A DNA stretch of 64,000 nt from an uncultured Bacteroidota bacterium (GTDB lineage: Bacteria; Bacteroidota; Bacteroidia; Bacteroidales; GWA2-32-17), in NCBI GenBank assembly GCA_903837285.1, contig CAILUD010000117.1, positions 1 through 64,000 of the forward strand. Reading direction: 5' to 3'. This document shows, piece by piece, positions 1 through 64,000 of this stretch. The position numbers and the translations under genes were made by a program. Under the pieces are notes generated by a model. That model was not told where the DNA came from and did not search any database. It worked only from the letters and a program-made list of their open reading frames with translations. The number at the start of each line of letters is the position of its first letter. Positions within the stretch are counted from its first letter, which is position 1.

Positions 1-122
1 GCAATTTCACCATTTGCAAACAAATCGGTGTCATAACCTTTAACGGTCATGTATTCTTTTAGTAAATGACCTAAATTCTGGTCGTCTTCTGCTATAAGTA
101 CTTTTGCTTTAATGTCTTTCAT
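1..122 (-). CDS. Response regulator, N-terminal part only (runs off the window)
   Basis: Reading the minus strand from an ATG at 122 gives MKDIKAKVLIAEDDQNLGHL and onward, the first strand and acidic pocket (EDD) of a CheY-like receiver domain. Only 40 codons lie inside the window, so the output domain is not visible; an OmpR/PhoB type would be usual next to this kinase class, but that is inference. It begins 32 bases after the stop of the histidine kinase and reads the same way, so the two are almost certainly cotranscribed, kinase first. The phosphoacceptor aspartate would lie beyond the window edge. The receiver identity is well supported by the motif and the context. Confidence 0.85.
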   Translation of the reverse strand, partial: MKDIKAKVLIAEDDQNLGHLLKEYMTVKGYDTDLFANGEI

Positions 123-154
123 GTGATTGTTTTTTATTTATAAATATGGCTATT

Positions 155-1732
155 TTATGATTTTTGATGTTTATAAGGTAAATAAACTAAAAATTCTGAT
201 CCTTTATTTAATTCGCTATCAACTTTTATAAAACCACCGTGAGCATCGCAAATAAGCTTAACGTAACTTAAGCCTAGTCCAAATCCTTTAACATTATGCA
301 CATTGCCGGTATGAACGCGATAGAATTTCTCGAAAATTCTTTTTTGGTCCTCGCTACTTATTCCTAAACCGTTATCTTTAACTGAAATATAAATACCGTT
401 TTTATTGTCTTTTGTTGAGATGAGTATTTGTGGATCTTTATCGCAATATTTTAATGCGTTTTCGAGGAGATTTAAAAAAACATTTGATAGGTGTACTTCA
501 TCTCCTTCTGCATAAAAATTGGTAGCTTGTAGATTTGTTTTCAGAGTTCCATTTCTTTTTTCAACTTGAATAACAAAACTATTTTGAATGCTGGTAATTA
601 AATCATGAATATCTAGTTGTTCTATTCTAAATTTAAAATTTCCTTGCTCAAAAATGGCCATTTGCAGTACTTTTTCAACCTGATAACCTAAACGTTTACT
701 TTCTTCTTCTATTATAACCGCAATGTTATCGTAGTTTTTTAAATCTTGTCCTATCGATTTATCTTTTAACATTTGTGAAGCAAGCGAAATAGTTGAAATA
801 GGTGTTTTAAGTTCGTGAGTCATGTTATTTATAAAGTCGTTTTTAATTTCAGACAATTTCTTTTGTCTTAAAATTATTATCAAAGTTAATGTATAAGAAA
901 AAATTACAATTAGGGTTAGTAAAATACTTGAAACTCCCATATATCCTAATGAAGTGACGATAAATTTATCTTTCTTTGGAAAATATAACAACAAATAATT
1001 TGGTGCAGAAAACAGGTCGTTTGGAAAAAGCTGTGTTTTATAAATGTCAGATATACCACTTTTAAAATGATTTGTAGAGTATGCAATTTTGTCTTCGCTG
1101 TTTATAATTGCAAATTCATATGAAATATTTACGTTAACTGTTTTAAGTTCTGCGTCAATAATTGCATTAAGTATTCCTTTTTCAATTCTTTTTGATACAT
1201 CTTCGTTATAATCTAAAAGCTTATTTACAATTTTTTCTACAAAAAGTGTTTTGTTGGTTAGTTTGCTTTGAAGTTCTTTTCCAATATCGATTTGAGTAAC
1301 AGTTTTGCAAAAGTTTTCGGGTTTGCATTTTGAAATAACTTTATTAAACATTACTGAGTCGCCATTTAGAATGGTGATTTTTGTGTTTGAATGGAGACTA
1401 TTGTTTTGATTGTAAAGCACAGATTGCCTGGATACAGCAACACGATTTTTTGCGGAATCTAAAAGAATTGCATTTGGGTTATTGTATCTGTAAAGTGCAG
1501 GAATATTTTTTGTTCCATTATTTAATGAGAACATTTCGTTATTAATTTCAACAATAGTTTCGCGTTCTTCGGCACGTTTACAAATTTCAGATAAAGCCTG
1601 AGTTATTTGTTGATTAAAATGATCTTCTTTTACTTCGTAAGCGCTATTTAGCCAATAGCCTTGCAGAATGATTAGTCCCACAAGGGCAAAAGTCATTATA
1701 AAAATTAATATCCAAATTTGTTTTTTTGGCAT
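155..1732 (-). CDS. Sensor histidine kinase (two-component system)
   Basis: Membrane sensor kinase that autophosphorylates a histidine and passes the phosphate to the regulator downstream. The chosen start (MPKKQIW) gives 525 residues: a membrane segment at about 5-25, a sensor region of about 235 residues, a second membrane segment near 270-290, then HisKA with the H-box FINNMTHELKTPIS (His306), and a C-terminal HATPase with DNGLGI (G1) and GFGLGLSYVK (G2). A longer frame opens at a GTG at 1780, but MPKKQ fits the usual N-terminus of these kinases, and a TAnnTTTG promoter element sits just before it. The regulator follows by 32 bases. The signal sensed cannot be read from the sequence. Confidence 0.92.
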   Translation of the reverse strand: MPKKQIWILIFIMTFALVGLIILQGYWLNSAYEVKEDHFNQQITQALSEICKRAEERETIVEINNEMFSLNNGTKNIPALYRYNNPNAILLDSAKNRVAVSRQSVLYNQNNSLHSNTKITILNGDSVMFNKVISKCKPENFCKTVTQIDIGKELQSKLTNKTLFVEKIVNKLLDYNEDVSKRIEKGILNAIIDAELKTVNVNISYEFAIINSEDKIAYSTNHFKSGISDIYKTQLFPNDLFSAPNYLLLYFPKKDKFIVTSLGYMGVSSILLTLIVIFSYTLTLIIILRQKKLSEIKNDFINNMTHELKTPISTISLASQMLKDKSIGQDLKNYDNIAVIIEEESKRLGYQVEKVLQMAIFEQGNFKFRIEQLDIHDLITSIQNSFVIQVEKRNGTLKTNLQATNFYAEGDEVHLSNVFLNLLENALKYCDKDPQILISTKDNKNGIYISVKDNGLGISSEDQKRIFEKFYRVHTGNVHNVKGFGLGLSYVKLICDAHGGFIKVDSELNKGSEFLVYLPYKHQKS

Positions 1733-1737
1733 AATTA

Positions 1738-1745
1738 CAAAGATA
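1738..1745 (-). promoter_or_regulatory. Possible -7 element of the histidine kinase promoter
   Basis: On the minus strand this reads TATCTTTG, a perfect match to the Bacteroidota -7 consensus TAnnTTTG. It ends only 5 bases before the ATG, so transcription from it would give a nearly leaderless message. No TTG is found at the usual -33 distance, which would suit an activator-dependent promoter. Confidence 0.45.
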
Positions 1746-1773
1746 AAAGTATATAACAACCTTACGAAAAAGA

Positions 1774-1807
1774 TTAACACTCTTTAACATCGGTTAAAAC
1801 TCGTTAA
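1774..1807. promoter_or_regulatory. Four TTAA boxes spaced exactly 10 bp: candidate response-regulator operator
   Basis: TTAA occurs at 1774, 1784, 1794 and 1804, one helical turn apart, within the contexts TTAAC, TTAAC, GTTAA and GTTAAC. The array lies upstream of the kinase gene on one side and of a TAAATTTG element on the other. Tandem half-sites about 10-11 bp apart are typical of OmpR/PhoB-family regulators, so the neighbouring regulator is the obvious candidate to bind here. Binding itself is inference. Confidence 0.5.
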
Positions 1808-1820
1808 CTCAATTCAGTTG

Positions 1821-1828
1821 TAAATTTG
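1821..1828 (+). promoter_or_regulatory. Candidate -7 element reading away from the kinase gene
   Basis: TAAATTTG matches TAnnTTTG. There is no clear TTG at -33; instead the TTAA array lies at that distance. Transcription would start near 1834 and reach the terminator hairpin at 1884-1906. Confidence 0.35.
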
Positions 1829-1833
1829 TACAG

Positions 1834-1915
1834 TTGAAATTAGTGAAGTTGGGTTTTCTTTAGGTTAAGTTTTAGGTTAAGGTAAGGAGATGCGAGGCAT
1901 CTCCTTTATCTTTTT
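1834..1915 (+). ncRNA. Possible small RNA of about 80 nt between the kinase gene and the next gene
   Basis: A TAAATTTG promoter element, about 50 unstructured bases rich in repeated AGGTTAAG-like words, and a perfect intrinsic terminator form a complete small transcription unit with no reading frame. Both flanking genes point leftward and cannot use this plus-strand terminator. No known RNA family was recognised. The prediction rests on promoter, terminator and lack of coding alone. Confidence 0.35.
1884..1915 (+). terminator. Intrinsic terminator, plus strand
   Basis: A perfect 10-bp stem AAGGAGATGC / GCATCTCCTT with loop GAG is followed by TTATCTTTTT. The T-rich tail is only on the plus-strand side, and no annotated plus-strand gene ends here, so it points to an unannotated plus-strand transcript. 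Confidence 0.6.
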
Positions 1916-1934
1916 AATAAATCTTTGTTTTCAG

Positions 1935-2378
1935 TTAAATCCAGATCTGTTGTAAAATTTCCTGAAAAAATTCTTTTTCCTTTTTTGTTTTAATAACTAT
2001 TTCAGAAAATGCTAAAATTAATGGGGAGTTTATTTTTTCTAAAATTTGTTCTTTGTTAATTGTTGCCGATTCTGTTCCGGAAATAATTAAAAAATAATCT
2101 ATGTCGCGGTAGGTTTCAATTAAGGGGCCTGTTTTACTTGATATTGAAATAAGCGAATAATTAATATCAGAGTCATCGAATTGGCAAGAAAATCTTTCAA
2201 AAGATTTTATGTTCCCACCAGCTTGTATTTCAATTGGGTTAAATAAACTAAGTTTTAACTCAAATAAACAATTAAGTTCGTTTGATACTATAACTCCTTT
2301 TTCGCAAGAAACAATACCAAAAATAAAATACGGAATAGTGTAGTTTACTACTAGTTTATGTGTTTTTTTCTTAGGCAT
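1935..2378 (-). CDS. Small protein, possibly of the IPExxxVDY family
   Basis: A 147-residue soluble protein starting MPKKKTHKLVVNY with no signal peptide or membrane segment. The segment LIETYRDIDYFLIISG resembles the motif that names the Bacteroidota IPExxxVDY family, and the basic N-terminus followed by a beta-rich start also fits, but the motif is imperfect (one extra residue and no proline). Function is unknown for that family. It follows lplA by about 50 bases in the same direction and ends the run that starts with yraN. I give the family name as a suggestion only. Confidence 0.55.
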   Translation of the reverse strand: MPKKKTHKLVVNYTIPYFIFGIVSCEKGVIVSNELNCLFELKLSLFNPIEIQAGGNIKSFERFSCQFDDSDINYSLISISSKTGPLIETYRDIDYFLIISGTESATINKEQILEKINSPLILAFSEIVIKTKKEKEFFQEILQQIWI

Positions 2379-2430
2379 TTGAGGAGAAAATATTTATACT
2401 AAAGTAGTGTTTTTTAATAAAAAAATAAAC

Positions 2431-3399
2431 TTAAAGAATTAATTTAATCAAATAATCTAAAGAAAACTCATTAAACGAAAAACCAGAGTTAATAAATAGG
2501 TTGTTCACAGTTTCTTTGTTGTGTTTTATACCTGTTAGGGCCTTTTCAATTTTTTTAATTTCATTGCATACTGATAATTGACCAGAAAAAACTATTTTTT
2601 CTATAATGCCTTTTTTTACAGCTATACTAACTCTAAGTAAATTGTCAGAAGCGATTCTGGAAAATTGATACGATGGAGAGTAACCGTAATTCCATTCCCA
2701 CGTGTTATATTTTGTGTTAACCAAATCGGTTATGTTTTCAATATCTTTCTCGGTTAAAGTGTGTTTTTCTGTTATTTCAAAACTTTGATTGATTTTATTT
2801 CTTAACAATTCTCTAAATAAATATAAAGTTGTTTTGTTTTCTAAGTGATCAAATATATTTGTTACGGTGCTTGTTACCGATTTTATGGCTTTATCGCTAT
2901 ATTCTAAAGAATTGTTTTTAATAGACTTTTCTAAATCAGTAATGGAAGTTGAAAATAACAATGTGCCATGATGAATGACCTTGTTTTTAAAAATATGTGC
3001 CGCTGTTCCGGTAATTTTTTTTTCGTCAATAAAAATATTATTTCTTGTATTTAATGTAGCGTTAATGCCAAGATCTTTAAGTAATTCAATAATCGGGTTT
3101 GTAAAATACCGGAAATTAATAATTTTCTCTGTTTTGGCTGTTGTAATAAAAGTAAAATTTAAATTTCCTAAATCGTGGTATACCGTTCCACCTCCTGAAA
3201 TTCTTCTAACAACAGGCAAATTATTTCCCGTAACAAATTTCTGATTTATTTCGGCAAGTGTATTCTGGTGTTTGCCAACAATTATAGATGGTGAATTTTG
3301 CCATAGTATAAAGCAATCCTGCGAAAAGTTTTTAAGAATATATTCTTCGCAGGCAATATTAAAGTAGGGGTTTAAATTATCGTTTAAAACCTCAATCAT
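2431..3399 (-). CDS. lplA: Lipoate-protein ligase A
   Basis: Activates lipoate with ATP and attaches it to the lipoyl lysine of 2-oxoacid dehydrogenase E2 and glycine-cleavage H proteins in the cytoplasm. The 322 residues have the family layout: an N-terminal catalytic domain with the lipoate/ATP-binding motif RRISGGGTVYHDLGNLNF at about 65-82, the substrate-binding lysine segment KITGTAAHIFKNKVIHHGTLL at about 128-148, and a C-terminal accessory domain of about 90 residues. The start ATG at 3399 lies 4 bases after the stop of the MazG-like gene, so it is in the same operon. Nothing looks broken. Confidence 0.93.
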   Translation of the reverse strand: MIEVLNDNLNPYFNIACEEYILKNFSQDCFILWQNSPSIIVGKHQNTLAEINQKFVTGNNLPVVRRISGGGTVYHDLGNLNFTFITTAKTEKIINFRYFTNPIIELLKDLGINATLNTRNNIFIDEKKITGTAAHIFKNKVIHHGTLLFSTSITDLEKSIKNNSLEYSDKAIKSVTSTVTNIFDHLENKTTLYLFRELLRNKINQSFEITEKHTLTEKDIENITDLVNTKYNTWEWNYGYSPSYQFSRIASDNLLRVSIAVKKGIIEKIVFSGQLSVCNEIKKIEKALTGIKHNKETVNNLFINSGFSFNEFSLDYLIKLIL

Positions 3400-3403
3400 T
3401 AAT

Positions 3404-3739
3404 TTATTCTTTTAATTTGTTATTTGATTTATGCCTTTGTTCGTCGCGTTTTGTACGAACTTCAAATTTATTTAAAAATTCTTTAGTTAAATTAACCCCT
3501 GTTTGATTTGCCATACAGATTAAAACCCAAAGCACATCGGCCATTTCTTCACCAATATTTTCTTTTTCGTTTTCTTTAAATGATTGTTCTCCATATGTAC
3601 GAGCCATAACACGTGCAAGTTCGCCAACCTCTTCGGTTAATAACGTCATGTTTGTGAGTTCATTAAAATATCTTACTCCAATGGTTTTTATCCATTTATC
3701 TGTCATTTGTTGCGCTTCGGCAATTGTTAATGATTCCAT
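3404..3739 (-). CDS. MazG-like nucleotide pyrophosphohydrolase
   Basis: A 111-residue all-alpha NTP pyrophosphohydrolase of the MazG/YpjD type, expected to hydrolyse non-canonical or excess nucleoside triphosphates to monophosphates. The Mg-binding acidic residues are visible in TEEVGELARVMAR (EExxE) and GEEMADVLWVLICMA (ExxxD). At this length it is a single-domain form, not the two-domain MazG. The ATG at 3739 overlaps the stop of dtd by one base (TAATG arrangement), suggesting translational coupling. The exact substrate cannot be told. Confidence 0.85.
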   Translation of the reverse strand: MESLTIAEAQQMTDKWIKTIGVRYFNELTNMTLLTEEVGELARVMARTYGEQSFKENEKENIGEEMADVLWVLICMANQTGVNLTKEFLNKFEVRTKRDEQRHKSNNKLKE

Positions 3740-4191
3740 TATTCTTTGTTTTTTGTATCGATAATAATTGTTACCGGACCGTCATTTATTAATGAAACTT
3801 CCATCATCGCGCCAAAAACCCCGGTTTTAATTTCTTTGTTAATTTCCTGACCTAGTTTTTTTATAAATGCTTGATAAATTGGAATCGCTAATTCTGGCTG
3901 AGCTGCTTTAATGTACGAAGGTCTATTCCCTTTTTTTGTAAGAGCATGTAATGTAAATTGGCTAACAACTAAAATTTCTCCGGAAATATCTTTCACTGAT
4001 AAATTCATTATTTTGTTGTCATCATTAAAAATCCGGAGGTCAGAAATCTTTTTACAAAGCCAATTAATATCTTCGCTATTATCTTCAGTTTCTATTCCTA
4101 ATAAAATAAGTAATCCTTCATTAATAGATGAAACTTCCTTTTGTTCAATATATACAGAGGCTTTTGAAACTCTTTGAATTACGGTTTTCAT
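3739..4191 (-). CDS. dtd: D-aminoacyl-tRNA deacylase
   Basis: Removes D-amino acids (and glycine mischarged on tRNA-Ala) from tRNA. The chosen start MKTVIQRVSKASVYI gives 150 residues, the normal DTD length; a frame six codons longer is open but lacks family support. The two diagnostic motifs are present: SQFTLHA (about 79-85) and the cis Gly-Pro motif NDGPVTIIID near the C-terminus. The start lies 10 bases after the yraN stop and the end overlaps the MazG-like start by one base, so it sits mid-operon. It is a housekeeping gene with nothing unusual. Confidence 0.94.
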   Translation of the reverse strand: MKTVIQRVSKASVYIEQKEVSSINEGLLILLGIETEDNSEDINWLCKKISDLRIFNDDNKIMNLSVKDISGEILVVSQFTLHALTKKGNRPSYIKAAQPELAIPIYQAFIKKLGQEINKEIKTGVFGAMMEVSLINDGPVTIIIDTKNKE

Positions 4192-4201
4192 TTTTGCTGA
4201 A

Positions 4202-4582
4202 TTAATCATTTATCTGAGGCAAAAAGGCCTCTTTAATATGCTCTATAGATTGAACTTGACTATTGTTATAAACTATAGAAATAATATCAAATCTTATTTC
4301 ACTAAAATTATCATATTCTAAAACAAATGCTTCGGCAGCGTCTATAAGAAGTTTTTGTTTTTTTATTTCAACTGCATCGTAAGGTTTTTGAAAAAAATCA
4401 TTTGTCCTTGTTTTTACTTCAACAAAAACAAGTAGGTTTTCGTACTTACAAACAATATCTATTTCTTTATGTCGAAATCTCCAGTTGGTTTCTAAAACGG
4501 TATAGCCGTTATTTTCAAGAAATTGCTTTGCGTTTTTTTCCCCTTCCTTACCTAGTTCTATATGTGAAGATAATTTTTTCAA
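4202..4582 (-). CDS. yraN: YraN family (UPF0102) endonuclease-like protein
   Basis: A 126-residue protein of the YraN family, a small Holliday-junction-resolvase-like nuclease fold. Visible family motifs are the N-terminal GKEGEKNAKQFLENNGY, the catalytic-type RFRHKEIDIVCKYENLLVFVEVKTR (E...D...ExK pattern), and a C-terminal RFDIISI segment. Its cellular role is not established; some members are linked to DNA processing. It heads the leftward run yraN-dtd-mazG-lplA-small protein and is divergent from the secreted protein gene at 4694. Confidence 0.9.
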   Translation of the reverse strand: MKKLSSHIELGKEGEKNAKQFLENNGYTVLETNWRFRHKEIDIVCKYENLLVFVEVKTRTNDFFQKPYDAVEIKKQKLLIDAAEAFVLEYDNFSEIRFDIISIVYNNSQVQSIEHIKEAFLPQIND

Positions 4583-4693
4583 AAAAGATTGTTCAAATAG
4601 GTAACATTACCGATGCTTTAACGTATAAACATAATGAATTATTTCAATTAAAAAAAGAATACTAATCAAATTTATTGAATGAGAGATTTTTAC

Positions 4694-5395
4694 ATGAAGT
4701 TGAAAATAAAATTAGTTTTAATTTTCTTCCTTTTCGGAAGTTTCTATGCCTTTTCTCAGCCAAATAAAAAAACTGCAGACGATCAGGCAAGAAACAATAA
4801 TTTAAAAGACAAGAATTTTGAAGGTAGTATTCGTTTTGTTCAGGAAAATCTTGAAGACACTTTATACTATACATATTACGTAAAAAACAGATTGGTAAGA
4901 TTAGATGTTCACGAAAATTGCAAAAATTGCGAAAGCACTGATAATTATATGATTTTTGATTTAAATGGTGGAACAATTACTGCAATAAAACCAAGTCGTA
5001 AAATGTATATTAATGTTCCGCCAAAACCTTATACAGCAAATAAAGAGCAAAATTATCAGGTAATTAAATCAAAGAATAATAAAAAAATTCAGGGATATAA
5101 GTGTTATCAATGGCGGGTTAAAAACAAAGTTCAAAATACTGAAGTAGCATATTGGGTAGCACAGGATAATTTTAACTTTTTTGAAGATTTTTTAAAGTTG
5201 TGGAATCGTTCCGAGAAACACTCTGTTTATTTTTTGCAGATTCCTGAAACTGACGGTTTTTTTCCTTTGCAAAGCGAAGAACGAACTGTGCTTCGTGAGC
5301 AAAAAATGACACTTAGGGTATTAGATATTTCTAAGAAAAGTTTAGAAACGGAAATTTTTGTGATACCTAAAGAATATCAGCCTTACGATCATTGA
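4694..5395 (+). CDS. Secreted protein of unknown function (DUF4412-like)
   Basis: Begins MKLKIKLVLIFFLFGSFYAFSQ, a clear signal peptide with a cleavage site just before or after the glutamine, giving a periplasmic or surface protein of 233 residues. The mature part is beta-rich with short paired segments (YYTYYVKNRLVRLD; YMIFDLNGGTITAI; YKCYQWRVKN) resembling proteins that measure outer-membrane or secreted substrates (DUF4412-like), but I cannot assign a function. A start five codons upstream (4679) is possible. Its stop overlaps the stop region of the convergent LD-carboxypeptidase gene by 7 bases. Confidence 0.75.
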   Translation: MKLKIKLVLIFFLFGSFYAFSQPNKKTADDQARNNNLKDKNFEGSIRFVQENLEDTLYYTYYVKNRLVRLDVHENCKNCESTDNYMIFDLNGGTITAIKPSRKMYINVPPKPYTANKEQNYQVIKSKNNKKIQGYKCYQWRVKNKVQNTEVAYWVAQDNFNFFEDFLKLWNRSEKHSVYFLQIPETDGFFPLQSEERTVLREQKMTLRVLDISKKSLETEIFVIPKEYQPYDH

Positions 5396-6294
5396 TTCTG
5401 ACTTAGAGTTATATTCTCTTTATCGACATTTATTTTTAAATTACATCCAAGTATTAGCGGTAAGTTAGGGGTAATATGACCAGATGATAATTCAGTAATT
5501 ATTGGAATTTTACTGTCGGTTGCCTTTTTAATTATTTCTATTAGCGAATATGCAAATGGCAAATCGTTTTCTTTTATTTCTGTAAACCCACCCAGTATAA
5601 TTGCTTTTAATCCAGTGAATTTTTTGCCAAGCTTAAAGTTTTGTAAAATTCTGTCGATATGATACATGTATTCACCAATTTCTTCAATAAAAAGAATATT
5701 TTCGTTACTTGAGAAATCGTATTTTGTGCCTCTAAGGCTATAAAGTAATGACAAATTTCCGCCAATTAATATGCCTTCAAATTCTGAATCTGGAATGCTT
5801 GAGATATTAGGAATAGAATATTTTATTGTTTCGCCGAAAAGTATTTTTTTTAGATTATCAAGTGAATTTTTTTCTTCAATAAGTTTCTCAAAGTTAATTG
5901 GCATTGGCCCGTGTATTGAAGCTGTTTTTAACAGATTATTTACACAAGAATGAATAGCAGTAACATCGCTGTAGCCAATAATCCATTTTGGGTTTTTAGT
6001 AAATGTAGACCAGTTAATTTTATCTAATATTCTAAGAACGCCATATCCGCCACGTGCACAAAAAATGGCTTTAATTTCAGGATTATCAATTGCTTCCTGA
6101 AAGTCTTTAGCTCTTTGCTCATCAGTTCCTGCAAATGTAAAATATTTGGAATAAAGATTTTTCCCTAAAATAATTTCTAGCCCCCATGCACTTAAAACCT
6201 TTATGGAGGTAGCTACCTGTTCAGCGGTTATAAAACCAGCTTGAGCAACTATTGCAACTTTATCGCCCGACTTAAGAAATGGAGGATTTGTCAT
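5389..6294 (-). CDS. LD-carboxypeptidase (peptidase family S66, LdcA/MccF-like)
   Basis: Serine peptidase that trims the terminal D-alanine from muropeptide tetrapeptides during murein recycling; MccF relatives instead cleave microcin-type conjugates. The start MTNPPFLKSGDKVAIVAQAG gives 301 residues, normal for S66; a longer open frame would run into the divergent metG gene and its promoter. The nucleophile serine is in WIIGYSDVTAIH, the glutamate in LFIEEIGEYMYHIDR and the histidine in SSGHITPNLPL, so the Ser-Glu-His triad is complete. No signal peptide, so cytoplasmic. It converges on the secreted protein gene with a 7-base overlap. Confidence 0.9.
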   Translation of the reverse strand: MTNPPFLKSGDKVAIVAQAGFITAEQVATSIKVLSAWGLEIILGKNLYSKYFTFAGTDEQRAKDFQEAIDNPEIKAIFCARGGYGVLRILDKINWSTFTKNPKWIIGYSDVTAIHSCVNNLLKTASIHGPMPINFEKLIEEKNSLDNLKKILFGETIKYSIPNISSIPDSEFEGILIGGNLSLLYSLRGTKYDFSSNENILFIEEIGEYMYHIDRILQNFKLGKKFTGLKAIILGGFTEIKENDLPFAYSLIEIIKKATDSKIPIITELSSGHITPNLPLILGCNLKINVDKENITLSQNQ

Positions 6295-6315
6295 TATTAA
6301 ATTCTTGTATCTTTG
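6287..6315 (+). promoter_or_regulatory. metG promoter
   Basis: TTTG at 6287-6290, a 17-base spacer, then TATCTTTG at 6308-6315 make a textbook Bacteroidota promoter. A start near 6322 would leave a leader of about 35 bases before metG. The -33 part overlaps the first codons of the divergent LD-carboxypeptidase gene. Confidence 0.75.
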
Positions 6316-6357
6316 TGAGGTTAAAATTAACAATTTTATTTTCTGAGTCAATATAAA

Positions 6358-8391
6358 ATGAAAAACTGGAAACGATATACAATAACATCGGCATTGCCTT
6401 ATGCAAACGGACCGATTCATATTGGACATTTAGCCGGAGTATATATTCCTGCTGATATTTATGTTAGATACCTTCGTAAACGAGGAAAAGATGTAATTTT
6501 TATTGGTGGTAGCGATGAGCATGGAGTTCCTATTACAATTAAAGCGCGTCAAGAAGGTGTTTCGCCAAAGGATATTGTAGACCGTTATCATAACATTATA
6601 AAAAAGTCGTTTGAAGATTTTGGAATTTCTTTTGATATTTATTCCAGAACAACTAATAAAACACATTTCGAAACAGCTTCAGAATTTTTCAAAAAGTTAT
6701 ACGATAAAGGAGAATTTGTTGAGAAAACAACTGAACAATATTTTGATACTGAGGCAAATCAATTCCTCGCTGATAGGTATATTACTGGCACCTGTCCGCA
6801 TTGCAGTAACGAAAAAGCTTATGGCGATCAGTGCGAAAAATGCGGTACATCGCTTAATGCAACAGATTTAATAAATCCTAAAAGTACAATAAGCGGCAGT
6901 AAGCCTATTAAAAAAGAAACTAGTCACTGGTTTTTACCTTTAGATAAATATGAATCATTCTTAAGAAAATGGATACTGGAAGATCATAAAGAGTGGAAAA
7001 CCAATGTTTCTGGTCAGTGTAAATCTTGGTTAGATATGGGGTTACAACCACGTGCCGTTAGTCGCGATTTGGATTGGGGAGTACCTGTTCCTGTTGAAGG
7101 CGCTACAGGAAAAGTTTTATATGTTTGGTTTGATGCGCCAATAGGATATATATCAGCAACCAAAGAATTAACAAAAGACTGGGAGAAATACTGGAAAGAT
7201 GAAGATTCAAGATTAATTCACTTTATAGGTAAAGATAATATTGTTTTTCACTGCATAGTGTTTCCTACAATGTTAAAGGCAGAAGGAAGTTTTATTTTGC
7301 CTGAAAATGTTCCGGCAAACGAATTTTTAAATTTGGAAGGAGATAAAATTTCTACTTCACGAAACTGGGCAGTCTGGCTACATGAATATTTAGAAGAATT
7401 TCCAGACAAACAAGATGTGTTGCGTTATACGTTATGTGCAAATATGCCCGAAACAAAAGACAATGATTTTACCTGGAAAGATTTTCAACTAAGAAATAAT
7501 AGTGAGTTAGTTGCAATACTTGGGAACTTTGTTAACCGTGCAATGGTGCTAACTTCAAAATATTTTGAGGGTAAAGTTCCTGCAAAAGGAAATGTTACAG
7601 ATGTTGAAAAAGAATTAGATAAAGCGATAATTGCCTTAAAGGCGGACATTGAAAATTCTTTAGAAAACTTTAAATTCCGTGAGGCATTAAAAGCTTTGAT
7701 GGATGTTGCAAGACTTGGGAATAAGTATCTTGCGGACGCTGAGCCCTGGAAAATTTATAAAACAGATCCAGATAGAGTTTCTACAATTTTATATTACTCG
7801 TTACAAATTGCTGGTGCATTAACTTCTTTATGCGAGCCATTTTTGCCATTTACTTCGCAAAAATTGTGTAAAATGTTAACTGTTTCAACTCAAAACTGGG
7901 AAGATGTTGGAAATATACATCCATTAAGTGAAGGCCATTTGTTAGGAGAATCATTTTTGTTGTTTGATAAAATAGAAGATGATGCAATTCAAAGCCAGGT
8001 TGACAAATTATTAGCAACAAAGAAAGCTAATGACGAAAAATCATTGCCCGTAGTTGAAGCTAAACCAGAAGTTTCTTATGATGATTTTACTAAAATGGAT
8101 ATTCGTGTAGGCACGGTGTTAGAAGCTGAACGGGTTCCAAAAACTCAAAAGCTTTTAAAATTAAAAGTTGATACAGGACTTGATGTTCGCACTTTAATTT
8201 CTGGAATAGCTGAATTTTATTCTCCTGAAAGCATGATAGGAAAACAGGTTTGTATTTTAGCGAACCTACAGCCACGAAATATTAAAGGAGTTGAGTCGAA
8301 AGGAATGATATTGATGGCAGAGGGAACTGATGGGACTTTAAAACTTATTTCGCCTACTGAGGTTAGTTTGAATGGTGCAACTATTAAATAA
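6358..8391 (+). CDS. metG: Methionyl-tRNA synthetase
   Basis: Charges tRNA-Met with methionine; class I synthetase. The 677 residues show HIGH at 21-24 ([14 protein letters not shown]), a zinc knuckle with two CxxC pairs ([17 protein letters not shown]) near 145-160, the KMSKS loop in the variant form KISTS at 330-334, the anticodon-binding helical domain, and a C-terminal EMAP/Trbp111-like tRNA-binding domain from about 574 ([20 protein letters not shown]) to the end, which makes the enzyme dimeric in relatives. The ATG at 6358 follows a strong promoter. Complete and ordinary. Confidence 0.97.
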
Positions 8392-8400
8392 AAAAAGAAG

Positions 8401-8432
8401 TTGTATTTAAAATAATAAAACATTTATATTTG
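8401..8432 (+). promoter_or_regulatory. Promoter of tRNA-Ala
   Basis: TTG at 8401-8403 and TATATTTG at 8425-8432 with a 21-base spacer, about 40 bases upstream of the tRNA. The spacing is at the long end of the range. Confidence 0.55.
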
Positions 8433-8471
8433 TAGCAAAAATAATAAATCAATTAGGTTCTTTTATTTTAC

Positions 8472-8545
8472 GGGGAATTAGCTCATTTGGCTAGAGCGCT
8501 TGCCTGGCAGGCAAGAGGTAAGGGGTTCGATTCCCCTATTCTCCA
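8472..8545 (+). tRNA. tRNA-Ala, anticodon GGC
   Basis: A complete 74-nt cloverleaf: acceptor GGGGAAT / ATTCTCC, anticodon stem CTTGC / GCAAG with loop CTGGCAG (anticodon GGC), and T arm AGGGG-TTCGATT-CCCCT. The acceptor holds a G3-U70 wobble pair, the universal identity element for alanine, which agrees with the anticodon. CCA is not encoded (discriminator A followed by CAAC). It stands alone between metG and a 390-base non-coding stretch. Confidence 0.97.
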
Positions 8546-8906
8546 CAACATTGTAAGTAATTGAATGTAACCCCATACAAATTTCAATTTAAAAAGAAAG
8601 TCGAACACCTTTTGATTTATTTTTCTTAAATAAAAAGCATTCGAAACATTTTTTGTATAACAATATGTAAAATTTTATATGGTATGGGTGGTAAATTTAT
8701 TCATAATATCCCTATATGCTTTCAAATAGACATATTTATGGATAATTATTTGCGAAATTGAATAACTATAAAAATGAAAAATAGTTTGACTAAATTCAAT
8801 CAGCTATTGGATAGTTTTTTTACAAATCCCTAAAATTTGACTTTCCTACGAACCTTTACTAATGAAAATTAAAATGAATTTTTAAATTTAAAATCATTTA
8901 TTTATC
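8546..8906 (+). other. Non-coding stretch after tRNA-Ala
   Basis: About 360 bases of very A+T-rich DNA with no open frame of note. A weak long-distance inverted pair (CCCATAC near 8572 and GTATGGG near 8681) is the only structure seen. I found no repeat of the tRNA 3' end and no integrase, so there is no support for an integration site. The accessory-looking caspase operon starts just beyond it. Confidence 0.4.
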
Positions 8907-8914
8907 TATTTTTG
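8907..8914 (+). promoter_or_regulatory. Candidate promoter (-7 element) of the envelope caspase operon
   Basis: TATTTTTG matches TAnnTTTG and lies 21 bases before the first ATG of the operon. The -33 region is only T-rich. It overlaps the TTG at 8912 where a longer frame could begin, which argues for the ATG at 8936 as the true start. Confidence 0.45.
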
Positions 8915-8935
8915 TTAAAAAAAATACACTTGCAA

Positions 8936-9370
8936 ATGAATATATTCCCAAATATTAGATTGTTACTGATCTTAATACTTGTAATATTTTGCAGTTGTAA
9001 AAAAGAAAAAAATGGAAAATTTTTCCTTAAAGTTGTACCTCCCACAGATACAACAATAATAAAATTAAAAATAAATGATGTTGTTGGATTAGTTCCTATA
9101 GATAATAGCTTTCATCTTGTGGAAACTAGACTAGAGTTAACTTATGACCTGAAGAATGTCTTTATTTATAATCATTTCGCCGGTTCAGTATTTAATAATG
9201 TTACTGTAACTAGATATTTTGGAGAATTTGAAAAGAGTACAGAAGATAAGTATTATACTTTAATAATAAAATACAAGCATGAAACTTATATTAATTATGA
9301 CACGCAAGGTCAAGATTATGTCTGGTTAGATATTAGTGAAATTTCTCCTCCATTAAAACCTGATAATTAA
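8936..9370 (+). CDS. Small lipoprotein, first gene of the caspase operon
   Basis: Starts MNIFPNIRLLLILILVIFCSCKKEKN: a hydrophobic stretch ending in a lipobox (FCSC), so it should be lipidated and membrane anchored. The 144-residue mature protein is beta-rich (VPPTDTTIIKLKINDVVGLVPIDN) with no recognised domain. The stop overlaps the ATG of the next gene by one base (TAATG), a sign of coupled translation. A role as a partner of the outer-membrane proteins that follow is inference from position only. I do not recognise the family. Confidence 0.75.
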   Translation: MNIFPNIRLLLILILVIFCSCKKEKNGKFFLKVVPPTDTTIIKLKINDVVGLVPIDNSFHLVETRLELTYDLKNVFIYNHFAGSVFNNVTVTRYFGEFEKSTEDKYYTLIIKYKHETYINYDTQGQDYVWLDISEISPPLKPDN

Positions 9371-10032
9371 TGAAGATAAAATTTTTAATATTAATTCTTT
9401 CCGTTTTTACATTTACTGCCTTTTCTCAAGGATATCGTTTAACTCTTGGCAGCAGCAATTTATACTTCGAAAACTTCAGCAATCGTAAAATAATATTTAA
9501 TGGTTTAAATGCCGAATATACTTTTCTTTTTAATCGTTTAGGCTTAAGTCTTGAATGTGCATATTATTTGCCTAAAGCGTATTATGGGCAAATTGAGGCT
9601 GGACCTAGATATTCAGCTAATCAAACAATTCCCGTATATGTAAAAGGGAGCAGTCTTTTATGGGGAATAGGATTGACATTTGATATAATACATGCTAAAT
9701 CTCAGAAATTTAAATTGTATGCTTATTGCGGATATTCTGATTTTACACATTACGGAAAATATGACCCAGATCCTTTTGTAAAATTGTATGGTGGTAAAAG
9801 TACTGAAGGGGATGATGCTGGCGTGAAATATTTCGGAATAACAGGCCCTGACATTGGTATAGGGTGTGTTCTTAAAATTGGTAATTTGCCTGTTCATATT
9901 TCTATAAAACGCACGATTCACAAAGCAACACCTACTTGGGTTATCTCAGGCTATTTTGAAGGAAGTATTGGTATTGGATTTCCTATTCTTAAAAGTCCGC
10001 CTCCAACCGAAATTAAAAAATTAACTTATTAA
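9370..10032 (+). CDS. Outer-membrane beta-barrel-like protein (1)
   Basis: A signal peptide (MKIKFLILILSVFTFTAFSQ) precedes about 200 residues of alternating hydrophobic strands ending in aromatic residues (RLTLGSSNLYFENFSN; LLWGIGLTFDIIHA; FKLYAYCGYSDFTHYG; PVHISIKRTIHKA), as in small 8-strand outer-membrane barrels. No enzyme motif is seen. It starts within the stop codon of the lipoprotein gene and its own stop overlaps the next start by one base, so these genes are translated as a chain. Function unknown; the operon suggests an envelope complex with the caspase. Confidence 0.75.
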   Translation: MKIKFLILILSVFTFTAFSQGYRLTLGSSNLYFENFSNRKIIFNGLNAEYTFLFNRLGLSLECAYYLPKAYYGQIEAGPRYSANQTIPVYVKGSSLLWGIGLTFDIIHAKSQKFKLYAYCGYSDFTHYGKYDPDPFVKLYGGKSTEGDDAGVKYFGITGPDIGIGCVLKIGNLPVHISIKRTIHKATPTWVISGYFEGSIGIGFPILKSPPPTEIKKLTY

Positions 10033-10742
10033 TGAAAAACTGTCTGATTATCTTTATATCAATGATAAGTTTTGTGAGCTTTGCCCAGAAAACAGAATTT
10101 GGTATATTATATTCTCCCTATTTAATAAGCAAAATTACATTTGATAAAGATTATTTAATATTTGAGGACTGCTCATCTGTTTCAACTTTAAATAATAGGC
10201 AGTCAAAATTTTTCACAATACTTTCTACAGGTATATTTTTTAAATATAAAATACGCAATAAATATTTTCAAACAGAACTAAATTTTTTTGAATATAAATT
10301 TAAAACTATCACCAAAAATTATCAGTTTAGTTATAATAATATTCAAATTCCATTAATTATAGGATTTACGCCTAATCCGGGAAGGATGCTTAAGTTTCGA
10401 ATATACGGTGGGTTTAATAATAATATTGGAAAATTTTCGACGGGTTACTTAACTACCTATAAATCATTTTTAACAGATATTGAATATGAAAATTTTCTTG
10501 TAACTTCTGATAAATCCAGAAAAGAAGAAATGATGAATAAATTCAGCAGTTATTACATTAACATCATTGGAGGAATTGGCATTTCGCATTATGGTACTTC
10601 GCTTGATTTCCGAATGGAGAAAAACATTACTAACCTAAATAAAGTCCATTATGACTATAATGCCAATTTCAAAAGTTTTTTTATTTGTCGTTTTATTTTA
10701 AGCTTCAGACTCACCAATGTAAAAAAACAAAAACTATCTTAA
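10032..10742 (+). CDS. Outer-membrane beta-barrel-like protein (2)
   Basis: A signal peptide (MKNCLIIFISMISFVSFAQ) and a mature part rich in amphipathic strands (FKYKIRNKYFQTELNFFEYKF; QIPLIIGFTPN; LKFRIYGGFNNNIG; RFILSFRLTNV) look like a PorT/outer-membrane-barrel fold (OMP_b-brl). It is 236 residues long and not obviously a copy of the preceding barrel. The start overlaps the previous stop by one base; the next gene begins one base after its stop. No function can be named. Confidence 0.75.
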   Translation: MKNCLIIFISMISFVSFAQKTEFGILYSPYLISKITFDKDYLIFEDCSSVSTLNNRQSKFFTILSTGIFFKYKIRNKYFQTELNFFEYKFKTITKNYQFSYNNIQIPLIIGFTPNPGRMLKFRIYGGFNNNIGKFSTGYLTTYKSFLTDIEYENFLVTSDKSRKEEMMNKFSSYYINIIGGIGISHYGTSLDFRMEKNITNLNKVHYDYNANFKSFFICRFILSFRLTNVKKQKLS

Positions 10743-10743
10743 A

Positions 10744-11703
10744 ATGAGAGTCTTAATATTTTGCACTTTGTTTTTTATGATATTGTTTTCATGTAAAAAA
10801 GTAAATCGTGAATTGGTGGAGGAAAGATATTCTGTTGGAATTGTTTCTACAGAAGTGATAAGTTATACATCAACAAAAGCAGTAATAAAAGTGCGTTTTT
10901 TTGTGTTAGACTCCCGCAATAATGGCAAACTTATTTTAGAAAATATTTCAAATAACATATTTCCTGAATTCGATGATTTAACTTTAGATAGTGTTAATAG
11001 AATTACAACACCATTTAAAGGCAATTCTTCTGTGGCGATACTAGTCACAGACAAGTACTATAAAATATCCTATGAGTCTTTTAATTACGAATCTTATATT
11101 AGAAAAATTTTACGTTCCTGTGCTCCTACTAATGAAGTACTACTTTCTGAAGTTGGATTAAAATCAGATGTATTAAGTATAATAAATCCCGGTTTTACAA
11201 GAAATGCACTTGAATTAGATTTACCTTTGGCAGAAATGATGAATAATAATGACTATTATGAACCTATAGACTCACTATTTCTATGCAAGGCTATTGATTC
11301 ACTAATTAATTATATGAACAATAATGGGGACTGTCAAAACAAAAACATAATTATTTTTGGAGGTGAAAATTCAGGATATTATGAACAATTCTATGATTTA
11401 AATTTATTGTATAATAAAGCTATTTTGAACAATGTTACTTTTCATGATTTTGGATATGGTCAATTATCACCTATAACCGGCGGGGTACAATCAGGTTCAT
11501 TAAATTTGCTTTTAATGGGGAGTCGCCTAAACGATATAATGACTGGAAATTTTGAGTGCTTTGAATCAGTATGGACAGATTCTGTTATCTTCAATCACTT
11601 TCAGAGCGGTGGAACTTATAGCAATAGTTTTAAAATAAAGCTTACTACCAACTACGAAACAATAGAAGTGCCTATTAAATTTAGTTATTATATAAAACCA
11701 TAA
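10744..11703 (+). CDS. Lipoprotein with a degenerate von Willebrand A-like domain
   Basis: A lipoprotein signal (ILFSCKKVN) leads into 319 residues. From about 95 the order of segments follows a von Willebrand factor A fold: a first strand SVAILVTDKYY where DxSxS would be expected, a helix SYESYIRKILRSC, a helix LCKAIDSLINYMNN, a strand KNIIIFGGENS where a TDG strand would stand, then a helix and strand NNVTFHDFGYG. The metal-site residues are not conserved, so this is a fold-level suggestion. It lies between the barrel genes and the caspase gene in one coupled operon, and could be a surface adaptor for them. Confidence 0.65.
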   Translation: MRVLIFCTLFFMILFSCKKVNRELVEERYSVGIVSTEVISYTSTKAVIKVRFFVLDSRNNGKLILENISNNIFPEFDDLTLDSVNRITTPFKGNSSVAILVTDKYYKISYESFNYESYIRKILRSCAPTNEVLLSEVGLKSDVLSIINPGFTRNALELDLPLAEMMNNNDYYEPIDSLFLCKAIDSLINYMNNNGDCQNKNIIIFGGENSGYYEQFYDLNLLYNKAILNNVTFHDFGYGQLSPITGGVQSGSLNLLLMGSRLNDIMTGNFECFESVWTDSVIFNHFQSGGTYSNSFKIKLTTNYETIEVPIKFSYYIKP

Positions 11704-11707
11704 TTAT

Positions 11708-14700
11708 ATGAAATTTAGGCATTTCATTTTCTTTATTTTGTTATTTGTTGTTGAAATACAGCCATGTCATAGTCAAAATCCTGAGCTTACATTACAAACA
11801 GGACATTCTTCTGAAATTTCTACTTTTGCATTTAGTTACGACGGCAAATACCTAGCAAGTTCAGGGAAAGATAATATAATAATAATATGGGACTTTCAAT
11901 TAGGCAAACAAATTAAAATTCTAAAAGGCCATCACCAGAGCATTAATTCAATACATTTTTTAAATAAAGGCTATAACATTATATCAGCTGGTGATGATGG
12001 TCAAATAATATACTGGGACATATATACTGGAAAAGTTAAGCAAATATTACAATTGCAAAAACCTGTTTTATCTTTTGATATTAGTGATAATGATTCATTG
12101 TTAATTGCAACCGGACTATTTCCTGAAGTTAAATGTTGGAAAATAAAAGACAGTTTGGTTGTTTATAAAAGCATACAAGTTGCAAATATTATTAACAATA
12201 ACAATCATGAAACAGAGCAAGTAAACGACAAAAATAAAACTAAAATAAAGCCTCAATTAGTTTGCCCCTCAATAACTTTTGGCGCTTCATGTAATGATTT
12301 TTTTGTGTCACGTGCGTTTTACAAAAAAGGCAGTCGCCTAAATTGTTTGGATATAAGAGCCATGAGTATAGATGAAAAGAAGAAAGATACTCTTCTTTTT
12401 AGAGCGAATTTTATCAATTACCTTAAAAATGATTCTTTATTATTTTGTTCAACTACACCATCAAGTATAACAATATATAGTGTGCCAAAAAAGAAGATAA
12501 TTCTTTTCCGACCAGGTGAGTTTAAAAAATTGAATTTCATTAGTATTTCTTCTAATTCAAATGATTCATTAATAGCTGCAGTAAATGAAGATGGGCTTAT
12601 CTATTTTTGGAATATGTCAGGACACTTCATTGAGCCTATTAAAAATCCTAACAGTAAGTATACTGCTATTTGCTTTCATCCTTTTAAAAAAGAAATAATT
12701 GTAACTGGCAATAAAAATGGGGTTATTACTATATTAAATGTTGAGAATTGGAAAGTTATAAGAGAACTAGAGACAGAGATGGCACCTCTTACAAACCTCT
12801 GTGTTAATAAGAGTGGAAATGCAATTGCTGTTACTGGAAATAATAACATTATTACAACATTTAATCTTGGAAGCAAAGTTAGTATTACTCGTTTTTCAAA
12901 TCCGAAAGGAAAAATTAACGGTATTCATTTTATTTCTGATTCAACACTTATTTCTGCAGGTTCAGACAATAAAATATGTTTCTGGGATATTAATAATAGT
13001 TCTGTTAAAAAAATCAAAGGGAACCGAAGTCCTAAACTTATTAACGGTGTTTTAAACGCTCCTTTATATTCCCTTTTTCTAAATTCATTAACTTCTTTTT
13101 TCTTTGCCAATAAATTTATTTTAGGACACGATGAATCTCTTGACGTAACAGCGTTATCAGATGATAATGCTTTGTTTGCTACAGGTGGCAAAGGATTTAA
13201 TAAGGGCATCTTTAATCAATTTTTTATTCCAAGAATATTTCCAATTCACATTATTGATCCAATAAGAAAGAAAAAAACAGCCAAACTAAAAGCGCACTAT
13301 CTATCTATTAACGACATTTCAATTAATAACAACCATTCATTAATTGCAAGTTGCGGAAAAGATTATGAGCAAGGAGTTATTGATTCATCTTTTGCAATGC
13401 TTATACCAATAGTAGGACAGTACAAGATAATAAAGGCATTTGCTAATAAAAAACTTATGTTTCCGATATACAACTCACTTAAAATATGGAATACAGATAA
13501 TAACAAACTATTTAAAACATTCCATTTACCTTCTGAAGTTAGGAACCTTTTGTTTAGCCCTAAGAATGATATTTTAGTATTATTGGATGATAAAGAGAAC
13601 ATTGTTATTTTAGATTATAAAACTGATAGTATTAAAAAAGTAGCATATGGAAATGGACCCCTACTATTTCAACCAGATGGAAAATCAATTTATTTTCAAG
13701 GCAAAATCAACTCTCTAATGCAATTTGATTTAAAAAACAATAAAACCATAATTGAATTTAAAGGGCACAATGACTCCATATCCTCGGCAGCATTGTTTCC
13801 AGATGGGAAACGACTTGCAACTACATCATTGGATGGCTCTTTGAAAGTATGGGATGTTGCAAGTGGAAAAGAAATCGTAACAATGTATGCATTAATTAGC
13901 AGCGATTTCATAATTAAAACGCCTGATTACTTTTATTATGCAACTAAAAATGCTAAAAAAGAAATAGGATTTACATTTGGCATTAAATTTTATCCATTCG
14001 AGCAATTTGATCTTCAATATAACCGCCCAGATATTGTTCTTGCAAGGTTGGGTATAGCATCTAAAGAGTTGATAAAAGCATATTACCAGGCTTATAATAA
14101 AAGATTAAAGAAAATGGGGTTTTCAGAAGATATGTTCGAAAGCGATTTTCATTTGCCTGAAGTAACCATTCTTAATGTCGATAAATTACCATTAAATACT
14201 GATAATTCGCAATTTTCATTTTCTGTTAATGCAATCGATAGTAAATATAACCTTAATAGAATAAGCGTGTGGGTTAACAATGTTCCTCTATATGGTGTTA
14301 ATGGTGTAAATCTTAGGCCATTTCAAATAAATTCAACAGAAAAAGAAATAACAGTTGATTTATCACAGGGAATAAATAAAATTCAGATATCATGCTTAAA
14401 TGAAAAAGGTGTTGAATCGCTAAAAGAATCATTCGAGATTAATTATCAGCCACAAAAAATTAGAAAGCCGAATTTGTATATTGTTGCCATAGGAGCATCG
14501 GAATATCAGAATAAAGAATGGAATTTAACTTATGCAGCTAAAGACGCCAATGATTTCTCTGAATTATTTAATCAACAAAAAAACTTTTACGAAAATATTT
14601 ATACGAACAAAATAACAAATCAAGAAGTCACTGTTGAGAATATTAGAAATATAAAACAAAAACTAAAATTAAGTAAGGTTGATGATGTTGTTATAATATT

Positions 14701-15298
14701 TTATGCAGGTCATGGTTTGTTAGATGACAGCCTTGATTACTATATGGCCACATATAATATTAATTTTAATAAACCAAGTGAGAATGGATTAAAATATGAT
14801 GATTTAGACATTTTGTTAGATTCTATTCCTTCGCGTAATAAAATTCTGTTTATTGACGCTTGCCATTCTGGAGAAGTTGATAAAGAAAGCAGTCAAGAGT
14901 TAGTTACAGAAAATATTGTTGAAAAAGACATTGTATTTAGGGGCGTTAAACCACGAGGATATAATACACTGTCAAATATTGGTTATAATAATTCATTCGA
15001 ATTAATGAAAGATATGTTTTCTGATATTAGAAAAGGAACTGGTGCTATAGTTGTTTCTTCTGCAGGTGGTGGCGAATTTGCTTTTGAAGGAGAAATTTGG
15101 AAAAATGGAGTATTTACATATTCTATGGTAAATGGATTAAATTCTTTTATGGCTGATGAAAATAACGACAAAAAAATTACAATTTCTGAATTACAAAATC
15201 ATATTCTTAAAAAAGTTCAATTTTTAACAAATGGTAAACAAAAACCAACTATAAGGCAAGAAAATATTGATAATGATTTTGTTATTTGGAATAAATAA
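11708..15298 (+). CDS. Secreted WD40-repeat caspase-like protease (peptidase C14)
   Basis: The signal peptide MKFRHFIFFILLFVVEIQPCHS is followed by about 700 residues of WD40 blades (for example DGKYLASSGKDNIIIIWD, GYNIISAGDDGQIIYWD, DGKRLATTSLDGSLKVWD), a linker, an Ig-like segment at about 815-915, and a C-terminal caspase domain from about 920. The catalytic pair is intact: His1002 in FYAGHG and Cys1052 in IDACHSG. The family cleaves peptide bonds after basic or acidic residues; the target here is unknown. Being exported makes it differ from cytoplasmic defence caspases. It is the last gene of a five-gene operon, 4 bases after the vWA-like lipoprotein, and is followed by a hairpin terminator. 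Confidence 0.9.
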   Translation: MKFRHFIFFILLFVVEIQPCHSQNPELTLQTGHSSEISTFAFSYDGKYLASSGKDNIIIIWDFQLGKQIKILKGHHQSINSIHFLNKGYNIISAGDDGQIIYWDIYTGKVKQILQLQKPVLSFDISDNDSLLIATGLFPEVKCWKIKDSLVVYKSIQVANIINNNNHETEQVNDKNKTKIKPQLVCPSITFGASCNDFFVSRAFYKKGSRLNCLDIRAMSIDEKKKDTLLFRANFINYLKNDSLLFCSTTPSSITIYSVPKKKIILFRPGEFKKLNFISISSNSNDSLIAAVNEDGLIYFWNMSGHFIEPIKNPNSKYTAICFHPFKKEIIVTGNKNGVITILNVENWKVIRELETEMAPLTNLCVNKSGNAIAVTGNNNIITTFNLGSKVSITRFSNPKGKINGIHFISDSTLISAGSDNKICFWDINNSSVKKIKGNRSPKLINGVLNAPLYSLFLNSLTSFFFANKFILGHDESLDVTALSDDNALFATGGKGFNKGIFNQFFIPRIFPIHIIDPIRKKKTAKLKAHYLSINDISINNNHSLIASCGKDYEQGVIDSSFAMLIPIVGQYKIIKAFANKKLMFPIYNSLKIWNTDNNKLFKTFHLPSEVRNLLFSPKNDILVLLDDKENIVILDYKTDSIKKVAYGNGPLLFQPDGKSIYFQGKINSLMQFDLKNNKTIIEFKGHNDSISSAALFPDGKRLATTSLDGSLKVWDVASGKEIVTMYALISSDFIIKTPDYFYYATKNAKKEIGFTFGIKFYPFEQFDLQYNRPDIVLARLGIASKELIKAYYQAYNKRLKKMGFSEDMFESDFHLPEVTILNVDKLPLNTDNSQFSFSVNAIDSKYNLNRISVWVNNVPLYGVNGVNLRPFQINSTEKEITVDLSQGINKIQISCLNEKGVESLKESFEINYQPQKIRKPNLYIVAIGASEYQNKEWNLTYAAKDANDFSELFNQQKNFYENIYTNKITNQEVTVENIRNIKQKLKLSKVDDVVIIFYAGHGLLDDSLDYYMATYNINFNKPSENGLKYDDLDILLDSIPSRNKILFIDACHSGEVDKESSQELVTENIVEKDIVFRGVKPRGYNTLSNIGYNNSFELMKDMFSDIRKGTGAIVVSSAGGGEFAFEGEIWKNGVFTYSMVNGLNSFMADENNDKKITISELQNHILKKVQFLTNGKQKPTIRQENIDNDFVIWNK

Positions 15299-15394
15299 TC
15301 TTTTAGATTAATACATTTTACAAATCCTTTCGATATCCTTAATAATTAACTCTTTTTCTGTGTTCGACTTTTGTGCTGTCTGCTCCACTAAGTA

Positions 15395-15436
15395 GCTAAT
15401 TATTAAAATAAGGAATAATTAGCGTTTCGTTTTTTA
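15395..15436 (+). terminator. Terminator of the caspase operon
   Basis: The 10-bp perfect stem GCTAATTATT / AATAATTAGC with a 9-base loop is followed by a T-rich tail (GTTTCGTTTTTTA) on the plus strand. The stem is A+T-rich, so it may be modest in strength. It lies between two convergent genes and may act for both. Confidence 0.55.
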
Positions 15437-18400
15437 TTCCACCAACACAAACGCTGCCCAGTAATAAGGATCGTATTTACCTCTCATTACTTTTTGTGTT
15501 TCAGTAAAAGCTAATCTGATATCTTTTTGTTTTAAGAGTTTTGTGTAAAATGTTTCCATAAACTCTACGGTTTCTTTATCGGGAACCTGCCATAAACTCA
15601 TAACAATAAACTTTACTCCTGCCATTTTAAAAGCCCGTTGTAAGCCATAAACTCCTTCGCTACCCTTTATGTCGCCTAAGCCTGTTTCGCATGCAGAGAG
15701 AACAACAAGTTCTGTATTTCTCATATTAATGTTAGATACTTCATAAGCAGTTAATACGCCCTCATTGTCTGTTCTTCCCCAATCTTCTGACCATATTTTG
15801 TTCGCTCCAGCAAAGACTAACCCCGAACGCATCATAGGATTTTTATTCTCAACAAACATCCAGTTACCAAAACCGGAACTCCCACGAAATGCAACAAGTC
15901 CAGTATCTGCTTTTATGTCATTTTTTATTTGCTTTCGAATTTGTTCAGGATCGGGATAGAAAAAGCCATGTGTAGCAATATGCAAAATACTCGGTTGAAT
16001 AACACTATCGTTATATAGTTCTTTAAACTTATCTTCCTTTGCTTCTTTGTTTGAAAATGATTGGTATGTAACTTTATTCTTTTTAAATTGTTTTTCAATT
16101 ATTTCTTTTTCATTAAGAGTGCCAGGTAAATACTGCCACAGTTCTTGTTTAATAGTATCAGGATTATAATTAATACCACCAAATATTGCAGCGATTAAAT
16201 AGCTCTCTTTTTTAACTTCTTTTGAATTTAATATTTTCCCGGTGGTACTTAGTTGTTGCAAACTGTATTTATCGAAAAGCATTTGGTTTTCATTGCCAAG
16301 AGCAGCAAAAGAAATTTTATTAAGTACTCCAACCGGCGCAAAATAAACTGTTTTTATTCCTGAAAGATATTGTTCAAGTGGCTGCCAAATTAATTTATAA
16401 AGTTCATTATTTACAATCTTATTTGTTCCGTACAATTTTAAAACCTTTTGAAAATCGCTTCCTCCATACAAATCCAATACATTCTGTAATTGATGATCCT
16501 CAAATAATTTTATTGACTCAGGTTTTTTACTATCAGGTCTGATTAATAATGCAGCATATATTGTAGTATCATTGTTTTTCCCCTGAGTAAAATTAACAAA
16601 CTCAATTGCTGCTTCGCCAGGCTTAAGGTTTTTCTGAACATCTTCCCATTTGTAGCTGAATAGGTTTTGGATATTAGCAAATTCTGATGATAACTTTACC
16701 AGTTTTCGTTCCTGTTCGTTGGCTGCTTTTTCTAGAGAATCTATATTTTGATTCCTTTCTTCCATCGGTATACCTTGAAGTAAAGATATTTGATTTCTGA
16801 GTTGTTTTAAAAGAAAATATGCATTTTTTACTGTTGTATCAGTACTATTATAAACAACATCAAGAATACCTTGTGTACTTTTTAACAAAAGTCCTTTCAA
16901 AATAAGCTCATTATTGTAACAAATTCCAGAAAGTGTATCAGTTTGTTTTGGATAATTTAAATTAAAAGAATGTATATCATTAAAAATAGTTTTTGATTTT
17001 TCAAAATACAGTTCTTTATCCTTTTCACTTAAAATGCTAAAATTTTCCTGTAAGAGATTAATTGTTATTTTTTTTGATTTCAACAATAGAGGATAAGCTT
17101 CCTTTGGTTTATTTAATTTTAAATATGATTTTGCTAGAATTGGATATTGTGACGCTAAAGTTGATTTATTGCCTAATTCTTCAAATTTCTTTAACGACCT
17201 TTCAAGATATGCGTTGGCAGACAATAACTTACCCTGCTTGTCTTCAAATTCACCAAGATTCATTAAACAGGTTGCTATTTGCAATTTGTTAACAGTCTCT
17301 TCGGCTATTAATAGTGATTTCTCAACAGACAATTTAGCAGTATGAAAATCTCCTTGGTAAGACTTCATTAAACCAATATTACTTAAACCGTAAGCAGTTC
17401 CAACTTTATCGTCTATTCCTTCCGATATTTCTAATGCTTTTTCAAAATATGACAAAGCAACTTGATAATTTTTTTGATTACCATTTACGGCAGCAATATT
17501 CATTAAACAATTTGAAATTCCTAGTTTTTCGCCTATTTCTTCCGCAATTATTAAAGATTTTTCATAATATGTTAAAGCGGCTAAATTATTGCCAAGCTCA
17601 CTGGCTACATCACCAAGAGCTCTTAAACTCACGATAATTCCAGGTTTATTTCCTTTTTTATCAGCTATAGATAATGATCTTTCAAAAAAAGATATGGCAG
17701 CAATGTAATTGGCTTTATCATAAGCAACACTTCCTAAATTTTGCAAACATTTTGAAACAATTAATTCATCACCTATTTCTTCGTTTATTTTTAAGGACTT
17801 TTCATAATTACAGATAGCTGCAGGATAATTGCTTTGTCTCTGATTTAAACTACCTATATTTATTAAAGAACCAACTATTCCTCTTTTATCGTTTAATTCT
17901 TCACATATTTTTAATGATCTTTCATAATAGGATATAGCTTCAATATAATTACTTTGTCTAGCTTCAACAAGACCTAAATTATTTAAGCAACCTGAAATTC
18001 CTAATTTATCACCTCTAATTTCGCTTACTTTTAATGATCTCTCATAATAAGATATAGCAGCAGGATAATTCCCTTGATTCATTTCAACATTACCAAGATT
18101 CATTAAAGATTTTGCACTACTTGATTTATCGCCAAGTTCTTCACTAATTTTTAATGATCTTTCATAGTATTTTTTTGCAACAGAATAATTACCAAAACTC
18201 AATTCGTTCATTCCAAGTGCTTCTAAACTTGATAATATGCCTGATTTGTCGCCAAGTTCTTCGCTTATCTTTAATGATTTTTCAAAATACGAAATTGCCA
18301 ACGGAAGATTACTTTGATTCTTTGCGATAAGTCCTAAAAAAACTAAACATTTTGATATAACTAATTTATCATTAACTACCTCACCTATTTTTATGGATTT

Positions 18401-18883
18401 TTCAAAGTTCAATATTGCCACAGGAAAATTATTTTGGTTCCAAGCAACAATACCCATATTATATAAACATCTTGATGCACCTGAATTATTATCGATTACT
18501 TCGAATATTTTTAATGAATTTTTAAAATATGAATTAGCTACAGAATAATCTCGTTGATTTAATAAAACTGATCCAATATATCTCAAGGCAGTCGCGTTTA
18601 TTGTATTCTTTTTCGAATACATTTTTATGTTTTTTACACTTAAATTTGTGTCAATTACAGAAGTGTACCACCAAATAGCAGAATCACCATTAAAGTTTTT
18701 AAATAAATCCCCAATACTCACACACAATTTCATTCTAGTTGTATCTGCATCCGTTCCTTTCAATTTTGGTAAAGTTTGTAGAACTTGCTTAAGAGAATCT
18801 ATTTTTCTAAAATCCTGAGATTGCAATTTAGATACGTTACCAATTATAAAAAAAGTGCAAATAGCTATGATTACCTTATTCAT
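15434..18883 (-). CDS. Secreted TPR-CHAT protein (caspase-clan protease)
   Basis: 1149 residues. A signal peptide ([23 protein letters not shown]) leads into at least twelve tandem 40-residue TPR units of the tetratricopeptide/kinesin-light-chain style (repeating [22 protein letters not shown]), a helical linker at about 600-700, and a C-terminal CHAT domain. The His/Cys pair is intact: His972 in [10 protein letters not shown] and Cys1065 in [13 protein letters not shown], followed by the usual [26 protein letters not shown]. CHAT proteases are separase/caspase relatives; TPR-CHAT proteins in type III-E CRISPR systems and gasdermin loci are cytoplasmic, but this one is exported. It converges on the WD40-caspase operon. 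Substrate unknown. Confidence 0.92.
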   Translation of the reverse strand: [1149 protein letters not shown]

Positions 18884-18914
18884 TTTACATTATGTTAGAT
18901 AATATATAAGATTT

Positions 18915-18922
18915 CAAATATA
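18915..18922 (-). promoter_or_regulatory. Candidate -7 element for the TPR-CHAT gene
   Basis: TATATTTG on the minus strand, about 32 bases before the ATG. No good TTG is seen at the -33 distance. Confidence 0.45.
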
Positions 18923-19106
18923 GTAAATAATTGATTTATTAGATAAGTACAGAAAAAGGTAAAAACAGTTTCTTTTAAAATAGTAATACATGTTTTAAAA
19001 ACCCATATAAACCCTCTCTCACCCTCATTATTATTGTTTTTCCGGCCACACTTATTAACAAATTCCTTATTTTATTAACATTTCGACGATTATTTTACCT
19101 GAACGC

Positions 19107-19137
19107 TTGGAATATAAAGGTTGTTACTATATGTTTG
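19107..19137 (+). promoter_or_regulatory. Promoter of the HU gene
   Basis: TTG at 19107-19109, a 20-base spacer and TATGTTTG at 19130-19137. A start near 19144 gives a leader of about 34 bases. Confidence 0.65.
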
Positions 19138-19177
19138 CTTCGAAATTTATTGTTAAACCTTAAAAAAACAAACAAAA

Positions 19178-19453
19178 ATGAACAAAGCAGAATTGGTTGA
19201 CGCTATGGCAGCAGAATCAAAATTAACAAAAGCAGATTCTCAAAGAGCTATTGATGCAATTGTAAACGCTACAACAAAAGCACTTAAAAAAGGTGACAGA
19301 GTTGCGTTAGTAGGTTTTGGTTCTTTCTCAGTAGCTAAAAGAGCTGCTAGAACAGGAAGAAATCCTCAAACTGGAAAAGCAATTAAAATTGCAGCTAAAA
19401 AAGTAGCTAAATTTAAAGCTGGTACAGAATTAAAAAAATTAGTTAACAAATAG
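19178..19453 (+). CDS. hup: HU-family DNA-binding protein
   Basis: A 91-residue histone-like protein that bends and compacts DNA as a dimer. The whole family pattern is present: [20 protein letters not shown], then [22 protein letters not shown], the beta-arm signature with the conserved GRNPQTG turn, and a lysine-rich C-terminus. It has its own promoter and terminator and is therefore probably monocistronic and highly expressed. Ordinary housekeeping gene. Confidence 0.97.
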
Positions 19454-19473
19454 TCGTCAACTAAAATTAAAGA

Positions 19474-19506
19474 AAAGGTTCCTCAGTAATGTGGGACCTT
19501 TTTTTA
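19474..19506 (+). terminator. Terminator of the HU gene
   Basis: A 9-bp stem AAAGGTTCC / GGGACCTTT (one G-U pair) with a 10-base loop runs into TTTTTTT, 20 bases after the HU stop. Confidence 0.85.
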
Positions 19507-19626
19507 TGGTGTTAAGTAGTTTTTTATTTGCGTTTTTAATAATCTCTTGTTTGACTTTTTTATTTGAAAATTTATTATTCAATCTTTTTTTTATCTTTAC
19601 TTAAGTTTTATAAAAAAGTAAATAAA

Positions 19627-22002
19627 GTGAGTAAGAATAAATCAAATGTCGTGTTTTTCTTATTTTTACTGTTGTTTATTTTTATAAAACAATTTGCAAT
19701 TTCTCAGAATCTTGCCAAAACAGATAGTTTAAAGTCATTATGGTTATCTGCAAATGAAGATAGTTTAAAAATTAAACTTTTACTAGAACTGGGAGATGCA
19801 TTCGAACCGATAAACAGCGATTCTGCTGAATATTCTTTTAATAAAGCGTTAAAATTAGCAAAAAACAATTCTGATTATCTTTCAATTTGTTATAATAAAT
19901 TAGGATTGTTTTATAGCAATGCCGGTAATTATGAAATGGCAATAAATGATTTTCAGTTATCATTAAAGATATTTGAAAACAAAAATAATCAGATTGAAGT
20001 TGCAAGTTGTTATATTAATATAGGTGAAATATATATGTCTCAAGGGAATTATCCAAAATCTTTGGAGCTGTTTCAAAAAGCAGTGAAAATTCTTGAAAAA
20101 ATAATTAAATCAAATGACAAGACTACTTCTTTATTGGGAAAAAAGGGAATAGTAAGATGTTATAACGATCTTGGAGGTGTACATGCCGAAAACGGTAATT
20201 TTTCTCAAGCTACGGAATATTTTAAAAAGGCGTTAGAGGTAGAAGAACAAATAGGCGATAAGCGAATTATTGCAGGTTGCAATAATAATATTGGTAATGT
20301 ATACTATATGCAGAGTAATTACCCAAAAGCCATAGAATATTATGTAAAAGCATTAAAAATCGCAGAAGAATTACAAGACAAATCAAGTATGTCAGAAAGA
20401 TATAATAATCTAGGAGTTGTTTTTACAGAAATGCGCAAATATAAAGAGGCGATAGAGTATTATAAGAAATCATATGCCATAGATGAAGGTCTTGGTGATC
20501 AGAAAGGAATGTCGATTGTTTTAGGAAATATTTCATTATTAAAAATTCGACTTCAGAATTATCACGAGGCGATTAAATTTGCCGAAAAGAGTTTAGATAT
20601 TGCAAAAAAAATAGGTGCTCTTGATGAAGAAAAATGTGCTTATAATTACTTAGCCACAGCTTATGATAGTCTTGGAGATTATAAAAAAACCAGTCATTAT
20701 TTAAAGTTGTTTAAATTAACAACAGACAGTATTTTTAATATTGAGTCTGGAAGGCAGATAAAAGAAATGGAAGCTGTATATCAAACCGAAAAAAAACAAA
20801 AAGAAATAGAATTATTAAGCAAAGACAAAAAACTTCAAGAAGCTGAATTAAGTAAACAAGAAACACAAAAAGTAGGTTTTATAATAGGGTTTATTTTAAT
20901 GATAATATTATCATTAGTAATTTTTCGTAGTTATAATCATAAAAAGAAAGCAAACACCTTACTTACATTACAAAAAAATCAAATAGAAGAAAAAAACGAA
21001 GAATTAAATCAGCAGAACGAAGAAATTGCAGCTCAACGAGATGAAATTGAGGCGCAAAGAGATTTGGTAACAATACAGAAAGGAGAAATAGAAGAAATTC
21101 ACTCTGAGCTTACTTCCAGTATTCACTATGCAAAAAGAATTCAGAATGCAGTATTACCAAACAGAGAATTTATTGAAACACTTTTAACTGACTATTTCAT
21201 ATTGTTAAAACCAAGAAATATTGTTAGTGGCGATTTTTATTGGGTCACAATTAGAAAGAATTTTTTAATGGTTGCTTTAGCTGATTGTACAGGACATGGA
21301 GTTCCAGGTGCATTTATGAGTATGTTAGGTATTTCTTTTTTAAATGAAATAATTATTCGTCCAGATGTTAATCAGGCAAGTCAGGTTTTAGATAAATTAA
21401 GAGACTCTGTTTTAAAATCGCTTCATCAAAAGGATTTGCAAGGCGAACAAAAAGATGGAATGGATATAGCATTTGTTTGCATAAATCTCGAATCTACATT
21501 TTCTGATTCTGGAGTAGAACAATATGCAGTGCAATTTGCCGGAGCCAATAATTCGCTTTATATTGTAAAAAAATCTGAAAACGAAAAGTTAAAAGCCATA
21601 CCAACCTTCGACTCTCATTCGGAAAGCTCAGGGCAGGCAGCTCAGGATAACGGCAGGCAAGTTGAAAGTATAGCTTCTGACTTTCAACTTGATGAACTTA
21701 AAGGTGATAAAATGCCAATATCAATATATAGAAACATGCAAGGTTTTACCAATCATGATTTTACTTTAAAAAAATCTGACATTATATATTTGAGTTCAGA
21801 TGGTTATTCTGATCAATTTGGTGGTCCAAATGAGAGAAAATATCTTTCTAAAAATCTCAAAAAATTATTGCTAGATAATTGTGATAAACCAATGGCTGCG
21901 CAAAAATTAATTTTAGAGGAAACGATAGAATCTTGGATGAATAATTTTGGTAAACCCTTTGAGCAAACCGATGATATTACGGTAATGGGGATTAAAATAT
22001 AA
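19627..22002 (+). CDS. TPR-SpoIIE (PP2C-type) phosphatase
   Basis: From a GTG at 19627 (no in-frame ATG nearby; a TTG at 19564 is also open) it encodes 791 residues: a hydrophobic export or anchor segment (VVFFLFLLLFIFIKQFAIS), six or seven TPR units (about 60-365), a membrane segment (VGFIIGFILMIILSLVIF) near 420, a coiled coil rich in Q and E, and a cytoplasmic SpoIIE phosphatase with the metal-binding motifs GDFYWV, ADCTGHGVPGAFMSMLG and DDITVMGIKI. Such proteins dephosphorylate anti-anti-sigma partners, so the RsbW-like gene at 48556 is a conceivable partner. The phosphatase part contains a repeat-derived insertion at 21605-21690. Confidence 0.88.
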   Translation: MSKNKSNVVFFLFLLLFIFIKQFAISQNLAKTDSLKSLWLSANEDSLKIKLLLELGDAFEPINSDSAEYSFNKALKLAKNNSDYLSICYNKLGLFYSNAGNYEMAINDFQLSLKIFENKNNQIEVASCYINIGEIYMSQGNYPKSLELFQKAVKILEKIIKSNDKTTSLLGKKGIVRCYNDLGGVHAENGNFSQATEYFKKALEVEEQIGDKRIIAGCNNNIGNVYYMQSNYPKAIEYYVKALKIAEELQDKSSMSERYNNLGVVFTEMRKYKEAIEYYKKSYAIDEGLGDQKGMSIVLGNISLLKIRLQNYHEAIKFAEKSLDIAKKIGALDEEKCAYNYLATAYDSLGDYKKTSHYLKLFKLTTDSIFNIESGRQIKEMEAVYQTEKKQKEIELLSKDKKLQEAELSKQETQKVGFIIGFILMIILSLVIFRSYNHKKKANTLLTLQKNQIEEKNEELNQQNEEIAAQRDEIEAQRDLVTIQKGEIEEIHSELTSSIHYAKRIQNAVLPNREFIETLLTDYFILLKPRNIVSGDFYWVTIRKNFLMVALADCTGHGVPGAFMSMLGISFLNEIIIRPDVNQASQVLDKLRDSVLKSLHQKDLQGEQKDGMDIAFVCINLESTFSDSGVEQYAVQFAGANNSLYIVKKSENEKLKAIPTFDSHSESSGQAAQDNGRQVESIASDFQLDELKGDKMPISIYRNMQGFTNHDFTLKKSDIIYLSSDGYSDQFGGPNERKYLSKNLKKLLLDNCDKPMAAQKLILEETIESWMNNFGKPFEQTDDITVMGIKI
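21605..21690 (+). repeat. Palindromic repeat-like segment inside the SpoIIE coding region
   Basis: The coding sequence here changes texture: CCTTCGACTC... and AGCTCAGGGCAGGC resemble the common Bacteroidota intergenic repeat (CCTTCGACT...GCTCAGG), followed by an 11-bp perfect inverted repeat AAGTTGAAAGT / ACTTTCAACTT (21659-21669 and 21680-21690). It encodes a polar low-complexity stretch (HSESSGQAAQDNGRQ) between conserved SpoIIE strands and keeps the frame open. Confidence 0.5.
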
Positions 22003-22019
22003 TAAAAGTGTAAATATTT

Positions 22020-22838
22020 TTATAATTTTCTTGAAGCAACAAAATTTAACCCATGGAAAAAATATTCTCTCAAAAAATTATTAGATTTCCAGAGTTTTTG
22101 TTCTTTAGAAATAACCGAGTCAATTGTTAAATTTTTGTATTTTGTTGGGAAATAATACCTAATATATTTTACTGATGAATTGTTAATTAAAAGGGCTGTC
22201 CTTAAAAGTTCATTTTCCCACTTTTTAAGGCTTCTGATGTTCTCGTTTCCCATTTTAATGTTTTTCCTTAGTGTTTCATCGTAGAATTCAATAATGCGTT
22301 TATTTCCACGTTTAACAAATAATCTTGAAGTATTTATAATATTATTTCCGTTTTCTTCACATGCTATTAAAATGCCCGATGGTTTTAAGCTGTTGCTTAT
22401 TATGTTTAGTGCTTCGTTAAGTGGCTCGAGATGATGAAGAACATCCATTGTAATTACTACATCGTAGTTGTTCTTTGTTAGCGGATTGTCGAATAAGTTT
22501 TCGTAACGAAGCTCAATATTTGACATCTCGCCATATGCAGACCAGTATTTTAAGCGGGTATTTATTTGTTCAAAATAATATTCCAGAGTGCTGCCGGCTA
22601 CTTTGTATCCGTTAATTGCTAAAAATATTGCTGTAGTTCCATATCCACACCCAATATCAAAAACATTAATATTCTTGTTTTTTGGAATATTATCAATAAC
22701 ATATTGCAATCGTTGGCAGAAATAAGCCTTTCGAAAATTATAGAGTTTAGGATTATTTAAAAATCTGTAGTATCCTTTTAGATTTTCATTTATTTTTAAC
22801 TCTTCAATAAGTAAATCAAAAAAAACTTCAACTGTCAT
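22020..22838 (-). CDS. SAM-dependent methyltransferase, class I
   Basis: A 272-residue Rossmann-fold methyltransferase. Motif I is VFDIGCGYGTTAIFLAINGYKVAG (about 59-82), then the acidic end of the second strand (STLEYY), and motif IV-like NYDVVITMDVLHHLEPL. It is the last gene of the leftward operon with two Wzz-like proteins and the O-antigen ligase, and its start overlaps that ligase's stop by 4 bases. A role in modifying surface polysaccharide or its lipid carrier is inferred from this context. The acceptor cannot be read from the sequence. Confidence 0.85.
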   Translation of the reverse strand: MTVEVFFDLLIEELKINENLKGYYRFLNNPKLYNFRKAYFCQRLQYVIDNIPKNKNINVFDIGCGYGTTAIFLAINGYKVAGSTLEYYFEQINTRLKYWSAYGEMSNIELRYENLFDNPLTKNNYDVVITMDVLHHLEPLNEALNIISNSLKPSGILIACEENGNNIINTSRLFVKRGNKRIIEFYDETLRKNIKMGNENIRSLKKWENELLRTALLINNSSVKYIRYYFPTKYKNLTIDSVISKEQKLWKSNNFLREYFFHGLNFVASRKL

Positions 22839-24295
22839 TTTTTCTCCTCTTCTTTTGATTCTAATTCTTTTGCATTTTGTTTTTCTGCAATATCAAGCGC
22901 AACAATTATTGCTGTAAATCCCCAGAAAAGTGCAGAAAGCTTATCGGTATCTAAAAAATTATTTAAAATGCCGTGAACATAATAAGTTACTAATCCGATT
23001 AATACAGATAGAATAATAATTTTTGTGTTTTTGTCCTTGGTATTTCTATATAATCTCATTGCGTAGTAAATAGAAGCAATAACAACAGCTAAAAATGATA
23101 ATGAACCAAACAATCCAGATTCGGCAAGTGGTCCTAAATACTCACTGTGTGCATTTCCTAAATCACCTGAGTTAGTGCTTATTTCTGTTCTTTCGTAAGA
23201 GAATTGGTACGGTGCATATTTAAACATATATGTTCCAGGTCCCCATCCCAAAACTGGTTTTTCTCTAAACATTCTGATAGCAGAACTCCACCTGTTTAAT
23301 CTTTCTCGGTTTGATGCATCGGTAGATATATTTGTAACAGATTGAAGTTGTTCAGAGAAATTTGAAGAAGCATCTTGTCTGTTTTTTTCTAGTTTCATGT
23401 ATACTTGAGTCCAGAATAAAAGCAGGATTACAACAGAGCTTACTACTATAATAGCAAATGTTCTGAATTTTATTTTTAAAATTACCAGAAGAAACATAAC
23501 AAAAGCTACTGCTAAGCTAAGCCATGCTGCTCGTGTATATGAAAACACAAGTGCAATAATTAAAATAATTGTTACAACAAAAGCTGCAATACGCTGCCAA
23601 TAAGAATAGTTTTTAAGAAAGAGAAGTCCAATCATAACAGGTAAAATCATTGCTAAAGCAGCTGCATAAGCAGTGTGGTCGTTGTATAATGGATTAACCA
23701 TATAATTAGCTACCTCCTGGTCTAAAAAACCATAATGAGATTGCCGGGTAAGCGTATACGTAATTACAATTATTAGCGAAAAAGTATAAAACCAAAAATA
23801 TTTACCAATGTTTAGTTTATTTTTAAATAATTGTATTGCAAAAATATAAAAGCCAATAACAAACCATAAACGCGAAAGAAAGAATTTTAATGAAACTATA
23901 GTCATTGTACTTGTAAGACTTGTAAAAAACATCCAGAGTAAGTTTATGCCAATAAGAATAGTAATCGGATGATAAAATATTTTTTTGTCAAAAGTGCGAT
24001 CTATAATTAATTTAAAAATAAAAATAAGTAACACTCCAAATAAAAGAGGTTCTGTAGGCAAAAACATATTAAAATCTAAACCTGGCATTAATTCATATAA
24101 GGGCAAAGAAAGAGGAGTAAAAAAAACAATACCCAGAATAAGTTTATCTAATGAAAAAATTGCGATTAAAATTATTAATAATACAAATGGAATTAAAGAA
24201 AATAAATATCTCTCAGTTGCAATAAAATAAGCATTAAGCGCAATAAATAGCGCAGATAAACCATAAACCCATAATATGCTTTTACGTTCGGGCAA
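22835..24295 (-). CDS. O-antigen ligase / polymerase family membrane protein
   Basis: 486 residues with about twelve membrane helices and the large periplasmic loop typical of the Wzy_C/O-antigen ligase family, including the signature-like SNRERLNRWSSAIRMFREKPVLGWGPGTYMF and the following HSEYLGPLAESGLFG (conserved His-Ser-Glu). Members either polymerise O-units or ligate polysaccharide to lipid or protein; sequence alone does not decide. It is encoded between the second Wzz-like gene and the methyltransferase. A short charged C-terminal tail (ELESKEEEKK) ends in the cytoplasm. Confidence 0.88.
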   Translation of the reverse strand: MPERKSILWVYGLSALFIALNAYFIATERYLFSLIPFVLLIILIAIFSLDKLILGIVFFTPLSLPLYELMPGLDFNMFLPTEPLLFGVLLIFIFKLIIDRTFDKKIFYHPITILIGINLLWMFFTSLTSTMTIVSLKFFLSRLWFVIGFYIFAIQLFKNKLNIGKYFWFYTFSLIIVITYTLTRQSHYGFLDQEVANYMVNPLYNDHTAYAAALAMILPVMIGLLFLKNYSYWQRIAAFVVTIILIIALVFSYTRAAWLSLAVAFVMFLLVILKIKFRTFAIIVVSSVVILLLFWTQVYMKLEKNRQDASSNFSEQLQSVTNISTDASNRERLNRWSSAIRMFREKPVLGWGPGTYMFKYAPYQFSYERTEISTNSGDLGNAHSEYLGPLAESGLFGSLSFLAVVIASIYYAMRLYRNTKDKNTKIIILSVLIGLVTYYVHGILNNFLDTDKLSALFWGFTAIIVALDIAEKQNAKELESKEEEKK

Positions 24296-24297
24296 GA

Positions 24298-25221
24298 CTA
24301 TGCCTTTTTTCGTTTACTGTCAATAAGTGCTATAACAATTAGCGAGAAAATGAGCGAAGTAATTACAGTAATTGCAACTACAGCCCATCTAACAGGGTAC
24401 GATTTTTTATCGGCAGGATAAGGACTTGAAACAACCTGAGAATAAGATATTTTTTTATTGTATTCTTTTTCAGCAGTTTCTAAGGTATATTTATTAAAAA
24501 GATATTCTTTTCTAATATTAAACACCATTGAGTCTAATTTTTGGTATTCAACCCCGTGTAACTGTAATTTTTTAAAAAGTTCTTTTGCCGCATTATTTCC
24601 AGATAACTCGCCTTTTGTTGCTTCGGTAACCTGAGAGGTATAATTCATAATACCATATGTCTGGCGAATATTACTTAATAATTTTTCAAGACTATCAAGT
24701 TCTTTAATTTTAATATTAAACTGATTTGTAGATATAGTAATTACCTCCAGTTGTTTTTTTCTATGCATTTCTGCAGTTTTATTATCGTAAAAAGTAATTA
24801 AACTATCAACCATATTGCTTGCCGTTTTTGGATCTGTATCCAAAACTTTTATTTCTATAGATTCAAATTCAGTTTTGCTAATGCTAACATTATCGCTGTA
24901 TTCTCCTAAAAAATAAGTGTAAAATTGAGGGTCTTTTTTATCTAGCTTATAATGATTTGCAAGGTTAAATGCAGCCAACATTTTTTCTTTAATATCGTTT
25001 GAATTAAATACCTGTAACATTTGTTCGGATGTAGATTCTTTTGAATATGCATAAATGTTAACAGGGTATACAATTGCTGTTGACTTATATTTAGGTACCA
25101 TAACAATTGGCGACGAAATAAATACACCAATTGCGGAAGAAATGATAGTAATTAATATCAAATGTATTTTCCATCTGTTAATCATATCAATTATGCTTTT
25201 GTTTTTGAAGAATGCTTCCAT
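24298..25221 (-). CDS. Wzz-like chain-length/polysaccharide export protein (2)
   Basis: The chosen start MEAFFKNKSIIDMINRW gives 307 residues with a membrane helix near 22-42, a coiled-coil periplasmic part (about 120-240), a proline-containing PYPADKKSYPVRW just before the second helix near 280-300, and a basic tail. This is the Wzz layout that controls polysaccharide chain length. The open frame continues 55 codons upstream into the preceding gene, which is unlikely to be translated. It follows a close relative in the operon, so the two may form mixed oligomers. Confidence 0.85.
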   Translation of the reverse strand: MEAFFKNKSIIDMINRWKIHLILITIISSAIGVFISSPIVMVPKYKSTAIVYPVNIYAYSKESTSEQMLQVFNSNDIKEKMLAAFNLANHYKLDKKDPQFYTYFLGEYSDNVSISKTEFESIEIKVLDTDPKTASNMVDSLITFYDNKTAEMHRKKQLEVITISTNQFNIKIKELDSLEKLLSNIRQTYGIMNYTSQVTEATKGELSGNNAAKELFKKLQLHGVEYQKLDSMVFNIRKEYLFNKYTLETAEKEYNKKISYSQVVSSPYPADKKSYPVRWAVVAITVITSLIFSLIVIALIDSKRKKA

Positions 25222-25283
25222 ATTATCGTAATTAAATAATATTATTTCCTTTTCGAGTAAGTTAATTTTTTTTATACTAAATT

Positions 25284-26300
25284 TTAATGGGATGAATGTC
25301 GTTTTTTTTTTAATAACTCTGCAAATGCTAGAATCATAAGTCCGAAGAAAAGTGCAGATAAAACACCCGAAAAAACTATCATCCACCTAATAGGATAATA
25401 TTCTTTTTCTGGAACCTCGGCCCGACTAACTACAAATTTATGCGGTATATTTTGTTCTGCATCAATTTTTGCTTCTGCTAATTTTTGTTTTAATTGACTA
25501 AGGCGCAAGTTTTCATTTGTAACCATTTCGTTAAAATTCTGATATGCACCTCCGTATTTTGCAAGAATTTTGAACTTTTCTTCAAGATCACGAATACCTT
25601 CTTTATTGCCTTTTGCAATTGCAATAGCATAAGCGTCGCTAAAAACTTCAGATTGCGCTTCGTAGTTAAAAATTCCAAGTTCTCTTAATTTTGTTAACGA
25701 ATCTTGAATAAAATCAAGATAATTACTAGCGCTTAAATATTCCTTTTCTACTAATGAATATGCTTTAAAAGCACGTTCGTGCTGCATATTATTTATTGTA
25801 CTATCTGCAAAATCAGCTATGTCGTTTGCTATGTTTGCACAAGTAATAGGGTCTTTGTCAAAAACTTCTATTTCTATGGATAAAAATTCTGTTTTTCTAA
25901 ATGAAACATTGTTTTCGAATCTTTTTCGAAGCTGTGTGTAAGGATAATTAGAGGCGGTATCAATTTTATAATGTTTAAAAAGATCGTATTTAGCAGTAAT
26001 TTTTTTTCTAATTTCATCTGAATAAAGAACTTGTAAAAACTGCTCCACTTCTTCGGAGGTTCCAAAATTTAGTAATCCTTTTGTTTGTTGATTATCTGAA
26101 AGCAGCGATTTTGATACAGATTCTGAAGTTGCCGGAAATAAAACTACTGTTGCCCTAAATTTTGATGGTAAAATAAATGCTATAATTAGAGAAACAATAA
26201 ATGCAGCTATTGCAATTATAATTAATGGTTTAAGATTACGTAAAATAAATTCGTAAATCTTAAGAGAGTTAAAACCGTTTTGTTCTATGGGCTGATTCAA
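25284..26300 (-). CDS. Wzz-like chain-length/polysaccharide export protein (1)
   Basis: 338 residues from a TTG codon (no ATG nearby fits): MNQPIEQNGF, a membrane helix at about 31-50 (KPLIIIAIAAFIVSLIIAFIL), a periplasmic coiled-coil region, the conserved proline segment RAEVPEKEYYPIRW, and a second helix near 305-325. It is the first gene of the leftward polysaccharide operon and has a TAATTTTG promoter element close upstream. The C-terminal tail KKKRHSSH is cytoplasmic. No tyrosine-kinase domain is attached, so it is not a Wzc-type kinase. Confidence 0.87.
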   Translation of the reverse strand: MNQPIEQNGFNSLKIYEFILRNLKPLIIIAIAAFIVSLIIAFILPSKFRATVVLFPATSESVSKSLLSDNQQTKGLLNFGTSEEVEQFLQVLYSDEIRKKITAKYDLFKHYKIDTASNYPYTQLRKRFENNVSFRKTEFLSIEIEVFDKDPITCANIANDIADFADSTINNMQHERAFKAYSLVEKEYLSASNYLDFIQDSLTKLRELGIFNYEAQSEVFSDAYAIAIAKGNKEGIRDLEEKFKILAKYGGAYQNFNEMVTNENLRLSQLKQKLAEAKIDAEQNIPHKFVVSRAEVPEKEYYPIRWMIVFSGVLSALFFGLMILAFAELLKKKRHSSH

Positions 26301-26318
26301 TTTTTAAATAATTTCGGT

Positions 26319-26326
26319 CAAAATTA
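26319..26326 (-). promoter_or_regulatory. Candidate -7 element of the polysaccharide operon
   Basis: TAATTTTG on the minus strand, 18 bases before the TTG start of the first Wzz-like gene; no clear -33 TTG. Confidence 0.45.
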
Positions 26327-26417
26327 TAATAATTAACCGTAATTTAAAAACATTAGGTTAAACAACCTTTTATTAAAGAGTTTAGTCTATTTTTTAATAA
26401 AAACCCACTTATTTTTT

Positions 26418-26425
26418 TACTTTTG
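26418..26425 (+). promoter_or_regulatory. Candidate -7 element of the flippase gene
   Basis: TACTTTTG matches TAnnTTTG. It includes the TTG at 26423 where a longer frame could start, so it favours the GTG at 26447 as the real start with a leader of about 15 bases. Confidence 0.5.
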
Positions 26426-26446
26426 CCATCCTTTTATAAGTATAAA

Positions 26447-27898
26447 GTGAAAAGATTATTTGTAACAAATCTTGGATTAGTACTTTTTCTTAACCTACTT
26501 GTTAAGCCATTCTGGATGTTTGGTATCGACAGAAGTGTTCAGAATGTTGTAGGTTCGGGCGATTATGGCTTTTATATTGCCCTTTTTAATTTCAGTCTAA
26601 TTTTAAATATTCTTTTAGATTTTGGTATCACTAATTACAATAATAAAAATATTGCTCAAAATAATCAGTTGCTTAACAAGCACTTGTCAAATGTTATTGC
26701 ATTAAAATTTCTGTTAGCTATTTTTTATACTATTGTTTGTCTTGTAATTGCGGTAATTATTAAATACGACTTCCGGCAAATTCAAATGCTGTTATTCTTA
26801 ATAGCAAATCAGTTTTTACTTTCATTTATTCTTTATTTGCGTTCAAATTTAAGTGGTTTGCACATGTTTAAAACAGATAGTTTGATTTCTGTTTTAGATC
26901 GTTTATTAATGATAATTATTTGTAGTGTTTTACTATGGGGACATGTAACATCAACTCCATTTAAAATAGAATGGTTTGTTTATTCTCAAACTATAGCATA
27001 TGTTACTACTGCTTTAATTACGCTTTTAATAGTATTAAAGAAAGCGGGGTTACTAAAACTTAATTTCGACTGGCACTTTTTTATAGTTTTTTTAAAACAA
27101 AGTTATCCTTTTGCCTTGCTAATTTTTTTAATGGCTTTTTATAATCGAATCGATTCGGTTATGCTTGAGAGAATGCTGCCTAACGGTGCCGAAGAAGCTG
27201 GTATATATGCCCAATCATATAGAATTTTAGATGCTGCATCGATGATTGCATTTTTGTTTGCGGGATTATTATTGCCAATTTTCTCGAAAATGCTTAAACA
27301 CAAAGATCCGGTAGATCAATTAGTTCAATTTTCATATCGTCTAATTATTGTTCCCGCTGTAATTTTTGTTATTGGTGCAATAATTTACAAGGAAGAATTA
27401 ATTCAGCTTTTATATCACGGAAGTAAATTATCGTATTCAGCTCAAATATTTTCTGTCATTATTCCAGGTTTAATAGCAATGTCAACTACATATATTTATG
27501 GCACATTGCTAACTGCAAATGGTAGTTTTAGGCAATTAAATATTATGGCGGCAACAGCAATGGTATTAAATATTATTTTGAATATTATACTTATTCCAAA
27601 ATTTCATGCATTTGGTTCGGCAATTGCAAGTTTAACAACACAATCGCTAACTGCTTTGGTTCAAATACTTATTGCAAATAAGGTGTTTGGCTTTAAAACA
27701 AATTACAATTTCCTTTTATTTTTATTAATATTTATTGTAGGAATTTCAGGAATAGGCATTTTATTTAAAAACACTTTTGAAAATTGGTTCTTGGGGTTTG
27801 TTTTAATAGGCATTACAGGCATTATAGCTGCATTTGCTTTAAAACTTATTGACCTAAAAGGCATGTTTCAGATTATTAAAAACAGAAGCGAGGATTAG
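26447..27898 (+). CDS. Polysaccharide flippase (Wzx/MATE-like)
   Basis: 483 residues from a GTG (MKRLFVTNLGLVLFLNLLVKPFWMFG) with about fourteen hydrophobic helices and no large soluble domain, as in the Wzx/RfbX branch of the MOP superfamily. It should flip lipid-linked oligosaccharide units to the periplasmic side for polymerisation. Conserved-looking features include GSGDYGFYIALFNFSLIL early in the protein and NRIDSVMLERMLPNGAEEAGIYAQSYR in the middle. It is divergent from the Wzz-ligase operon and most likely works with it. Confidence 0.9.
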   Translation: MKRLFVTNLGLVLFLNLLVKPFWMFGIDRSVQNVVGSGDYGFYIALFNFSLILNILLDFGITNYNNKNIAQNNQLLNKHLSNVIALKFLLAIFYTIVCLVIAVIIKYDFRQIQMLLFLIANQFLLSFILYLRSNLSGLHMFKTDSLISVLDRLLMIIICSVLLWGHVTSTPFKIEWFVYSQTIAYVTTALITLLIVLKKAGLLKLNFDWHFFIVFLKQSYPFALLIFLMAFYNRIDSVMLERMLPNGAEEAGIYAQSYRILDAASMIAFLFAGLLLPIFSKMLKHKDPVDQLVQFSYRLIIVPAVIFVIGAIIYKEELIQLLYHGSKLSYSAQIFSVIIPGLIAMSTTYIYGTLLTANGSFRQLNIMAATAMVLNIILNIILIPKFHAFGSAIASLTTQSLTALVQILIANKVFGFKTNYNFLLFLLIFIVGISGIGILFKNTFENWFLGFVLIGITGIIAAFALKLIDLKGMFQIIKNRSED

Positions 27899-27930
27899 TT
27901 CTCGTTTGAGGTATTTTTTACACTCTATTA

Positions 27931-29205
27931 TTATTCTGCTTTTATTAAGTAATAATTCTTTTTTCCTTTTTGAATCAGCAAGAATTTTCCATTCAATAAT
28001 CCTGTGGAATTTAAACTAATATCTTCTGTTACTTTTTCTTTGTTAATACTTAATCCTCCTGCCTGAATCATTTTTCTTGCTTCTCCTTTACTTGGAAAAA
28101 CTTGCGTGTTAACTGCCAGTAAATCTGTAATTAAAATTCCTTGTTCGAGTTCAGATTTTAAAATATTAAATTGTGGAACGCCTTCAAAAACTGAAAGAAA
28201 TAAATTTTCATCCATTTTTTCGAGCATTTCTTTAGTTCCTTTTCCAAAAAGAATTTGCGATGCTTCAACAGAGGTATTGTAATCAGATTCTGAGTGAACC
28301 ATACAAGTGACTTCTTTTGCTAATCTTGTTTGAAGTAACCGCATGTGTGGCTCTAATTTGTGCTGAGCTATTAGAGTGTCAATTTCTTCTTTTGAAATGA
28401 AAGTAAAAATCTTGATATATCTTTCAGCATCTTCGTCAGATACGTTTACCCAAAACTGGTAAAATTCGTAAGGTGAAGTTTTTGCAGCATCAAGCCAGAT
28501 ATTTCCTTTTTCGGTTTTTCCAAATTTACCACCATCTGCTTTTGTAATTAATGGTGTAGTAAACGAAAATGCTTCGCCACCGCACATTCTGCGAATAAGT
28601 TCAGCGCCTGTTGTCATGTTGCCCCATTGGTCGGCACCACCCATTTGTAGGTGACAATTCTTATTTTTATAAAGCCAGAAAAAATCGTATCCCTGTAATA
28701 GCTGGTAACTAAATTCAGTAAAAGAAATTCCTGTTTCCATTCTTTTTTTTACCGAATCTTTCGACATCATATAGTTCACGGTAAGATGTTTTCCTACGTC
28801 TCTTATGAAAGTTAAAAAACCCATATCCTTAAACCAATCATAGTTATTTGCCATGATTGCAGGATTGGAAGTTGAGGTGAAATCAAGAAATTTTTCAAGC
28901 TGATTGTGAACACATTTTACATTATGGTTAAGAATATCTTCTGAAAGTAAATTTCTTTCTTCTGATTTACCGGAGGGATCGCCTACCATTCCTGTTGCAC
29001 CACCAACCAAAGCAACCGGCTGATGACCGGCTCTTTGAAGGTGCATAAGTAAAATAATTTGAACTAAACTTCCTATGTGAAGTGAATCAGCAGTGGGGTC
29101 AAAACCAATATATCCAATGGTTTTTTCTTTTAATAATTTTTCTTCTGTTCCCGGCATAATATCCTGAACCATGCCTCTCCACTGTAATTCTTGAATCAAA
29201 TTCAT
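27931..29205 (-). CDS. tyrS: Tyrosyl-tRNA synthetase
   Basis: Charges tRNA-Tyr. 424 residues with the class I signature HIGS at 43-46 ([14 protein letters not shown]), the tyrosine-binding [29 protein letters not shown], the KMSKS loop as KFGKT, and a C-terminal S4 RNA-binding domain ([26 protein letters not shown]). All expected parts are present. It follows the PLP enzyme gene by 15 bases in the same direction and converges with the flippase gene. Confidence 0.97.
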
Positions 29206-29220
29206 AGGAAAATATATGTT

Positions 29221-30402
29221 TTAAATTTTTGCTAAAGCTTGGTCTAAATCCTGTATTAAATCTTCAACGTTTTCAATTCCTACTGAATAACGAACTAAAC
29301 CATCTGTAATACTTGCAGCTAATCTGCCTTCTTTTCCCATTCCGGCATGAGTCATTGAAGCTGGATGTTGAATTAAAGTTTCTATTCCACCAAGTGACAC
29401 AGCAAGCATAGCTATTTTTACATTATCCATTAAAATTTCGCCAGCTTCAAATCCGCCTTTAAGTTCAAAACTTATCATAGCACCCGGACCTTTCATTTGT
29501 TTTAATCCAAGTTCGTATTGTGGATGTGATTTTAATCCAGGATACATTACTGTTGCAACTTTTGGGTGTGCCTCTAAATAATCTGCAATTTTGATTGCAT
29601 TTTCCTGTGCACGATCAATACGAATTGAAAGTGTTTTAACTCCTCTAACAACTAAATATGCCTGATGTGGATCCATATTTCCACCCATGTAAACCATTGT
29701 TTTACGAAGTTTTGCATACATTTCTGAATCTTTCGCAATTATAACTCCACCAACAACATCGGCATGACCATTAATGAATTTTGTAATAGAATGTAAAACG
29801 ATATCAGCACCTAAATTTAGTGGCTGTTGCAAATAAGGACTACAGAAAGTATTGTCTACAACAACTGGAATTCCATGTTTGTGAGCAATCTCTGCACAGG
29901 CAGCAATATCAGTAATAGAAATTGTTGGATTTCCTGGAGTTTCGATATAAAGTAATTTTGTATTTGGACGAATATTTTTTTCAATATTTTCGATATTTGA
30001 AGTATCAACAAATGTACATTCAACACCAAATTTCATGAAATGAGTTTCAAGTACGCTTCTGCTTGGTCCATAAACAGCGCTTGTACTTAAAATATGTGAA
30101 TCTTTTGATAACAGTGTCATGTAAACAGCGGTAACAGCAGCCATTCCTGATGCTAATGCAATACCACCAAAGCCGTTTTCTAAAATTGCAACCTTTTTTT
30201 CTAAGGCTTCAATAGTTGGATTTCCAATTCTGGTATAAATAAATCCTTTTTCCTTGCCAGCAAAGCAATCGGCACCATGTTTTGCATTTTTAAAAGCAAA
30301 TGTTGAAGTTTGATAAATTGGAGTTACCGCACTTCCCCACTGATCGTGAGCATCACCTGCATGAATAAGTTTTGTGTTAAAACCACTGTTTGTATTTTCC
30401 AT
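29221..30402 (-). CDS. Cys/Met-metabolism PLP enzyme (methionine gamma-lyase or cystathionine gamma-lyase type)
   Basis: 393 residues of the trans-sulfuration family. The PLP lysine is Lys208 in HSITKFINGHADVVGG; the phosphate-binding SGMAAVTAV, the YTRIGNPT loop and the SLGGIETLIQHPASMTHAGM region are all present. True methionine gamma-lyases usually have a cysteine in AxYGC; here the segment reads AVYGPSRSV, so cystathionine gamma-lyase or another family role is as likely. It lies upstream of tyrS with its own promoter element. The reaction remains open, but the family is certain. Confidence 0.9.
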   Translation of the reverse strand: MENTNSGFNTKLIHAGDAHDQWGSAVTPIYQTSTFAFKNAKHGADCFAGKEKGFIYTRIGNPTIEALEKKVAILENGFGGIALASGMAAVTAVYMTLLSKDSHILSTSAVYGPSRSVLETHFMKFGVECTFVDTSNIENIEKNIRPNTKLLYIETPGNPTISITDIAACAEIAHKHGIPVVVDNTFCSPYLQQPLNLGADIVLHSITKFINGHADVVGGVIIAKDSEMYAKLRKTMVYMGGNMDPHQAYLVVRGVKTLSIRIDRAQENAIKIADYLEAHPKVATVMYPGLKSHPQYELGLKQMKGPGAMISFELKGGFEAGEILMDNVKIAMLAVSLGGIETLIQHPASMTHAGMGKEGRLAASITDGLVRYSVGIENVEDLIQDLDQALAKI

Positions 30403-30418
30403 TATTTATAATTTTTTG

Positions 30419-30426
30419 CAAAGATA
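30419..30426 (-). promoter_or_regulatory. Candidate -7 element of the PLP enzyme-tyrS operon
   Basis: TATCTTTG on the minus strand, 16 bases before the ATG at 30402; the -33 region is weak. Confidence 0.5.
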
Positions 30427-30500
30427 ATGTTCCGTTAGAAAAAATAAGGCAAAATATTGAAAGTTTACAAACCTAGATTATTTACAGGCATATCGTTAAT

Positions 30501-30531
30501 TTTGGTGTTAACTAAAAAAAATGTAGGTTTG
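30501..30531 (+). promoter_or_regulatory. Promoter of the Na/phosphate cotransporter gene
   Basis: TTTG at 30501-30504, a 19-base spacer and TAGGTTTG at 30524-30531: a full Bacteroidota promoter, giving a leader of about 20 bases. Confidence 0.7.
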
Positions 30532-30559
30532 AATATTAAAACTGACTTTCAACTGTTAT

Positions 30560-32605
30560 ATGAGAATTTTAGCTTTTATATTTGTTTTGCTTTTTTTTTC
30601 TGGCCTTGTCAGTAGCCAAAATATTTTATCTAAACCAATAATTAAAGATACTTTAAATTATTGCGGAGATAATCAAGTTGTAACCTCTGGTCAGCATTTA
30701 TTTAAAACCGTAAAAGTTTTGGTTTCCGAAAAAGGTAATCCCGTTGCAGGGGTTCCGGTTGAAATGAAAGTTGTATTATCTCCAAACTCAAATGAAAAGG
30801 GAATTATTACACCTACAATAATAGTTACAAACAATAAAGGTATAGTAGAATTTAATTATTTTCCAGCCAAAGAATCTGGGGATTATTTATTAGTGGCTTC
30901 AATAGCAAACGAGGCAAATTCTGGAATACTTGCATACAAAGTAACCGTTAGAAAAAATTATTGGGCATGGTGGGTTGTATTTGGATTACTAGGAGGATTA
31001 GGATTGTTTTTATTCGGAATAAACTATTTAAGTGATGGCTTACAGCGTGCTGCAGGAAATAAATTGCGTACAATTTTAGGTAGCCTAACAAATAATCGTA
31101 TAGCAGGACTTGGAATAGGCGCATTTATTACAACTGTAATTCAAAGTAGTAGTGCAATGTCTGTAATGCTTATAAGCTTTGTCGATTCCGGGCTTATGAA
31201 GTTTAGGCAGACTGTTCCGGTAATTATTGGTTCTGCAATTGGCACTACGCTTACAATTCAGCTTGTAGCATTAAATTTCAGCAAATATGCTTTAGCTTTT
31301 GTTGCGGTTGGTTTTATATTAAATTTTTTCTCGAAAAGGCATTACTTTAAACATATAGGACAAATAATAACTGGATTGGGATTGTTGTTTTTAGGTTTAA
31401 TGTTAATGTCCGAATCAATTGGGCCATTAAAAACTTTTCAGCCAGTAATTGATGCCTTGCTGGAAATGGAAAACCCACTAATAGGTGTTCTTGCAGGAAT
31501 AATTTTCACTGCTATAACACAAAGCGCAAGTGCATTTATTGGAATAGTAATAATACTTGGTTCGCAAGGATTACTTTCGTTAGAGGCATCAATTCCACTT
31601 TTAATAGGAGCAAATGTTGGGACTTCTGTTACTGCAATTATTGCTGCAGTTGGAGTTTCTACCGAAGCAAAAAAAGTTGCGGTTGCTCATGCTGTTTATA
31701 GAATTATTGGTGCTGGTTTAATAATATGGTGGATTCCTGCTTTTGCAGAGATTGTTCGTTCTGTTTCTGTTTCAGAAGCTACTGCAGGTGTTTCGGTAGC
31801 TATTCCCATGCAAATAGCAAATTCGCATACCTTGTTTTATTTAGGGTTTACAATTATTGCTTTTCCGCTTACAAGTTTATTTGCAAAGCTTATTGATAAA
31901 CTTGTGCCAACAAAAAAAGCAGATACTCAAATATTTCTTTCTGTACAATTTTTGGACGATAATATTTTATCAACTCCACCACTTGCTCTTAATCTTGCAA
32001 AACAAGAAACAATTCGCATGGCTCATATTGTACAGGATATGGTTAATGATGTATTGTTACCATTTTTATTAAATGAAGGAAATGTAATACAAGAAGTTGA
32101 GAAAAATGAAAAATTAGTAGATTATCTACGTGATAGGATTTCAGAATATTTGGTTAAAATCAGCCGTTTAAATGTTCATGAAGAAAACACAAAAGAAGCG
32201 TTTCAAATGTTGTCTGTTGTTAAGGAACTTGAGCAAATGGCAGATATAGTAGCAGTAAATCTTTTACCAAAAGCAAAAGAGTGGGTTGTTAGTGGCCATA
32301 GTTTCAGTAATGAAGGAAAAAAAGAAATTGTTGATTTTCATAATCGTTGCCAAAAACAGTTATCAAGGGCAATTGAAGTTTTTCGAGATGTGAATTTAGA
32401 AAAAGCAAAAGTCATAAATAAAAAAGGCAAGAAATATAGTGATTTAGCAATAGAACTTGAAAAAAGCCATTTTCTAAGATTAGCAGGAGAAGTTAAGCAA
32501 TCGGTTGATAGTAGCCGGTTTCATATGGAATTGTTGGGAATGTTTAATGCAATAAATCGTCATGCATCAAATATTGCAAGAATATTACTTAAAGGGATTA
32601 ATTAG
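30560..32605 (+). CDS. Na/phosphate cotransporter family protein with N-terminal Ig-like and C-terminal PhoU-like domains
   Basis: 681 residues. A signal peptide (MRILAFIFVLLFFSGLVSSQ) and an Ig-like bacterial domain (about 40-130, NPVAGVPVEMKVVLSP, KGIVEFNYFPAKESGDYLL) precede the membrane core with the two inverted repeats of the NptA/PF02690 family: FGINYLSDGLQRAAGNKLR and TTVIQSSSAMSVMLISF, then ITQSASAFIGIVIILGSQG. The QSSSA/QSASA pairs mark the transport site. The C-terminal part (about 480-680) is a helical PhoU-like domain. Import of phosphate with sodium is the family role. The added extracytoplasmic domain is less common. Confidence 0.92.
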   Translation: MRILAFIFVLLFFSGLVSSQNILSKPIIKDTLNYCGDNQVVTSGQHLFKTVKVLVSEKGNPVAGVPVEMKVVLSPNSNEKGIITPTIIVTNNKGIVEFNYFPAKESGDYLLVASIANEANSGILAYKVTVRKNYWAWWVVFGLLGGLGLFLFGINYLSDGLQRAAGNKLRTILGSLTNNRIAGLGIGAFITTVIQSSSAMSVMLISFVDSGLMKFRQTVPVIIGSAIGTTLTIQLVALNFSKYALAFVAVGFILNFFSKRHYFKHIGQIITGLGLLFLGLMLMSESIGPLKTFQPVIDALLEMENPLIGVLAGIIFTAITQSASAFIGIVIILGSQGLLSLEASIPLLIGANVGTSVTAIIAAVGVSTEAKKVAVAHAVYRIIGAGLIIWWIPAFAEIVRSVSVSEATAGVSVAIPMQIANSHTLFYLGFTIIAFPLTSLFAKLIDKLVPTKKADTQIFLSVQFLDDNILSTPPLALNLAKQETIRMAHIVQDMVNDVLLPFLLNEGNVIQEVEKNEKLVDYLRDRISEYLVKISRLNVHEENTKEAFQMLSVVKELEQMADIVAVNLLPKAKEWVVSGHSFSNEGKKEIVDFHNRCQKQLSRAIEVFRDVNLEKAKVINKKGKKYSDLAIELEKSHFLRLAGEVKQSVDSSRFHMELLGMFNAINRHASNIARILLKGIN

Positions 32606-32627
32606 AATTTATAATAAAAAGCTCATC

Positions 32628-32672
32628 TGGGTTTTTAACCCATAAACATTTATACTGGGGATTATAAATCCC
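32628..32672. repeat. Two small look-alike hairpins after the cotransporter gene
   Basis: TGGGTT-TTT-AACCCA (32628-32642) and GGGATT-ATA-AATCCC (32658-32672) have the same stem length and loop length but different stem bases. They lie 22-66 bases downstream of the gene; lacking a T-run they are poor terminators and look like members of a short repeat family. Confidence 0.5.
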
Positions 32673-32758
32673 AAATTATTTACTTCCGTATTTATAAATC
32701 TGAAAAATTATATTGTCCCCCTTTTGTCTGCCGCAGTGAATCGAAGGGTTATCTACAC

Positions 32759-32913
32759 TAGATTCTTCAAGGAGTTTATCATGACAAAGTAGGATTCAGA
32801 ATGACATCCTATTCTTTTGTCATTCTGAATGAAGTGTAACGTAATGAAGAATCTATTCTAGAGTATTAGATTACCTTCCGTGAAAAAGTACTTCGCGTTG
32901 CTCAGAATGACAA
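32759..32913. repeat. Bacteroidota intergenic palindromic repeat (GTCATTCTGA type), more than one copy
   Basis: An outer inverted pair TAGATTCTTCA (32759-32769) / TGAAGAATCTA (32845-32855) encloses a perfect 13-bp inner pair ATTCAGAATGACA (32794-32806) / TGTCATTCTGAAT (32818-32830). A further partial copy (CTTCGCGTTGCTCAGAATGACA) follows near 32891. The words TGTCATTCTGA and GAAGAATC recur between genes in many Bacteroidota genomes. The 328-base gap 32606-32933 holds nothing else. Confidence 0.7.
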
Positions 32914-32933
32914 ATCCTTTTTAGTTATGAAAT

Positions 32934-33329
32934 TTAGTCTAATTTTCGATAAGCTTCCTCATCTCCATAGGGAATAAAATCTGCATGATGTTGAGGTTCA
33001 CAAAATTCTTCATCGAGCTGGTGTTTAATGCCACACCAGTATTTTTCTGTTTCACCGGCAATTACACATGAGTATTGAAGTAACCCATTAGCATATCCAC
33101 AATACATGCAATTAAATTTTTCGTAAAGTTTTAAATATTGTAATTTATGCCTGTCAACTCTAATATATTTTCCTCTTTTTACATAAGGAATACCATATGC
33201 CGCAAAACAAATACGATGATAAATTTCAATCCAAATGTCAAGAATTACAATAGGAATAATTAGACTGTAAATCACTGGCATAACAAGAATGTGCCAGAAA
33301 GAACGGTGTTGGTTTTGTTTGTATCTCAT
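32934..33329 (-). CDS. Conserved protein of unknown function with CxYC...YWC.IKH motif
   Basis: 131 residues from MRYKQNQHRSFWH. One hydrophobic segment (ILVMPVIYSLIIPIVILDIWIEIYHRICF) at about 11-40 is followed by FDRHKL-type VDRHKLQYLKLYEKFNCMYCGYANGLLQY and GETEKYWCGIKHQLDEEF. The three cysteines and the YWCxIKH block recur in a family I recall from proteobacteria and Bacteroidota that has no assigned function; a metal or redox role is only a guess. A longer frame to 33383 is excluded because a TACATTTG promoter element lies inside it. It stands alone in repeat-rich DNA. Confidence 0.8.
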   Translation of the reverse strand: MRYKQNQHRSFWHILVMPVIYSLIIPIVILDIWIEIYHRICFAAYGIPYVKRGKYIRVDRHKLQYLKLYEKFNCMYCGYANGLLQYSCVIAGETEKYWCGIKHQLDEEFCEPQHHADFIPYGDEEAYRKLD

Positions 33330-33348
33330 GGTTTTTGGTTTTCGAAGG

Positions 33349-33356
33349 CAAATGTA
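33349..33356 (-). promoter_or_regulatory. -7 element for the CxYC-family gene
   Basis: TACATTTG on the minus strand, 19 bases before the ATG at 33329; it fixes the shorter start. Confidence 0.5.
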
Positions 33357-33437
33357 GAAAAAAGCAGAAAAATAAAAAATCAAGTTTTGTTGTTCTGAGT
33401 TAAACGAAGTACTATTTCACCGAAGGTAACCATTATC

Positions 33438-33459
33438 TTGCTCCGCCGCGGCGGAGCAA
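33438..33459. repeat. Perfect 22-bp GC-rich palindrome
   Basis: A 22-base perfect palindrome with the core CTCCGCCGCGGCGGAG in otherwise very A+T-rich DNA. It shares its centre CGCCGCGGCG with a second palindrome at 34253-34266. Being perfect with no loop, it is more like a DNA-protein or repeat-family site than an RNA hairpin. Confidence 0.75.
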
Positions 33460-33626
33460 AATCTATATTGACATATTGTTACATCTGAAATTTTGGAAAT
33501 TTTTTCCTCAATCGCATCTTTTATACCATTAGCTATTACAAAATAGTTTTTTATTTTTTACCTCACTCCAAACTCAAATGTCATTAATTTAAAGAAATTT
33601 TTTTAATTCTTTTTGCTTTTATGCAT
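33460..33626. other. Non-coding DNA between palindromic elements
   Basis: Part of the 960-base gene-free stretch 33330-34291. Apart from the palindromes, four hairpins and the long inverted repeat listed separately, I see no reading frame, promoter or RNA gene in it. Confidence 0.4.
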
Positions 33627-33799
33627 CATCTACGAAGATGTATATTTTATTATATTTAGGTCATTAAAAATATTGAACCTCTACAAGGTTCTATAATAAA
33701 AAAACACTTAAAAAAGATGTAAATTCTGTTTTGAAGATCGTAGATCTTCCATTTTTGTAAAATGCCGAAAATACTGGTGTATAAAGGTTGTAGACCTTT
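33627..33799. repeat. Cluster of four hairpins with a common TYGTAGA loop and different stems
   Basis: Hairpins at 33627-33640 (CATCT-ACGA-AGATG), 33675-33691 (GAACCT-CTACA-AGGTTC), 33733-33749 (GAAGATC-GTA-GATCTTC) and 33783-33799 (AAAGGT-TGTAG-ACCTTT). Read on the appropriate strand all share T-C/T-G-T-A-G-A in or around the loop, the first two being inverted relative to the last two, while the stem bases differ but still pair. Confidence 0.6.
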
Positions 33800-33894
33800 C
33801 ACTACAACTAAAACAGATAAAATCTTAGTCCTTTTCAGAATTGTTTGTGGTGCTTATCTTAATGACATTGCCCCAAAAGTAAACAAAAACTCTA

Positions 33895-34016
33895 GTCCAT
33901 AATATGCTATCGGCCCGCTCTATAAAAGAGTAAGAAAACTACAATATTGAGTAAACTTCTATTTTGTTTTCTAAACTCTTTTATATTCACAGCCAAGACA
34001 CGCCCGCATTATGGAC
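33895..34016. repeat. Imperfect 122-base inverted repeat
   Basis: The outer ends GTCCATAAT (33895-33903) / ATTATGGAC (34008-34016) pair perfectly, and inside them TAAAAGAGTAAGAAAAC (33923-33939) pairs with the segment 33966-33983 apart from one extra base. The loop is about 26 bases. No coding. The size and perfect ends suggest a small mobile-element remnant or a structured element. Confidence 0.5.
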
Positions 34017-34252
34017 ATGCCTGCCCACTTCGCTCTGAATAGCCGAAATATATTTATTAAACTTTATTCGTTGAATAACTTTCAATTATTGCAAACAAAT
34101 ATTCGATCAAGTGCGGTGGCTATCCATGAAAGGTGCGAACTGCAATTTTTCAACTAGAAATAATTTAGTGAAGAGAATATAATAAATCTAACAACGTTCA
34201 AAATGTTGCTGCATAAAATTGAAGTTGGCTTTCATGGTGGGCTTTTTGGTTC

Positions 34253-34266
34253 TTCGCCGCGGCGAA
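34253..34266. repeat. 14-bp GC-rich palindrome
   Basis: TTCGCCGCGGCGAA, perfect, centred on the same CGCCGCGGCG as the 22-bp palindrome 800 bases away. It lies 26 bases after the stop of the minus-strand SBBP gene. Confidence 0.6.
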
Positions 34267-34291
34267 TTGGCGGCAGAAAAAAGAACAAAAT

Positions 34292-36718
34292 TTATTGTTT
34301 AATTATTTTTTTAAACTCAAAATTTTTATTCTGCTCAAGTTTTAATATATATATCCCGGTTGCAAAATCTGTTGTTTGTACTTTTGTTTTTTCTGATATT
34401 ATTCCATTAATAACAATTTGTCCTAAAGAATTAATAATTTCAAAATGTTGATTATTTATTTTTTCAAAACATTCAATTATTAGTTCATTTGTTACTGGAT
34501 TTGGATATATATTGAAATTACTTAAAGAATTACTGTTTTCTGAAAACCCACTTGTGTTATCTAAAAATTTCGCAATAAAAGCATCACGATAAACATGGTC
34601 GCCAATAATTGTTTGGTGCGCACCTGGAGTTGCGATTGCACTGTCAGACTGAGTTTGCCCAGAAATGTAAATATTGGAATTATTATCACAGGAAATTCCC
34701 TTTGCCTCAGTGCTTGAAAGTCCACCAAAGTAAGTTCCCCAATCGCGAATACCATTATTATTAAATTTTACCAAAAAGCCATCAGTGGTTCCAGCATCTG
34801 CATTTTTTATTGGTTGATACGAATTTGGGGTTGCAATTAAATTAGCACATCTTGTACTACCTGTGAGGTATATGTTATTTGCATTGTCACAAGCAAGTCC
34901 TCCAAAAAAACTTTCTCCCCAACCTCCAAAGTATGTTCCCCATGCTCTAACACCACTATTGTTAAATTTTACAATATATAAATCCCAAGCAAAACCGCCA
35001 TTAGTAGTGTTTTGAAACGCTCCAGAAGTAAAAATTCCGTCAATTGATCTTGTACTACCAGATATAAAAATATTACCATAATTGTCCATAACAATTCCAC
35101 GTCCATAATCAATATTACTACCACCATAATAAGTACCCCACTGCCGAACTCCATTACTATCCAATTTAGCAATAAATGCATCATAATTTCCACCTGCATC
35201 TATTTGGTGCGAGCCCGGAGTTGAAATTGATTCAATAGATAAAGTGGAGCCAACGATATAAATATTACCATTATCATCAATTGCTATAGAACCACCGCTA
35301 TCACCATAAAATCCTCCAAAATAAGTTCCCCATTTACGTTCACCATTTGTGTTAAATTTTGCAATAAAAGCATCTGAGATACCACCGAAAATTGGTTGGT
35401 AACTTCCAGGTGTAGCAATAGCGTAATCTGATTTTGTCATACCTATTAAAAAAATATTACCATAAATATCTGAAGCTAAATCTCCTCCATATGTGTCGTA
35501 ATTTCCGCCATAATAAGTCCCCCATTGGCGAACTCCATTAGAATTAAGTTTAATTATATAAGCATTTTGATTTCCATCTAATAATGTTTGATGAGCATTA
35601 GAAGTTGAAATTGCATTTTGTGAAAGAGTAGTTCCTGTTACATAAACATCTCCATTTGCATCACTAATAATTCCAATAGACTGATCCATAGCACTTCCAC
35701 CATAATATGTTCCCCATAAACAGTTGCCAGTACTACTAAATTTCACTATAAAAACATCAAAATTTCCTCCACAGGAGTCCTGAAAAGCACCAGTAGTAGC
35801 AATTGCATTATTAGATTTAGTATTACCTGTTAAAAAAGTATTATCATTAATATCACAATAAACATCACTTCCTATATCATCATCACTACCACCATAGTAT
35901 GTTGCCCAACTTAAATCGGGATTAGGATCTATTATTAAAGTTTGAGAGTTAATGTAACTAGGAATGTTAAAACTGTATATATTGTTATTAATTTCTTTAA
36001 ATGAAACATCTACTTTCAAGTTAGTTTCTTTAATCCAGCTTGCTGGTATATTTTCTGAAAAGAAACCATGGGCTACAGTAATATTTATTTTGTTGCCATT
36101 TAATTCAGTTTTATTAGCTCCAATATAATGTAATTTAATTTGGTTTGCATCTGCTCCGGGATGAACAATAAAGGTATATTCAACAGCTTTTTCTTTTGTT
36201 GGATAAGCTTCAAATACCATATCTATTCCTGAATAAATATTTTTGTAAGTTATTTTATTATAACTATGAACATTTGTAGCTCCACATTCTGGTGTAACAG
36301 CATTATAATAATTCAGGTAACTAACTGAGGATTCTTCTGCTATAATTTCAGGATTATAGTTAGCTCCAATTAATTCAACATCTACACGATGATAATAATA
36401 TGTTATTTCTTTTTCAGCTTGCTCAAAAGGTCTCATTAAATCAAGTGATAAACTATTTTTAATTTCTTTTACTTCTTTTTTATAAGTATCGTAACTAAAA
36501 CTATTCTTTTTAAGTTGAACATTCATTCCATTTCCTAGGCATAAAAGGAACTTAACATCAGGATTGGCTTTATAATTCTGATCATGTATTTGACCTTTAT
36601 TTTCAATAAATCCATATTGAGGCTTTTTTGAATTGTAATTTGAAATATCATTCTTCTTTTGAGCGTTAACACTGCAAAAGGTAAAAATAGTTAAGAGTAA
36701 TAAAATGGTCTTATTCAC
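34292..36718 (-). CDS. Secreted SBBP beta-propeller protein with T9SS sorting domain
   Basis: 808 residues from a GTG: a signal peptide (MNKTILLLLTIFTFCSVNAQ), an N-terminal region with the familiar FIENKGQIHDQN start, then seven or so propeller repeats of about 65 residues, each with the phrase WGTYYGGSNxDYG...DxxGNIYISGxTxSxxxIATxGxxQ, and a C-terminal type A sorting domain (NFNIYPNPVTNELIIECFEK ... ATGIYILKLEQ) that directs export by the type IX system and attachment to the cell surface. It should be an adhesin-like or matrix surface protein. It is divergent from the giant UvrA gene. No catalytic motif is seen. Confidence 0.9.
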   Translation of the reverse strand: MNKTILLLLTIFTFCSVNAQKKNDISNYNSKKPQYGFIENKGQIHDQNYKANPDVKFLLCLGNGMNVQLKKNSFSYDTYKKEVKEIKNSLSLDLMRPFEQAEKEITYYYHRVDVELIGANYNPEIIAEESSVSYLNYYNAVTPECGATNVHSYNKITYKNIYSGIDMVFEAYPTKEKAVEYTFIVHPGADANQIKLHYIGANKTELNGNKINITVAHGFFSENIPASWIKETNLKVDVSFKEINNNIYSFNIPSYINSQTLIIDPNPDLSWATYYGGSDDDIGSDVYCDINDNTFLTGNTKSNNAIATTGAFQDSCGGNFDVFIVKFSSTGNCLWGTYYGGSAMDQSIGIISDANGDVYVTGTTLSQNAISTSNAHQTLLDGNQNAYIIKLNSNGVRQWGTYYGGNYDTYGGDLASDIYGNIFLIGMTKSDYAIATPGSYQPIFGGISDAFIAKFNTNGERKWGTYFGGFYGDSGGSIAIDDNGNIYIVGSTLSIESISTPGSHQIDAGGNYDAFIAKLDSNGVRQWGTYYGGSNIDYGRGIVMDNYGNIFISGSTRSIDGIFTSGAFQNTTNGGFAWDLYIVKFNNSGVRAWGTYFGGWGESFFGGLACDNANNIYLTGSTRCANLIATPNSYQPIKNADAGTTDGFLVKFNNNGIRDWGTYFGGLSSTEAKGISCDNNSNIYISGQTQSDSAIATPGAHQTIIGDHVYRDAFIAKFLDNTSGFSENSNSLSNFNIYPNPVTNELIIECFEKINNQHFEIINSLGQIVINGIISEKTKVQTTDFATGIYILKLEQNKNFEFKKIIKQ

Positions 36719-36724
36719 GTGATT

Positions 36725-36743
36725 AACTTAATAAGGTTAAGTT
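36725..36743. promoter_or_regulatory. 19-bp dyad between divergent genes: possible operator
   Basis: AACTTAA-TAAGG-TTAAGTT, a perfect 7-bp inverted repeat with a 5-base centre, lies between the SBBP gene (start 36718) and the UvrA-like gene (start 36809). Size and place suit a dimeric repressor site, but no regulator is known. Confidence 0.35.
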
Positions 36744-36808
36744 CAGGTTTTTATAAATATATGTAAAAATAATATTTTTTTTCTAATTTCAACCCAAAAT
36801 AATAAAAC

Positions 36809-39800
36809 TTGAACCCAGAAATAATTATACAAACCGCAACCGAGAATAACTTAAAAAATGTAAGTGTTAAAATACCACATTATAAGTTAACCGTTGTTAC
36901 AGGAGTTTCTGGAAGTGGTAAATCCAGTCTTGTGTATGATGTTATTTGCAGAGAGGGTCAAAGATTATTTCTCGAAAACTTTCTTTCAGGTAGTCAGCAG
37001 GTAGGAAAAAAGCTGCGAAAGCCACATGTTCAGAAAATAACAGGTCTTTTTCCTATTATATCAGTAAATCAGCAAAATGCTGTAAGAAACCCACGATCAA
37101 CAGTTGGTACCTTAACAGAAATATATGATTACTTGCGTCTTTTATTTGCAAGACTTGGAAAAACGGAAATAGAAAATCTAAAAATAAATCGAAGTCTTTT
37201 TTCTTTTAATCTTTCTCAGGGACAATGCCCGGTTTGTAAAGGGTTGGGAGTAGAGGACAGAATAGATCCTGATCTAATTATTTCTGATCCCTCAAAATCA
37301 TTGCGACAAGGTTGTATGGTTTTGTCAACACCCAATGGTTACATTATTTATTCGCAAGTAACAATAGCTGTTTTGAACGATGTTTGCAATGCCGAAGGTT
37401 TTAATGTTGATATTCCTTGGAACGAGCTAACTGATTACCAAAAGAATATTATATGGTATGGCACAGAAAAAATTAAAATCCCTTTTGGTAAACATACTCT
37501 TGAGTCGCGAATGAAGTGGACCGGTATTACAGCTAAACCGCGTGAAGAAGGATATTATAAAGGAATAATTCCAGTAATGGAAGAAATTCTGAAACGTGAT
37601 AGAAATCCGAATATTCTTCGTTTTGTTAGGTCGGTAAATTGCAAGAAGTGTAATGGCAAAAGGTTGAGTGAACAGTCGCTTTCGGTTAAGTTATGGGAAA
37701 AAAGTATTTCTGATTTTACTGAATATAACATTAGTCAGATATTTGAATATTTTACTAATCTAAAAGTATCTGCACAAGAAAAGGAAATAGTTGAACCTGT
37801 GAGGGAACTTATTTTAAATCGGTCAAAGATATTAATGGATTTAGGATTAGGTTATCTCTCGTTAGAACGTGAATCGACAACACTTTCAGGTGGAGAATTT
37901 CAAAGAATCAGATTAGGAAATCAGGCAGCAACAGGCTTAAGAAACGTATTATATGTTTTGGATGAACCTAGTGCAGGATTGCATCCTGCTGATCATCAAC
38001 GATTGATGAAAGTAATTAAATCGCTTGTTGAAAATAATAATACCGTAATCGTTGTTGAACACGACAGGCAAACAATGCTCGAAGCTGATTATATTATTGA
38101 TATTGGGCCAGGACCGGGAGTTGCTGGTGGAGAAATACTTTTTAGCGGAGACTTGGAAGAATTTTTAAAAAGTGATTTACCAAATAGTAGAACATATAAT
38201 TTTCTAACAAATAAAGAAGAATTTATATACACCCACACTGAGCCCTTCCTTCGTCAGGATAAACTCCGTCGAAGTGTGATCACAAATACTTTTGGAATTA
38301 CAAATGCAACTAAGCACAACCTTAAAAACATTTCAGTAGAGTTTAAAGCAGATTGTTTTAACGTAATAACAGGAGTTTCGGGAAGTGGAAAATCAAGTTT
38401 AATTAATGAATTTCTCGAAAAATCGGTTGCAAACAAAACAAATGGCACAGAAATATTTAAAAGGGTAATACATTTAGATCAATCACCAATAGGACGAACA
38501 CCAAAAAGTAACCCTGCTACTTATACCGGCATGTCAGACTATATACGTGATTTGTATGCTGCTTTGCCTGAATCAAAAAGCAGAGGATACAAAAAAGGAC
38601 AATTTTCTTTTGTTGTAAAGGGAGGAAGATGCGAAGCATGCGAGGGTGCCGGAGTACAGGAAGTTGGGATGCATTTCTTAGGAAATGTTGAGGTTGTGTG
38701 TGAAGAATGTGACGGAAAACGATTTCATAAAGAAACACTGGAGATTAAATATAAAGATAAAAATATATACGAAGTACTTGAACTTTCAATAAAAGAAGCT
38801 CACCAATTTTTCGAAAAAGAAAAGAAAATAACACAATATACACAGGTATTACTTGATTTAGGGTTGGGTTATATTAAACTTGGACAATCCAGCAATACTC
38901 TTTCTGGTGGAGAGGCTCAGCGTGTAAAACTTGCAACTGAACTTGTAAAAACTTCAGCAGGAAAAATACTTTATATTTTAGATGAACCTACAACAGGACT
39001 TCATTTAGCAGACATACAAGTTTTGCTTACAGCTCTTCAAAAACTTATTGAAAAAGGCAATACAATACTTTCTATTGAGCATCATGCCGATTTCATTTTA
39101 TCCGCAGATTATGTTGTCGACCTTGGCCCTGGAAGTGGCGAGAATGGTGGTGGGTTAATGTTTTCGGGAACACCTACAGATCTTGTTAATTGTGCAAAAA
39201 GTATTAGTGGAATAGAACTTAAAAAACATATTGCAGGTAAAATTTCAGTTTTAACATCAAAGAATAATATTTTTGATAATAAATCTGAGCAAATTCAATT
39301 AAATGGAATAACCACTCATAATTTAAAAAACTTAAACATTGCATTTCCATTAAATAACATAACAACAGTTTGTGGAGTTTCGGGAAGTGGTAAATCCTCC
39401 TTGGTTTTTGACACTTTAAACGCAGAAAGTCAGAGACGTTTTAATGATAGTCTTTCTTCTTATATCAGGCAGTTTGTAGGAAAAACTGGAAATGCTGAAA
39501 TAATTTCTGCTTTTGGTTTAACTCCATCTGTTGGAATAGAAAAGAAAAGAGTAAGTTTAAACCCACGTTCTACAGTTGGAACTTATACCAGTATTTACGA
39601 TTTGTTACGACTACTTTATAGTCGTGTAGGAAAATACCCTGAAGGAGTAAACCCGCTTTTTGCATCTTCATTTTCTTTTAATAACGAATCAGGAGCATGT
39701 ACGAATTGCAAAGGAATGGGATATGTAACAACATGTGATCCGGATAAATTGGTTTCAGATAAAGAATTATCATTATTGAATGGTGCAATGAATGGCTCTA

Positions 39801-41641
39801 AAACAGGGAAGTTTTATGGAGATCCATTTGGACAATATGTTGCTGCATTAATTACAGTTGGTAAAGCGCTAAGTATGAATTTTGATAAATCGTGGCAATT
39901 GTTATCTGAAAATGAAAAAAATATTGCAATGTATGGTTATTCTCAAAAGCTCGATGTTGATTGGAATTACAAGCGAGGAAATGTTGAAGGAACCCATAAG
40001 TTTAAAACAGAATGGAAAGGATTTGTGAGCCTTGTTAATGAAGAATACTTAAGAAAACATCAAGATGGTCGAGGAGAGGCGATGCTTTCTTTAATGAAGC
40101 ATGAAAATTGTTCTGTTTGCAATGGTAAAAGATTAAATACAGAATCTCTTGCAGTAACTTTCGCAGACATGGATATTTCAGAGTTTACTGCTTTGTCAAT
40201 TGAAGAATGTTATCAATTATTAAACGACAAAAGATTCTCTTCATTATATCTCACAAATCAACAGCAAAGTTCAGTTGTTTTAACTCTTTCAAAAGAAATT
40301 ATTGCTTTGCTTGAACCACTATTAAATGTTGGGTTAGGTTATATTTCAACAAACAGAATACTTTCAACTCTTTCGGGTGGCGAGTTTCAGCGGTTACAAT
40401 TAGCAGCAGGACTAAGTTCCGGATTAACAGGAATAACATATTTAATAGACGAACCCTCATTTGGACTTCATTCAAGTGATTTGTTAAAAATTAAATCTGT
40501 AATTGCAGGTATAAAAGAATCTGGAAATACTGTTGTTATGGTAGAACAGTCTGATGAGCTGATTTCAATTTCAGATTTAGTAATTGAACTTGGTCCTGAG
40601 GGAGGAAAAAACGGAGGAAATATTATAGCAAAAGGAAATCCTGAAGAAGTTCTTTCAAAAAGAATAAAATTAGATGTTGTGCCTTTTAACTCTCTATTAA
40701 CAAAAGGCATTATAATTGAAAAAGCTTTTGCTAATAATTTAAAAGAAATTAATTTGGACATTCCATCTTCTGGCTTTGTTGTAATTTCAGGTGTTAGCGG
40801 CAGTGGAAAAACAAGTATATTGAACGATGTTATTTATAAATCCTATTTAGTCGGAAAGCCAGTTAATTGTCGCAATATTTCAGGTTTTGATAAATTTGAG
40901 CAGATAGTTTATATTGAACAGGAAATTCCATTTCAGTCTGCTCTTAGCATTCCAGCTACATATTTAGGAATATTTGATATAATTCGTGACACATTTACAA
41001 AATCAAAAGATGCCATAACAAATAACTATAAATCTTCTCATTTTTCATTTCATACTAAAGATGGACAATGTCAGAATTGTCAGGGAGCAGGCAGTCTTTC
41101 TGTAAGTCTCGATTATTGGACTGACGCTAAAGTGCCTTGTGAAATATGTAATGGTTTTAGATATAATAATGAAGTTTTGAAAATACAAATAGATGGGATT
41201 TCAATAGGTAATTTGTTAAATCAACCAGTTTCTGAAATGAAATTATTTTTCGAAAATAATATTAACAAGAAAAACAAAGCTAAGATTAATGTCTTATTGC
41301 AATTATTGGATCAGATAGGAATAGGGTATTTAACTTTCGGCCAGCCCTTAAATACTCTTTCTTGTGGAGAAATACAACGACTTAAATTAGTAAAAGCAAT
41401 CTTTGAATCAGTAAAAACAAAAACACTATATCTTCTGGATGAACCAACAGGCGGTCTTCATCAGAGTGATATAGAAAGGCTTATTGGGTTATTTAGGGGC
41501 TTAATTATAAATGGTAGTTCAATAATTTGTGTAAGCCATGAACCACTTTTAATTAAATGTGCAGACTGGCAGATTGAAACAGGTCCTGGCGCAGGTAAAA
41601 AGGGAGGAGAAATTGTTTTCTCTGGAAAAAAGAATTTTTAA
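36809..41641 (+). CDS. Double UvrA-like ABC ATPase (four nucleotide-binding modules)
   Basis: 1610 residues from a TTG; an in-frame TAA two codons upstream makes it the first possible start. Four Walker A motifs G-V-S-G-S-G-K-S/T occur near residues 32, 522, 856 and 1328, with four signature motifs (LSGGE, LSGGE, LSGGE, LSCGE) and four Walker B segments (DEPSAGLH, DEPTTGLH, DEPSFGLH, DEPTGGLH). Each module has a CxxC...CxxC zinc module. So it is two head-to-tail UvrA-like proteins. The Walker A spacing (490 and 472 residues) is shorter than in standard UvrA, consistent with UvrA2-type proteins that lack the UvrB-binding domain. A DNA damage or drug-tolerance role is inferred. Confidence 0.92.
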   Translation: MNPEIIIQTATENNLKNVSVKIPHYKLTVVTGVSGSGKSSLVYDVICREGQRLFLENFLSGSQQVGKKLRKPHVQKITGLFPIISVNQQNAVRNPRSTVGTLTEIYDYLRLLFARLGKTEIENLKINRSLFSFNLSQGQCPVCKGLGVEDRIDPDLIISDPSKSLRQGCMVLSTPNGYIIYSQVTIAVLNDVCNAEGFNVDIPWNELTDYQKNIIWYGTEKIKIPFGKHTLESRMKWTGITAKPREEGYYKGIIPVMEEILKRDRNPNILRFVRSVNCKKCNGKRLSEQSLSVKLWEKSISDFTEYNISQIFEYFTNLKVSAQEKEIVEPVRELILNRSKILMDLGLGYLSLERESTTLSGGEFQRIRLGNQAATGLRNVLYVLDEPSAGLHPADHQRLMKVIKSLVENNNTVIVVEHDRQTMLEADYIIDIGPGPGVAGGEILFSGDLEEFLKSDLPNSRTYNFLTNKEEFIYTHTEPFLRQDKLRRSVITNTFGITNATKHNLKNISVEFKADCFNVITGVSGSGKSSLINEFLEKSVANKTNGTEIFKRVIHLDQSPIGRTPKSNPATYTGMSDYIRDLYAALPESKSRGYKKGQFSFVVKGGRCEACEGAGVQEVGMHFLGNVEVVCEECDGKRFHKETLEIKYKDKNIYEVLELSIKEAHQFFEKEKKITQYTQVLLDLGLGYIKLGQSSNTLSGGEAQRVKLATELVKTSAGKILYILDEPTTGLHLADIQVLLTALQKLIEKGNTILSIEHHADFILSADYVVDLGPGSGENGGGLMFSGTPTDLVNCAKSISGIELKKHIAGKISVLTSKNNIFDNKSEQIQLNGITTHNLKNLNIAFPLNNITTVCGVSGSGKSSLVFDTLNAESQRRFNDSLSSYIRQFVGKTGNAEIISAFGLTPSVGIEKKRVSLNPRSTVGTYTSIYDLLRLLYSRVGKYPEGVNPLFASSFSFNNESGACTNCKGMGYVTTCDPDKLVSDKELSLLNGAMNGSKTGKFYGDPFGQYVAALITVGKALSMNFDKSWQLLSENEKNIAMYGYSQKLDVDWNYKRGNVEGTHKFKTEWKGFVSLVNEEYLRKHQDGRGEAMLSLMKHENCSVCNGKRLNTESLAVTFADMDISEFTALSIEECYQLLNDKRFSSLYLTNQQQSSVVLTLSKEIIALLEPLLNVGLGYISTNRILSTLSGGEFQRLQLAAGLSSGLTGITYLIDEPSFGLHSSDLLKIKSVIAGIKESGNTVVMVEQSDELISISDLVIELGPEGGKNGGNIIAKGNPEEVLSKRIKLDVVPFNSLLTKGIIIEKAFANNLKEINLDIPSSGFVVISGVSGSGKTSILNDVIYKSYLVGKPVNCRNISGFDKFEQIVYIEQEIPFQSALSIPATYLGIFDIIRDTFTKSKDAITNNYKSSHFSFHTKDGQCQNCQGAGSLSVSLDYWTDAKVPCEICNGFRYNNEVLKIQIDGISIGNLLNQPVSEMKLFFENNINKKNKAKINVLLQLLDQIGIGYLTFGQPLNTLSCGEIQRLKLVKAIFESVKTKTLYLLDEPTGGLHQSDIERLIGLFRGLIINGSSIICVSHEPLLIKCADWQIETGPGAGKKGGEIVFSGKKNF
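38229..38283 (+). repeat. Repeat-like segment inside the double-UvrA coding region
   Basis: The stretch with CACACTGAGCCCTTCC, TTCGTCAGGATAAACTC and CGTCGAAGTGTG has outer arms CACACT / AGTGTG and looks like a diverged CCTTCGAC...GCTCAGG intergenic repeat. It encodes THTEPFLRQDKLRRSVIT, exactly in the linker between the first and second ATPase modules, and keeps the frame. Confidence 0.45.
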
Positions 41642-41719
41642 TGAATTCTTTTTTTTTATTTTTCTTATGTTGTAAAACAGTAGATTAAAGATTATATTTT
41701 AAAAAACTTCATTATAGTG

Positions 41720-41748
41720 TTGTCTAGTAATTTTTTTGATTATTTTTG
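41720..41748 (+). promoter_or_regulatory. Promoter of the ATP synthase operon
   Basis: TTG at 41720-41722, an 18-base spacer and TATTTTTG at 41741-41748, followed by a leader of about 20 bases to atpB. Confidence 0.7.
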
Positions 41749-41775
41749 TTTGCTTTTAAAAAATGAAATTATCGC

Positions 41776-42897
41776 ATGATATTGCTATTAAAATATTGTC
41801 GCAACATCTTTTTAGTTACAGTTTTACTGTTTTCGGTTACTAAAATATGGGCAAACGAAACTGAAGTTGATTCAACAAAATCTGACAGTCTGACTATTAC
41901 TGAAAAAAAGTTTAACCCGGGCGATTTTATTATAGATCATGTACTTGACAATCACGAATGGCATATTGCAAATTTTAATGGAAAGCATATAAGCATTCCA
42001 CTTCCCATTATTTTATTTAGTCGAAGTGAAAGAAATTACGGTTTACATGTTTTTATGTCTTCAAAATTTCATCATGGCGAAGCAACTTATGATGGGTTTA
42101 AACTTGAAATGGAGGGACCTCATAAAGGAAAAATTGTTGAAGTAAATGGAGCAGGAGAAATTGACGAAACAGCGCCATATCTGCTAGATATATCTATTAC
42201 TAAAGTAGTTCTGGAGTTATTGCTTGTATTTGCAATAATGCTTTGGATATTCTTAAGCGTTTCTAAAGCATATAAAAAAAGAAGAGATAAAGCGCCAAAG
42301 GGAATTCAGTCGTGGATGGAGCCTTTAATTATTTTTGTTCGCGATGATATTGCCAGGCCATCTATTGGTCATAAATACGAGAAATATCTTCCATATTTAC
42401 TTACTATTTTCTTTTTCATATTTATTTCAAATGTGTTAGGACTAATTCCTATTTTTCCTGGTGGAGCCAATTTAACAGGAAACATCGCAATTACTATGAT
42501 TTTGGCTTTGTTTACTTTTGCTATAACTACTGTAAATGCAAATGCAAACTACTGGAAGCATATTATTAATGCACCAGGAGTTCCATGGTGGTTAAAGATT
42601 CCAATTCCATTAATGCCAATTGTTGAAATTATTGGAGTAGTAACAAAGCCATTTGTACTTATGGTTCGTCTTTTTGCTAACATAACTGCTGGACATATTA
42701 TTGCTTTGGGATTTTTTAGTCTAATTTTTATTTTTGGTGAAATGAGTACTGGTGCTGGTTATGGTATTTCAATACTCTCGGTTATCTTCACCATTTTTAT
42801 GTCAATGCTTGAGTTACTTGTTGCATTTATTCAGGCATATGTATTTACGTTGCTTTCGGCTATTTATTTCGGATTAGCCACCGAAGAGCATCATTAA
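41776..42897 (+). CDS. atpB: ATP synthase F0 subunit a
   Basis: The stationary half of the proton channel. 373 residues, longer than usual because of a signal-like N-terminus (ILLLKYCRNIFLVTVLLFSVTKIWANE) and a periplasmic region of about 110 residues, as is normal in this phylum. The essential arginine lies in VTKPFVLMVRLFANITAGHIIALGFF, followed by the C-terminal helix with LVAFIQAYVFTLLSAIYFGLA (conserved Q). First gene of the operon. Confidence 0.96.
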   Translation: MILLLKYCRNIFLVTVLLFSVTKIWANETEVDSTKSDSLTITEKKFNPGDFIIDHVLDNHEWHIANFNGKHISIPLPIILFSRSERNYGLHVFMSSKFHHGEATYDGFKLEMEGPHKGKIVEVNGAGEIDETAPYLLDISITKVVLELLLVFAIMLWIFLSVSKAYKKRRDKAPKGIQSWMEPLIIFVRDDIARPSIGHKYEKYLPYLLTIFFFIFISNVLGLIPIFPGGANLTGNIAITMILALFTFAITTVNANANYWKHIINAPGVPWWLKIPIPLMPIVEIIGVVTKPFVLMVRLFANITAGHIIALGFFSLIFIFGEMSTGAGYGISILSVIFTIFMSMLELLVAFIQAYVFTLLSAIYFGLATEEHH

Positions 42898-42922
42898 AAA
42901 TTTCTTTAAACCTCAATAATTT

Positions 42923-43180
42923 ATGATTTCATTAACAATTATTCTACAAGTTCTTGCAAACACAGCTATTGCAAAAATGGGTGCTGGTATTGGTGCAGGT
43001 ATTGCTACAGTTGGTGCAGGTATTGGTGTTGGTAACATCGGTGCTAGCGCTTTAACAGCAATTTCTAGACAGCCAGAAGCATTAGGTGATATTCGTTCAA
43101 ACATGATTATCGCTGCTGCTCTTGTTGAAGGAGTTGCATTTTTTGCTATTGTTGTTTGTTTGTTAATTCTTTTCGTATAG
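42923..43180 (+). CDS. atpE: ATP synthase F0 subunit c
   Basis: An 85-residue two-helix rotor subunit: glycine-rich first helix (GAGIGAGIATVGAGIGVG), polar loop RQPEA, and second helix with the ion-binding glutamate in AAALVEGVAFF. Glutamate followed by Gly, not Ser/Thr, and no Gln in helix one, argue for protons rather than sodium as the coupling ion. It starts 25 bases after atpB and is followed by a strong hairpin. Confidence 0.97.
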   Translation: MISLTIILQVLANTAIAKMGAGIGAGIATVGAGIGVGNIGASALTAISRQPEALGDIRSNMIIAAALVEGVAFFAIVVCLLILFV

Positions 43181-43196
43181 AGAAGAACAAGAAATT

Positions 43197-43239
43197 CTTG
43201 CAAAGAAAGCGGTTGGCTTTCTTTGCAAGTTTTAATTTT
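43197..43239 (+). promoter_or_regulatory. Strong intra-operon hairpin after atpE (attenuator or processing site)
   Basis: A perfect 14-bp stem CTTGCAAAGAAAGC / GCTTTCTTTGCAAG with loop GGTTG is followed by TTTTAATTTT. It lies between atpE and atpF, where a partial stop or a 3'-end protecting stem would raise atpE message over the rest. A smaller overlapping pair, CAAGAA-A-TTCTTG (43188-43200), cannot form together with it. Confidence 0.75.
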
Positions 43240-43276
43240 AAAAAATATTTACTTATTGTAAATTAAAAAATAGATT

Positions 43277-43771
43277 ATGGAACTCGTAACCCCTGGAATA
43301 GGCCTTATTTTTTGGATGTTGCTTTCTTTTACGTTAGTATTATTAATCCTAAAAAAATATGCTTGGAAACCTATTCTTAAAATGATTAAAGAGCGTGAAG
43401 ATAATATCGAAAATGCGCTTAAATCTGCAGAAAAAGCCAAAGACGAAATGGTTAAACTGCAATCAGATAACGAGAAAATCATTAACGAAGCTCGTAAAGA
43501 ACGCGATATCGTTTTAAAAGAAGCTCGCGAAATAAAAGACAAAATTATTTCTGACGCAAAAGTACAGGCAGGCGTTGAAGCAGGAAAAATAGTTGAAAAT
43601 GCCAAATCGTTAATTCAGGGAGAAAAGATGGCAGCGCTTACTGATATTAAAAATCAGATTTCATTTTTATCCGTAGAGATTGCAGAAAAAATTCTTAAAA
43701 AGGAACTTTCAAAAGACGCAAGTCAAAAAGAATATATTGAAAGTCTTATTAAAGACATAAACCTAAATTAA
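43277..43771 (+). CDS. atpF: ATP synthase F0 subunit b
   Basis: 164 residues: one N-terminal membrane helix (GLIFWMLLSFTLVLLILKKYAW) and a long charged helical stalk (KEREDNIENALKSAEKAKDEM onward), the peripheral stator. It begins 96 bases after atpE, beyond the hairpin, and ends two bases before atpH. Confidence 0.96.
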   Translation: MELVTPGIGLIFWMLLSFTLVLLILKKYAWKPILKMIKEREDNIENALKSAEKAKDEMVKLQSDNEKIINEARKERDIVLKEAREIKDKIISDAKVQAGVEAGKIVENAKSLIQGEKMAALTDIKNQISFLSVEIAEKILKKELSKDASQKEYIESLIKDINLN

Positions 43772-43773
43772 GG

Positions 43774-44328
43774 ATGAACTACAGTAAAATTGGTGTAAGA
43801 TACGCTAAGGCCTTAATGCAGGCTTCCGTAGAAGACAACCTTCTGGAAAATGTTAAAAATGATATGCTTTATATTGATGGCATAGTTAAATCTGTTCCAG
43901 AATTTAACCAGATATTACTTAGTCCAATTATTAAACCATCCGAAAAACAAAATATTTTTAAGGTGGCTTTCTCTACATCATTATCATCTCTTACAGTTAA
44001 ATTTCTGGATTTACTAATTACTCATCGCAGAGAAAGCAGATTAGAAGATATTATTAGAAATTTTTTAGATCAGTATAGAAATTACAAAGGAATTATAACC
44101 GCATCTCTTGTCACTCCTGTTGCAATTGACGAAGCTACAAAAAATAAAATAGCTGCATTTTTACAAAGTAAATACAATAAAACAATAGAATTAAAACCAA
44201 CTATAGACCCTTCAATTCTTGGTGGTTTTGTTTTACAAGTAGAAGATTTACAATATGATTCGAGCGTTCAAACTCGTCTCAGAAAAGTACGTCAGGAATT
44301 AATGAATACTCAAATTGAAAACGAATAA
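43774..44328 (+). CDS. atpH: ATP synthase F1 subunit delta
   Basis: 184 residues of the OSCP/delta family that caps the alpha-beta hexamer and joins it to subunit b: N-terminal helical domain ([21 protein letters not shown]) and the C-terminal segment with [31 protein letters not shown]. Two bases after atpF, 11 before atpA. Confidence 0.95.
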
Positions 44329-44339
44329 GAATTATTTAT

Positions 44340-45923
44340 ATGGCAGAAATTAAACCGGGTGAAGTTTCCCAAATATTAAAAAATCAATTAAAAGGACTTA
44401 CTGCTGACGCTGACTTAAGCGAAGTAGGTTCTGTGCTTCAGGTTGGTGATGGTATTGCTAGAATCTACGGCTTATCAAACGTTCAGGTTAACGAAATGGT
44501 TGAGTTTGAAAGCGGAATGAAAGGCATTACTCTTAATCTTGAAGAAGATAACGTTGGAGTTGTATTGCTTGGTTTGTCAGAAGGAATTAAAGAAGGCGAT
44601 AAGGTAAAGAGAACCAAACAGATTGCTTCAATTATGGTTGGCGAAGGTTTATTGGGTAGGGTTATTAATACTCTTGGTGAACCTGTTGATGGTAAAGGAC
44701 CTGTTTCTGGACAACTTTATGAAATGCCTTTAGAGCGTAAAGCTCCTGGTGTTATCTATCGTCAACCGGTTAAAGAACCTTTGCAAACCGGAGTAAAATC
44801 AATTGATGCAATGATTCCAATTGGTCGTGGTCAGCGTGAGTTAATCATTGGCGACCGTCAAACCGGAAAAACTGCTATTGCAATTGATACCATTATTAAT
44901 CAACGCGAATTTTACGAAAAAGGACAACCTGTTTTCTGTATATATGTAGCTATTGGACAAAAAGGATCAACAGTTGCAAACATTGCTAAAACACTTGAAA
45001 AAAACGGTGCGATGAATTACACTGTTATTGTTGAATCAACAGCAAGTGATCCTGCAGCGATGCAGTTTTATGCTCCTTTCGCAGGTTGTGCTATTGGTGA
45101 GTTCTTCCGCGATACTGGTCGTCACGCCCTTATAGTTTATGATGATTTGTCGAAACAAGCAGTTTCTTATCGTGAAGTTTCTTTGTTACTTCGTCGACCA
45201 CCGGGACGCGAAGCTTATCCTGGCGATGTATTCTATTTGCATTCACGTTTATTAGAGAGAGCTGCAAAAGTTATTGAATCAGATGAGATTGCAAGAACGA
45301 TGAATGATTTGCCAGATGTGTTAAAGCCAATGGTAAAAGGTGGTGGCTCATTAACTGCACTTCCAATTATCGAAACTCAGGCAGGTGACGTTTCGGCATA
45401 TATCCCAACCAACGTAATTTCTATTACAGATGGTCAGATTTATCTTGAATCAAATTTATTTAACTCTGGTATTCGCCCAGCTATTAACGTAGGTATTTCG
45501 GTATCACGCGTAGGTGGTAATGCTCAGATTAAATCAATGAAAAAAGTTGCCGGAACATTAAAAATTGATCAGGCACAATATCGTGAATTAGAAGCATTTT
45601 CTAAATTTGGTTCTGACTTAGATGCTGCAACAAAAGCTGTTCTTGATAAGGGAGCAAAAAATGTTGAGATTCTAAAACAAGGTCAGTATTCACCAGTTTT
45701 AGTTGAAGAACAAGTTGCAATAATTTATTGCGGAACAAAAGGATTACTTAAAAATGTTCCAATAAAAAAAGTTGTAGAATTCGAGCGTGATTATTTAGAA
45801 TATTTAAGAACTAAACATGCAGATACTTTAGAAACATTACGCAAAGGAATTATTAACGATGAAGTTACTAATGTACTTGAAAAAGTTGCTGCGGAAATTT
45901 CAGCAAAATTTAAAGTTGTTTAA
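44340..45923 (+). CDS. atpA: ATP synthase F1 subunit alpha
   Basis: 527 residues with the P-loop [13 protein letters not shown] (about 170-182), the [43 protein letters not shown] block and the arginine-finger region SVSRVGG. Non-catalytic nucleotide-binding subunit of F1. Complete and ordinary; atpD and atpC are not in this operon. Confidence 0.98.
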
Positions 45924-45930
45924 ATAGTCT

Positions 45931-46812
45931 ATGGCAAACCTGAAAGAGATACGAAACAGTATTGCATCGGTTAGTTCAACCAAACAGATTACCAGTGCCA
46001 TGAAAATGGTATCGGCTGCGAAGTTGCGCAAATCGCAGGATGCTGTACTGAAAATGAGACCTTACGCAAATAAGCTTCAGGAAGTTCTTGCAGAAGTTTG
46101 CGGTAATCTCGATAATGCAAACGAAAACGCATTTATTAAGCATCGCGAAATTAAAAATGTACTTTTAATAGTAGTTACCTCTAATAGAGGAATGTGCGGT
46201 GCGTTTAATTCCAATGTTATTCGTCGTGCTTTACAATATGCCGAAGAAACTTTTCCTGTTCAGTTTGCTGCAAAAAAAGTTCATTTTTATTGCTTCGGAA
46301 AAAAAGGCGCCGATTTTTTAAAGTCAAAGAACTACCCTGTAGCAGGTTTTGAAAATAAAATTTTCGACAATCTTAAATATCTTGCAGCAGCAAAATTTGC
46401 CGACGAGTTAATGCAGAAATATTCTTTACACGAATATGATCGTATTGATATTCTTTATAACAAATTTAAAAATGCCGGAGTTCAAATTTTAACTACCGAG
46501 CAATTTCTTCCTGTACCAATTAGCAAACCTGTTGCAGGAAAAGGCACACGCAAATTCTATATCTTTGAACCTGACGAAGAGGAAATAGTTAGCCAGTTAA
46601 TTCCAAAAACTTTAAAAACTCAACTTTTTAAATCGTTATTGGATAGTTATGCTTCAGAACAAGGTGCAAGAATGACAGCAATGCATAAAGCTACTGATAA
46701 TGCAATGGTACTAATTAATAATTTGAAGTTAACATATAACAAAGCACGTCAGGCTTCAATTACTAATGAAATATTAGAAATTGTAAGTGGTGCAAATGCT
46801 CTAAAATCTTAA
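45931..46812 (+). CDS. atpG: ATP synthase F1 subunit gamma
   Basis: 293 residues, the central rotor shaft: N-terminal coiled coil (MANLKEIRNSIASVSSTKQI, then TSAMKMVSAAKLRKSQ), middle domain with TSNRGMCGAFNSNV, and the C-terminal ASEQGARMTAMHKATDNA helix. Last gene of the operon, 7 bases after atpA, with a terminator directly after. Confidence 0.97.
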   Translation: MANLKEIRNSIASVSSTKQITSAMKMVSAAKLRKSQDAVLKMRPYANKLQEVLAEVCGNLDNANENAFIKHREIKNVLLIVVTSNRGMCGAFNSNVIRRALQYAEETFPVQFAAKKVHFYCFGKKGADFLKSKNYPVAGFENKIFDNLKYLAAAKFADELMQKYSLHEYDRIDILYNKFKNAGVQILTTEQFLPVPISKPVAGKGTRKFYIFEPDEEEIVSQLIPKTLKTQLFKSLLDSYASEQGARMTAMHKATDNAMVLINNLKLTYNKARQASITNEILEIVSGANALKS

Positions 46813-46813
46813 T

Positions 46814-46836
46814 AAAGCCCGTAAGGGCTTTTTTTA
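46814..46836 (+). terminator. Terminator of the ATP synthase operon
   Basis: Stem AAAGCCC / GGGCTTT with loop GTAA runs directly into a T tract, two bases after the atpG stop. Confidence 0.9.
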
Positions 46837-47010
46837 TAAATAAAATATTTATTGACAGTTATAAATACAATAAATATATGAAATTTAGATATGTAGTATA
46901 TAAGAAACGGAATTAATATTCTGAGTATTTCTCAAAATCAAAAGTACTTCATACTAAATTTATAATAGAAAAATAATATTCTTTAAAGCACGTTATTAAT
47001 AACAATTAGC

Positions 47011-47035
47011 AAATAGAATTCTTTAAATTCTATTT
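47011..47035. terminator. A+T-rich hairpin at the end of the SRPBCC gene
   Basis: A perfect 10-bp stem AAATAGAATT / AATTCTATTT with loop CTTTA includes the stop codon of the minus-strand gene. The stem has only A+T-rich pairs and no long T-run, so it is a weak terminator candidate. Confidence 0.35.
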
Positions 47036-48025
47036 CACCGGAAAATAAATTTCAGTAATCCATTTGCTTGTATCTGGTTCAGTTGTGGGGTCGGTAACAT
47101 AAACTTCCCAAGGTCCGCCATTGTCGGTATATCCTTTTTCTTTTTTGTAAGATTCGAGTTCTATGTATGCCTGATAAGTGCCATTATATGGTCCCATATA
47201 GCTTAGGTAAATAACTTTTCCGGCGTATGATTTTTTTACCTGAACTTTATCGTTGCCTTTAATTTCTTTGTCAATTGGAATTGCTGCTTCAAATTCCCAC
47301 GAAAGGCTATCGTATGCTATCGTTATTGCCATTGGAGCTCCAGCCATTTGTGCTCCTTGTTTTGCCATTAATTCTTGAATAGAACCGTAAGATTTACCAA
47401 GAACATCTGCAATTTCTTCCATTTTAATTTTGTTATGAACAGTTGCAATTGTTGAAGAAGGAACGTCTTTTTCTATAATGTTATAACTATATTTAGAAGA
47501 ATTTTCAACAGTTGTTTTAAGTTTTGCAAGTCCTTTTTCAAAATCGGGTCCCATCATTTTGTCAAAATTCATAATAAACCCCATTAATCGCATTAAAGGC
47601 CATGCAAGTTCGCCTTTATTTGTCCAGGTAACTGTTGTTCCTGCATCTGCTTTTGCAAAACTAAACGAACCAGCCGAAACAGATTTCCATGGAGCCATAA
47701 AAATTAAGTCGTATTTTATGGTGTCTTTGGTGATACCTGTAATTGTCATGTTTCCTTCTCCTATAGTGTCGCCTGTCCATTCCATTTTTGCACCTATGCC
47801 AATAGTGTCGTTAAAGGTATATTTTTCAGTTTTGTCAATTCCAATCCATGGCGACCAGTTATTCCATTCTTGAAAATCGACAATTTTTTTACTGATATTT
47901 TCTGATGTGTTATTAATTACAACTGCTCTAGTAACGGTGTAATTTGAGGGTAAAAACGCCGCAAAAATTAATAATGCAACAATAATTACCAAAAGTGCTA
48001 TTAGAATTCTTTTAAAAATTTTCAT
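47030..48025 (-). CDS. SRPBCC-GyrI-like two-domain protein
   Basis: 331 residues. An N-terminal membrane helix (RILIALLVIIVALLIFAAFLP) is followed by a polyketide-cyclase-like SRPBCC domain (about 30-170; SENISKKIVDFQEWNNWSPW, WTNKGELAWPLMRLMG) and a C-terminal GyrI-like effector-binding domain (about 185-331; PSSTIATVHNKIKMEEI, YLSYMGPYNGTYQAYIELESYK, PWEVYVTDPTTEPD). Both are small-molecule-binding folds. The ligand is unknown. Stands alone, convergent with the ATP synthase operon. Confidence 0.87.
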   Translation of the reverse strand: MKIFKRILIALLVIIVALLIFAAFLPSNYTVTRAVVINNTSENISKKIVDFQEWNNWSPWIGIDKTEKYTFNDTIGIGAKMEWTGDTIGEGNMTITGITKDTIKYDLIFMAPWKSVSAGSFSFAKADAGTTVTWTNKGELAWPLMRLMGFIMNFDKMMGPDFEKGLAKLKTTVENSSKYSYNIIEKDVPSSTIATVHNKIKMEEIADVLGKSYGSIQELMAKQGAQMAGAPMAITIAYDSLSWEFEAAIPIDKEIKGNDKVQVKKSYAGKVIYLSYMGPYNGTYQAYIELESYKKEKGYTDNGGPWEVYVTDPTTEPDTSKWITEIYFPVK

Positions 48026-48097
48026 AGTATTAGTTTTAGTAATGTAAAATTACAAAAAAGGGAATACAAAATATCTAATAAAAATGATTTTGCTTTT

Positions 48098-48529
48098 TTA
48101 ATCTAACGAATGATATAAAACAAGTGCTTTGTCTTCTCTTTTGCGCATTTCGGCTTTTTCTTTATCGGTACTATCGTTATAGCCAATTAGGTGAAAAATG
48201 CCATGAACAATAACTCTTAGAAGTTCGAGTTTTGTTGTGGTTTTAAACTCAATTGCATTTTCGGCCACTTGTTCTATTCCAATAAATAGATCGCCAGAAA
48301 TTAGTGTTTCCTGATTATAGTTAAATGTAATTATGTCTGTATGAAAGTTGTGCGAAAGAAATGAGTTATTCATTTTCAGCAAATCATGTTTTCCTGTAAA
48401 AATAACAGAGATATTTCCTTCTTTCTTTTTTTCGGAAGCAATTACTTGATTAATCCATGAACTAACTTTTCTTTTTTCGCCTCTAAGAAGTGTAGAATTT
48501 ATTCCTTGCTGATGAAAATTAACTGGCAT
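48098..48529 (-). CDS. ybeY: rRNA maturation RNase YbeY
   Basis: A 143-residue single-strand-specific endoribonuclease acting on 16S rRNA 3' maturation and quality control. The metal site is HGIFHLIGYND; the third zinc ligand of the E. coli form (His after YD) is replaced, which is common in this phylum. Preceded by FHTDIITFNY, also a family motif. It is the last gene of the leftward operon, 26 bases after the anti-sigma-like gene. Confidence 0.93.
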   Translation of the reverse strand: MPVNFHQQGINSTLLRGEKRKVSSWINQVIASEKKKEGNISVIFTGKHDLLKMNNSFLSHNFHTDIITFNYNQETLISGDLFIGIEQVAENAIEFKTTTKLELLRVIVHGIFHLIGYNDSTDKEKAEMRKREDKALVLYHSLD

Positions 48530-48555
48530 ACTAAAAAATGTATAAACAGTATCGC

Positions 48556-48951
48556 TTAAATTTTAATTCTGAGGCAAACTTTTGTGCCGTTTTCTTCAAA
48601 TTTAATTTCGTCAACCAGATGCGACATTAAGAAAATTCCCCTACCATGAGGTTTTTCAATATTCTCGGGTGAGGTTGGATCAGGTAAGCTATTAAAATCG
48701 AAACCAGGGCCCTGGTCTTTTACGCTAAACCAGAAATAGCCATCTTCTAAACCGTAATTTACTGTTACTTCTTTCGATTCGTCAAGTTTATTTCCGTGAA
48801 TAATTGCGTTGTTAACGGCCTCTACCATAGCAACTAAAAGATTTCCGTAAATTTCGGAGCTTAAATTTTGAGTTGCCGAAAGATCATCGACTAATTTCTC
48901 GACTATGTTAATGTTTTCGATTTTTGATTGAAACTTTATTTCTTCTTTCAT
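48556..48951 (-). CDS. Anti-sigma regulatory factor-like ATPase (HATPase_c_2, RsbW type)
   Basis: 131 residues with a GHKL ATPase core: N box AMVEAVNNAIIHGNK, G1 VKDQGPGFDFNSLPDP, G2-like KPHGRGIFLMSHLVDEI. RsbW-type kinases phosphorylate an anti-anti-sigma partner and bind a sigma factor. No partner lies beside it; the TPR-SpoIIE phosphatase elsewhere in the window is one possible opponent (inference). It sits between DUF4175 and ybeY, an arrangement seen in relatives. Confidence 0.87.
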   Translation of the reverse strand: MKEEIKFQSKIENINIVEKLVDDLSATQNLSSEIYGNLLVAMVEAVNNAIIHGNKLDESKEVTVNYGLEDGYFWFSVKDQGPGFDFNSLPDPTSPENIEKPHGRGIFLMSHLVDEIKFEENGTKVCLRIKI

Positions 48952-48954
48952 GAC

Positions 48955-51900
48955 CTATTTGTTAAGGTGAATCATGTATTCTTTATACTTGTTAGTGTAG
49001 TACTTAGATAGTTTTATTTTACTTCCTTCAAGGATTTCATTATACTGTGAATTTACTCCTTTATACTTAAATATCTGCTCTGGGTTACTTATTTTATTAT
49101 TTTTACCCTCGGTAGATTCTCGTTTATTCTCTGTTTCTCTTTCGTAGTCTGACTTTTCGGCTTCCAACAATCTTGTTAAAATTTGTTCTTGCCTAACCAT
49201 TGTTTGTGGAGTTATATTCTTATTTATAATGTCTTTCTCAACGCTATTTACCATTGTCTTAATCTCTTGCAGCTGTTTCGCTGTTTCTGGACTCAATCCT
49301 CCGTTCTGCATCATGTTGTTTAACATCTGATTGAACTTATCTTGCATAGAAATCATTTTTCCCAGTTTTTCGTTCATTTCTTTGCCGTCTTTTTGCCCTT
49401 GACCCTTTTTAAGTCCGTCAATCATCGATTGCATTTGAGATTTTATAGATTTTTGCATGCTTTGCATTTGCGACATATTGGGTTTTCCCTTACCAGGCTT
49501 TTTACATTTACCACCACTACATTGTGATTTAGATTGACTTTGCATTTGTTGTAACATTTCACCAAGTAAAAGAGCTAAGTCGTTTGCACCAGTCATTATA
49601 AACTGTTGATTGGCTTTTGCCATTCCCGAATTTCTTTCGTCCAAATTTATAAGTGTTTGTTTATTGAATTTCTCAATTTTTTTAATTTGCTTATTAATTT
49701 CTGTGCCAAGCATAGGGCTCCGGTTAGCTAAAGCTGCTAACGAATCTTTTATTAACAGAAAATCGTTATTCAAACTTTTTTGTTTTTCAAGATTCTTCAT
49801 GTATGCAGGATCTGTACCGCTAACTTTTCCTGTTTGTCCCATCAGTGCTTCAATATCAAAAGAGAATTTTTCAAGATTATCTATAATCTGTTTAAGATTC
49901 TCGGCATTTTCTTCTTGTTGCTCCATTTCGCTTTGTTCCATCATTTGCTGCATTTTTTTTGACATCTCTTTCATTTGTCCGGAGGTGTTTTTTTGCGAGC
50001 TAGATGCGCTTTTGCGACTGTTTTGTTTTAAGCTTTCTTCTGATTTACTTAATTCGTTATTTATATCAGTTTTTTCTTGTTCAAATTCCTTTAAATCCAT
50101 TGGCTCTTTTAGCTCATCGTTTTTTTTCTGAAGCTCATCGTATTGCTTCATTAAATCTTCGAATTTTTTTTGTTGTTCCTTTTGTTCTTTTAAGAGTGAG
50201 TCGGTATTGTTTTTTTTATCTGCAGTTTCTTCAGAAAGTTTATCTTGTTCCTTAGAAAGTTTATCTAGTTCTTTTGATAGGTTATCGGTTTTTTCTTCTA
50301 TTTCAAGTCTTTTAAGCATTTCCATGTTGCGATCGAGCTGTTTGTTTAAATCTTCGTAGCTCGATTTCATTTGTTCTGCTATATTGTTAAGTTTATTTTT
50401 ATCGAAGTTTTCCATTAGTTTTTTTAACTCTTCCATTAACTTTTTCATTTCATCATCCATAATATTTTCAAGCAATTCTTCAATTTGTTTTTGTTTTTCC
50501 ATTAATTGCTTATCCTGCTCTGAAAAGGTGTTTACGAAATTGTCTTTTTTCTTATTTTCTAATGATAATTCTTTAATTAATTGTTCAAGTTGATTTTGTT
50601 TTTGAACAATATCTTCAAGTTTTTTAGTTTGTTCCCAGGAGTTTGTTTTATTATTCAACATGCTTTCCTGTAGTTTTTTAATGTCTTTTTTAATGTCTTC
50701 GCTAAGTTTTGAGGAGGATTTTAATTTTTCTTCGATATTTTTATTTGCGTTTTCGCGATATTTTTCTAATTCTGACGCTGAAGGAATTTTATACGATTTA
50801 ATAGCAGAGCGACTCGATTTACTTCCATGAACTCCATCGTTGTCCCATATTTCAAAATAATATTCAACTTCACTTCCAAGGTCTTTAAGAGTGCTAAAAT
50901 CAAAGGCAAAATAAAATTCCTGATTTTTAGATCCTTTATTTACTGGAACCGAAATCGTGCTTAAGGAATCTGTATTATTCGTAGTTTTATAATTAAAGGT
51001 AAGTTTACTAAAGCCATAGTCGTCGTTAATTATTCCTTTAAAATAATATGTTCCCATTTGCGATGTATCGGTAATAAACTCACAATTTATTCCAGGGTAT
51101 AAATCGGGTATTACATTTACGTTATATTTAATAGGTTGAGAATATTTAATAAACTCGTTTGCCATTTTTAATGAATATGTTGCTGAATTTAAAAAACGGA
51201 ATGAAGTAAAAAACTGACTGGCTTCCTGTTTTACTTTTTGGTTTAAGGAATCATTAATAATAAATGTAACAATGTTTACATTAGATGTTGTAAACGTCCA
51301 TTTTATATTGCTACCACAAGGAATAGTGAAATCTCCGGTGTTTTCAAGTACAAAATCGGCTTCTCCTGTATATTGCGGAACGTCAACTTCAACCTTAAAC
51401 GAAGTTATAACAGGCGGGGGCATTACGGTTAATTTATATTCCTGAGATGAATATTCGTCGGCAGAGAAGTTAAAGTCAATAGAATTATTTACGTTTTTTA
51501 AATTATAACTGAATGTTGAAGGGGTAATTCGTTCGAGAAGAATTTTATTGCTGCCAATTGTTACAAAAGCATTTTTAGGAACATATTTGCCCTCAATTCT
51601 AAGTTTAATATTAAAATCTTTTCCTTGTTCAACGTTTAATGAATCGTTTTCTAATATAAAATTGAAAGGTGGGGTAGGCGCGTAATAAGTGGAGTGATTA
51701 ATAAGTCGATTCGATCCGTCTTTAATTACCTGAGGCCAAACAACAAAAATTGTGAGAAAAACTGCTGCTGTAAAAGCCAGGTAAGTTAGATATTTAAAAT
51801 TTACTTTAACGTTAATAGCAGCTTCAAAAGGCAATAACCGGATATTAGATATTTTATTTTCTATACTTGCAAAAAGTAATTGCTGTGAATATCCTTTCCC

Positions 51901-52260
51901 CGATGGCATTTCGGCAAGCTCTAAAACATTAAGTAACTTATCGCTAATTTCTGTAAAATGTGACGAAATAATTTTTGCAGCCTGTTTGTGAGAAATTAAT
52001 TTTCCGATTTGCAAAAATTTTAAAAGTGGCCATATAATATATTTCGATAGAACAAAAATGTAAGAAGCAGTAATTGTATAGAATATTATTGTTCTTGTAA
52101 TTATATCAAAATGACCGAAATACTCGGAAATAAATGCAGTAAGCGAGGAGAGCGAGAATATAAAAAAAGTCAATAACAACCCTCGCAAAAGCTCGTTTCT
52201 ATAGAAACGTCTTATGAAGTCGTCGAGTTGTTTAACTAGTATGTTATATTCGTTTGTCAT
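48955..52260 (-). CDS. DUF4175-like large membrane protein
   Basis: 1101 residues with two N-terminal membrane helices (about 22-65) and a third near 155-175, a periplasmic beta-rich part (about 180-480), then a long charged coiled coil (about 510-850) of E, K, Q-rich heptads, a KCKKPGKGKPNMSQMQSMQKS region, and further helices. The layout matches the Bacteroidota DUF4175 family, whose function is unknown. The codon bias to lysine and glutamate causes several false frames on the opposite strand. It is in the envelope operon, just before the anti-sigma-like gene. Confidence 0.85.
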   Translation of the reverse strand: MTNEYNILVKQLDDFIRRFYRNELLRGLLLTFFIFSLSSLTAFISEYFGHFDIITRTIIFYTITASYIFVLSKYIIWPLLKFLQIGKLISHKQAAKIISSHFTEISDKLLNVLELAEMPSGKGYSQQLLFASIENKISNIRLLPFEAAINVKVNFKYLTYLAFTAAVFLTIFVVWPQVIKDGSNRLINHSTYYAPTPPFNFILENDSLNVEQGKDFNIKLRIEGKYVPKNAFVTIGSNKILLERITPSTFSYNLKNVNNSIDFNFSADEYSSQEYKLTVMPPPVITSFKVEVDVPQYTGEADFVLENTGDFTIPCGSNIKWTFTTSNVNIVTFIINDSLNQKVKQEASQFFTSFRFLNSATYSLKMANEFIKYSQPIKYNVNVIPDLYPGINCEFITDTSQMGTYYFKGIINDDYGFSKLTFNYKTTNNTDSLSTISVPVNKGSKNQEFYFAFDFSTLKDLGSEVEYYFEIWDNDGVHGSKSSRSAIKSYKIPSASELEKYRENANKNIEEKLKSSSKLSEDIKKDIKKLQESMLNNKTNSWEQTKKLEDIVQKQNQLEQLIKELSLENKKKDNFVNTFSEQDKQLMEKQKQIEELLENIMDDEMKKLMEELKKLMENFDKNKLNNIAEQMKSSYEDLNKQLDRNMEMLKRLEIEEKTDNLSKELDKLSKEQDKLSEETADKKNNTDSLLKEQKEQQKKFEDLMKQYDELQKKNDELKEPMDLKEFEQEKTDINNELSKSEESLKQNSRKSASSSQKNTSGQMKEMSKKMQQMMEQSEMEQQEENAENLKQIIDNLEKFSFDIEALMGQTGKVSGTDPAYMKNLEKQKSLNNDFLLIKDSLAALANRSPMLGTEINKQIKKIEKFNKQTLINLDERNSGMAKANQQFIMTGANDLALLLGEMLQQMQSQSKSQCSGGKCKKPGKGKPNMSQMQSMQKSIKSQMQSMIDGLKKGQGQKDGKEMNEKLGKMISMQDKFNQMLNNMMQNGGLSPETAKQLQEIKTMVNSVEKDIINKNITPQTMVRQEQILTRLLEAEKSDYERETENKRESTEGKNNKISNPEQIFKYKGVNSQYNEILEGSKIKLSKYYTNKYKEYMIHLNK

Positions 52261-52276
52261 TAAAAAAATCTGTATA

Positions 52277-53668
52277 TTAATTTGATCCCGAAATCCAGTA
52301 TTCTGGATTTTGTTTTATGGTGCCTTTCCAAATTTGCAATTCTAAAATAGTTTTATTGTCATCGTCTGCATCAGTGTATACAACTCCAATTTTTTGCTTT
52401 GCCTTAACTTTATCACCTACATTTACGGTTACTTCTTTAAGGTTAGAGTATACTGTTAAAAAATCACCATGTCGTATTATTATAGCTTTATTTTTACCGG
52501 GTATAGAAATTATTTTACTAATTACTCCATCAAAAATTGTGCGGGCAGCAGAACCTTGTGTTGTAGAAATGTAAACCCCATCATTTTTTGTTTTAATTCC
52601 TTTTAAAACCGGATGCTCGTGTTCGCCAAAAGTGCCTGTTATAACACCGCGCTCAATAGGCCATGGAAGTTTACCTTTGTTTATGTCAAATTTATCAGAA
52701 ACAATCTGTTCTGCAGGAGTAAGATCAAAAATTGCAGGAGAACTTGTTTTTTCGACTTTTACAGGTGTTTCAATTTTAGTTGGATTTTTAGGATTATTTT
52801 TAGCCTGTTCTTTAAGTTCTTTTTCTTTTCTGATTTTTTCTTTACGGGCAACTTCTGCTTTTCTAATCTCTTCGCTAATAATATCGTTAATTACTTTTTG
52901 TAATTTTTGATCAGAAAGTTTTTGTTCTGCAAGTTTTTTGGCAAGTTCTTTTTCTTTTGATTTTAAACCTATAAGCATTTTTGATTGTTCGCCTTTTTCA
53001 TTTGTTAATTGAGTTGTTTCGTGCTTTTCTTCTGTTAACAAACTTTCTTTATCTTGTTTTTTTACCTGTAAATCTTGAACTTTATTAGACAAATCCTGAC
53101 GAGTTTCAACTATTGACTCCATTTGCGTTTTTCTAAAATCGGCATATTGTTGCAAATATTTTAATCTTCTATAAGCACTATTGAAATCTTTTGCCGAAAG
53201 TACAAACATTAGTTTATCGTAAGATGATCTTGTTTTATATGCAAATACAATCATTTTTGCATATGACTGTTTTAGCTTATTTAAATTTGACTCAAGGCCT
53301 TTGATGTTTTCTTGATTTTCATTTATTTTTCCATCTAATGATTCTACTTCGACTGTTATTGTATTTACAAGTTCCTGGCGGGCAGCAATTTTTTTATTCA
53401 GAATCATTAATTGATTCATGGATATTTTTTTATCCCGCTGAGTTTGTTTTAGTAAATTGTTAGTGTATTTTATTTCTTCCTGAGTTTTTTTATGCTTTTT
53501 TTCAAGTTCGGTTCGGTTTTGGGCAGTTAAATTAAAAGTTGAAACAATTAGCAAAAGTAAAAAAAGCAGACTTCTTTTATTTGTTTTAACAAAATATAAG
53601 CAATGGTAGAATAGTAAAATACTAAAGCTACAATTATTGTTAATTATATTTTTTAAACTCAATTTCAT
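52277..53668 (-). CDS. EnvC-like murein hydrolase activator (degenerate M23 peptidase)
   Basis: 463 residues: export signal ending NLTAQ, a long coiled coil (about 55-280), and a C-terminal LytM/M23 domain (GVITGTFGEHEHPVLKGIKT, VYSNLKEVTVNVGDKVKAKQKIGVV, ILELQIWKGTIKQNPEYWI). The zinc ligands of active M23 enzymes (H..D in the first motif and HxH in the last) are replaced by NDGVYI and LELQI, so the domain should be non-catalytic and, like EnvC, activate amidases for cell separation. It starts one base after the DUF4292 gene. Confidence 0.88.
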   Translation of the reverse strand: MKLSLKNIINNNCSFSILLFYHCLYFVKTNKRSLLFLLLLIVSTFNLTAQNRTELEKKHKKTQEEIKYTNNLLKQTQRDKKISMNQLMILNKKIAARQELVNTITVEVESLDGKINENQENIKGLESNLNKLKQSYAKMIVFAYKTRSSYDKLMFVLSAKDFNSAYRRLKYLQQYADFRKTQMESIVETRQDLSNKVQDLQVKKQDKESLLTEEKHETTQLTNEKGEQSKMLIGLKSKEKELAKKLAEQKLSDQKLQKVINDIISEEIRKAEVARKEKIRKEKELKEQAKNNPKNPTKIETPVKVEKTSSPAIFDLTPAEQIVSDKFDINKGKLPWPIERGVITGTFGEHEHPVLKGIKTKNDGVYISTTQGSAARTIFDGVISKIISIPGKNKAIIIRHGDFLTVYSNLKEVTVNVGDKVKAKQKIGVVYTDADDDNKTILELQIWKGTIKQNPEYWISGSN

Positions 53669-53669
53669 T

Positions 53670-54542
53670 TTAATCTTTTCTTATATATTTTTCGGTTATT
53701 TTAAAAGGAAAGCTAATATCGGAGTTAACAGTAATTTTGTTATATTTAATCTCGGTACTCATTTGTTTATCTATTGCCAATACGTCTATTTTTAGAACTG
53801 AGGGCATAACCTTAGTATTAACATCAATAAAGTCGGAATATTGAATGTTGAGTGATCTTTTTTCATTGTAATCATTAATATTTACCTTCGAAACTTTAAA
53901 TATTTCGGGTGCAATAGTTAGTGTTTCTACAATAAAATCAACCGTTCTGTTCTTTTTTAAATATTTTTTTATTTTGTGTTTTCTTTGAGTTTTTAAAACA
54001 TACATATTAGAATCTGTTGACGAAATAAATGTTTTTCGGAAAACATCTTTTTCTCTGTTTTCTGAATTAAGCCTCTCATTATTTTCTTCGTCTGTTTCTG
54101 AATAAAGAAAGACTTCATTTGTTAAAATTGCCTGTATGTCTTTAAAAGAAAGATCTGTTTGAAATTTAGTATCAAAATAATCATAAGATTTTATAGAATA
54201 TTCTTTTTGTAAAATATTTAAAAACATTATACTATCAGGTGTGAATTGTATTTTATATGCATCAATACCTAGTGGTGCAATACTAATCCATATAAGGCTG
54301 TCCTTTTTAATTCTAAGCGTACCACCTACAGATTTGTCAATATCATCGAGCTTAATATTAACATCGAATTTAATTGATATCGTGTTAAACGGTAAATAGT
54401 TTTCGGTAACTAGTGAATATAATTTTCCAGCTCCCATTTGACGAACTTTCTCTGAACTTATATGACGTGTTTGCTTACAAGAAATCATTGTAACAACTAT
54501 TACAAAAAGAATAAAAAAAGTTATATGTTTATTTAATTTCAC
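53670..54542 (-). CDS. DUF4292 family lipoprotein
   Basis: 290 residues with a lipobox (VTMISCKQT) after a hydrophobic signal. The mature protein resembles the LolA/LolB-like DUF4292 family of Bacteroidota: VTENYLPFNTISIKFDVNIK, KDSLIWISIAPLGIDAYKIQ, PDSIMFLNILQKEYSIKSYDYF. Likely periplasmic-side lipoprotein; a role in lipid or lipoprotein handling is inference. It directly abuts the TPR gene (no spacer) and the EnvC-like gene, so these three form one unit. Confidence 0.88.
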   Translation of the reverse strand: MKLNKHITFFILFVIVVTMISCKQTRHISSEKVRQMGAGKLYSLVTENYLPFNTISIKFDVNIKLDDIDKSVGGTLRIKKDSLIWISIAPLGIDAYKIQFTPDSIMFLNILQKEYSIKSYDYFDTKFQTDLSFKDIQAILTNEVFLYSETDEENNERLNSENREKDVFRKTFISSTDSNMYVLKTQRKHKIKKYLKKNRTVDFIVETLTIAPEIFKVSKVNINDYNEKRSLNIQYSDFIDVNTKVMPSVLKIDVLAIDKQMSTEIKYNKITVNSDISFPFKITEKYIRKD

Positions 54543-56270
54543 TTATTCAATAATAGTTTTCTGAATTATTTTTTTGTTAAGAAATTCTGAACCTTTTCCA
54601 AGCTTGCTAGCCTCGTTCCAAAGTTCATTTGCCCTTTCTGTTTGCCCAAGCTTAAAAACAATATCGCCATAATGTTCAACAACAACAGCATCATCACTTC
54701 CGCCATATTTATATGCTTTTTCAATTGCCTCTAAAGCTTTTTCGAATTTGTTTTGTTTGTATAAAACCCACGCGTATGTGTCCAGGTATGTTGCGCTTTT
54801 AGGTTCAAGTTCAACACAAATTAAACTCATGCGCTCTGCTTTATCAAGACTGTCGCCACGTTGCGAAAGATAATAGCTGTAATTATTTAATATTATTTTG
54901 TTACTCTTATCAATTTTCAATACTTGCTCCATAGCGTTATCCGATTCCTTCATTTTACCCAATTTGTTGTATGTGTCGGCAAGTATTGAATACATGTCGG
55001 CTTTAAGAGTTGGGTTATCGGTAACTATTTCAACTCCATATTTAAGTGTTTTCTCGGCAATATCATATTTTTTTAATTTATAAGCCGATAAGCCTTGAAA
55101 ATAATTTAATACTGGTTGGCTCGGAAAATACTCCAATGCTTCGGTACTCTCGTTAAACATTGCAGAGTAGTCGTTTAGGTTACCTTCAATTATTAGTAAT
55201 TGCTCCCAAATTAGGTATTTACTTTTTTCGTTTTTTGCCACAATTCTTAATTGCTCTCTTGCCTCCTCTATTTTTTTATCTTTCATTAAAAAATCGGCAT
55301 AAAGAGTATGAACTTTCGTGTCTTCGGGATATGTTGTTAGTAGAATTTTAAGCAAATCGTATGATTGTTCTTTAAGCTCTGCGCTTTCGTTACTGAAATT
55401 TAAAAATGTAATCAGCATTTTAATTTTCACGTCAATTTCAACATCGGTGCTGGCAAAAGCAATTTTTAATTCATTAAAAGATTTTTCGTATTCTTTTGTT
55501 AGCCTGTAAAAATCAGATAGCGAAAGATGTACTAAGCCATTATGGGCATCAATTTTAAGCATTTCTTCATATATCCCTCTTGCTTTATCGAAATCTCCTT
55601 CAGAAACATATGACTCTGCAAGTATTCCGTAATATCTTACTTCGGTTGGATTGCTTTTAATTAGTTTGCGAATTTCATCGTAAGCTTTTTCTTTATTTCC
55701 TTTTACTAAGTATATGCGTTCCTTTTCTAATGTTACGGTTTCGTTTATACCGTATCTGTCTTCTATGTTTTCGTATGCCTTTAATGCATCGTCGTATTTT
55801 TTAATATAATTATAAAGATTAGCTAATTCATACAGAAAGTCGACTCTGTCGGGATTTTCTTTTAAAAGATCTTTATAAACTGATATTGCTGAATTTGCAT
55901 CATTTGTTTGTTTGTAAAGAACGGCAAGCATTGCCTTGTACCAATTGTTATGGGGATTTAGTTTTACTGCTTTTTTTGCATTTTCGATAGCTGTTTTATA
56001 ATCTTCTTTTTGGACTAATAATGTAGAAAGCTCGTATAGTGTTGCTGCGCTAGCGGGGTCAAGTTTTTTGCATTTTTCATATAAAAATTTTGCTTCTTCA
56101 AAGTTGCCAAGCATTTTTTGCTTTTCTGCTTCCATAAACGAATAGTTAAATTCGTATCGTTCTCTTTCCGACAAAAGATCTTCACTTTTTTCTTTATGTC
56201 GAAAAATACTGCACGAACTTAAAACAGCTGCAATTAAAAGTAAAACAATTATAGAAATTGATTTTATCAT
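54543..56270 (-). CDS. TPR-repeat lipoprotein
   Basis: 575 residues. A lipoprotein signal (MIKSISIIVLLLIAAVLSSCSIF, lipobox LSSC) precedes about fourteen tetratricopeptide units (for example NFEEAKFLYEKCKKLDPAS, DYKTAIENAKKAVKLNPHN, KFEKALEAIEKAYKYGGSD). Such proteins act as scaffolds. The gene follows the nucleotidyltransferase by 4 bases and abuts the DUF4292 gene; this trio with dut nearby is a recurring arrangement in this phylum from my recollection. Partner unknown. Confidence 0.9.
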   Translation of the reverse strand: MIKSISIIVLLLIAAVLSSCSIFRHKEKSEDLLSERERYEFNYSFMEAEKQKMLGNFEEAKFLYEKCKKLDPASAATLYELSTLLVQKEDYKTAIENAKKAVKLNPHNNWYKAMLAVLYKQTNDANSAISVYKDLLKENPDRVDFLYELANLYNYIKKYDDALKAYENIEDRYGINETVTLEKERIYLVKGNKEKAYDEIRKLIKSNPTEVRYYGILAESYVSEGDFDKARGIYEEMLKIDAHNGLVHLSLSDFYRLTKEYEKSFNELKIAFASTDVEIDVKIKMLITFLNFSNESAELKEQSYDLLKILLTTYPEDTKVHTLYADFLMKDKKIEEAREQLRIVAKNEKSKYLIWEQLLIIEGNLNDYSAMFNESTEALEYFPSQPVLNYFQGLSAYKLKKYDIAEKTLKYGVEIVTDNPTLKADMYSILADTYNKLGKMKESDNAMEQVLKIDKSNKIILNNYSYYLSQRGDSLDKAERMSLICVELEPKSATYLDTYAWVLYKQNKFEKALEAIEKAYKYGGSDDAVVVEHYGDIVFKLGQTERANELWNEASKLGKGSEFLNKKIIQKTIIE

Positions 56271-56274
56271 TTAC

Positions 56275-57279
56275 TTATCTGTGAAGTGAAGTGTAATCGC
56301 CAATATTTACTTCTGATGAATTACCATGAAGTTCGGTATGATTTCCTATAATTGAATTATGTACAGTAATTCCTTCAATATAAGAATAGCGTTGAACAAT
56401 GCTATCCCTGATAATAGAATTTTTTATTGTAGTATGTTTTCCAACGGAAAGATGTGGTCCCAATACGCAATTTTCAATTTTAGCTTCGTGTCCAATAAAA
56501 CATGGAGGGATAATTATAGAATTAATAATTTCGGCGTCGTCAGAAATTAACTCATCTGGTGGACTTAGTTCCAAAATTCTTTTTGTTGTGTATAATGTTG
56601 CCTCTTTGTTACCGCAGTCAAACCATTCTTTTACCTGACTGGTAAGTAATTTCATTCCTTTGTTTTTCATGTTCTGAAGAGCATCGGTAAGTTGATATTC
56701 TCCATTAACAACGATATTTTTATCAACTAAGTATTGCAATTCATTTTTAAGATTCTCTCCATCTTTAAAATAATATATGCCAATAATTGCAAGATCTGAA
56801 ACAAATGTTTTCGGTTTTTCGATAAAATCTGAAATTGCACCATCGTTACCTAATTTTACAACACCGAACGAACTTGGATCTGCAACCTGATGAACCCAGA
56901 TGATACTTTCTGCATCATTTTCGAGTTTAAATTCTGCTCTAAAAAGTGTGTCGGCAAAAGCAACAATTACTTTTCCGGATAGCGAAGGCGCAGCACATAA
57001 AACAGCGTGAGCAGTACCAAGTGGTTGCGATTGATAATAAATTTTTGGTGTAATGCCCATATCTGTTGCAATGGAACAGAGACTTTCCTCTACTTCTTTT
57101 CCAAAGTCGCCAATTACAAAAGCAATTTCTTCTATTGGTTCAGAAGAAATTTTTGCAAGATCTTCAACTAATCTTTGTACTATTGGTTTTCCTGCAATTG
57201 GTATCAATGGCTTAGGAACAGTTAATGTGTGTGGGCGCATACGCTTACCCATACCTGCCATTGGAATTATTATTTTCAT
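56275..57279 (-). CDS. Sugar-phosphate nucleotidyltransferase with left-handed beta-helix tail
   Basis: 334 residues. The nucleotidyltransferase domain has the signature MKIIIPMAGMGKRMRPHTLTVPKPLIPIAGKPI, the metal-binding VAFADTLF and the sugar-binding NGEYQLTDALQNM and KEWFDCGNKEATL. From about 245 hexapeptide repeats (CFIGHEAKIENCVLGPHLSVGKHTTIKNSIIRDSI) form a beta helix. It should activate a sugar-1-phosphate as an NDP-sugar for polysaccharide; which sugar is not clear (glucose-1-phosphate thymidylyl/uridylyl type). The four-helix-bundle gene lies just upstream. Confidence 0.9.
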   Translation of the reverse strand: MKIIIPMAGMGKRMRPHTLTVPKPLIPIAGKPIVQRLVEDLAKISSEPIEEIAFVIGDFGKEVEESLCSIATDMGITPKIYYQSQPLGTAHAVLCAAPSLSGKVIVAFADTLFRAEFKLENDAESIIWVHQVADPSSFGVVKLGNDGAISDFIEKPKTFVSDLAIIGIYYFKDGENLKNELQYLVDKNIVVNGEYQLTDALQNMKNKGMKLLTSQVKEWFDCGNKEATLYTTKRILELSPPDELISDDAEIINSIIIPPCFIGHEAKIENCVLGPHLSVGKHTTIKNSIIRDSIVQRYSYIEGITVHNSIIGNHTELHGNSSEVNIGDYTSLHR

Positions 57280-57346
57280 TATTTTAAGAGTTGAGTTGTA
57301 AAATCTAATTTTATATTGTTTCTTATGTTATTTAGAAATTAATTAA

Positions 57347-57721
57347 TTAATAATTAGGTTTTTCTTCATTGTTTTTTTGAGCAGTAGCAGCGCTTTTTAC
57401 AAAGATTGAGATCAACTCATTGTTTTCCTTCAAAATTAATTTAATTTTTTCTTCTGAGTTATATAGTTTCGACAGATATATTATCTTCAAACAAACATGA
57501 CTTTCCCTAAGTTCTTTAAGCGCTATTTTTATTTTATGTATAAAATCCTTTCTTGATTCACCACTTTGAGCTTCTCCATAATTTAACGCTGGTGAAATAC
57601 CCGAACGTAACAATTGACCTGACAAATAGGTAGCGGCTTTTGTATTAGGCATCGATTCGCATATTTCAATAATGAACACAGCAAATTTTATTAATCTTTC
57701 TTCTAAATCAAATTTATTCAT
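57347..57721 (-). CDS. Four-helix-bundle protein (S23/IVS-encoded family)
   Basis: 124 residues, all helical, with the family core NYGEAQSGESRKDFIHKIKIALKELRESHVCL preceded by ATYLSGQLLRSGISPAL. Relatives are encoded in intervening sequences of 23S rRNA and, as Avd, in diversity-generating retroelements; most are free-standing and of unknown function, with a suggested nucleic-acid-binding role. It interrupts the dut-nucleotidyltransferase stretch of the envelope operon and has a repeat array on its upstream side. No reverse transcriptase is present. Confidence 0.9.
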   Translation of the reverse strand: MNKFDLEERLIKFAVFIIEICESMPNTKAATYLSGQLLRSGISPALNYGEAQSGESRKDFIHKIKIALKELRESHVCLKIIYLSKLYNSEEKIKLILKENNELISIFVKSAATAQKNNEEKPNY

Positions 57722-57731
57722 TCTTCATTTT

Positions 57732-57980
57732 TTTATTTAAGAAAAAGGAACACCGATTTTTGATGTTTACTTCGTAAATCATAAATCCTTGTTCGATATT
57801 CGTTATTCCTTTTTTTTATTTAAGAACAAAGAACATCGATTTCTGATTTTTGATTTTTACTTCGTAAATCATAAATCCTTGTTCGATATTCGTTATTTCT
57901 TTTTTTTATTTAAGAACAAAGAACATCGATTTCTGATTTTTACTTCGTAGATCATATATCCTTGTTCGTTATTCATTTTT
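57732..57980. repeat. Three imperfect tandem repeats, about 70-90 bases each
   Basis: Units beginning at about 57735, 57818 and 57908 (spacings 83 and 90; the last is shorter) share ATTTAAGAACAAAGAACATC, TACTTCGTAAATCATAAATC and CTTGTTCGATATTCGTTATT, each separated by T runs. TTTACTTCGTAAATC can form a small hairpin. It fills the gap between dut and the four-helix-bundle gene. There are no unique spacers, so it is not a CRISPR array. Confidence 0.85.
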
Positions 57981-58415
57981 TTAAAGCTTTCCAGTATGAC
58001 CAAACCCACCTGCACCACGGTCTGTTTCTTCGAGACTTTCTGTATTTTCCCAAACAACAGTTTCGTGTTTTGCTACAACCATCTGGCAAATTCTTTCGCC
58101 GTTTTCAACTGTAAAATTTTCAGCCGAAAGGTTAACAAGAATAACACCAATTTCGCCTCTGTAGTCAGCATCAATGGTTCCTGGGGTATTTAAAACGGAA
58201 ATGCCTTTTTTTAAAGCAAGACCGCTTCTTGGGCGAATTTGTGCTTCATATCCTTTTGGTATTTCAACAAATAATCCGGTTGGAATAAGTTTGCGCTCGA
58301 GTGGTTTTAAAACAACTGCTTCTGTAAGGTTTGCCCTTAAATCCATTCCTGCCGAAAATTCTGTGCTATAAGCAGGATTAGGATGCTGAGATTTATTAAT
58401 TAATTTAACTTGCAT
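57981..58415 (-). CDS. dut: dUTP diphosphatase
   Basis: Hydrolyses dUTP to dUMP, keeping uracil out of DNA and supplying thymidylate synthesis. 144 residues, trimeric dUTPase with all five motifs: [49 protein letters not shown] and the C-terminal [12 protein letters not shown]. It follows the flippase gene by 77 bases in the same direction. Ordinary. Confidence 0.97.
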
Positions 58416-58492
58416 AGTTTGAAATTTAACTTGCTAAATTAATCTAAAAAATTTGAATATCGAAATAGGTAAAAGCGGTGAATAAGAGACGT

Positions 58493-59959
58493 TTAACGTT
58501 TATTAAACTTTTGCTTTAATGATGGTTCCATGAAATATACAAAACCAACATAGGATAAAAGAAGAATTGTATTAATTGACAATGAAATAAATCGGGAATC
58601 TATTTTAATAATCTGAGAGATTATAAATATTACCGAAGCAACTAGGAAATAAAGGCCAATTCTGGTTAATGGATAATTAACCTTATAAAATTGATTGCCA
58701 AGTAAAAATGAAGCAACCATTATTGAAAAATAACAAATCAAAGTAGCCCATGCAGCTCCCATATATCCAATAATTGGAATTAACCATAAGTTTAAAACAA
58801 TAGTTATTGTTGCTCCGAATAATGCAAGGTAAACACCCCAGATTGTTTTATTGTTTAATTTATACCAAATGGAAAGATTGAAAAATATTCCAAGAAATAA
58901 ATTTGCAAGCAAAAGGATTGGAACAACTTTTAAACCTGAGTGATAATCTTTTCCAATGTAACCTTTAACAATATCCAGATAAAGCATTACTCCTAAGAAA
59001 ATAAACAAACCAAAAATTATAAAGTATTTCATTACTTCTGCGTAAAGTTCTTTTGCGTTTTTTTCGTTCGCCTGACTAAAAAAGAATGGTTCGGCAGCAA
59101 ATCGGAATGTTTGTATAAACAGAGTCATTAAAACAGCAAGTTTGTAATTTGCACCATAAATCCCAAGTTGCTCCATTGCCGAAGAACTATCTACAATTAA
59201 TCTTTTAAGCATTACTCTGTCAAATGTTTCATTTACCATACCTGCTAGTCCGGCAACAAGCAAGGGGAGAGAATAAACCATTATTTTTTTCCATAACTTA
59301 GCATCAAAAACCCATTTTACGTACATTGTTGGAATTAGCATTAATACCGTAACAACAATTGCAACTAAATTTGAAATAAAAATATATCCAATGCCAATTG
59401 ATGGGTTAAATAACCAGGTTGGAAGCTGATAACCTTTATTTGTTAGATATGGGCAAAGCAGAATAAAGAATAAATTCAGAACAACTTGTATTGCAATATT
59501 TATAAATTTTAATGCAGCAAATCGTACGGGTCGGTTTTGTTGTCTTAATAAAGCAAAAGGAATTGCAGTTATCGCTTCAAGTCCAATAATTAAGCTAAGC
59601 CAGATTATATATTCGGGATTATTTTCATAACCAAGACTTGCTGCCGTTGGATTTGCGAAAATTACAGAAAAAACAATAAAAGTTATTGAAGAAATAAATA
59701 ATGAAATTAAAGTAGTGGTATAAACTTTTGGGTTTCCTTTTTCGCTTTGCCAGAACTTAAAAAAACCTGTTTCCATTCCATAAGTCAGAATAATACTTAA
59801 GAATGATAAATATGCATACAACTCAGTAACTTTACCATATTCGCTAGGTGGATAAACAGAGGTATATAGCGGCACCAGCAAATAGTTCAGTAATCGTGGA
59901 ACTATACTGCTTAGCCCGTATATTGCGGTTTGTCCTGCTAATTGCTTAAGTTTTCCCAA
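58493..59959 (-). CDS. Oligosaccharide flippase family membrane protein
   Basis: 488 residues from a TTG (MGKLKQLAGQTAIYGLSSIVPRLLNYLLVPLYT), with about fourteen hydrophobic helices and the MOP-superfamily N-terminus. Typical segments are MVNETFDRVMLKRLI and QTFRFAAEPFFFSQANEKNAKELYAEVMKYF. It should export lipid-linked saccharides; it is the second flippase of the window and not a near copy of the one at 26447. First gene of the long leftward envelope operon. Confidence 0.9.
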   Translation of the reverse strand: MGKLKQLAGQTAIYGLSSIVPRLLNYLLVPLYTSVYPPSEYGKVTELYAYLSFLSIILTYGMETGFFKFWQSEKGNPKVYTTTLISLFISSITFIVFSVIFANPTAASLGYENNPEYIIWLSLIIGLEAITAIPFALLRQQNRPVRFAALKFINIAIQVVLNLFFILLCPYLTNKGYQLPTWLFNPSIGIGYIFISNLVAIVVTVLMLIPTMYVKWVFDAKLWKKIMVYSLPLLVAGLAGMVNETFDRVMLKRLIVDSSSAMEQLGIYGANYKLAVLMTLFIQTFRFAAEPFFFSQANEKNAKELYAEVMKYFIIFGLFIFLGVMLYLDIVKGYIGKDYHSGLKVVPILLLANLFLGIFFNLSIWYKLNNKTIWGVYLALFGATITIVLNLWLIPIIGYMGAAWATLICYFSIMVASFLLGNQFYKVNYPLTRIGLYFLVASVIFIISQIIKIDSRFISLSINTILLLSYVGFVYFMEPSLKQKFNKR

Positions 59960-60031
59960 TGGTAAAAATTAATGTGTAAAAATATTAAAACTATTGAAAC
60001 TACTTCTGTTTTATTAAAAATTTTATAAAAC

Positions 60032-60062
60032 AAAAATGCCGGATTATTTCACCGGCATTTTT
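60032..60062. terminator. Bidirectional terminator between the S74 gene and the flippase gene
   Basis: A perfect 11-bp stem AAAAATGCCGG / CCGGCATTTTT with a 9-base loop, flanked by T runs on both strands. It stops the minus-strand S74 gene 28 bases after its end. Confidence 0.85.
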
Positions 60063-60089
60063 TTTATTGGAAAAGTTCTGTATAAATTG

Positions 60090-62096
60090 TTATTTGTTAG
60101 CAGAAATGATAATTGTTTTTAAATTTTCCATGTCAATTTTTAATTTGTTAATTTCTTCAAGCATTTTTTTATTTTCATTAACAAGTTCTTTTATTGCAAT
60201 CATACTTACTCCTGAAACGTCTGTTGCAGAAAGATATTTACCCAAATCTTCTTTAACACTTAAATCGCCGGTTCCAAATGCCTGATAAAAATCTTCGGCA
60301 AATGGCCCTATATGGTATTCCTGTGTTTCTTTATAAAACCATCCTTTTAAATCCATTGCAGCAATTTTATTTAAAACATCTTGTCCGTTTAAATCAACAA
60401 ATCTGTCTTTAAAACTTCGCGATGAACCGGCAGTCCAGACACCCCCCGCAGTTAAGAATGCTCCATTTCCATTGGCCGTTGTTGTACCAACTTGCAAAGG
60501 ATAGGTAGAAGCCAGGCGATGAAAGGCAATTCTGTTAGTTGAAAAATCTCCATGGACTAAAGGTGTTGTTGAATTATTAGAGTTTTCAATATATAATTTA
60601 TTTGAGAGTGTTTCTGAATATCCGGCCATATAACCCAAACAAACGTTGCCCGTTCCTGTAATATTGCTGTACCCTGCATTATCTCCAATGTATGTATTGT
60701 TATCACCAGTTGTGTTTAATCTTCCGGAATAATATCCCATAAAAACATTATGACTACCGGTTGTATTTCCGTCGGCACTTCTCCATCCTGCAAAAAGATT
60801 ATAATTTCCTGTTGTATTTCCATCGGCAACATTACACCCTAAAAAGGTATTCCATCCACCCGAACCAGCTCCAGAAGATGTTCCAATAATTACACTATTT
60901 CCACCGGTAAAATTTGTGCCGGCGAAACTGCCAACCATAACATTGTTTGATCCACCTGTTGAATTTCTTCCTGTAAATCTTCCTATCATAACATTATCTG
61001 GTCCACTTGTAAATTTGCCAGCTTCTGCACCAATACAAACAGCTCCGAATTGACCAGAATAAGTGTAACCACTTTGATAGCCAATAAAAACATTTTGTCC
61101 GCCAGTATTGTTTGAGAATCCGCTTTGATATCCCATAAACACGTTTTCGCTACCCCAGATATTGCCTTTTCCAGCTTCATATCCTATTACAATGTTTGAT
61201 GTTCCGGTTTGAAGCGAACTGTCTGCTTTGTATCCAAAGGTAGAATTATATAATCCTGTGGTAACATTATCCCCGGAATTATGACCAATAAAATAATTGC
61301 TTCTGTTTAATCTTAGATAACTTGATGAAGTTCCACTTCCAATGTTTTCTACTCCAAAACCTGCTATAGTATCGGTGGTCCAAATTCTTGTGCTGTCTGG
61401 AGTTACTCTTAAGTAGTTGTTTGTAATTGCTTTGGCGCTATTTCTCCCGCTAACTGCAAAACCACCACGATTAGATTGTATGGCGTCATCGTTAACAAAA
61501 ACGTTTACGCTGTCTTCATAAACAGCAAAAATAGTTTGTCCTGTTTTATTTTTTACCTCAAAAAGCGGATCAGATGGACTGGCAAAATTGTCACCTTGAA
61601 CCACAAGTTTTCCAGGAGGTGTTGAAGTTCCTATTCCAACATTTCGTGTATTTGTATTGTAAATATTATTCCCGTTAATATTCCATAAAGTATCTGCGTT
61701 CCCTGCTGTTTTTGCATATAATGCATATGGAACACTTAATAATTCTGAAGTTCCGGAAACAATATAATTTGTGCCGCCAATTGGATCTAATTCTACTTTG
61801 ATAAAAAATGGACCAGAACTCCAGTTTATAGCAGAGAAGGATACCGGGTTTGTACTGCCAACTTCTAAATTTGCAATACCAAATTCATTGGTTGTTGGTG
61901 TAAATGTTTCTGTGCAAACAGATGCACCCGCTGCACTACTTTGTAAAATGCTTATTCTTATACCTACCAGGGTATTTGCAATAATTTGTCCACCACTATT
62001 TCTAACTACAGCCTGATATTTAAAACCGTTTGGCGATTGACTAAAAACATTTACAGAAAGTAAAATGATGGTTAGAACTGTTAAGAGATTTTTCAT
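60090..62096 (-). CDS. Fibre-like secreted protein with C-terminal S74 chaperone domain
   Basis: 668 residues. A signal peptide (MKNLLTVLTIILLSVNVFSQ), an N-terminal beta domain (PNGFKYQAVVRNSGGQIIAN) found in many Bacteroidota surface proteins, a long region of YadA-head-like repeats (NVFIGYQSGY, NTFLGCNVADGNTTGNYN, GYYSGRLNTTGDNNTYIG), and an intramolecular chaperone (peptidase S74) with the Ser-Lys pair in SSRSFKDRF, ending in a short trimer-type coiled coil (NENKKMLEEINKLKID). It should form a trimeric surface fibre and cut off its own chaperone. No T9SS tail is visible. Confidence 0.88.
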   Translation of the reverse strand: MKNLLTVLTIILLSVNVFSQSPNGFKYQAVVRNSGGQIIANTLVGIRISILQSSAAGASVCTETFTPTTNEFGIANLEVGSTNPVSFSAINWSSGPFFIKVELDPIGGTNYIVSGTSELLSVPYALYAKTAGNADTLWNINGNNIYNTNTRNVGIGTSTPPGKLVVQGDNFASPSDPLFEVKNKTGQTIFAVYEDSVNVFVNDDAIQSNRGGFAVSGRNSAKAITNNYLRVTPDSTRIWTTDTIAGFGVENIGSGTSSSYLRLNRSNYFIGHNSGDNVTTGLYNSTFGYKADSSLQTGTSNIVIGYEAGKGNIWGSENVFMGYQSGFSNNTGGQNVFIGYQSGYTYSGQFGAVCIGAEAGKFTSGPDNVMIGRFTGRNSTGGSNNVMVGSFAGTNFTGGNSVIIGTSSGAGSGGWNTFLGCNVADGNTTGNYNLFAGWRSADGNTTGSHNVFMGYYSGRLNTTGDNNTYIGDNAGYSNITGTGNVCLGYMAGYSETLSNKLYIENSNNSTTPLVHGDFSTNRIAFHRLASTYPLQVGTTTANGNGAFLTAGGVWTAGSSRSFKDRFVDLNGQDVLNKIAAMDLKGWFYKETQEYHIGPFAEDFYQAFGTGDLSVKEDLGKYLSATDVSGVSMIAIKELVNENKKMLEEINKLKIDMENLKTIIISANK

Positions 62097-62192
62097 GATT
62101 ATTTATGGTTAATATTTTTAAAATAAAATGCACATACAATTTTACAAAATATATTTATAATTATATGTAGATATATAGTTAAAATTTAATTA

Positions 62193-62221
62193 TTGCTTTA
62201 TCAAATAGTTCATTAACTTTG
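62193..62221 (+). promoter_or_regulatory. Promoter of the glycosyltransferase gene
   Basis: TTG at 62193-62195, an 18-base spacer and TAACTTTG at 62214-62221; leader of about 31 bases. Confidence 0.65.
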
Positions 62222-62258
62222 TATTAAATAGTTTGTTTAGATTAATAAAATTTAAATC

Positions 62259-63320
62259 ATGAAAATATTATACGGTGTTCCCGGCGAAGGAATGGGACAT
62301 GCAACAAGGAGCAAAGTAATAATAACACATTTGTTAAAAGAACATGATGTAAGGGTTGTTTCAAGCTCAAGAGCATATGAGTTTTTAAACAAACAATTTC
62401 CTGGCAGGGTGTATGAAATTAAAGGATTAAACTTTGTTTACAAAGATGGAGGAGTTGAGAAACTTAAAACATTTCAGGCAATTTTAAAAAAATCGCCACA
62501 TGATTTATTTGAAAATTTTAAGGCGTATAAAAAAATTAATAAAGAATTTACTCCGGATATTGTTATAACAGATTTTGAAACTTCGGTATATTTATATGCA
62601 AAATATCTTAAAGTACCTGTAATTGATGTCGACAATATTCAGGTAATAAGCAGATGTAAGCTTGAAATTAAACTTCCAAAGGAAGAAAAGTTTAATTTTA
62701 ATCTTGCAAAAACAATATGCAAATATAGGGTGCCAGATTGCGACAATTATTTGCTTTCAACCTTTTTTGATGCAGAAATAGTAAAAGAAAATACAACTTT
62801 TATTCCGCCAATATTAAGAGATGAAATAATTAATGCAAAAACAGATTATAAAAATCATATTTTGGTTTATCAGACTTCGTCAAGTCAGCAGAATCTTATT
62901 AAAGTTCTAAATGAAGTTGAGGGAGAAAATTTTCTTGTTTATGGCTGTAATATTGATGAAGTAAATGGTAACTGTACTTTAAAGAAATTCAGCGAAACCG
63001 GTTTTATTAAAGATTTAGCTACATCAAAAGCCATAATCTCAAATGGCGGATATTCATTAATAAGTGAAGCAGTATATCTTCATAAACCGATTTGTTCGTT
63101 TCCCATAACAAATCAGTTTGAACAATATATGAATGCTGCATATATTGAAAAATTAAATTATGGGAAACACCTTGCAGAATTTAATTCAAAAGGGGTAATA
63201 GAATTTTTAGCAAAGTTAGATTTATACAAGAAAAACATTAATAATTATAAGCAAAACGGTAACCAAAAAACTTTTAAAGAGCTTGATAATCTTTTGTATA
63301 TTTACATGAATAAAAAATAA
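62259..63320 (+). CDS. Glycosyltransferase of the MJ1255/VC2487 type (GT-B fold)
   Basis: 353 residues with the N-terminal nucleotide-sugar transferase start MKILYGVPGEGMGHATRSKV, IVITDFETSVYLYAKYLKVPVIDVDN, and a C-terminal donor-binding region AIISNGGYSLISEAVYLHKPICSFPITNQFEQYMNA, all typical of the family related to MurG and UDP-glycosyltransferases. Soluble, no membrane segment. Donor and acceptor are unknown. It has its own promoter and is divergent from the S74 gene. Confidence 0.88.
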   Translation: MKILYGVPGEGMGHATRSKVIITHLLKEHDVRVVSSSRAYEFLNKQFPGRVYEIKGLNFVYKDGGVEKLKTFQAILKKSPHDLFENFKAYKKINKEFTPDIVITDFETSVYLYAKYLKVPVIDVDNIQVISRCKLEIKLPKEEKFNFNLAKTICKYRVPDCDNYLLSTFFDAEIVKENTTFIPPILRDEIINAKTDYKNHILVYQTSSSQQNLIKVLNEVEGENFLVYGCNIDEVNGNCTLKKFSETGFIKDLATSKAIISNGGYSLISEAVYLHKPICSFPITNQFEQYMNAAYIEKLNYGKHLAEFNSKGVIEFLAKLDLYKKNINNYKQNGNQKTFKELDNLLYIYMNKK

Positions 63321-63404
63321 TTTGTGATACAAATATGACTAAAGGCAGACAGATATATATGACGATATATAATATATATACAAGTTAGCAAGCATTCTAT
63401 AAAA

Positions 63405-63818
63405 ATGAAACGTATGACAAAAAATATTTGGGATATAATTTTCATTTCTTTATTGACATTTGGACTTATGATTAGTTGTAAAAAGAGAGAGGAACGAGAT
63501 CTTATTAAAAACTATATTGGGACTTATTCTGTGACTTGTATAGCTATATCTTGTTGTGACTCAATTGGACATCCATCATACAGTCCAGAGCAAATGGAAT
63601 TAGATGTTAAAAAATCGTGGAAAGGAATAAAAATAAAAGGAGTTGATCAATTTGACAATTTTGATGTAAATTATAAAGACAGTACTTTACATGTTAACAA
63701 GAAAAATTCAGAAGAAAGTGTTTATGGAAAATTATACCCAAACGATAGCATTTATTTGAGAATATATTATTCAGCAAAGCTGCCAATGGGAAAGGAATAT
63801 AGAATGAAAAAGAAATAA
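63405..63818 (+). CDS. Small lipoprotein of unknown function
   Basis: 137 residues with a hydrophobic segment ending in a lipobox (LMISCKKRE), then a beta-rich mature part (LIKNYIGTYSVTCIAISCCDS, WKGIKIKGVDQFDNFDVNYKDS, YPNDSIYLRIYYSAK) that resembles small lipocalin-like or META-like lipoproteins, although no family is certain. The ATG three codons later (63414) is also possible. It follows the glycosyltransferase by 84 bases. Confidence 0.75.
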   Translation: MKRMTKNIWDIIFISLLTFGLMISCKKREERDLIKNYIGTYSVTCIAISCCDSIGHPSYSPEQMELDVKKSWKGIKIKGVDQFDNFDVNYKDSTLHVNKKNSEESVYGKLYPNDSIYLRIYYSAKLPMGKEYRMKKK

Positions 63819-64000
63819 AAACAGTTACTAACACCACCGACTACAACACCGTGCAAATTTCAGGGCAACGATGTGGTAGATGGGCAACATAGCAATATCT
63901 ACAATAATTGAACAAATGATAGAAATCCCATAACTTCATATAGAGTCTCCTAAAAGGGACTCTGTGAAGGAAAAACAAATTATCAAATGATAAAAATCCC
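63819..64000 (+). other. Non-coding end of the window
   Basis: No gene seen. A small hairpin (AGAGTC...GACTCT near 63944-63964) with a bulged stem is present; its significance is unclear. The window may end before the next gene. Confidence 0.35.

Follow-up and report, generated by a model that had tools for sequence, protein, structure and literature searches.

A conserved, envelope-targeted operon that ends in an exported WD40-caspase is supported in the 64,000-nucleotide stretch analysed here (the window), and we hold with about equal belief and doubt that its five products (P1 to P5) constitute a signal-gated envelope protease module with exchangeable sensors. All five genes lie on the forward strand: P1 (8936..9370, 144 aa), a small lipoprotein-like protein with the signal ..VIFCSC-KKEK; P2 (9370..10032, 220 aa), possibly a small barrel; P3 (10032..10742, 236 aa), with a predicted OmpA/OmpW/Ail-like barrel fold; P4 (10744..11703), a lipoprotein with a beta-sandwich and a vWA fold; and P5 (11708..15298, 1196 aa), composed of WD40 propellers, a linker and a caspase (C14) domain. 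The ORF coordinates confirm the tight packing given in a preliminary description of this DNA, with one-base overlaps at P1/P2 and P2/P3, a one-base gap at P3/P4 and a four-base gap at P4/P5. An upstream TTG at 8912 is in frame with the P1 start at 8936. The Bacteroidetes-type promoter pattern has nine matches in the window, where chance alone would give 11.6, and none at the operon start. A tRNA-Ala (ggc) gene lies directly upstream (8472-8546); a role as integration site was not borne out, since its 3' end is not repeated elsewhere in the window.

Database searches of the individual products recognized domains in P5, while Pfam, NCBIfam and PADLOC gave no significant family for P1-P4, with weak matches for P1 alone (E 0.004-0.05). 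P5 carries WD40 repeats (PF00400, 1.7e-43) and a Peptidase_C14 domain at residues 926-1191 (8.1e-19; 68.7 bits against a Pfam cut-off of 21.4). The dyad His1002/Cys1052 is retained together with Asp1050 in 89/89 proteins of the P5 family, window included, and the earlier account of a 1196-residue caspase with signal peptide, WD40 repeats and intact dyad thus holds. Asp1050 may play a part in the expected cleavage after basic residues. A sequence search of the PDB with the caspase returned nothing useful.

The N-termini of all five products look exported, those of P1 (..FCSC) and P4 (..LFSC) being lipoprotein-like and those of P2, P3 and P5 ending in ..AFSQ, ..SFAQ and ..CHSQ, respectively. These calls, which bear out the export signal previously claimed for every product, come from reading the sequences and from a crude hydrophobicity rule rather than from SignalP. 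Across the P5 clade, 75/79 full-length proteins appear exported by the rule and 78/79 by eye, so the clade as a whole looks exported. No T9SS tail (PF18962) was found in P1-P4 or in the last 277 residues of P5 by Pfam scans, in which other sorting-domain types listed there would have appeared too. As the P5 genome encodes at least 150 such tails, a periplasmic P5 is likelier than an extracellular one; of the two locations first proposed, periplasm or outside, the periplasm is therefore the likely place judging from sequence. The same observation weakens the idea of a secreted digestive protease that breaks down extracellular proteins for nutrition in the manner of gingipain-type clan CD proteases. 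The signal peptide of P5 would fit it, and the authors of PMC4933709 speculated, in the part of the text considered, on polymer or extracellular protein breakdown by some bacterial metacaspases; however, the narrow basic specificity expected for the family of P5 argues against nutrition as well, and we regard this explanation as very unlikely. The initial contrast with mainly cytoplasmic prokaryotic caspases needs qualification, given that exported ones are already on record: the excerpted text of PMC3501461 reports 46/398 caspase-only sequences with a possible signal peptide, as well as 14 caspase operons that contain OmpA, and that of PMC6426788 TAT-like signals on cyanobacterial pseudo-orthocaspases.

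Structure models point to outer-membrane partners. Comparison of the P3 model (pLDDT 80; eight long strands) with solved structures returned 8-strand outer-membrane barrels, with E-values as low as 7.6e-6 and TM-scores of at most 0.58, which supports P3 as a predicted OmpA/OmpW-like outer-membrane barrel. P2 had no family match and may be a small barrel; of the two barrel-like proteins initially proposed, P3 is the one supported by a model. Seven copies of P2 were counted, including that of the window, and P1 homologues were seen in close relatives only. Matches to OMP_b-brl_2 were obtained for 8/21 members of the P3 family, while P3 of the window itself has no significant sequence family. The concern that the barrels come from unrelated common families is thus partly justified: P3 is a member of a common superfamily, but its caspase-linked group is recurrent, and the P3 family is common to three cassette types. 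An iterated P3 profile drifted to generic barrels and was discarded.

For P4, Foldseek assigned the model to the vWA fold (E down to 3.3e-8), with low TM-scores (0.31-0.44 when normalised to the length of the query, over the 50 matches listed) that speak to the fold class only; the model supports a predicted vWA-fold protein and, together with the N-terminus, the earlier label of a vWA-like lipoprotein. A sequence search of the PDB gave a weak vWA hint only. The MIDAS site (DxSxS) is degenerate in the window, which has TDKYY there, and D-x-S occurs in 8/14 aligned members, as counted from the P4 alignment; a separate pattern search gave chance matches in some rows. Profiles were needed to find relatives: a first contig scan with the single P4 sequence found none, and a single-sequence search of the order matched 1/247 genomes, its own. 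Iteration made the P4 profile drift to other vWA proteins of 500-1000 aa, among them two (L072 and L085) each encoded in the same stretch as a P5 caspase, on the opposite strand and outside its operon. A lipoprotein of 391 aa from the genome of the window matched P4 weakly and was dropped as a relative.

Beyond the window, the full P1-P5 order was found only in three near relatives; the P3-P4-P5 core extends to distant Bacteroidota, one of them the isolate Chryseosolibacter histidini. Recurrence of the five-gene order thus holds among near relatives, its wide recurrence applies to the core, and the caspase is not always without these neighbours. In a P4-seeded search of 395 genomes, the best 3 of 16 foreign matches lay directly before a P5 caspase and the next two did not; one genome (G631) had two P4 homologues away from P5. 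With fixed profiles (14-row A7 for P4, 21-row A8 for P3), 17/17 P4 and 26/26 P3-family members fell in a co-directional run directly upstream of P5 among 934 ORFs at 81 loci, of which 77 had been picked by the caspase, three by P4 and one was the window. Moreover, an exported, co-directional upstream gene within 60 bases preceded 37/75 P5 genes, compared to 25/116 other exported genes (Fisher 1.2e-4) and 8/44 large exported genes (8e-4). Distances among P3, P4 and P5 correlate (r 0.68-0.92, n=16), also without five close relatives (r 0.30-0.66, p<=0.024; lowest for P4-P5, r=0.30), a pattern that can stem from common descent. Such linkage is difficult to reconcile with common barrels and lipoproteins that merely happen to adjoin a caspase. 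The superfamily membership of P3 and the many solo P5 genes would suit coincidence, but the P4-seeded search, the placement of every P4 member and the spread of the cassette over several P5 clades leave this already disfavoured explanation scarcely credible.

Among 80 classifiable P5 neighbourhoods, 29 looked solo and 20 had other neighbours, which means that the caspase family can do without these partners. Some related caspases stand behind differing exported cassettes, and the membrane partners initially described as dedicated are not obligatory. These other cassettes combine a barrel with a PepSY-like lipoprotein, or CHASE2 with a small exported protein, the CHASE2 type occurring in isolates of Leeuwenhoekiella, Winogradskyella and Labilibacter. 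A ZU5-like identity of the type B cassette lipoprotein was not confirmed: Pfam assigned two of these proteins to PepSY_like and returned no significant family for the third. Tandem copies were seen, and the operon has a patchy distribution in the family to which its genome belongs, with P4 in 3/10 genomes. This diversity bears on an envelope maintenance or maturation protease, in which P5 would act constitutively on surface or periplasmic proteins, with the barrel and lipoproteins as docks or substrates and no gating. The recurrent tight spacing and co-direction, the invariant catalytic residues and the lineage-dependent exported cassettes, as expected of substrates, all agree with it; a sensor-type domain (CHASE2) in some cassettes and a patchiness unlike that of housekeeping genes do not, and we consider it rather unlikely.

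A convergent gene outside the operon (15434..18883, reverse strand, 1149 aa) encodes a TPR-CHAT protease-like protein with a signal-peptide-like N-terminus, exported by the rule, which is a possible associate of the P5 operon. A CHAT gene occurs near P5 in 4/7 genomes (beside it in the window, near it in three relatives) against 0.21 expected, a link drawn post hoc. Such a pair evokes self-killing or defence, in which an attack on the envelope by phage, predator or contact-dependent competitor would be detected at the outer membrane. P5 would respond by wrecking the envelope and killing the cell, perhaps aided by the exported TPR-CHAT neighbour. Caspase and CHAT domains are effectors in known conflict systems, according to the sections considered of PMC7159879 and PMC10907252, and PADLOC recognizes P5 with two models, 'caspase' (1e-8) and, over the WD40 part, HEAT-ARM_XIII (7.5e-18); tandem copies and patchy spread would also fit. 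However, the PADLOC matches are confined to shared caspase and propeller domains, with none in P2-P4, no NTPase switch was seen, and the CHAT gene is absent near P5 in G391 and G575, while G606 has no CHAT at all. No relative turned up in phage records or viral contigs, and a phage origin was rejected; on plasmids no P4 relative was found, and a single distant caspase (29% identity) was carried by a Sulfitobacter plasmid. Taken together, self-killing or defence appears distinctly unlikely. SpoIIE/PP2C genes near caspases (19564-22002 here) were dropped as a further partner, their proximity being uninformative since the genome has 49 SpoIIE matches.

Under the signal-gated module, Sec would export P5, which would remain periplasmic. 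The P3 barrel, with P2 if it is a barrel, and the lipoproteins P1 and P4 would form an outer-membrane assembly. The caspase would probably be tethered at the membrane by contacts through its WD40 propellers and the vWA fold of P4. Damage, contact or a ligand, acting as a signal at the envelope, would then cluster or release P5. With no ATP in the periplasm and no NTPase family recognized in the operon, activation would be ATP-independent, unlike that of NACHT/STAND/MoxR caspase systems. The caspase domain may cleave envelope proteins after Lys/Arg, as described in the relevant part of PMC5756287 for characterised non-caspase members of family C14. Other exported input cassettes would be wired to the same caspase across Bacteroidota. 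More tentatively, and with more doubt than belief, we envisage an apoptosome-like extracytoplasmic platform, an ATP-independent, outer-membrane-anchored caspase pathway in which exchangeable surface or inner-membrane sensors (barrel and vWA, barrel and PepSY-like lipoprotein, CHASE2 and small exported protein) would drive one periplasmic WD40-caspase, possibly with the exported TPR-CHAT protein in a two-protease envelope response. The sources considered mostly place bacterial caspase-type proteases in death or defence systems under NTPase control. If true, a recurrent exported caspase linked to partners in the outer membrane would introduce extracytoplasmic, ATP-free control and a new route of envelope signalling or envelope killing in a major phylum, testable in the isolates carrying the barrel-vWA (C. 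histidini) or CHASE2 versions.

Several known systems share features with this operon. The TPR-CHAT neighbour shares both domains with TPR-CHAT proteases and differs by its signal-peptide-like N-terminus; CRISPR genes were not noticed alongside it. P3 resembles OmpA/OmpW/Ail 8-strand barrels in predicted fold and differs as a caspase partner. The caspase region of P5 partially matches EACC1-associated caspases (NCBIfam NF047832; 68.6 bits against a curated cut-off of 140), and no EACC1 protein was seen in the operon. In vWA-MoxR-VMAP ternary conflict systems, as outlined in part of PMC7159879, a vWA protein and a caspase are likewise encoded jointly, whereas here the products look exported, P4 is lipoprotein-like, and MoxR ATPase and VMAP were not seen; no MoxR ATPase was present in P1-P4, among the P5 families listed or in the nearby genes scanned (4679-5392, 6358-8391, 15434-18883 and 19564-22002). 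Cyanobacterial pseudo-orthocaspases are also C14 homologues proposed to exit the cytoplasm, but Tyr/Ser replace His/Cys in them (PMC6426788, in part), whereas P5 has an intact dyad, WD40 repeats and envelope partners. Prokaryotic orthocaspases and metacaspases with WD40 share C14, the His-Cys dyad, the DACHSG motif and the WD40 fusion; the excerpted survey (PMC3501461) mentions possible signal peptides and OmpA operons in general terms, whereas the caspases described here form a defined exported clade whose linker is conserved and whose barrel-vWA-lipoprotein cassettes recur. The P5 operon belongs to a known kind, the prokaryotic WD40-caspases, of which it is an exported variant with envelope cassettes.

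The five plus-strand genes at 8936-15298 are packed as tightly as the preliminary description had proposed, with one-base overlaps or gaps of 1-4 bases between them. They encode a lipoprotein-like protein (P1, 8936-9370), a probably exported protein (P2, 9370-10032), a predicted barrel (P3, 10032-10742), a predicted vWA lipoprotein (P4, 10744-11703) and a WD40-caspase (P5, 11708-15298). By eye, all five N-termini resemble the export signals claimed for every product. P5 (1196 aa) has WD40 repeats, then a linker that matches no Pfam family, and the caspase domain at its C-terminus (residues 926-1191); the reported His1002 and Cys1052 are, together with Asp1050, present in 89/89 P5-family proteins. 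No significant match to known families was obtained for P1-P4. A tRNA-Ala gene is located ~390 bases before the operon start, and a convergent TPR-CHAT gene (15434-18883, minus strand; CHAT 8.3e-58) with a signal-peptide-like start lies downstream. Further along the window are a TPR protein with a SpoIIE (PP2C) domain (19564-22002, plus strand; 49 SpoIIE matches in the genome, seemingly many), a T9SS cargo protein with DUF7948 and SBBP repeats (34292-36718, minus strand) and a 1610-aa UvrA-like protein with ABC and UvrA DNA-binding domains that looks unusually long for UvrA (36809-41641, plus strand).

Structure models agree with the earlier assignment of P3 as an outer-membrane barrel-like protein and of P4 as vWA-like. 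The P3 model (21-row alignment, pLDDT 80) matched best to OmpA, OmpW, OprG, Ail, NspA and OmpX; at E up to 0.1, OMP_b-brl_2 was detected in 8 of 21 family members and OMP_b-brl in 3, and neither in the P3 of the window. The AlphaFold2 model of P4 (pLDDT 78) combines a beta-sandwich with an alpha/beta domain, and the best PDB matches of the latter were vWA or vWA-like: ArnAB, a bacterial vWA protein, inter-alpha-inhibitor, TRAP and integrin I domains. As TM-scores were modest, this is a statement on fold class. The window's P4 has a degenerate metal-binding motif, and D-x-S is found in 8 of 14 aligned members.

Export appears to be a trait of the whole P5 family, with a signal on 75/79 full-length proteins by a hydrophobicity rule and on 78/79 by eye, the lone exception by eye (L137) having its start within the propeller. 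The caspase was supposed to act in the periplasm or outside the cell, and of these the periplasm seems more likely than export by the T9SS. The caspase domain reaches to within 5 residues of the P5 stop, the last 277 residues matched C14, C13 and Raptor-type caspase-like families only and no sorting tail, and Por_Secre_tail, the T9SS tail, has at least 150 matches in the genome (of 268 candidates, 150 were scored); the tail-less P5 in such a genome therefore favours a periplasmic location. The two further C14 caspases of the same genome (L015, 8459-10633; L016, 86-2602) are only distantly related to P5, yet both begin with a signal-peptide-like stretch, and thus each of the four caspases detected there appears to be exported. 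Outside Bacteroidota, a Sulfitobacter plasmid (NZ_CP045376.1, 8667-10016) carries a 29%-identical linker and caspase relative.

The operon is real and recurrent, and the preliminary observation was right. P4 relatives occur in 3 of 10 genomes of the taxonomic family, the window's own genome counted, and the other two share the same gene order: L012 (GWA2_32_17, 6572-19130) has a complete P1-P5 and a tandem second copy without P1 and with diverged P2-P4, and L014 is complete as well. A second, diverged copy with a different first gene is located on contig 24 of the window's own genome (L017). A profile built on the linker and caspase of 23 members of the family, the window's among them, retrieved 367 relatives from named genomes, of which the best 80 were retained (76 loci; the L012 and L014 contigs, recovered as L104 and L106, were counted once each). 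One of these, L105, adds a third complete P1-P5. P1 was found in five loci only (window, L104, L105, L106 and L111, where it lies at the edge of the contig on the opposite strand). P2 was found in seven copies, its slot in other type A loci being empty or filled by an exported protein without detectable similarity. Consequently, the five-gene order does recur, but was seen in full only among near relatives, while the broadly distributed unit is P3-P4-P5.

Our census covered 81 loci with 934 ORFs (window, own-genome copy, 76 caspase-seeded and 3 P4-seeded loci) and yielded 89 P5-family proteins (700 aa or longer), distributed over 79 of the loci. The caspase is not always without these neighbours, as P4 lies upstream of 17 P5 (type A; 12/75 classifiable P5 in caspase-seeded loci). 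Five have a barrel and a lipoprotein of a PepSY-like group (type B; PepSY_like repeats in the two lipoproteins scanned), five a barrel only (type C), four CHASE2/small exported protein (type D), 20 another close neighbour and 29 none, while 9 were left untyped because a gene or contig was cut. Without exception, the 17 P4 and 26 P3-family members among these ORFs belong to a co-directional gene run, with gaps of no more than 300 bases, that immediately precedes a P5; in L108, P3 is not visible because the contig stops within P4. Type A also occurs in the isolate Chryseosolibacter histidini (L117), in a Flammeovirgaceae MAG (L129) and, with P3 and P4 swapped, in a Cyclobacteriaceae MAG (L165), whose mosaic cassette (4054-11386) comprises a weak CHASE2 protein (4.4e-5, under the cut-off), a small exported protein, P4, P3 and P5. 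In type D the CHASE2 membrane protein (Leeuwenhoekiella blandensis 1.8e-25, Labilibacter marinus 2.2e-20) is accompanied by a lipoprotein and by a small exported protein, FecR-like to the eye and unmatched in Pfam. Three flavobacterial isolates (L136, 3381-11380; L143, 3407-11380; L169, 3373-11386) show the order lipoprotein, CHASE2, small exported protein and caspase (1713-1716 aa), with additional caspase or CHAT genes in the vicinity.

A search seeded with P4, and so independent of the caspase in its selection, used a 14-row profile over 395 class genomes and gave 18 matches in 14 of them; all 16 outside the own genome were annotated. The three best foreign matches (G391, G606 and G575; E 8e-59 to 2e-43) are each flanked directly by a P3-family barrel on one side and a P5 caspase on the other. 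G631 supplies the two that follow (E 3e-37 and 3e-28); these have no adjacent P5, and one of them adjoins an OMP_b-brl-like protein (6.8e-4, under the cut-off) with an exported 422-aa caspase ~2 kb upstream. The remaining 11 weaker matches had partial profile coverage only, with a P5-family caspase in none of the stretches. L202 (4375-12676, in an 8-Mb genome), where P4 adjoins an OMP_b-brl-like and a TPR protein and an exported 422-aa caspase lies 2 kb upstream, is a rearranged form of the same theme. With a 5-row P4 profile, 10 of 247 order genomes were matched, and matches stronger than 1e-40 were limited to the two of the own genome and one in G192, 15 bases before a P5. The first upstream gene was co-directional, within 60 bases and exported for 37/75 P5 (P4-seeded loci excluded), versus 25/116 of the remaining genes with exported products of 300 aa or more (Fisher 1.2e-4) and 8/44 of those with 600 aa or more (8e-4); comparison genes came from the same loci, cassette genes excluded, and the hydrophobicity rule defined export in both sets.

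CHAT genes number 0-4 per genome in seven genomes, and in four of these (G000, G250, G249 and G192, the window's included) one lies within ~8 kb of a P5, versus 0.21 expected (Poisson 7e-5, a rough, post hoc value with hand-estimated region sizes). None was seen near P5 in G391 and G575, and G606 is without any CHAT gene; among the named loci, 7 of 76 contain one.

On a quick tree of the C-terminal parts of the 89 P5, type A requires a minimum of 9 changes (mean over shuffles 15.7; 0/500 shuffles as low) and a minimum of 4 on well-supported branches, and type C makes up one side of a branch. This distribution fits an old cassette that may often have been lost or replaced, or moved. Distances over 16 triads were correlated (r 0.68 for P4-P5, 0.73 for P3-P5, 0.92 for P3-P4), and without five close relatives (n=11) r was 0.30 (p 0.024), 0.40 (p 0.007) and 0.66, respectively; part of this could come from common descent alone.

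The 2012 survey (PMC3501461) speaks in general terms of caspases with possible signal peptides and of 14 caspase operons that contain OmpA. TAT-like signals are described for cyanobacterial pseudo-orthocaspases in PMC6426788, and caspase-CHASE2 fusions with a caspase thought to be cytoplasmic for cyanobacteria in PMC3501461 and PMC5756287. The module itself is not described in the portions considered of this open-licence literature (PMC3501461, PMC4933709, PMC10907252, PMC7159879, PMC8195603, PMC7517822, PMC6426788, PMC5756287). It is best called a clade of exported WD40-caspases whose envelope cassettes are exchangeable.

What is shown are the facts at gene level and the fold classes of the models; from these we infer contacts, activation, cleavage specificity and a role that would probably run as follows: P3 and P4, with P1 and P2, would tether the exported P5 at the outer membrane, a signal would change the P3/P4-P5 complex, and the caspase would then cleave envelope targets after Lys or Arg. 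The periplasm is ATP-free, and an NTPase family was found neither for P1-P4 nor, among the matches listed, for P5; this argues for a mode of activation unlike that of NACHT, STAND and MoxR systems.
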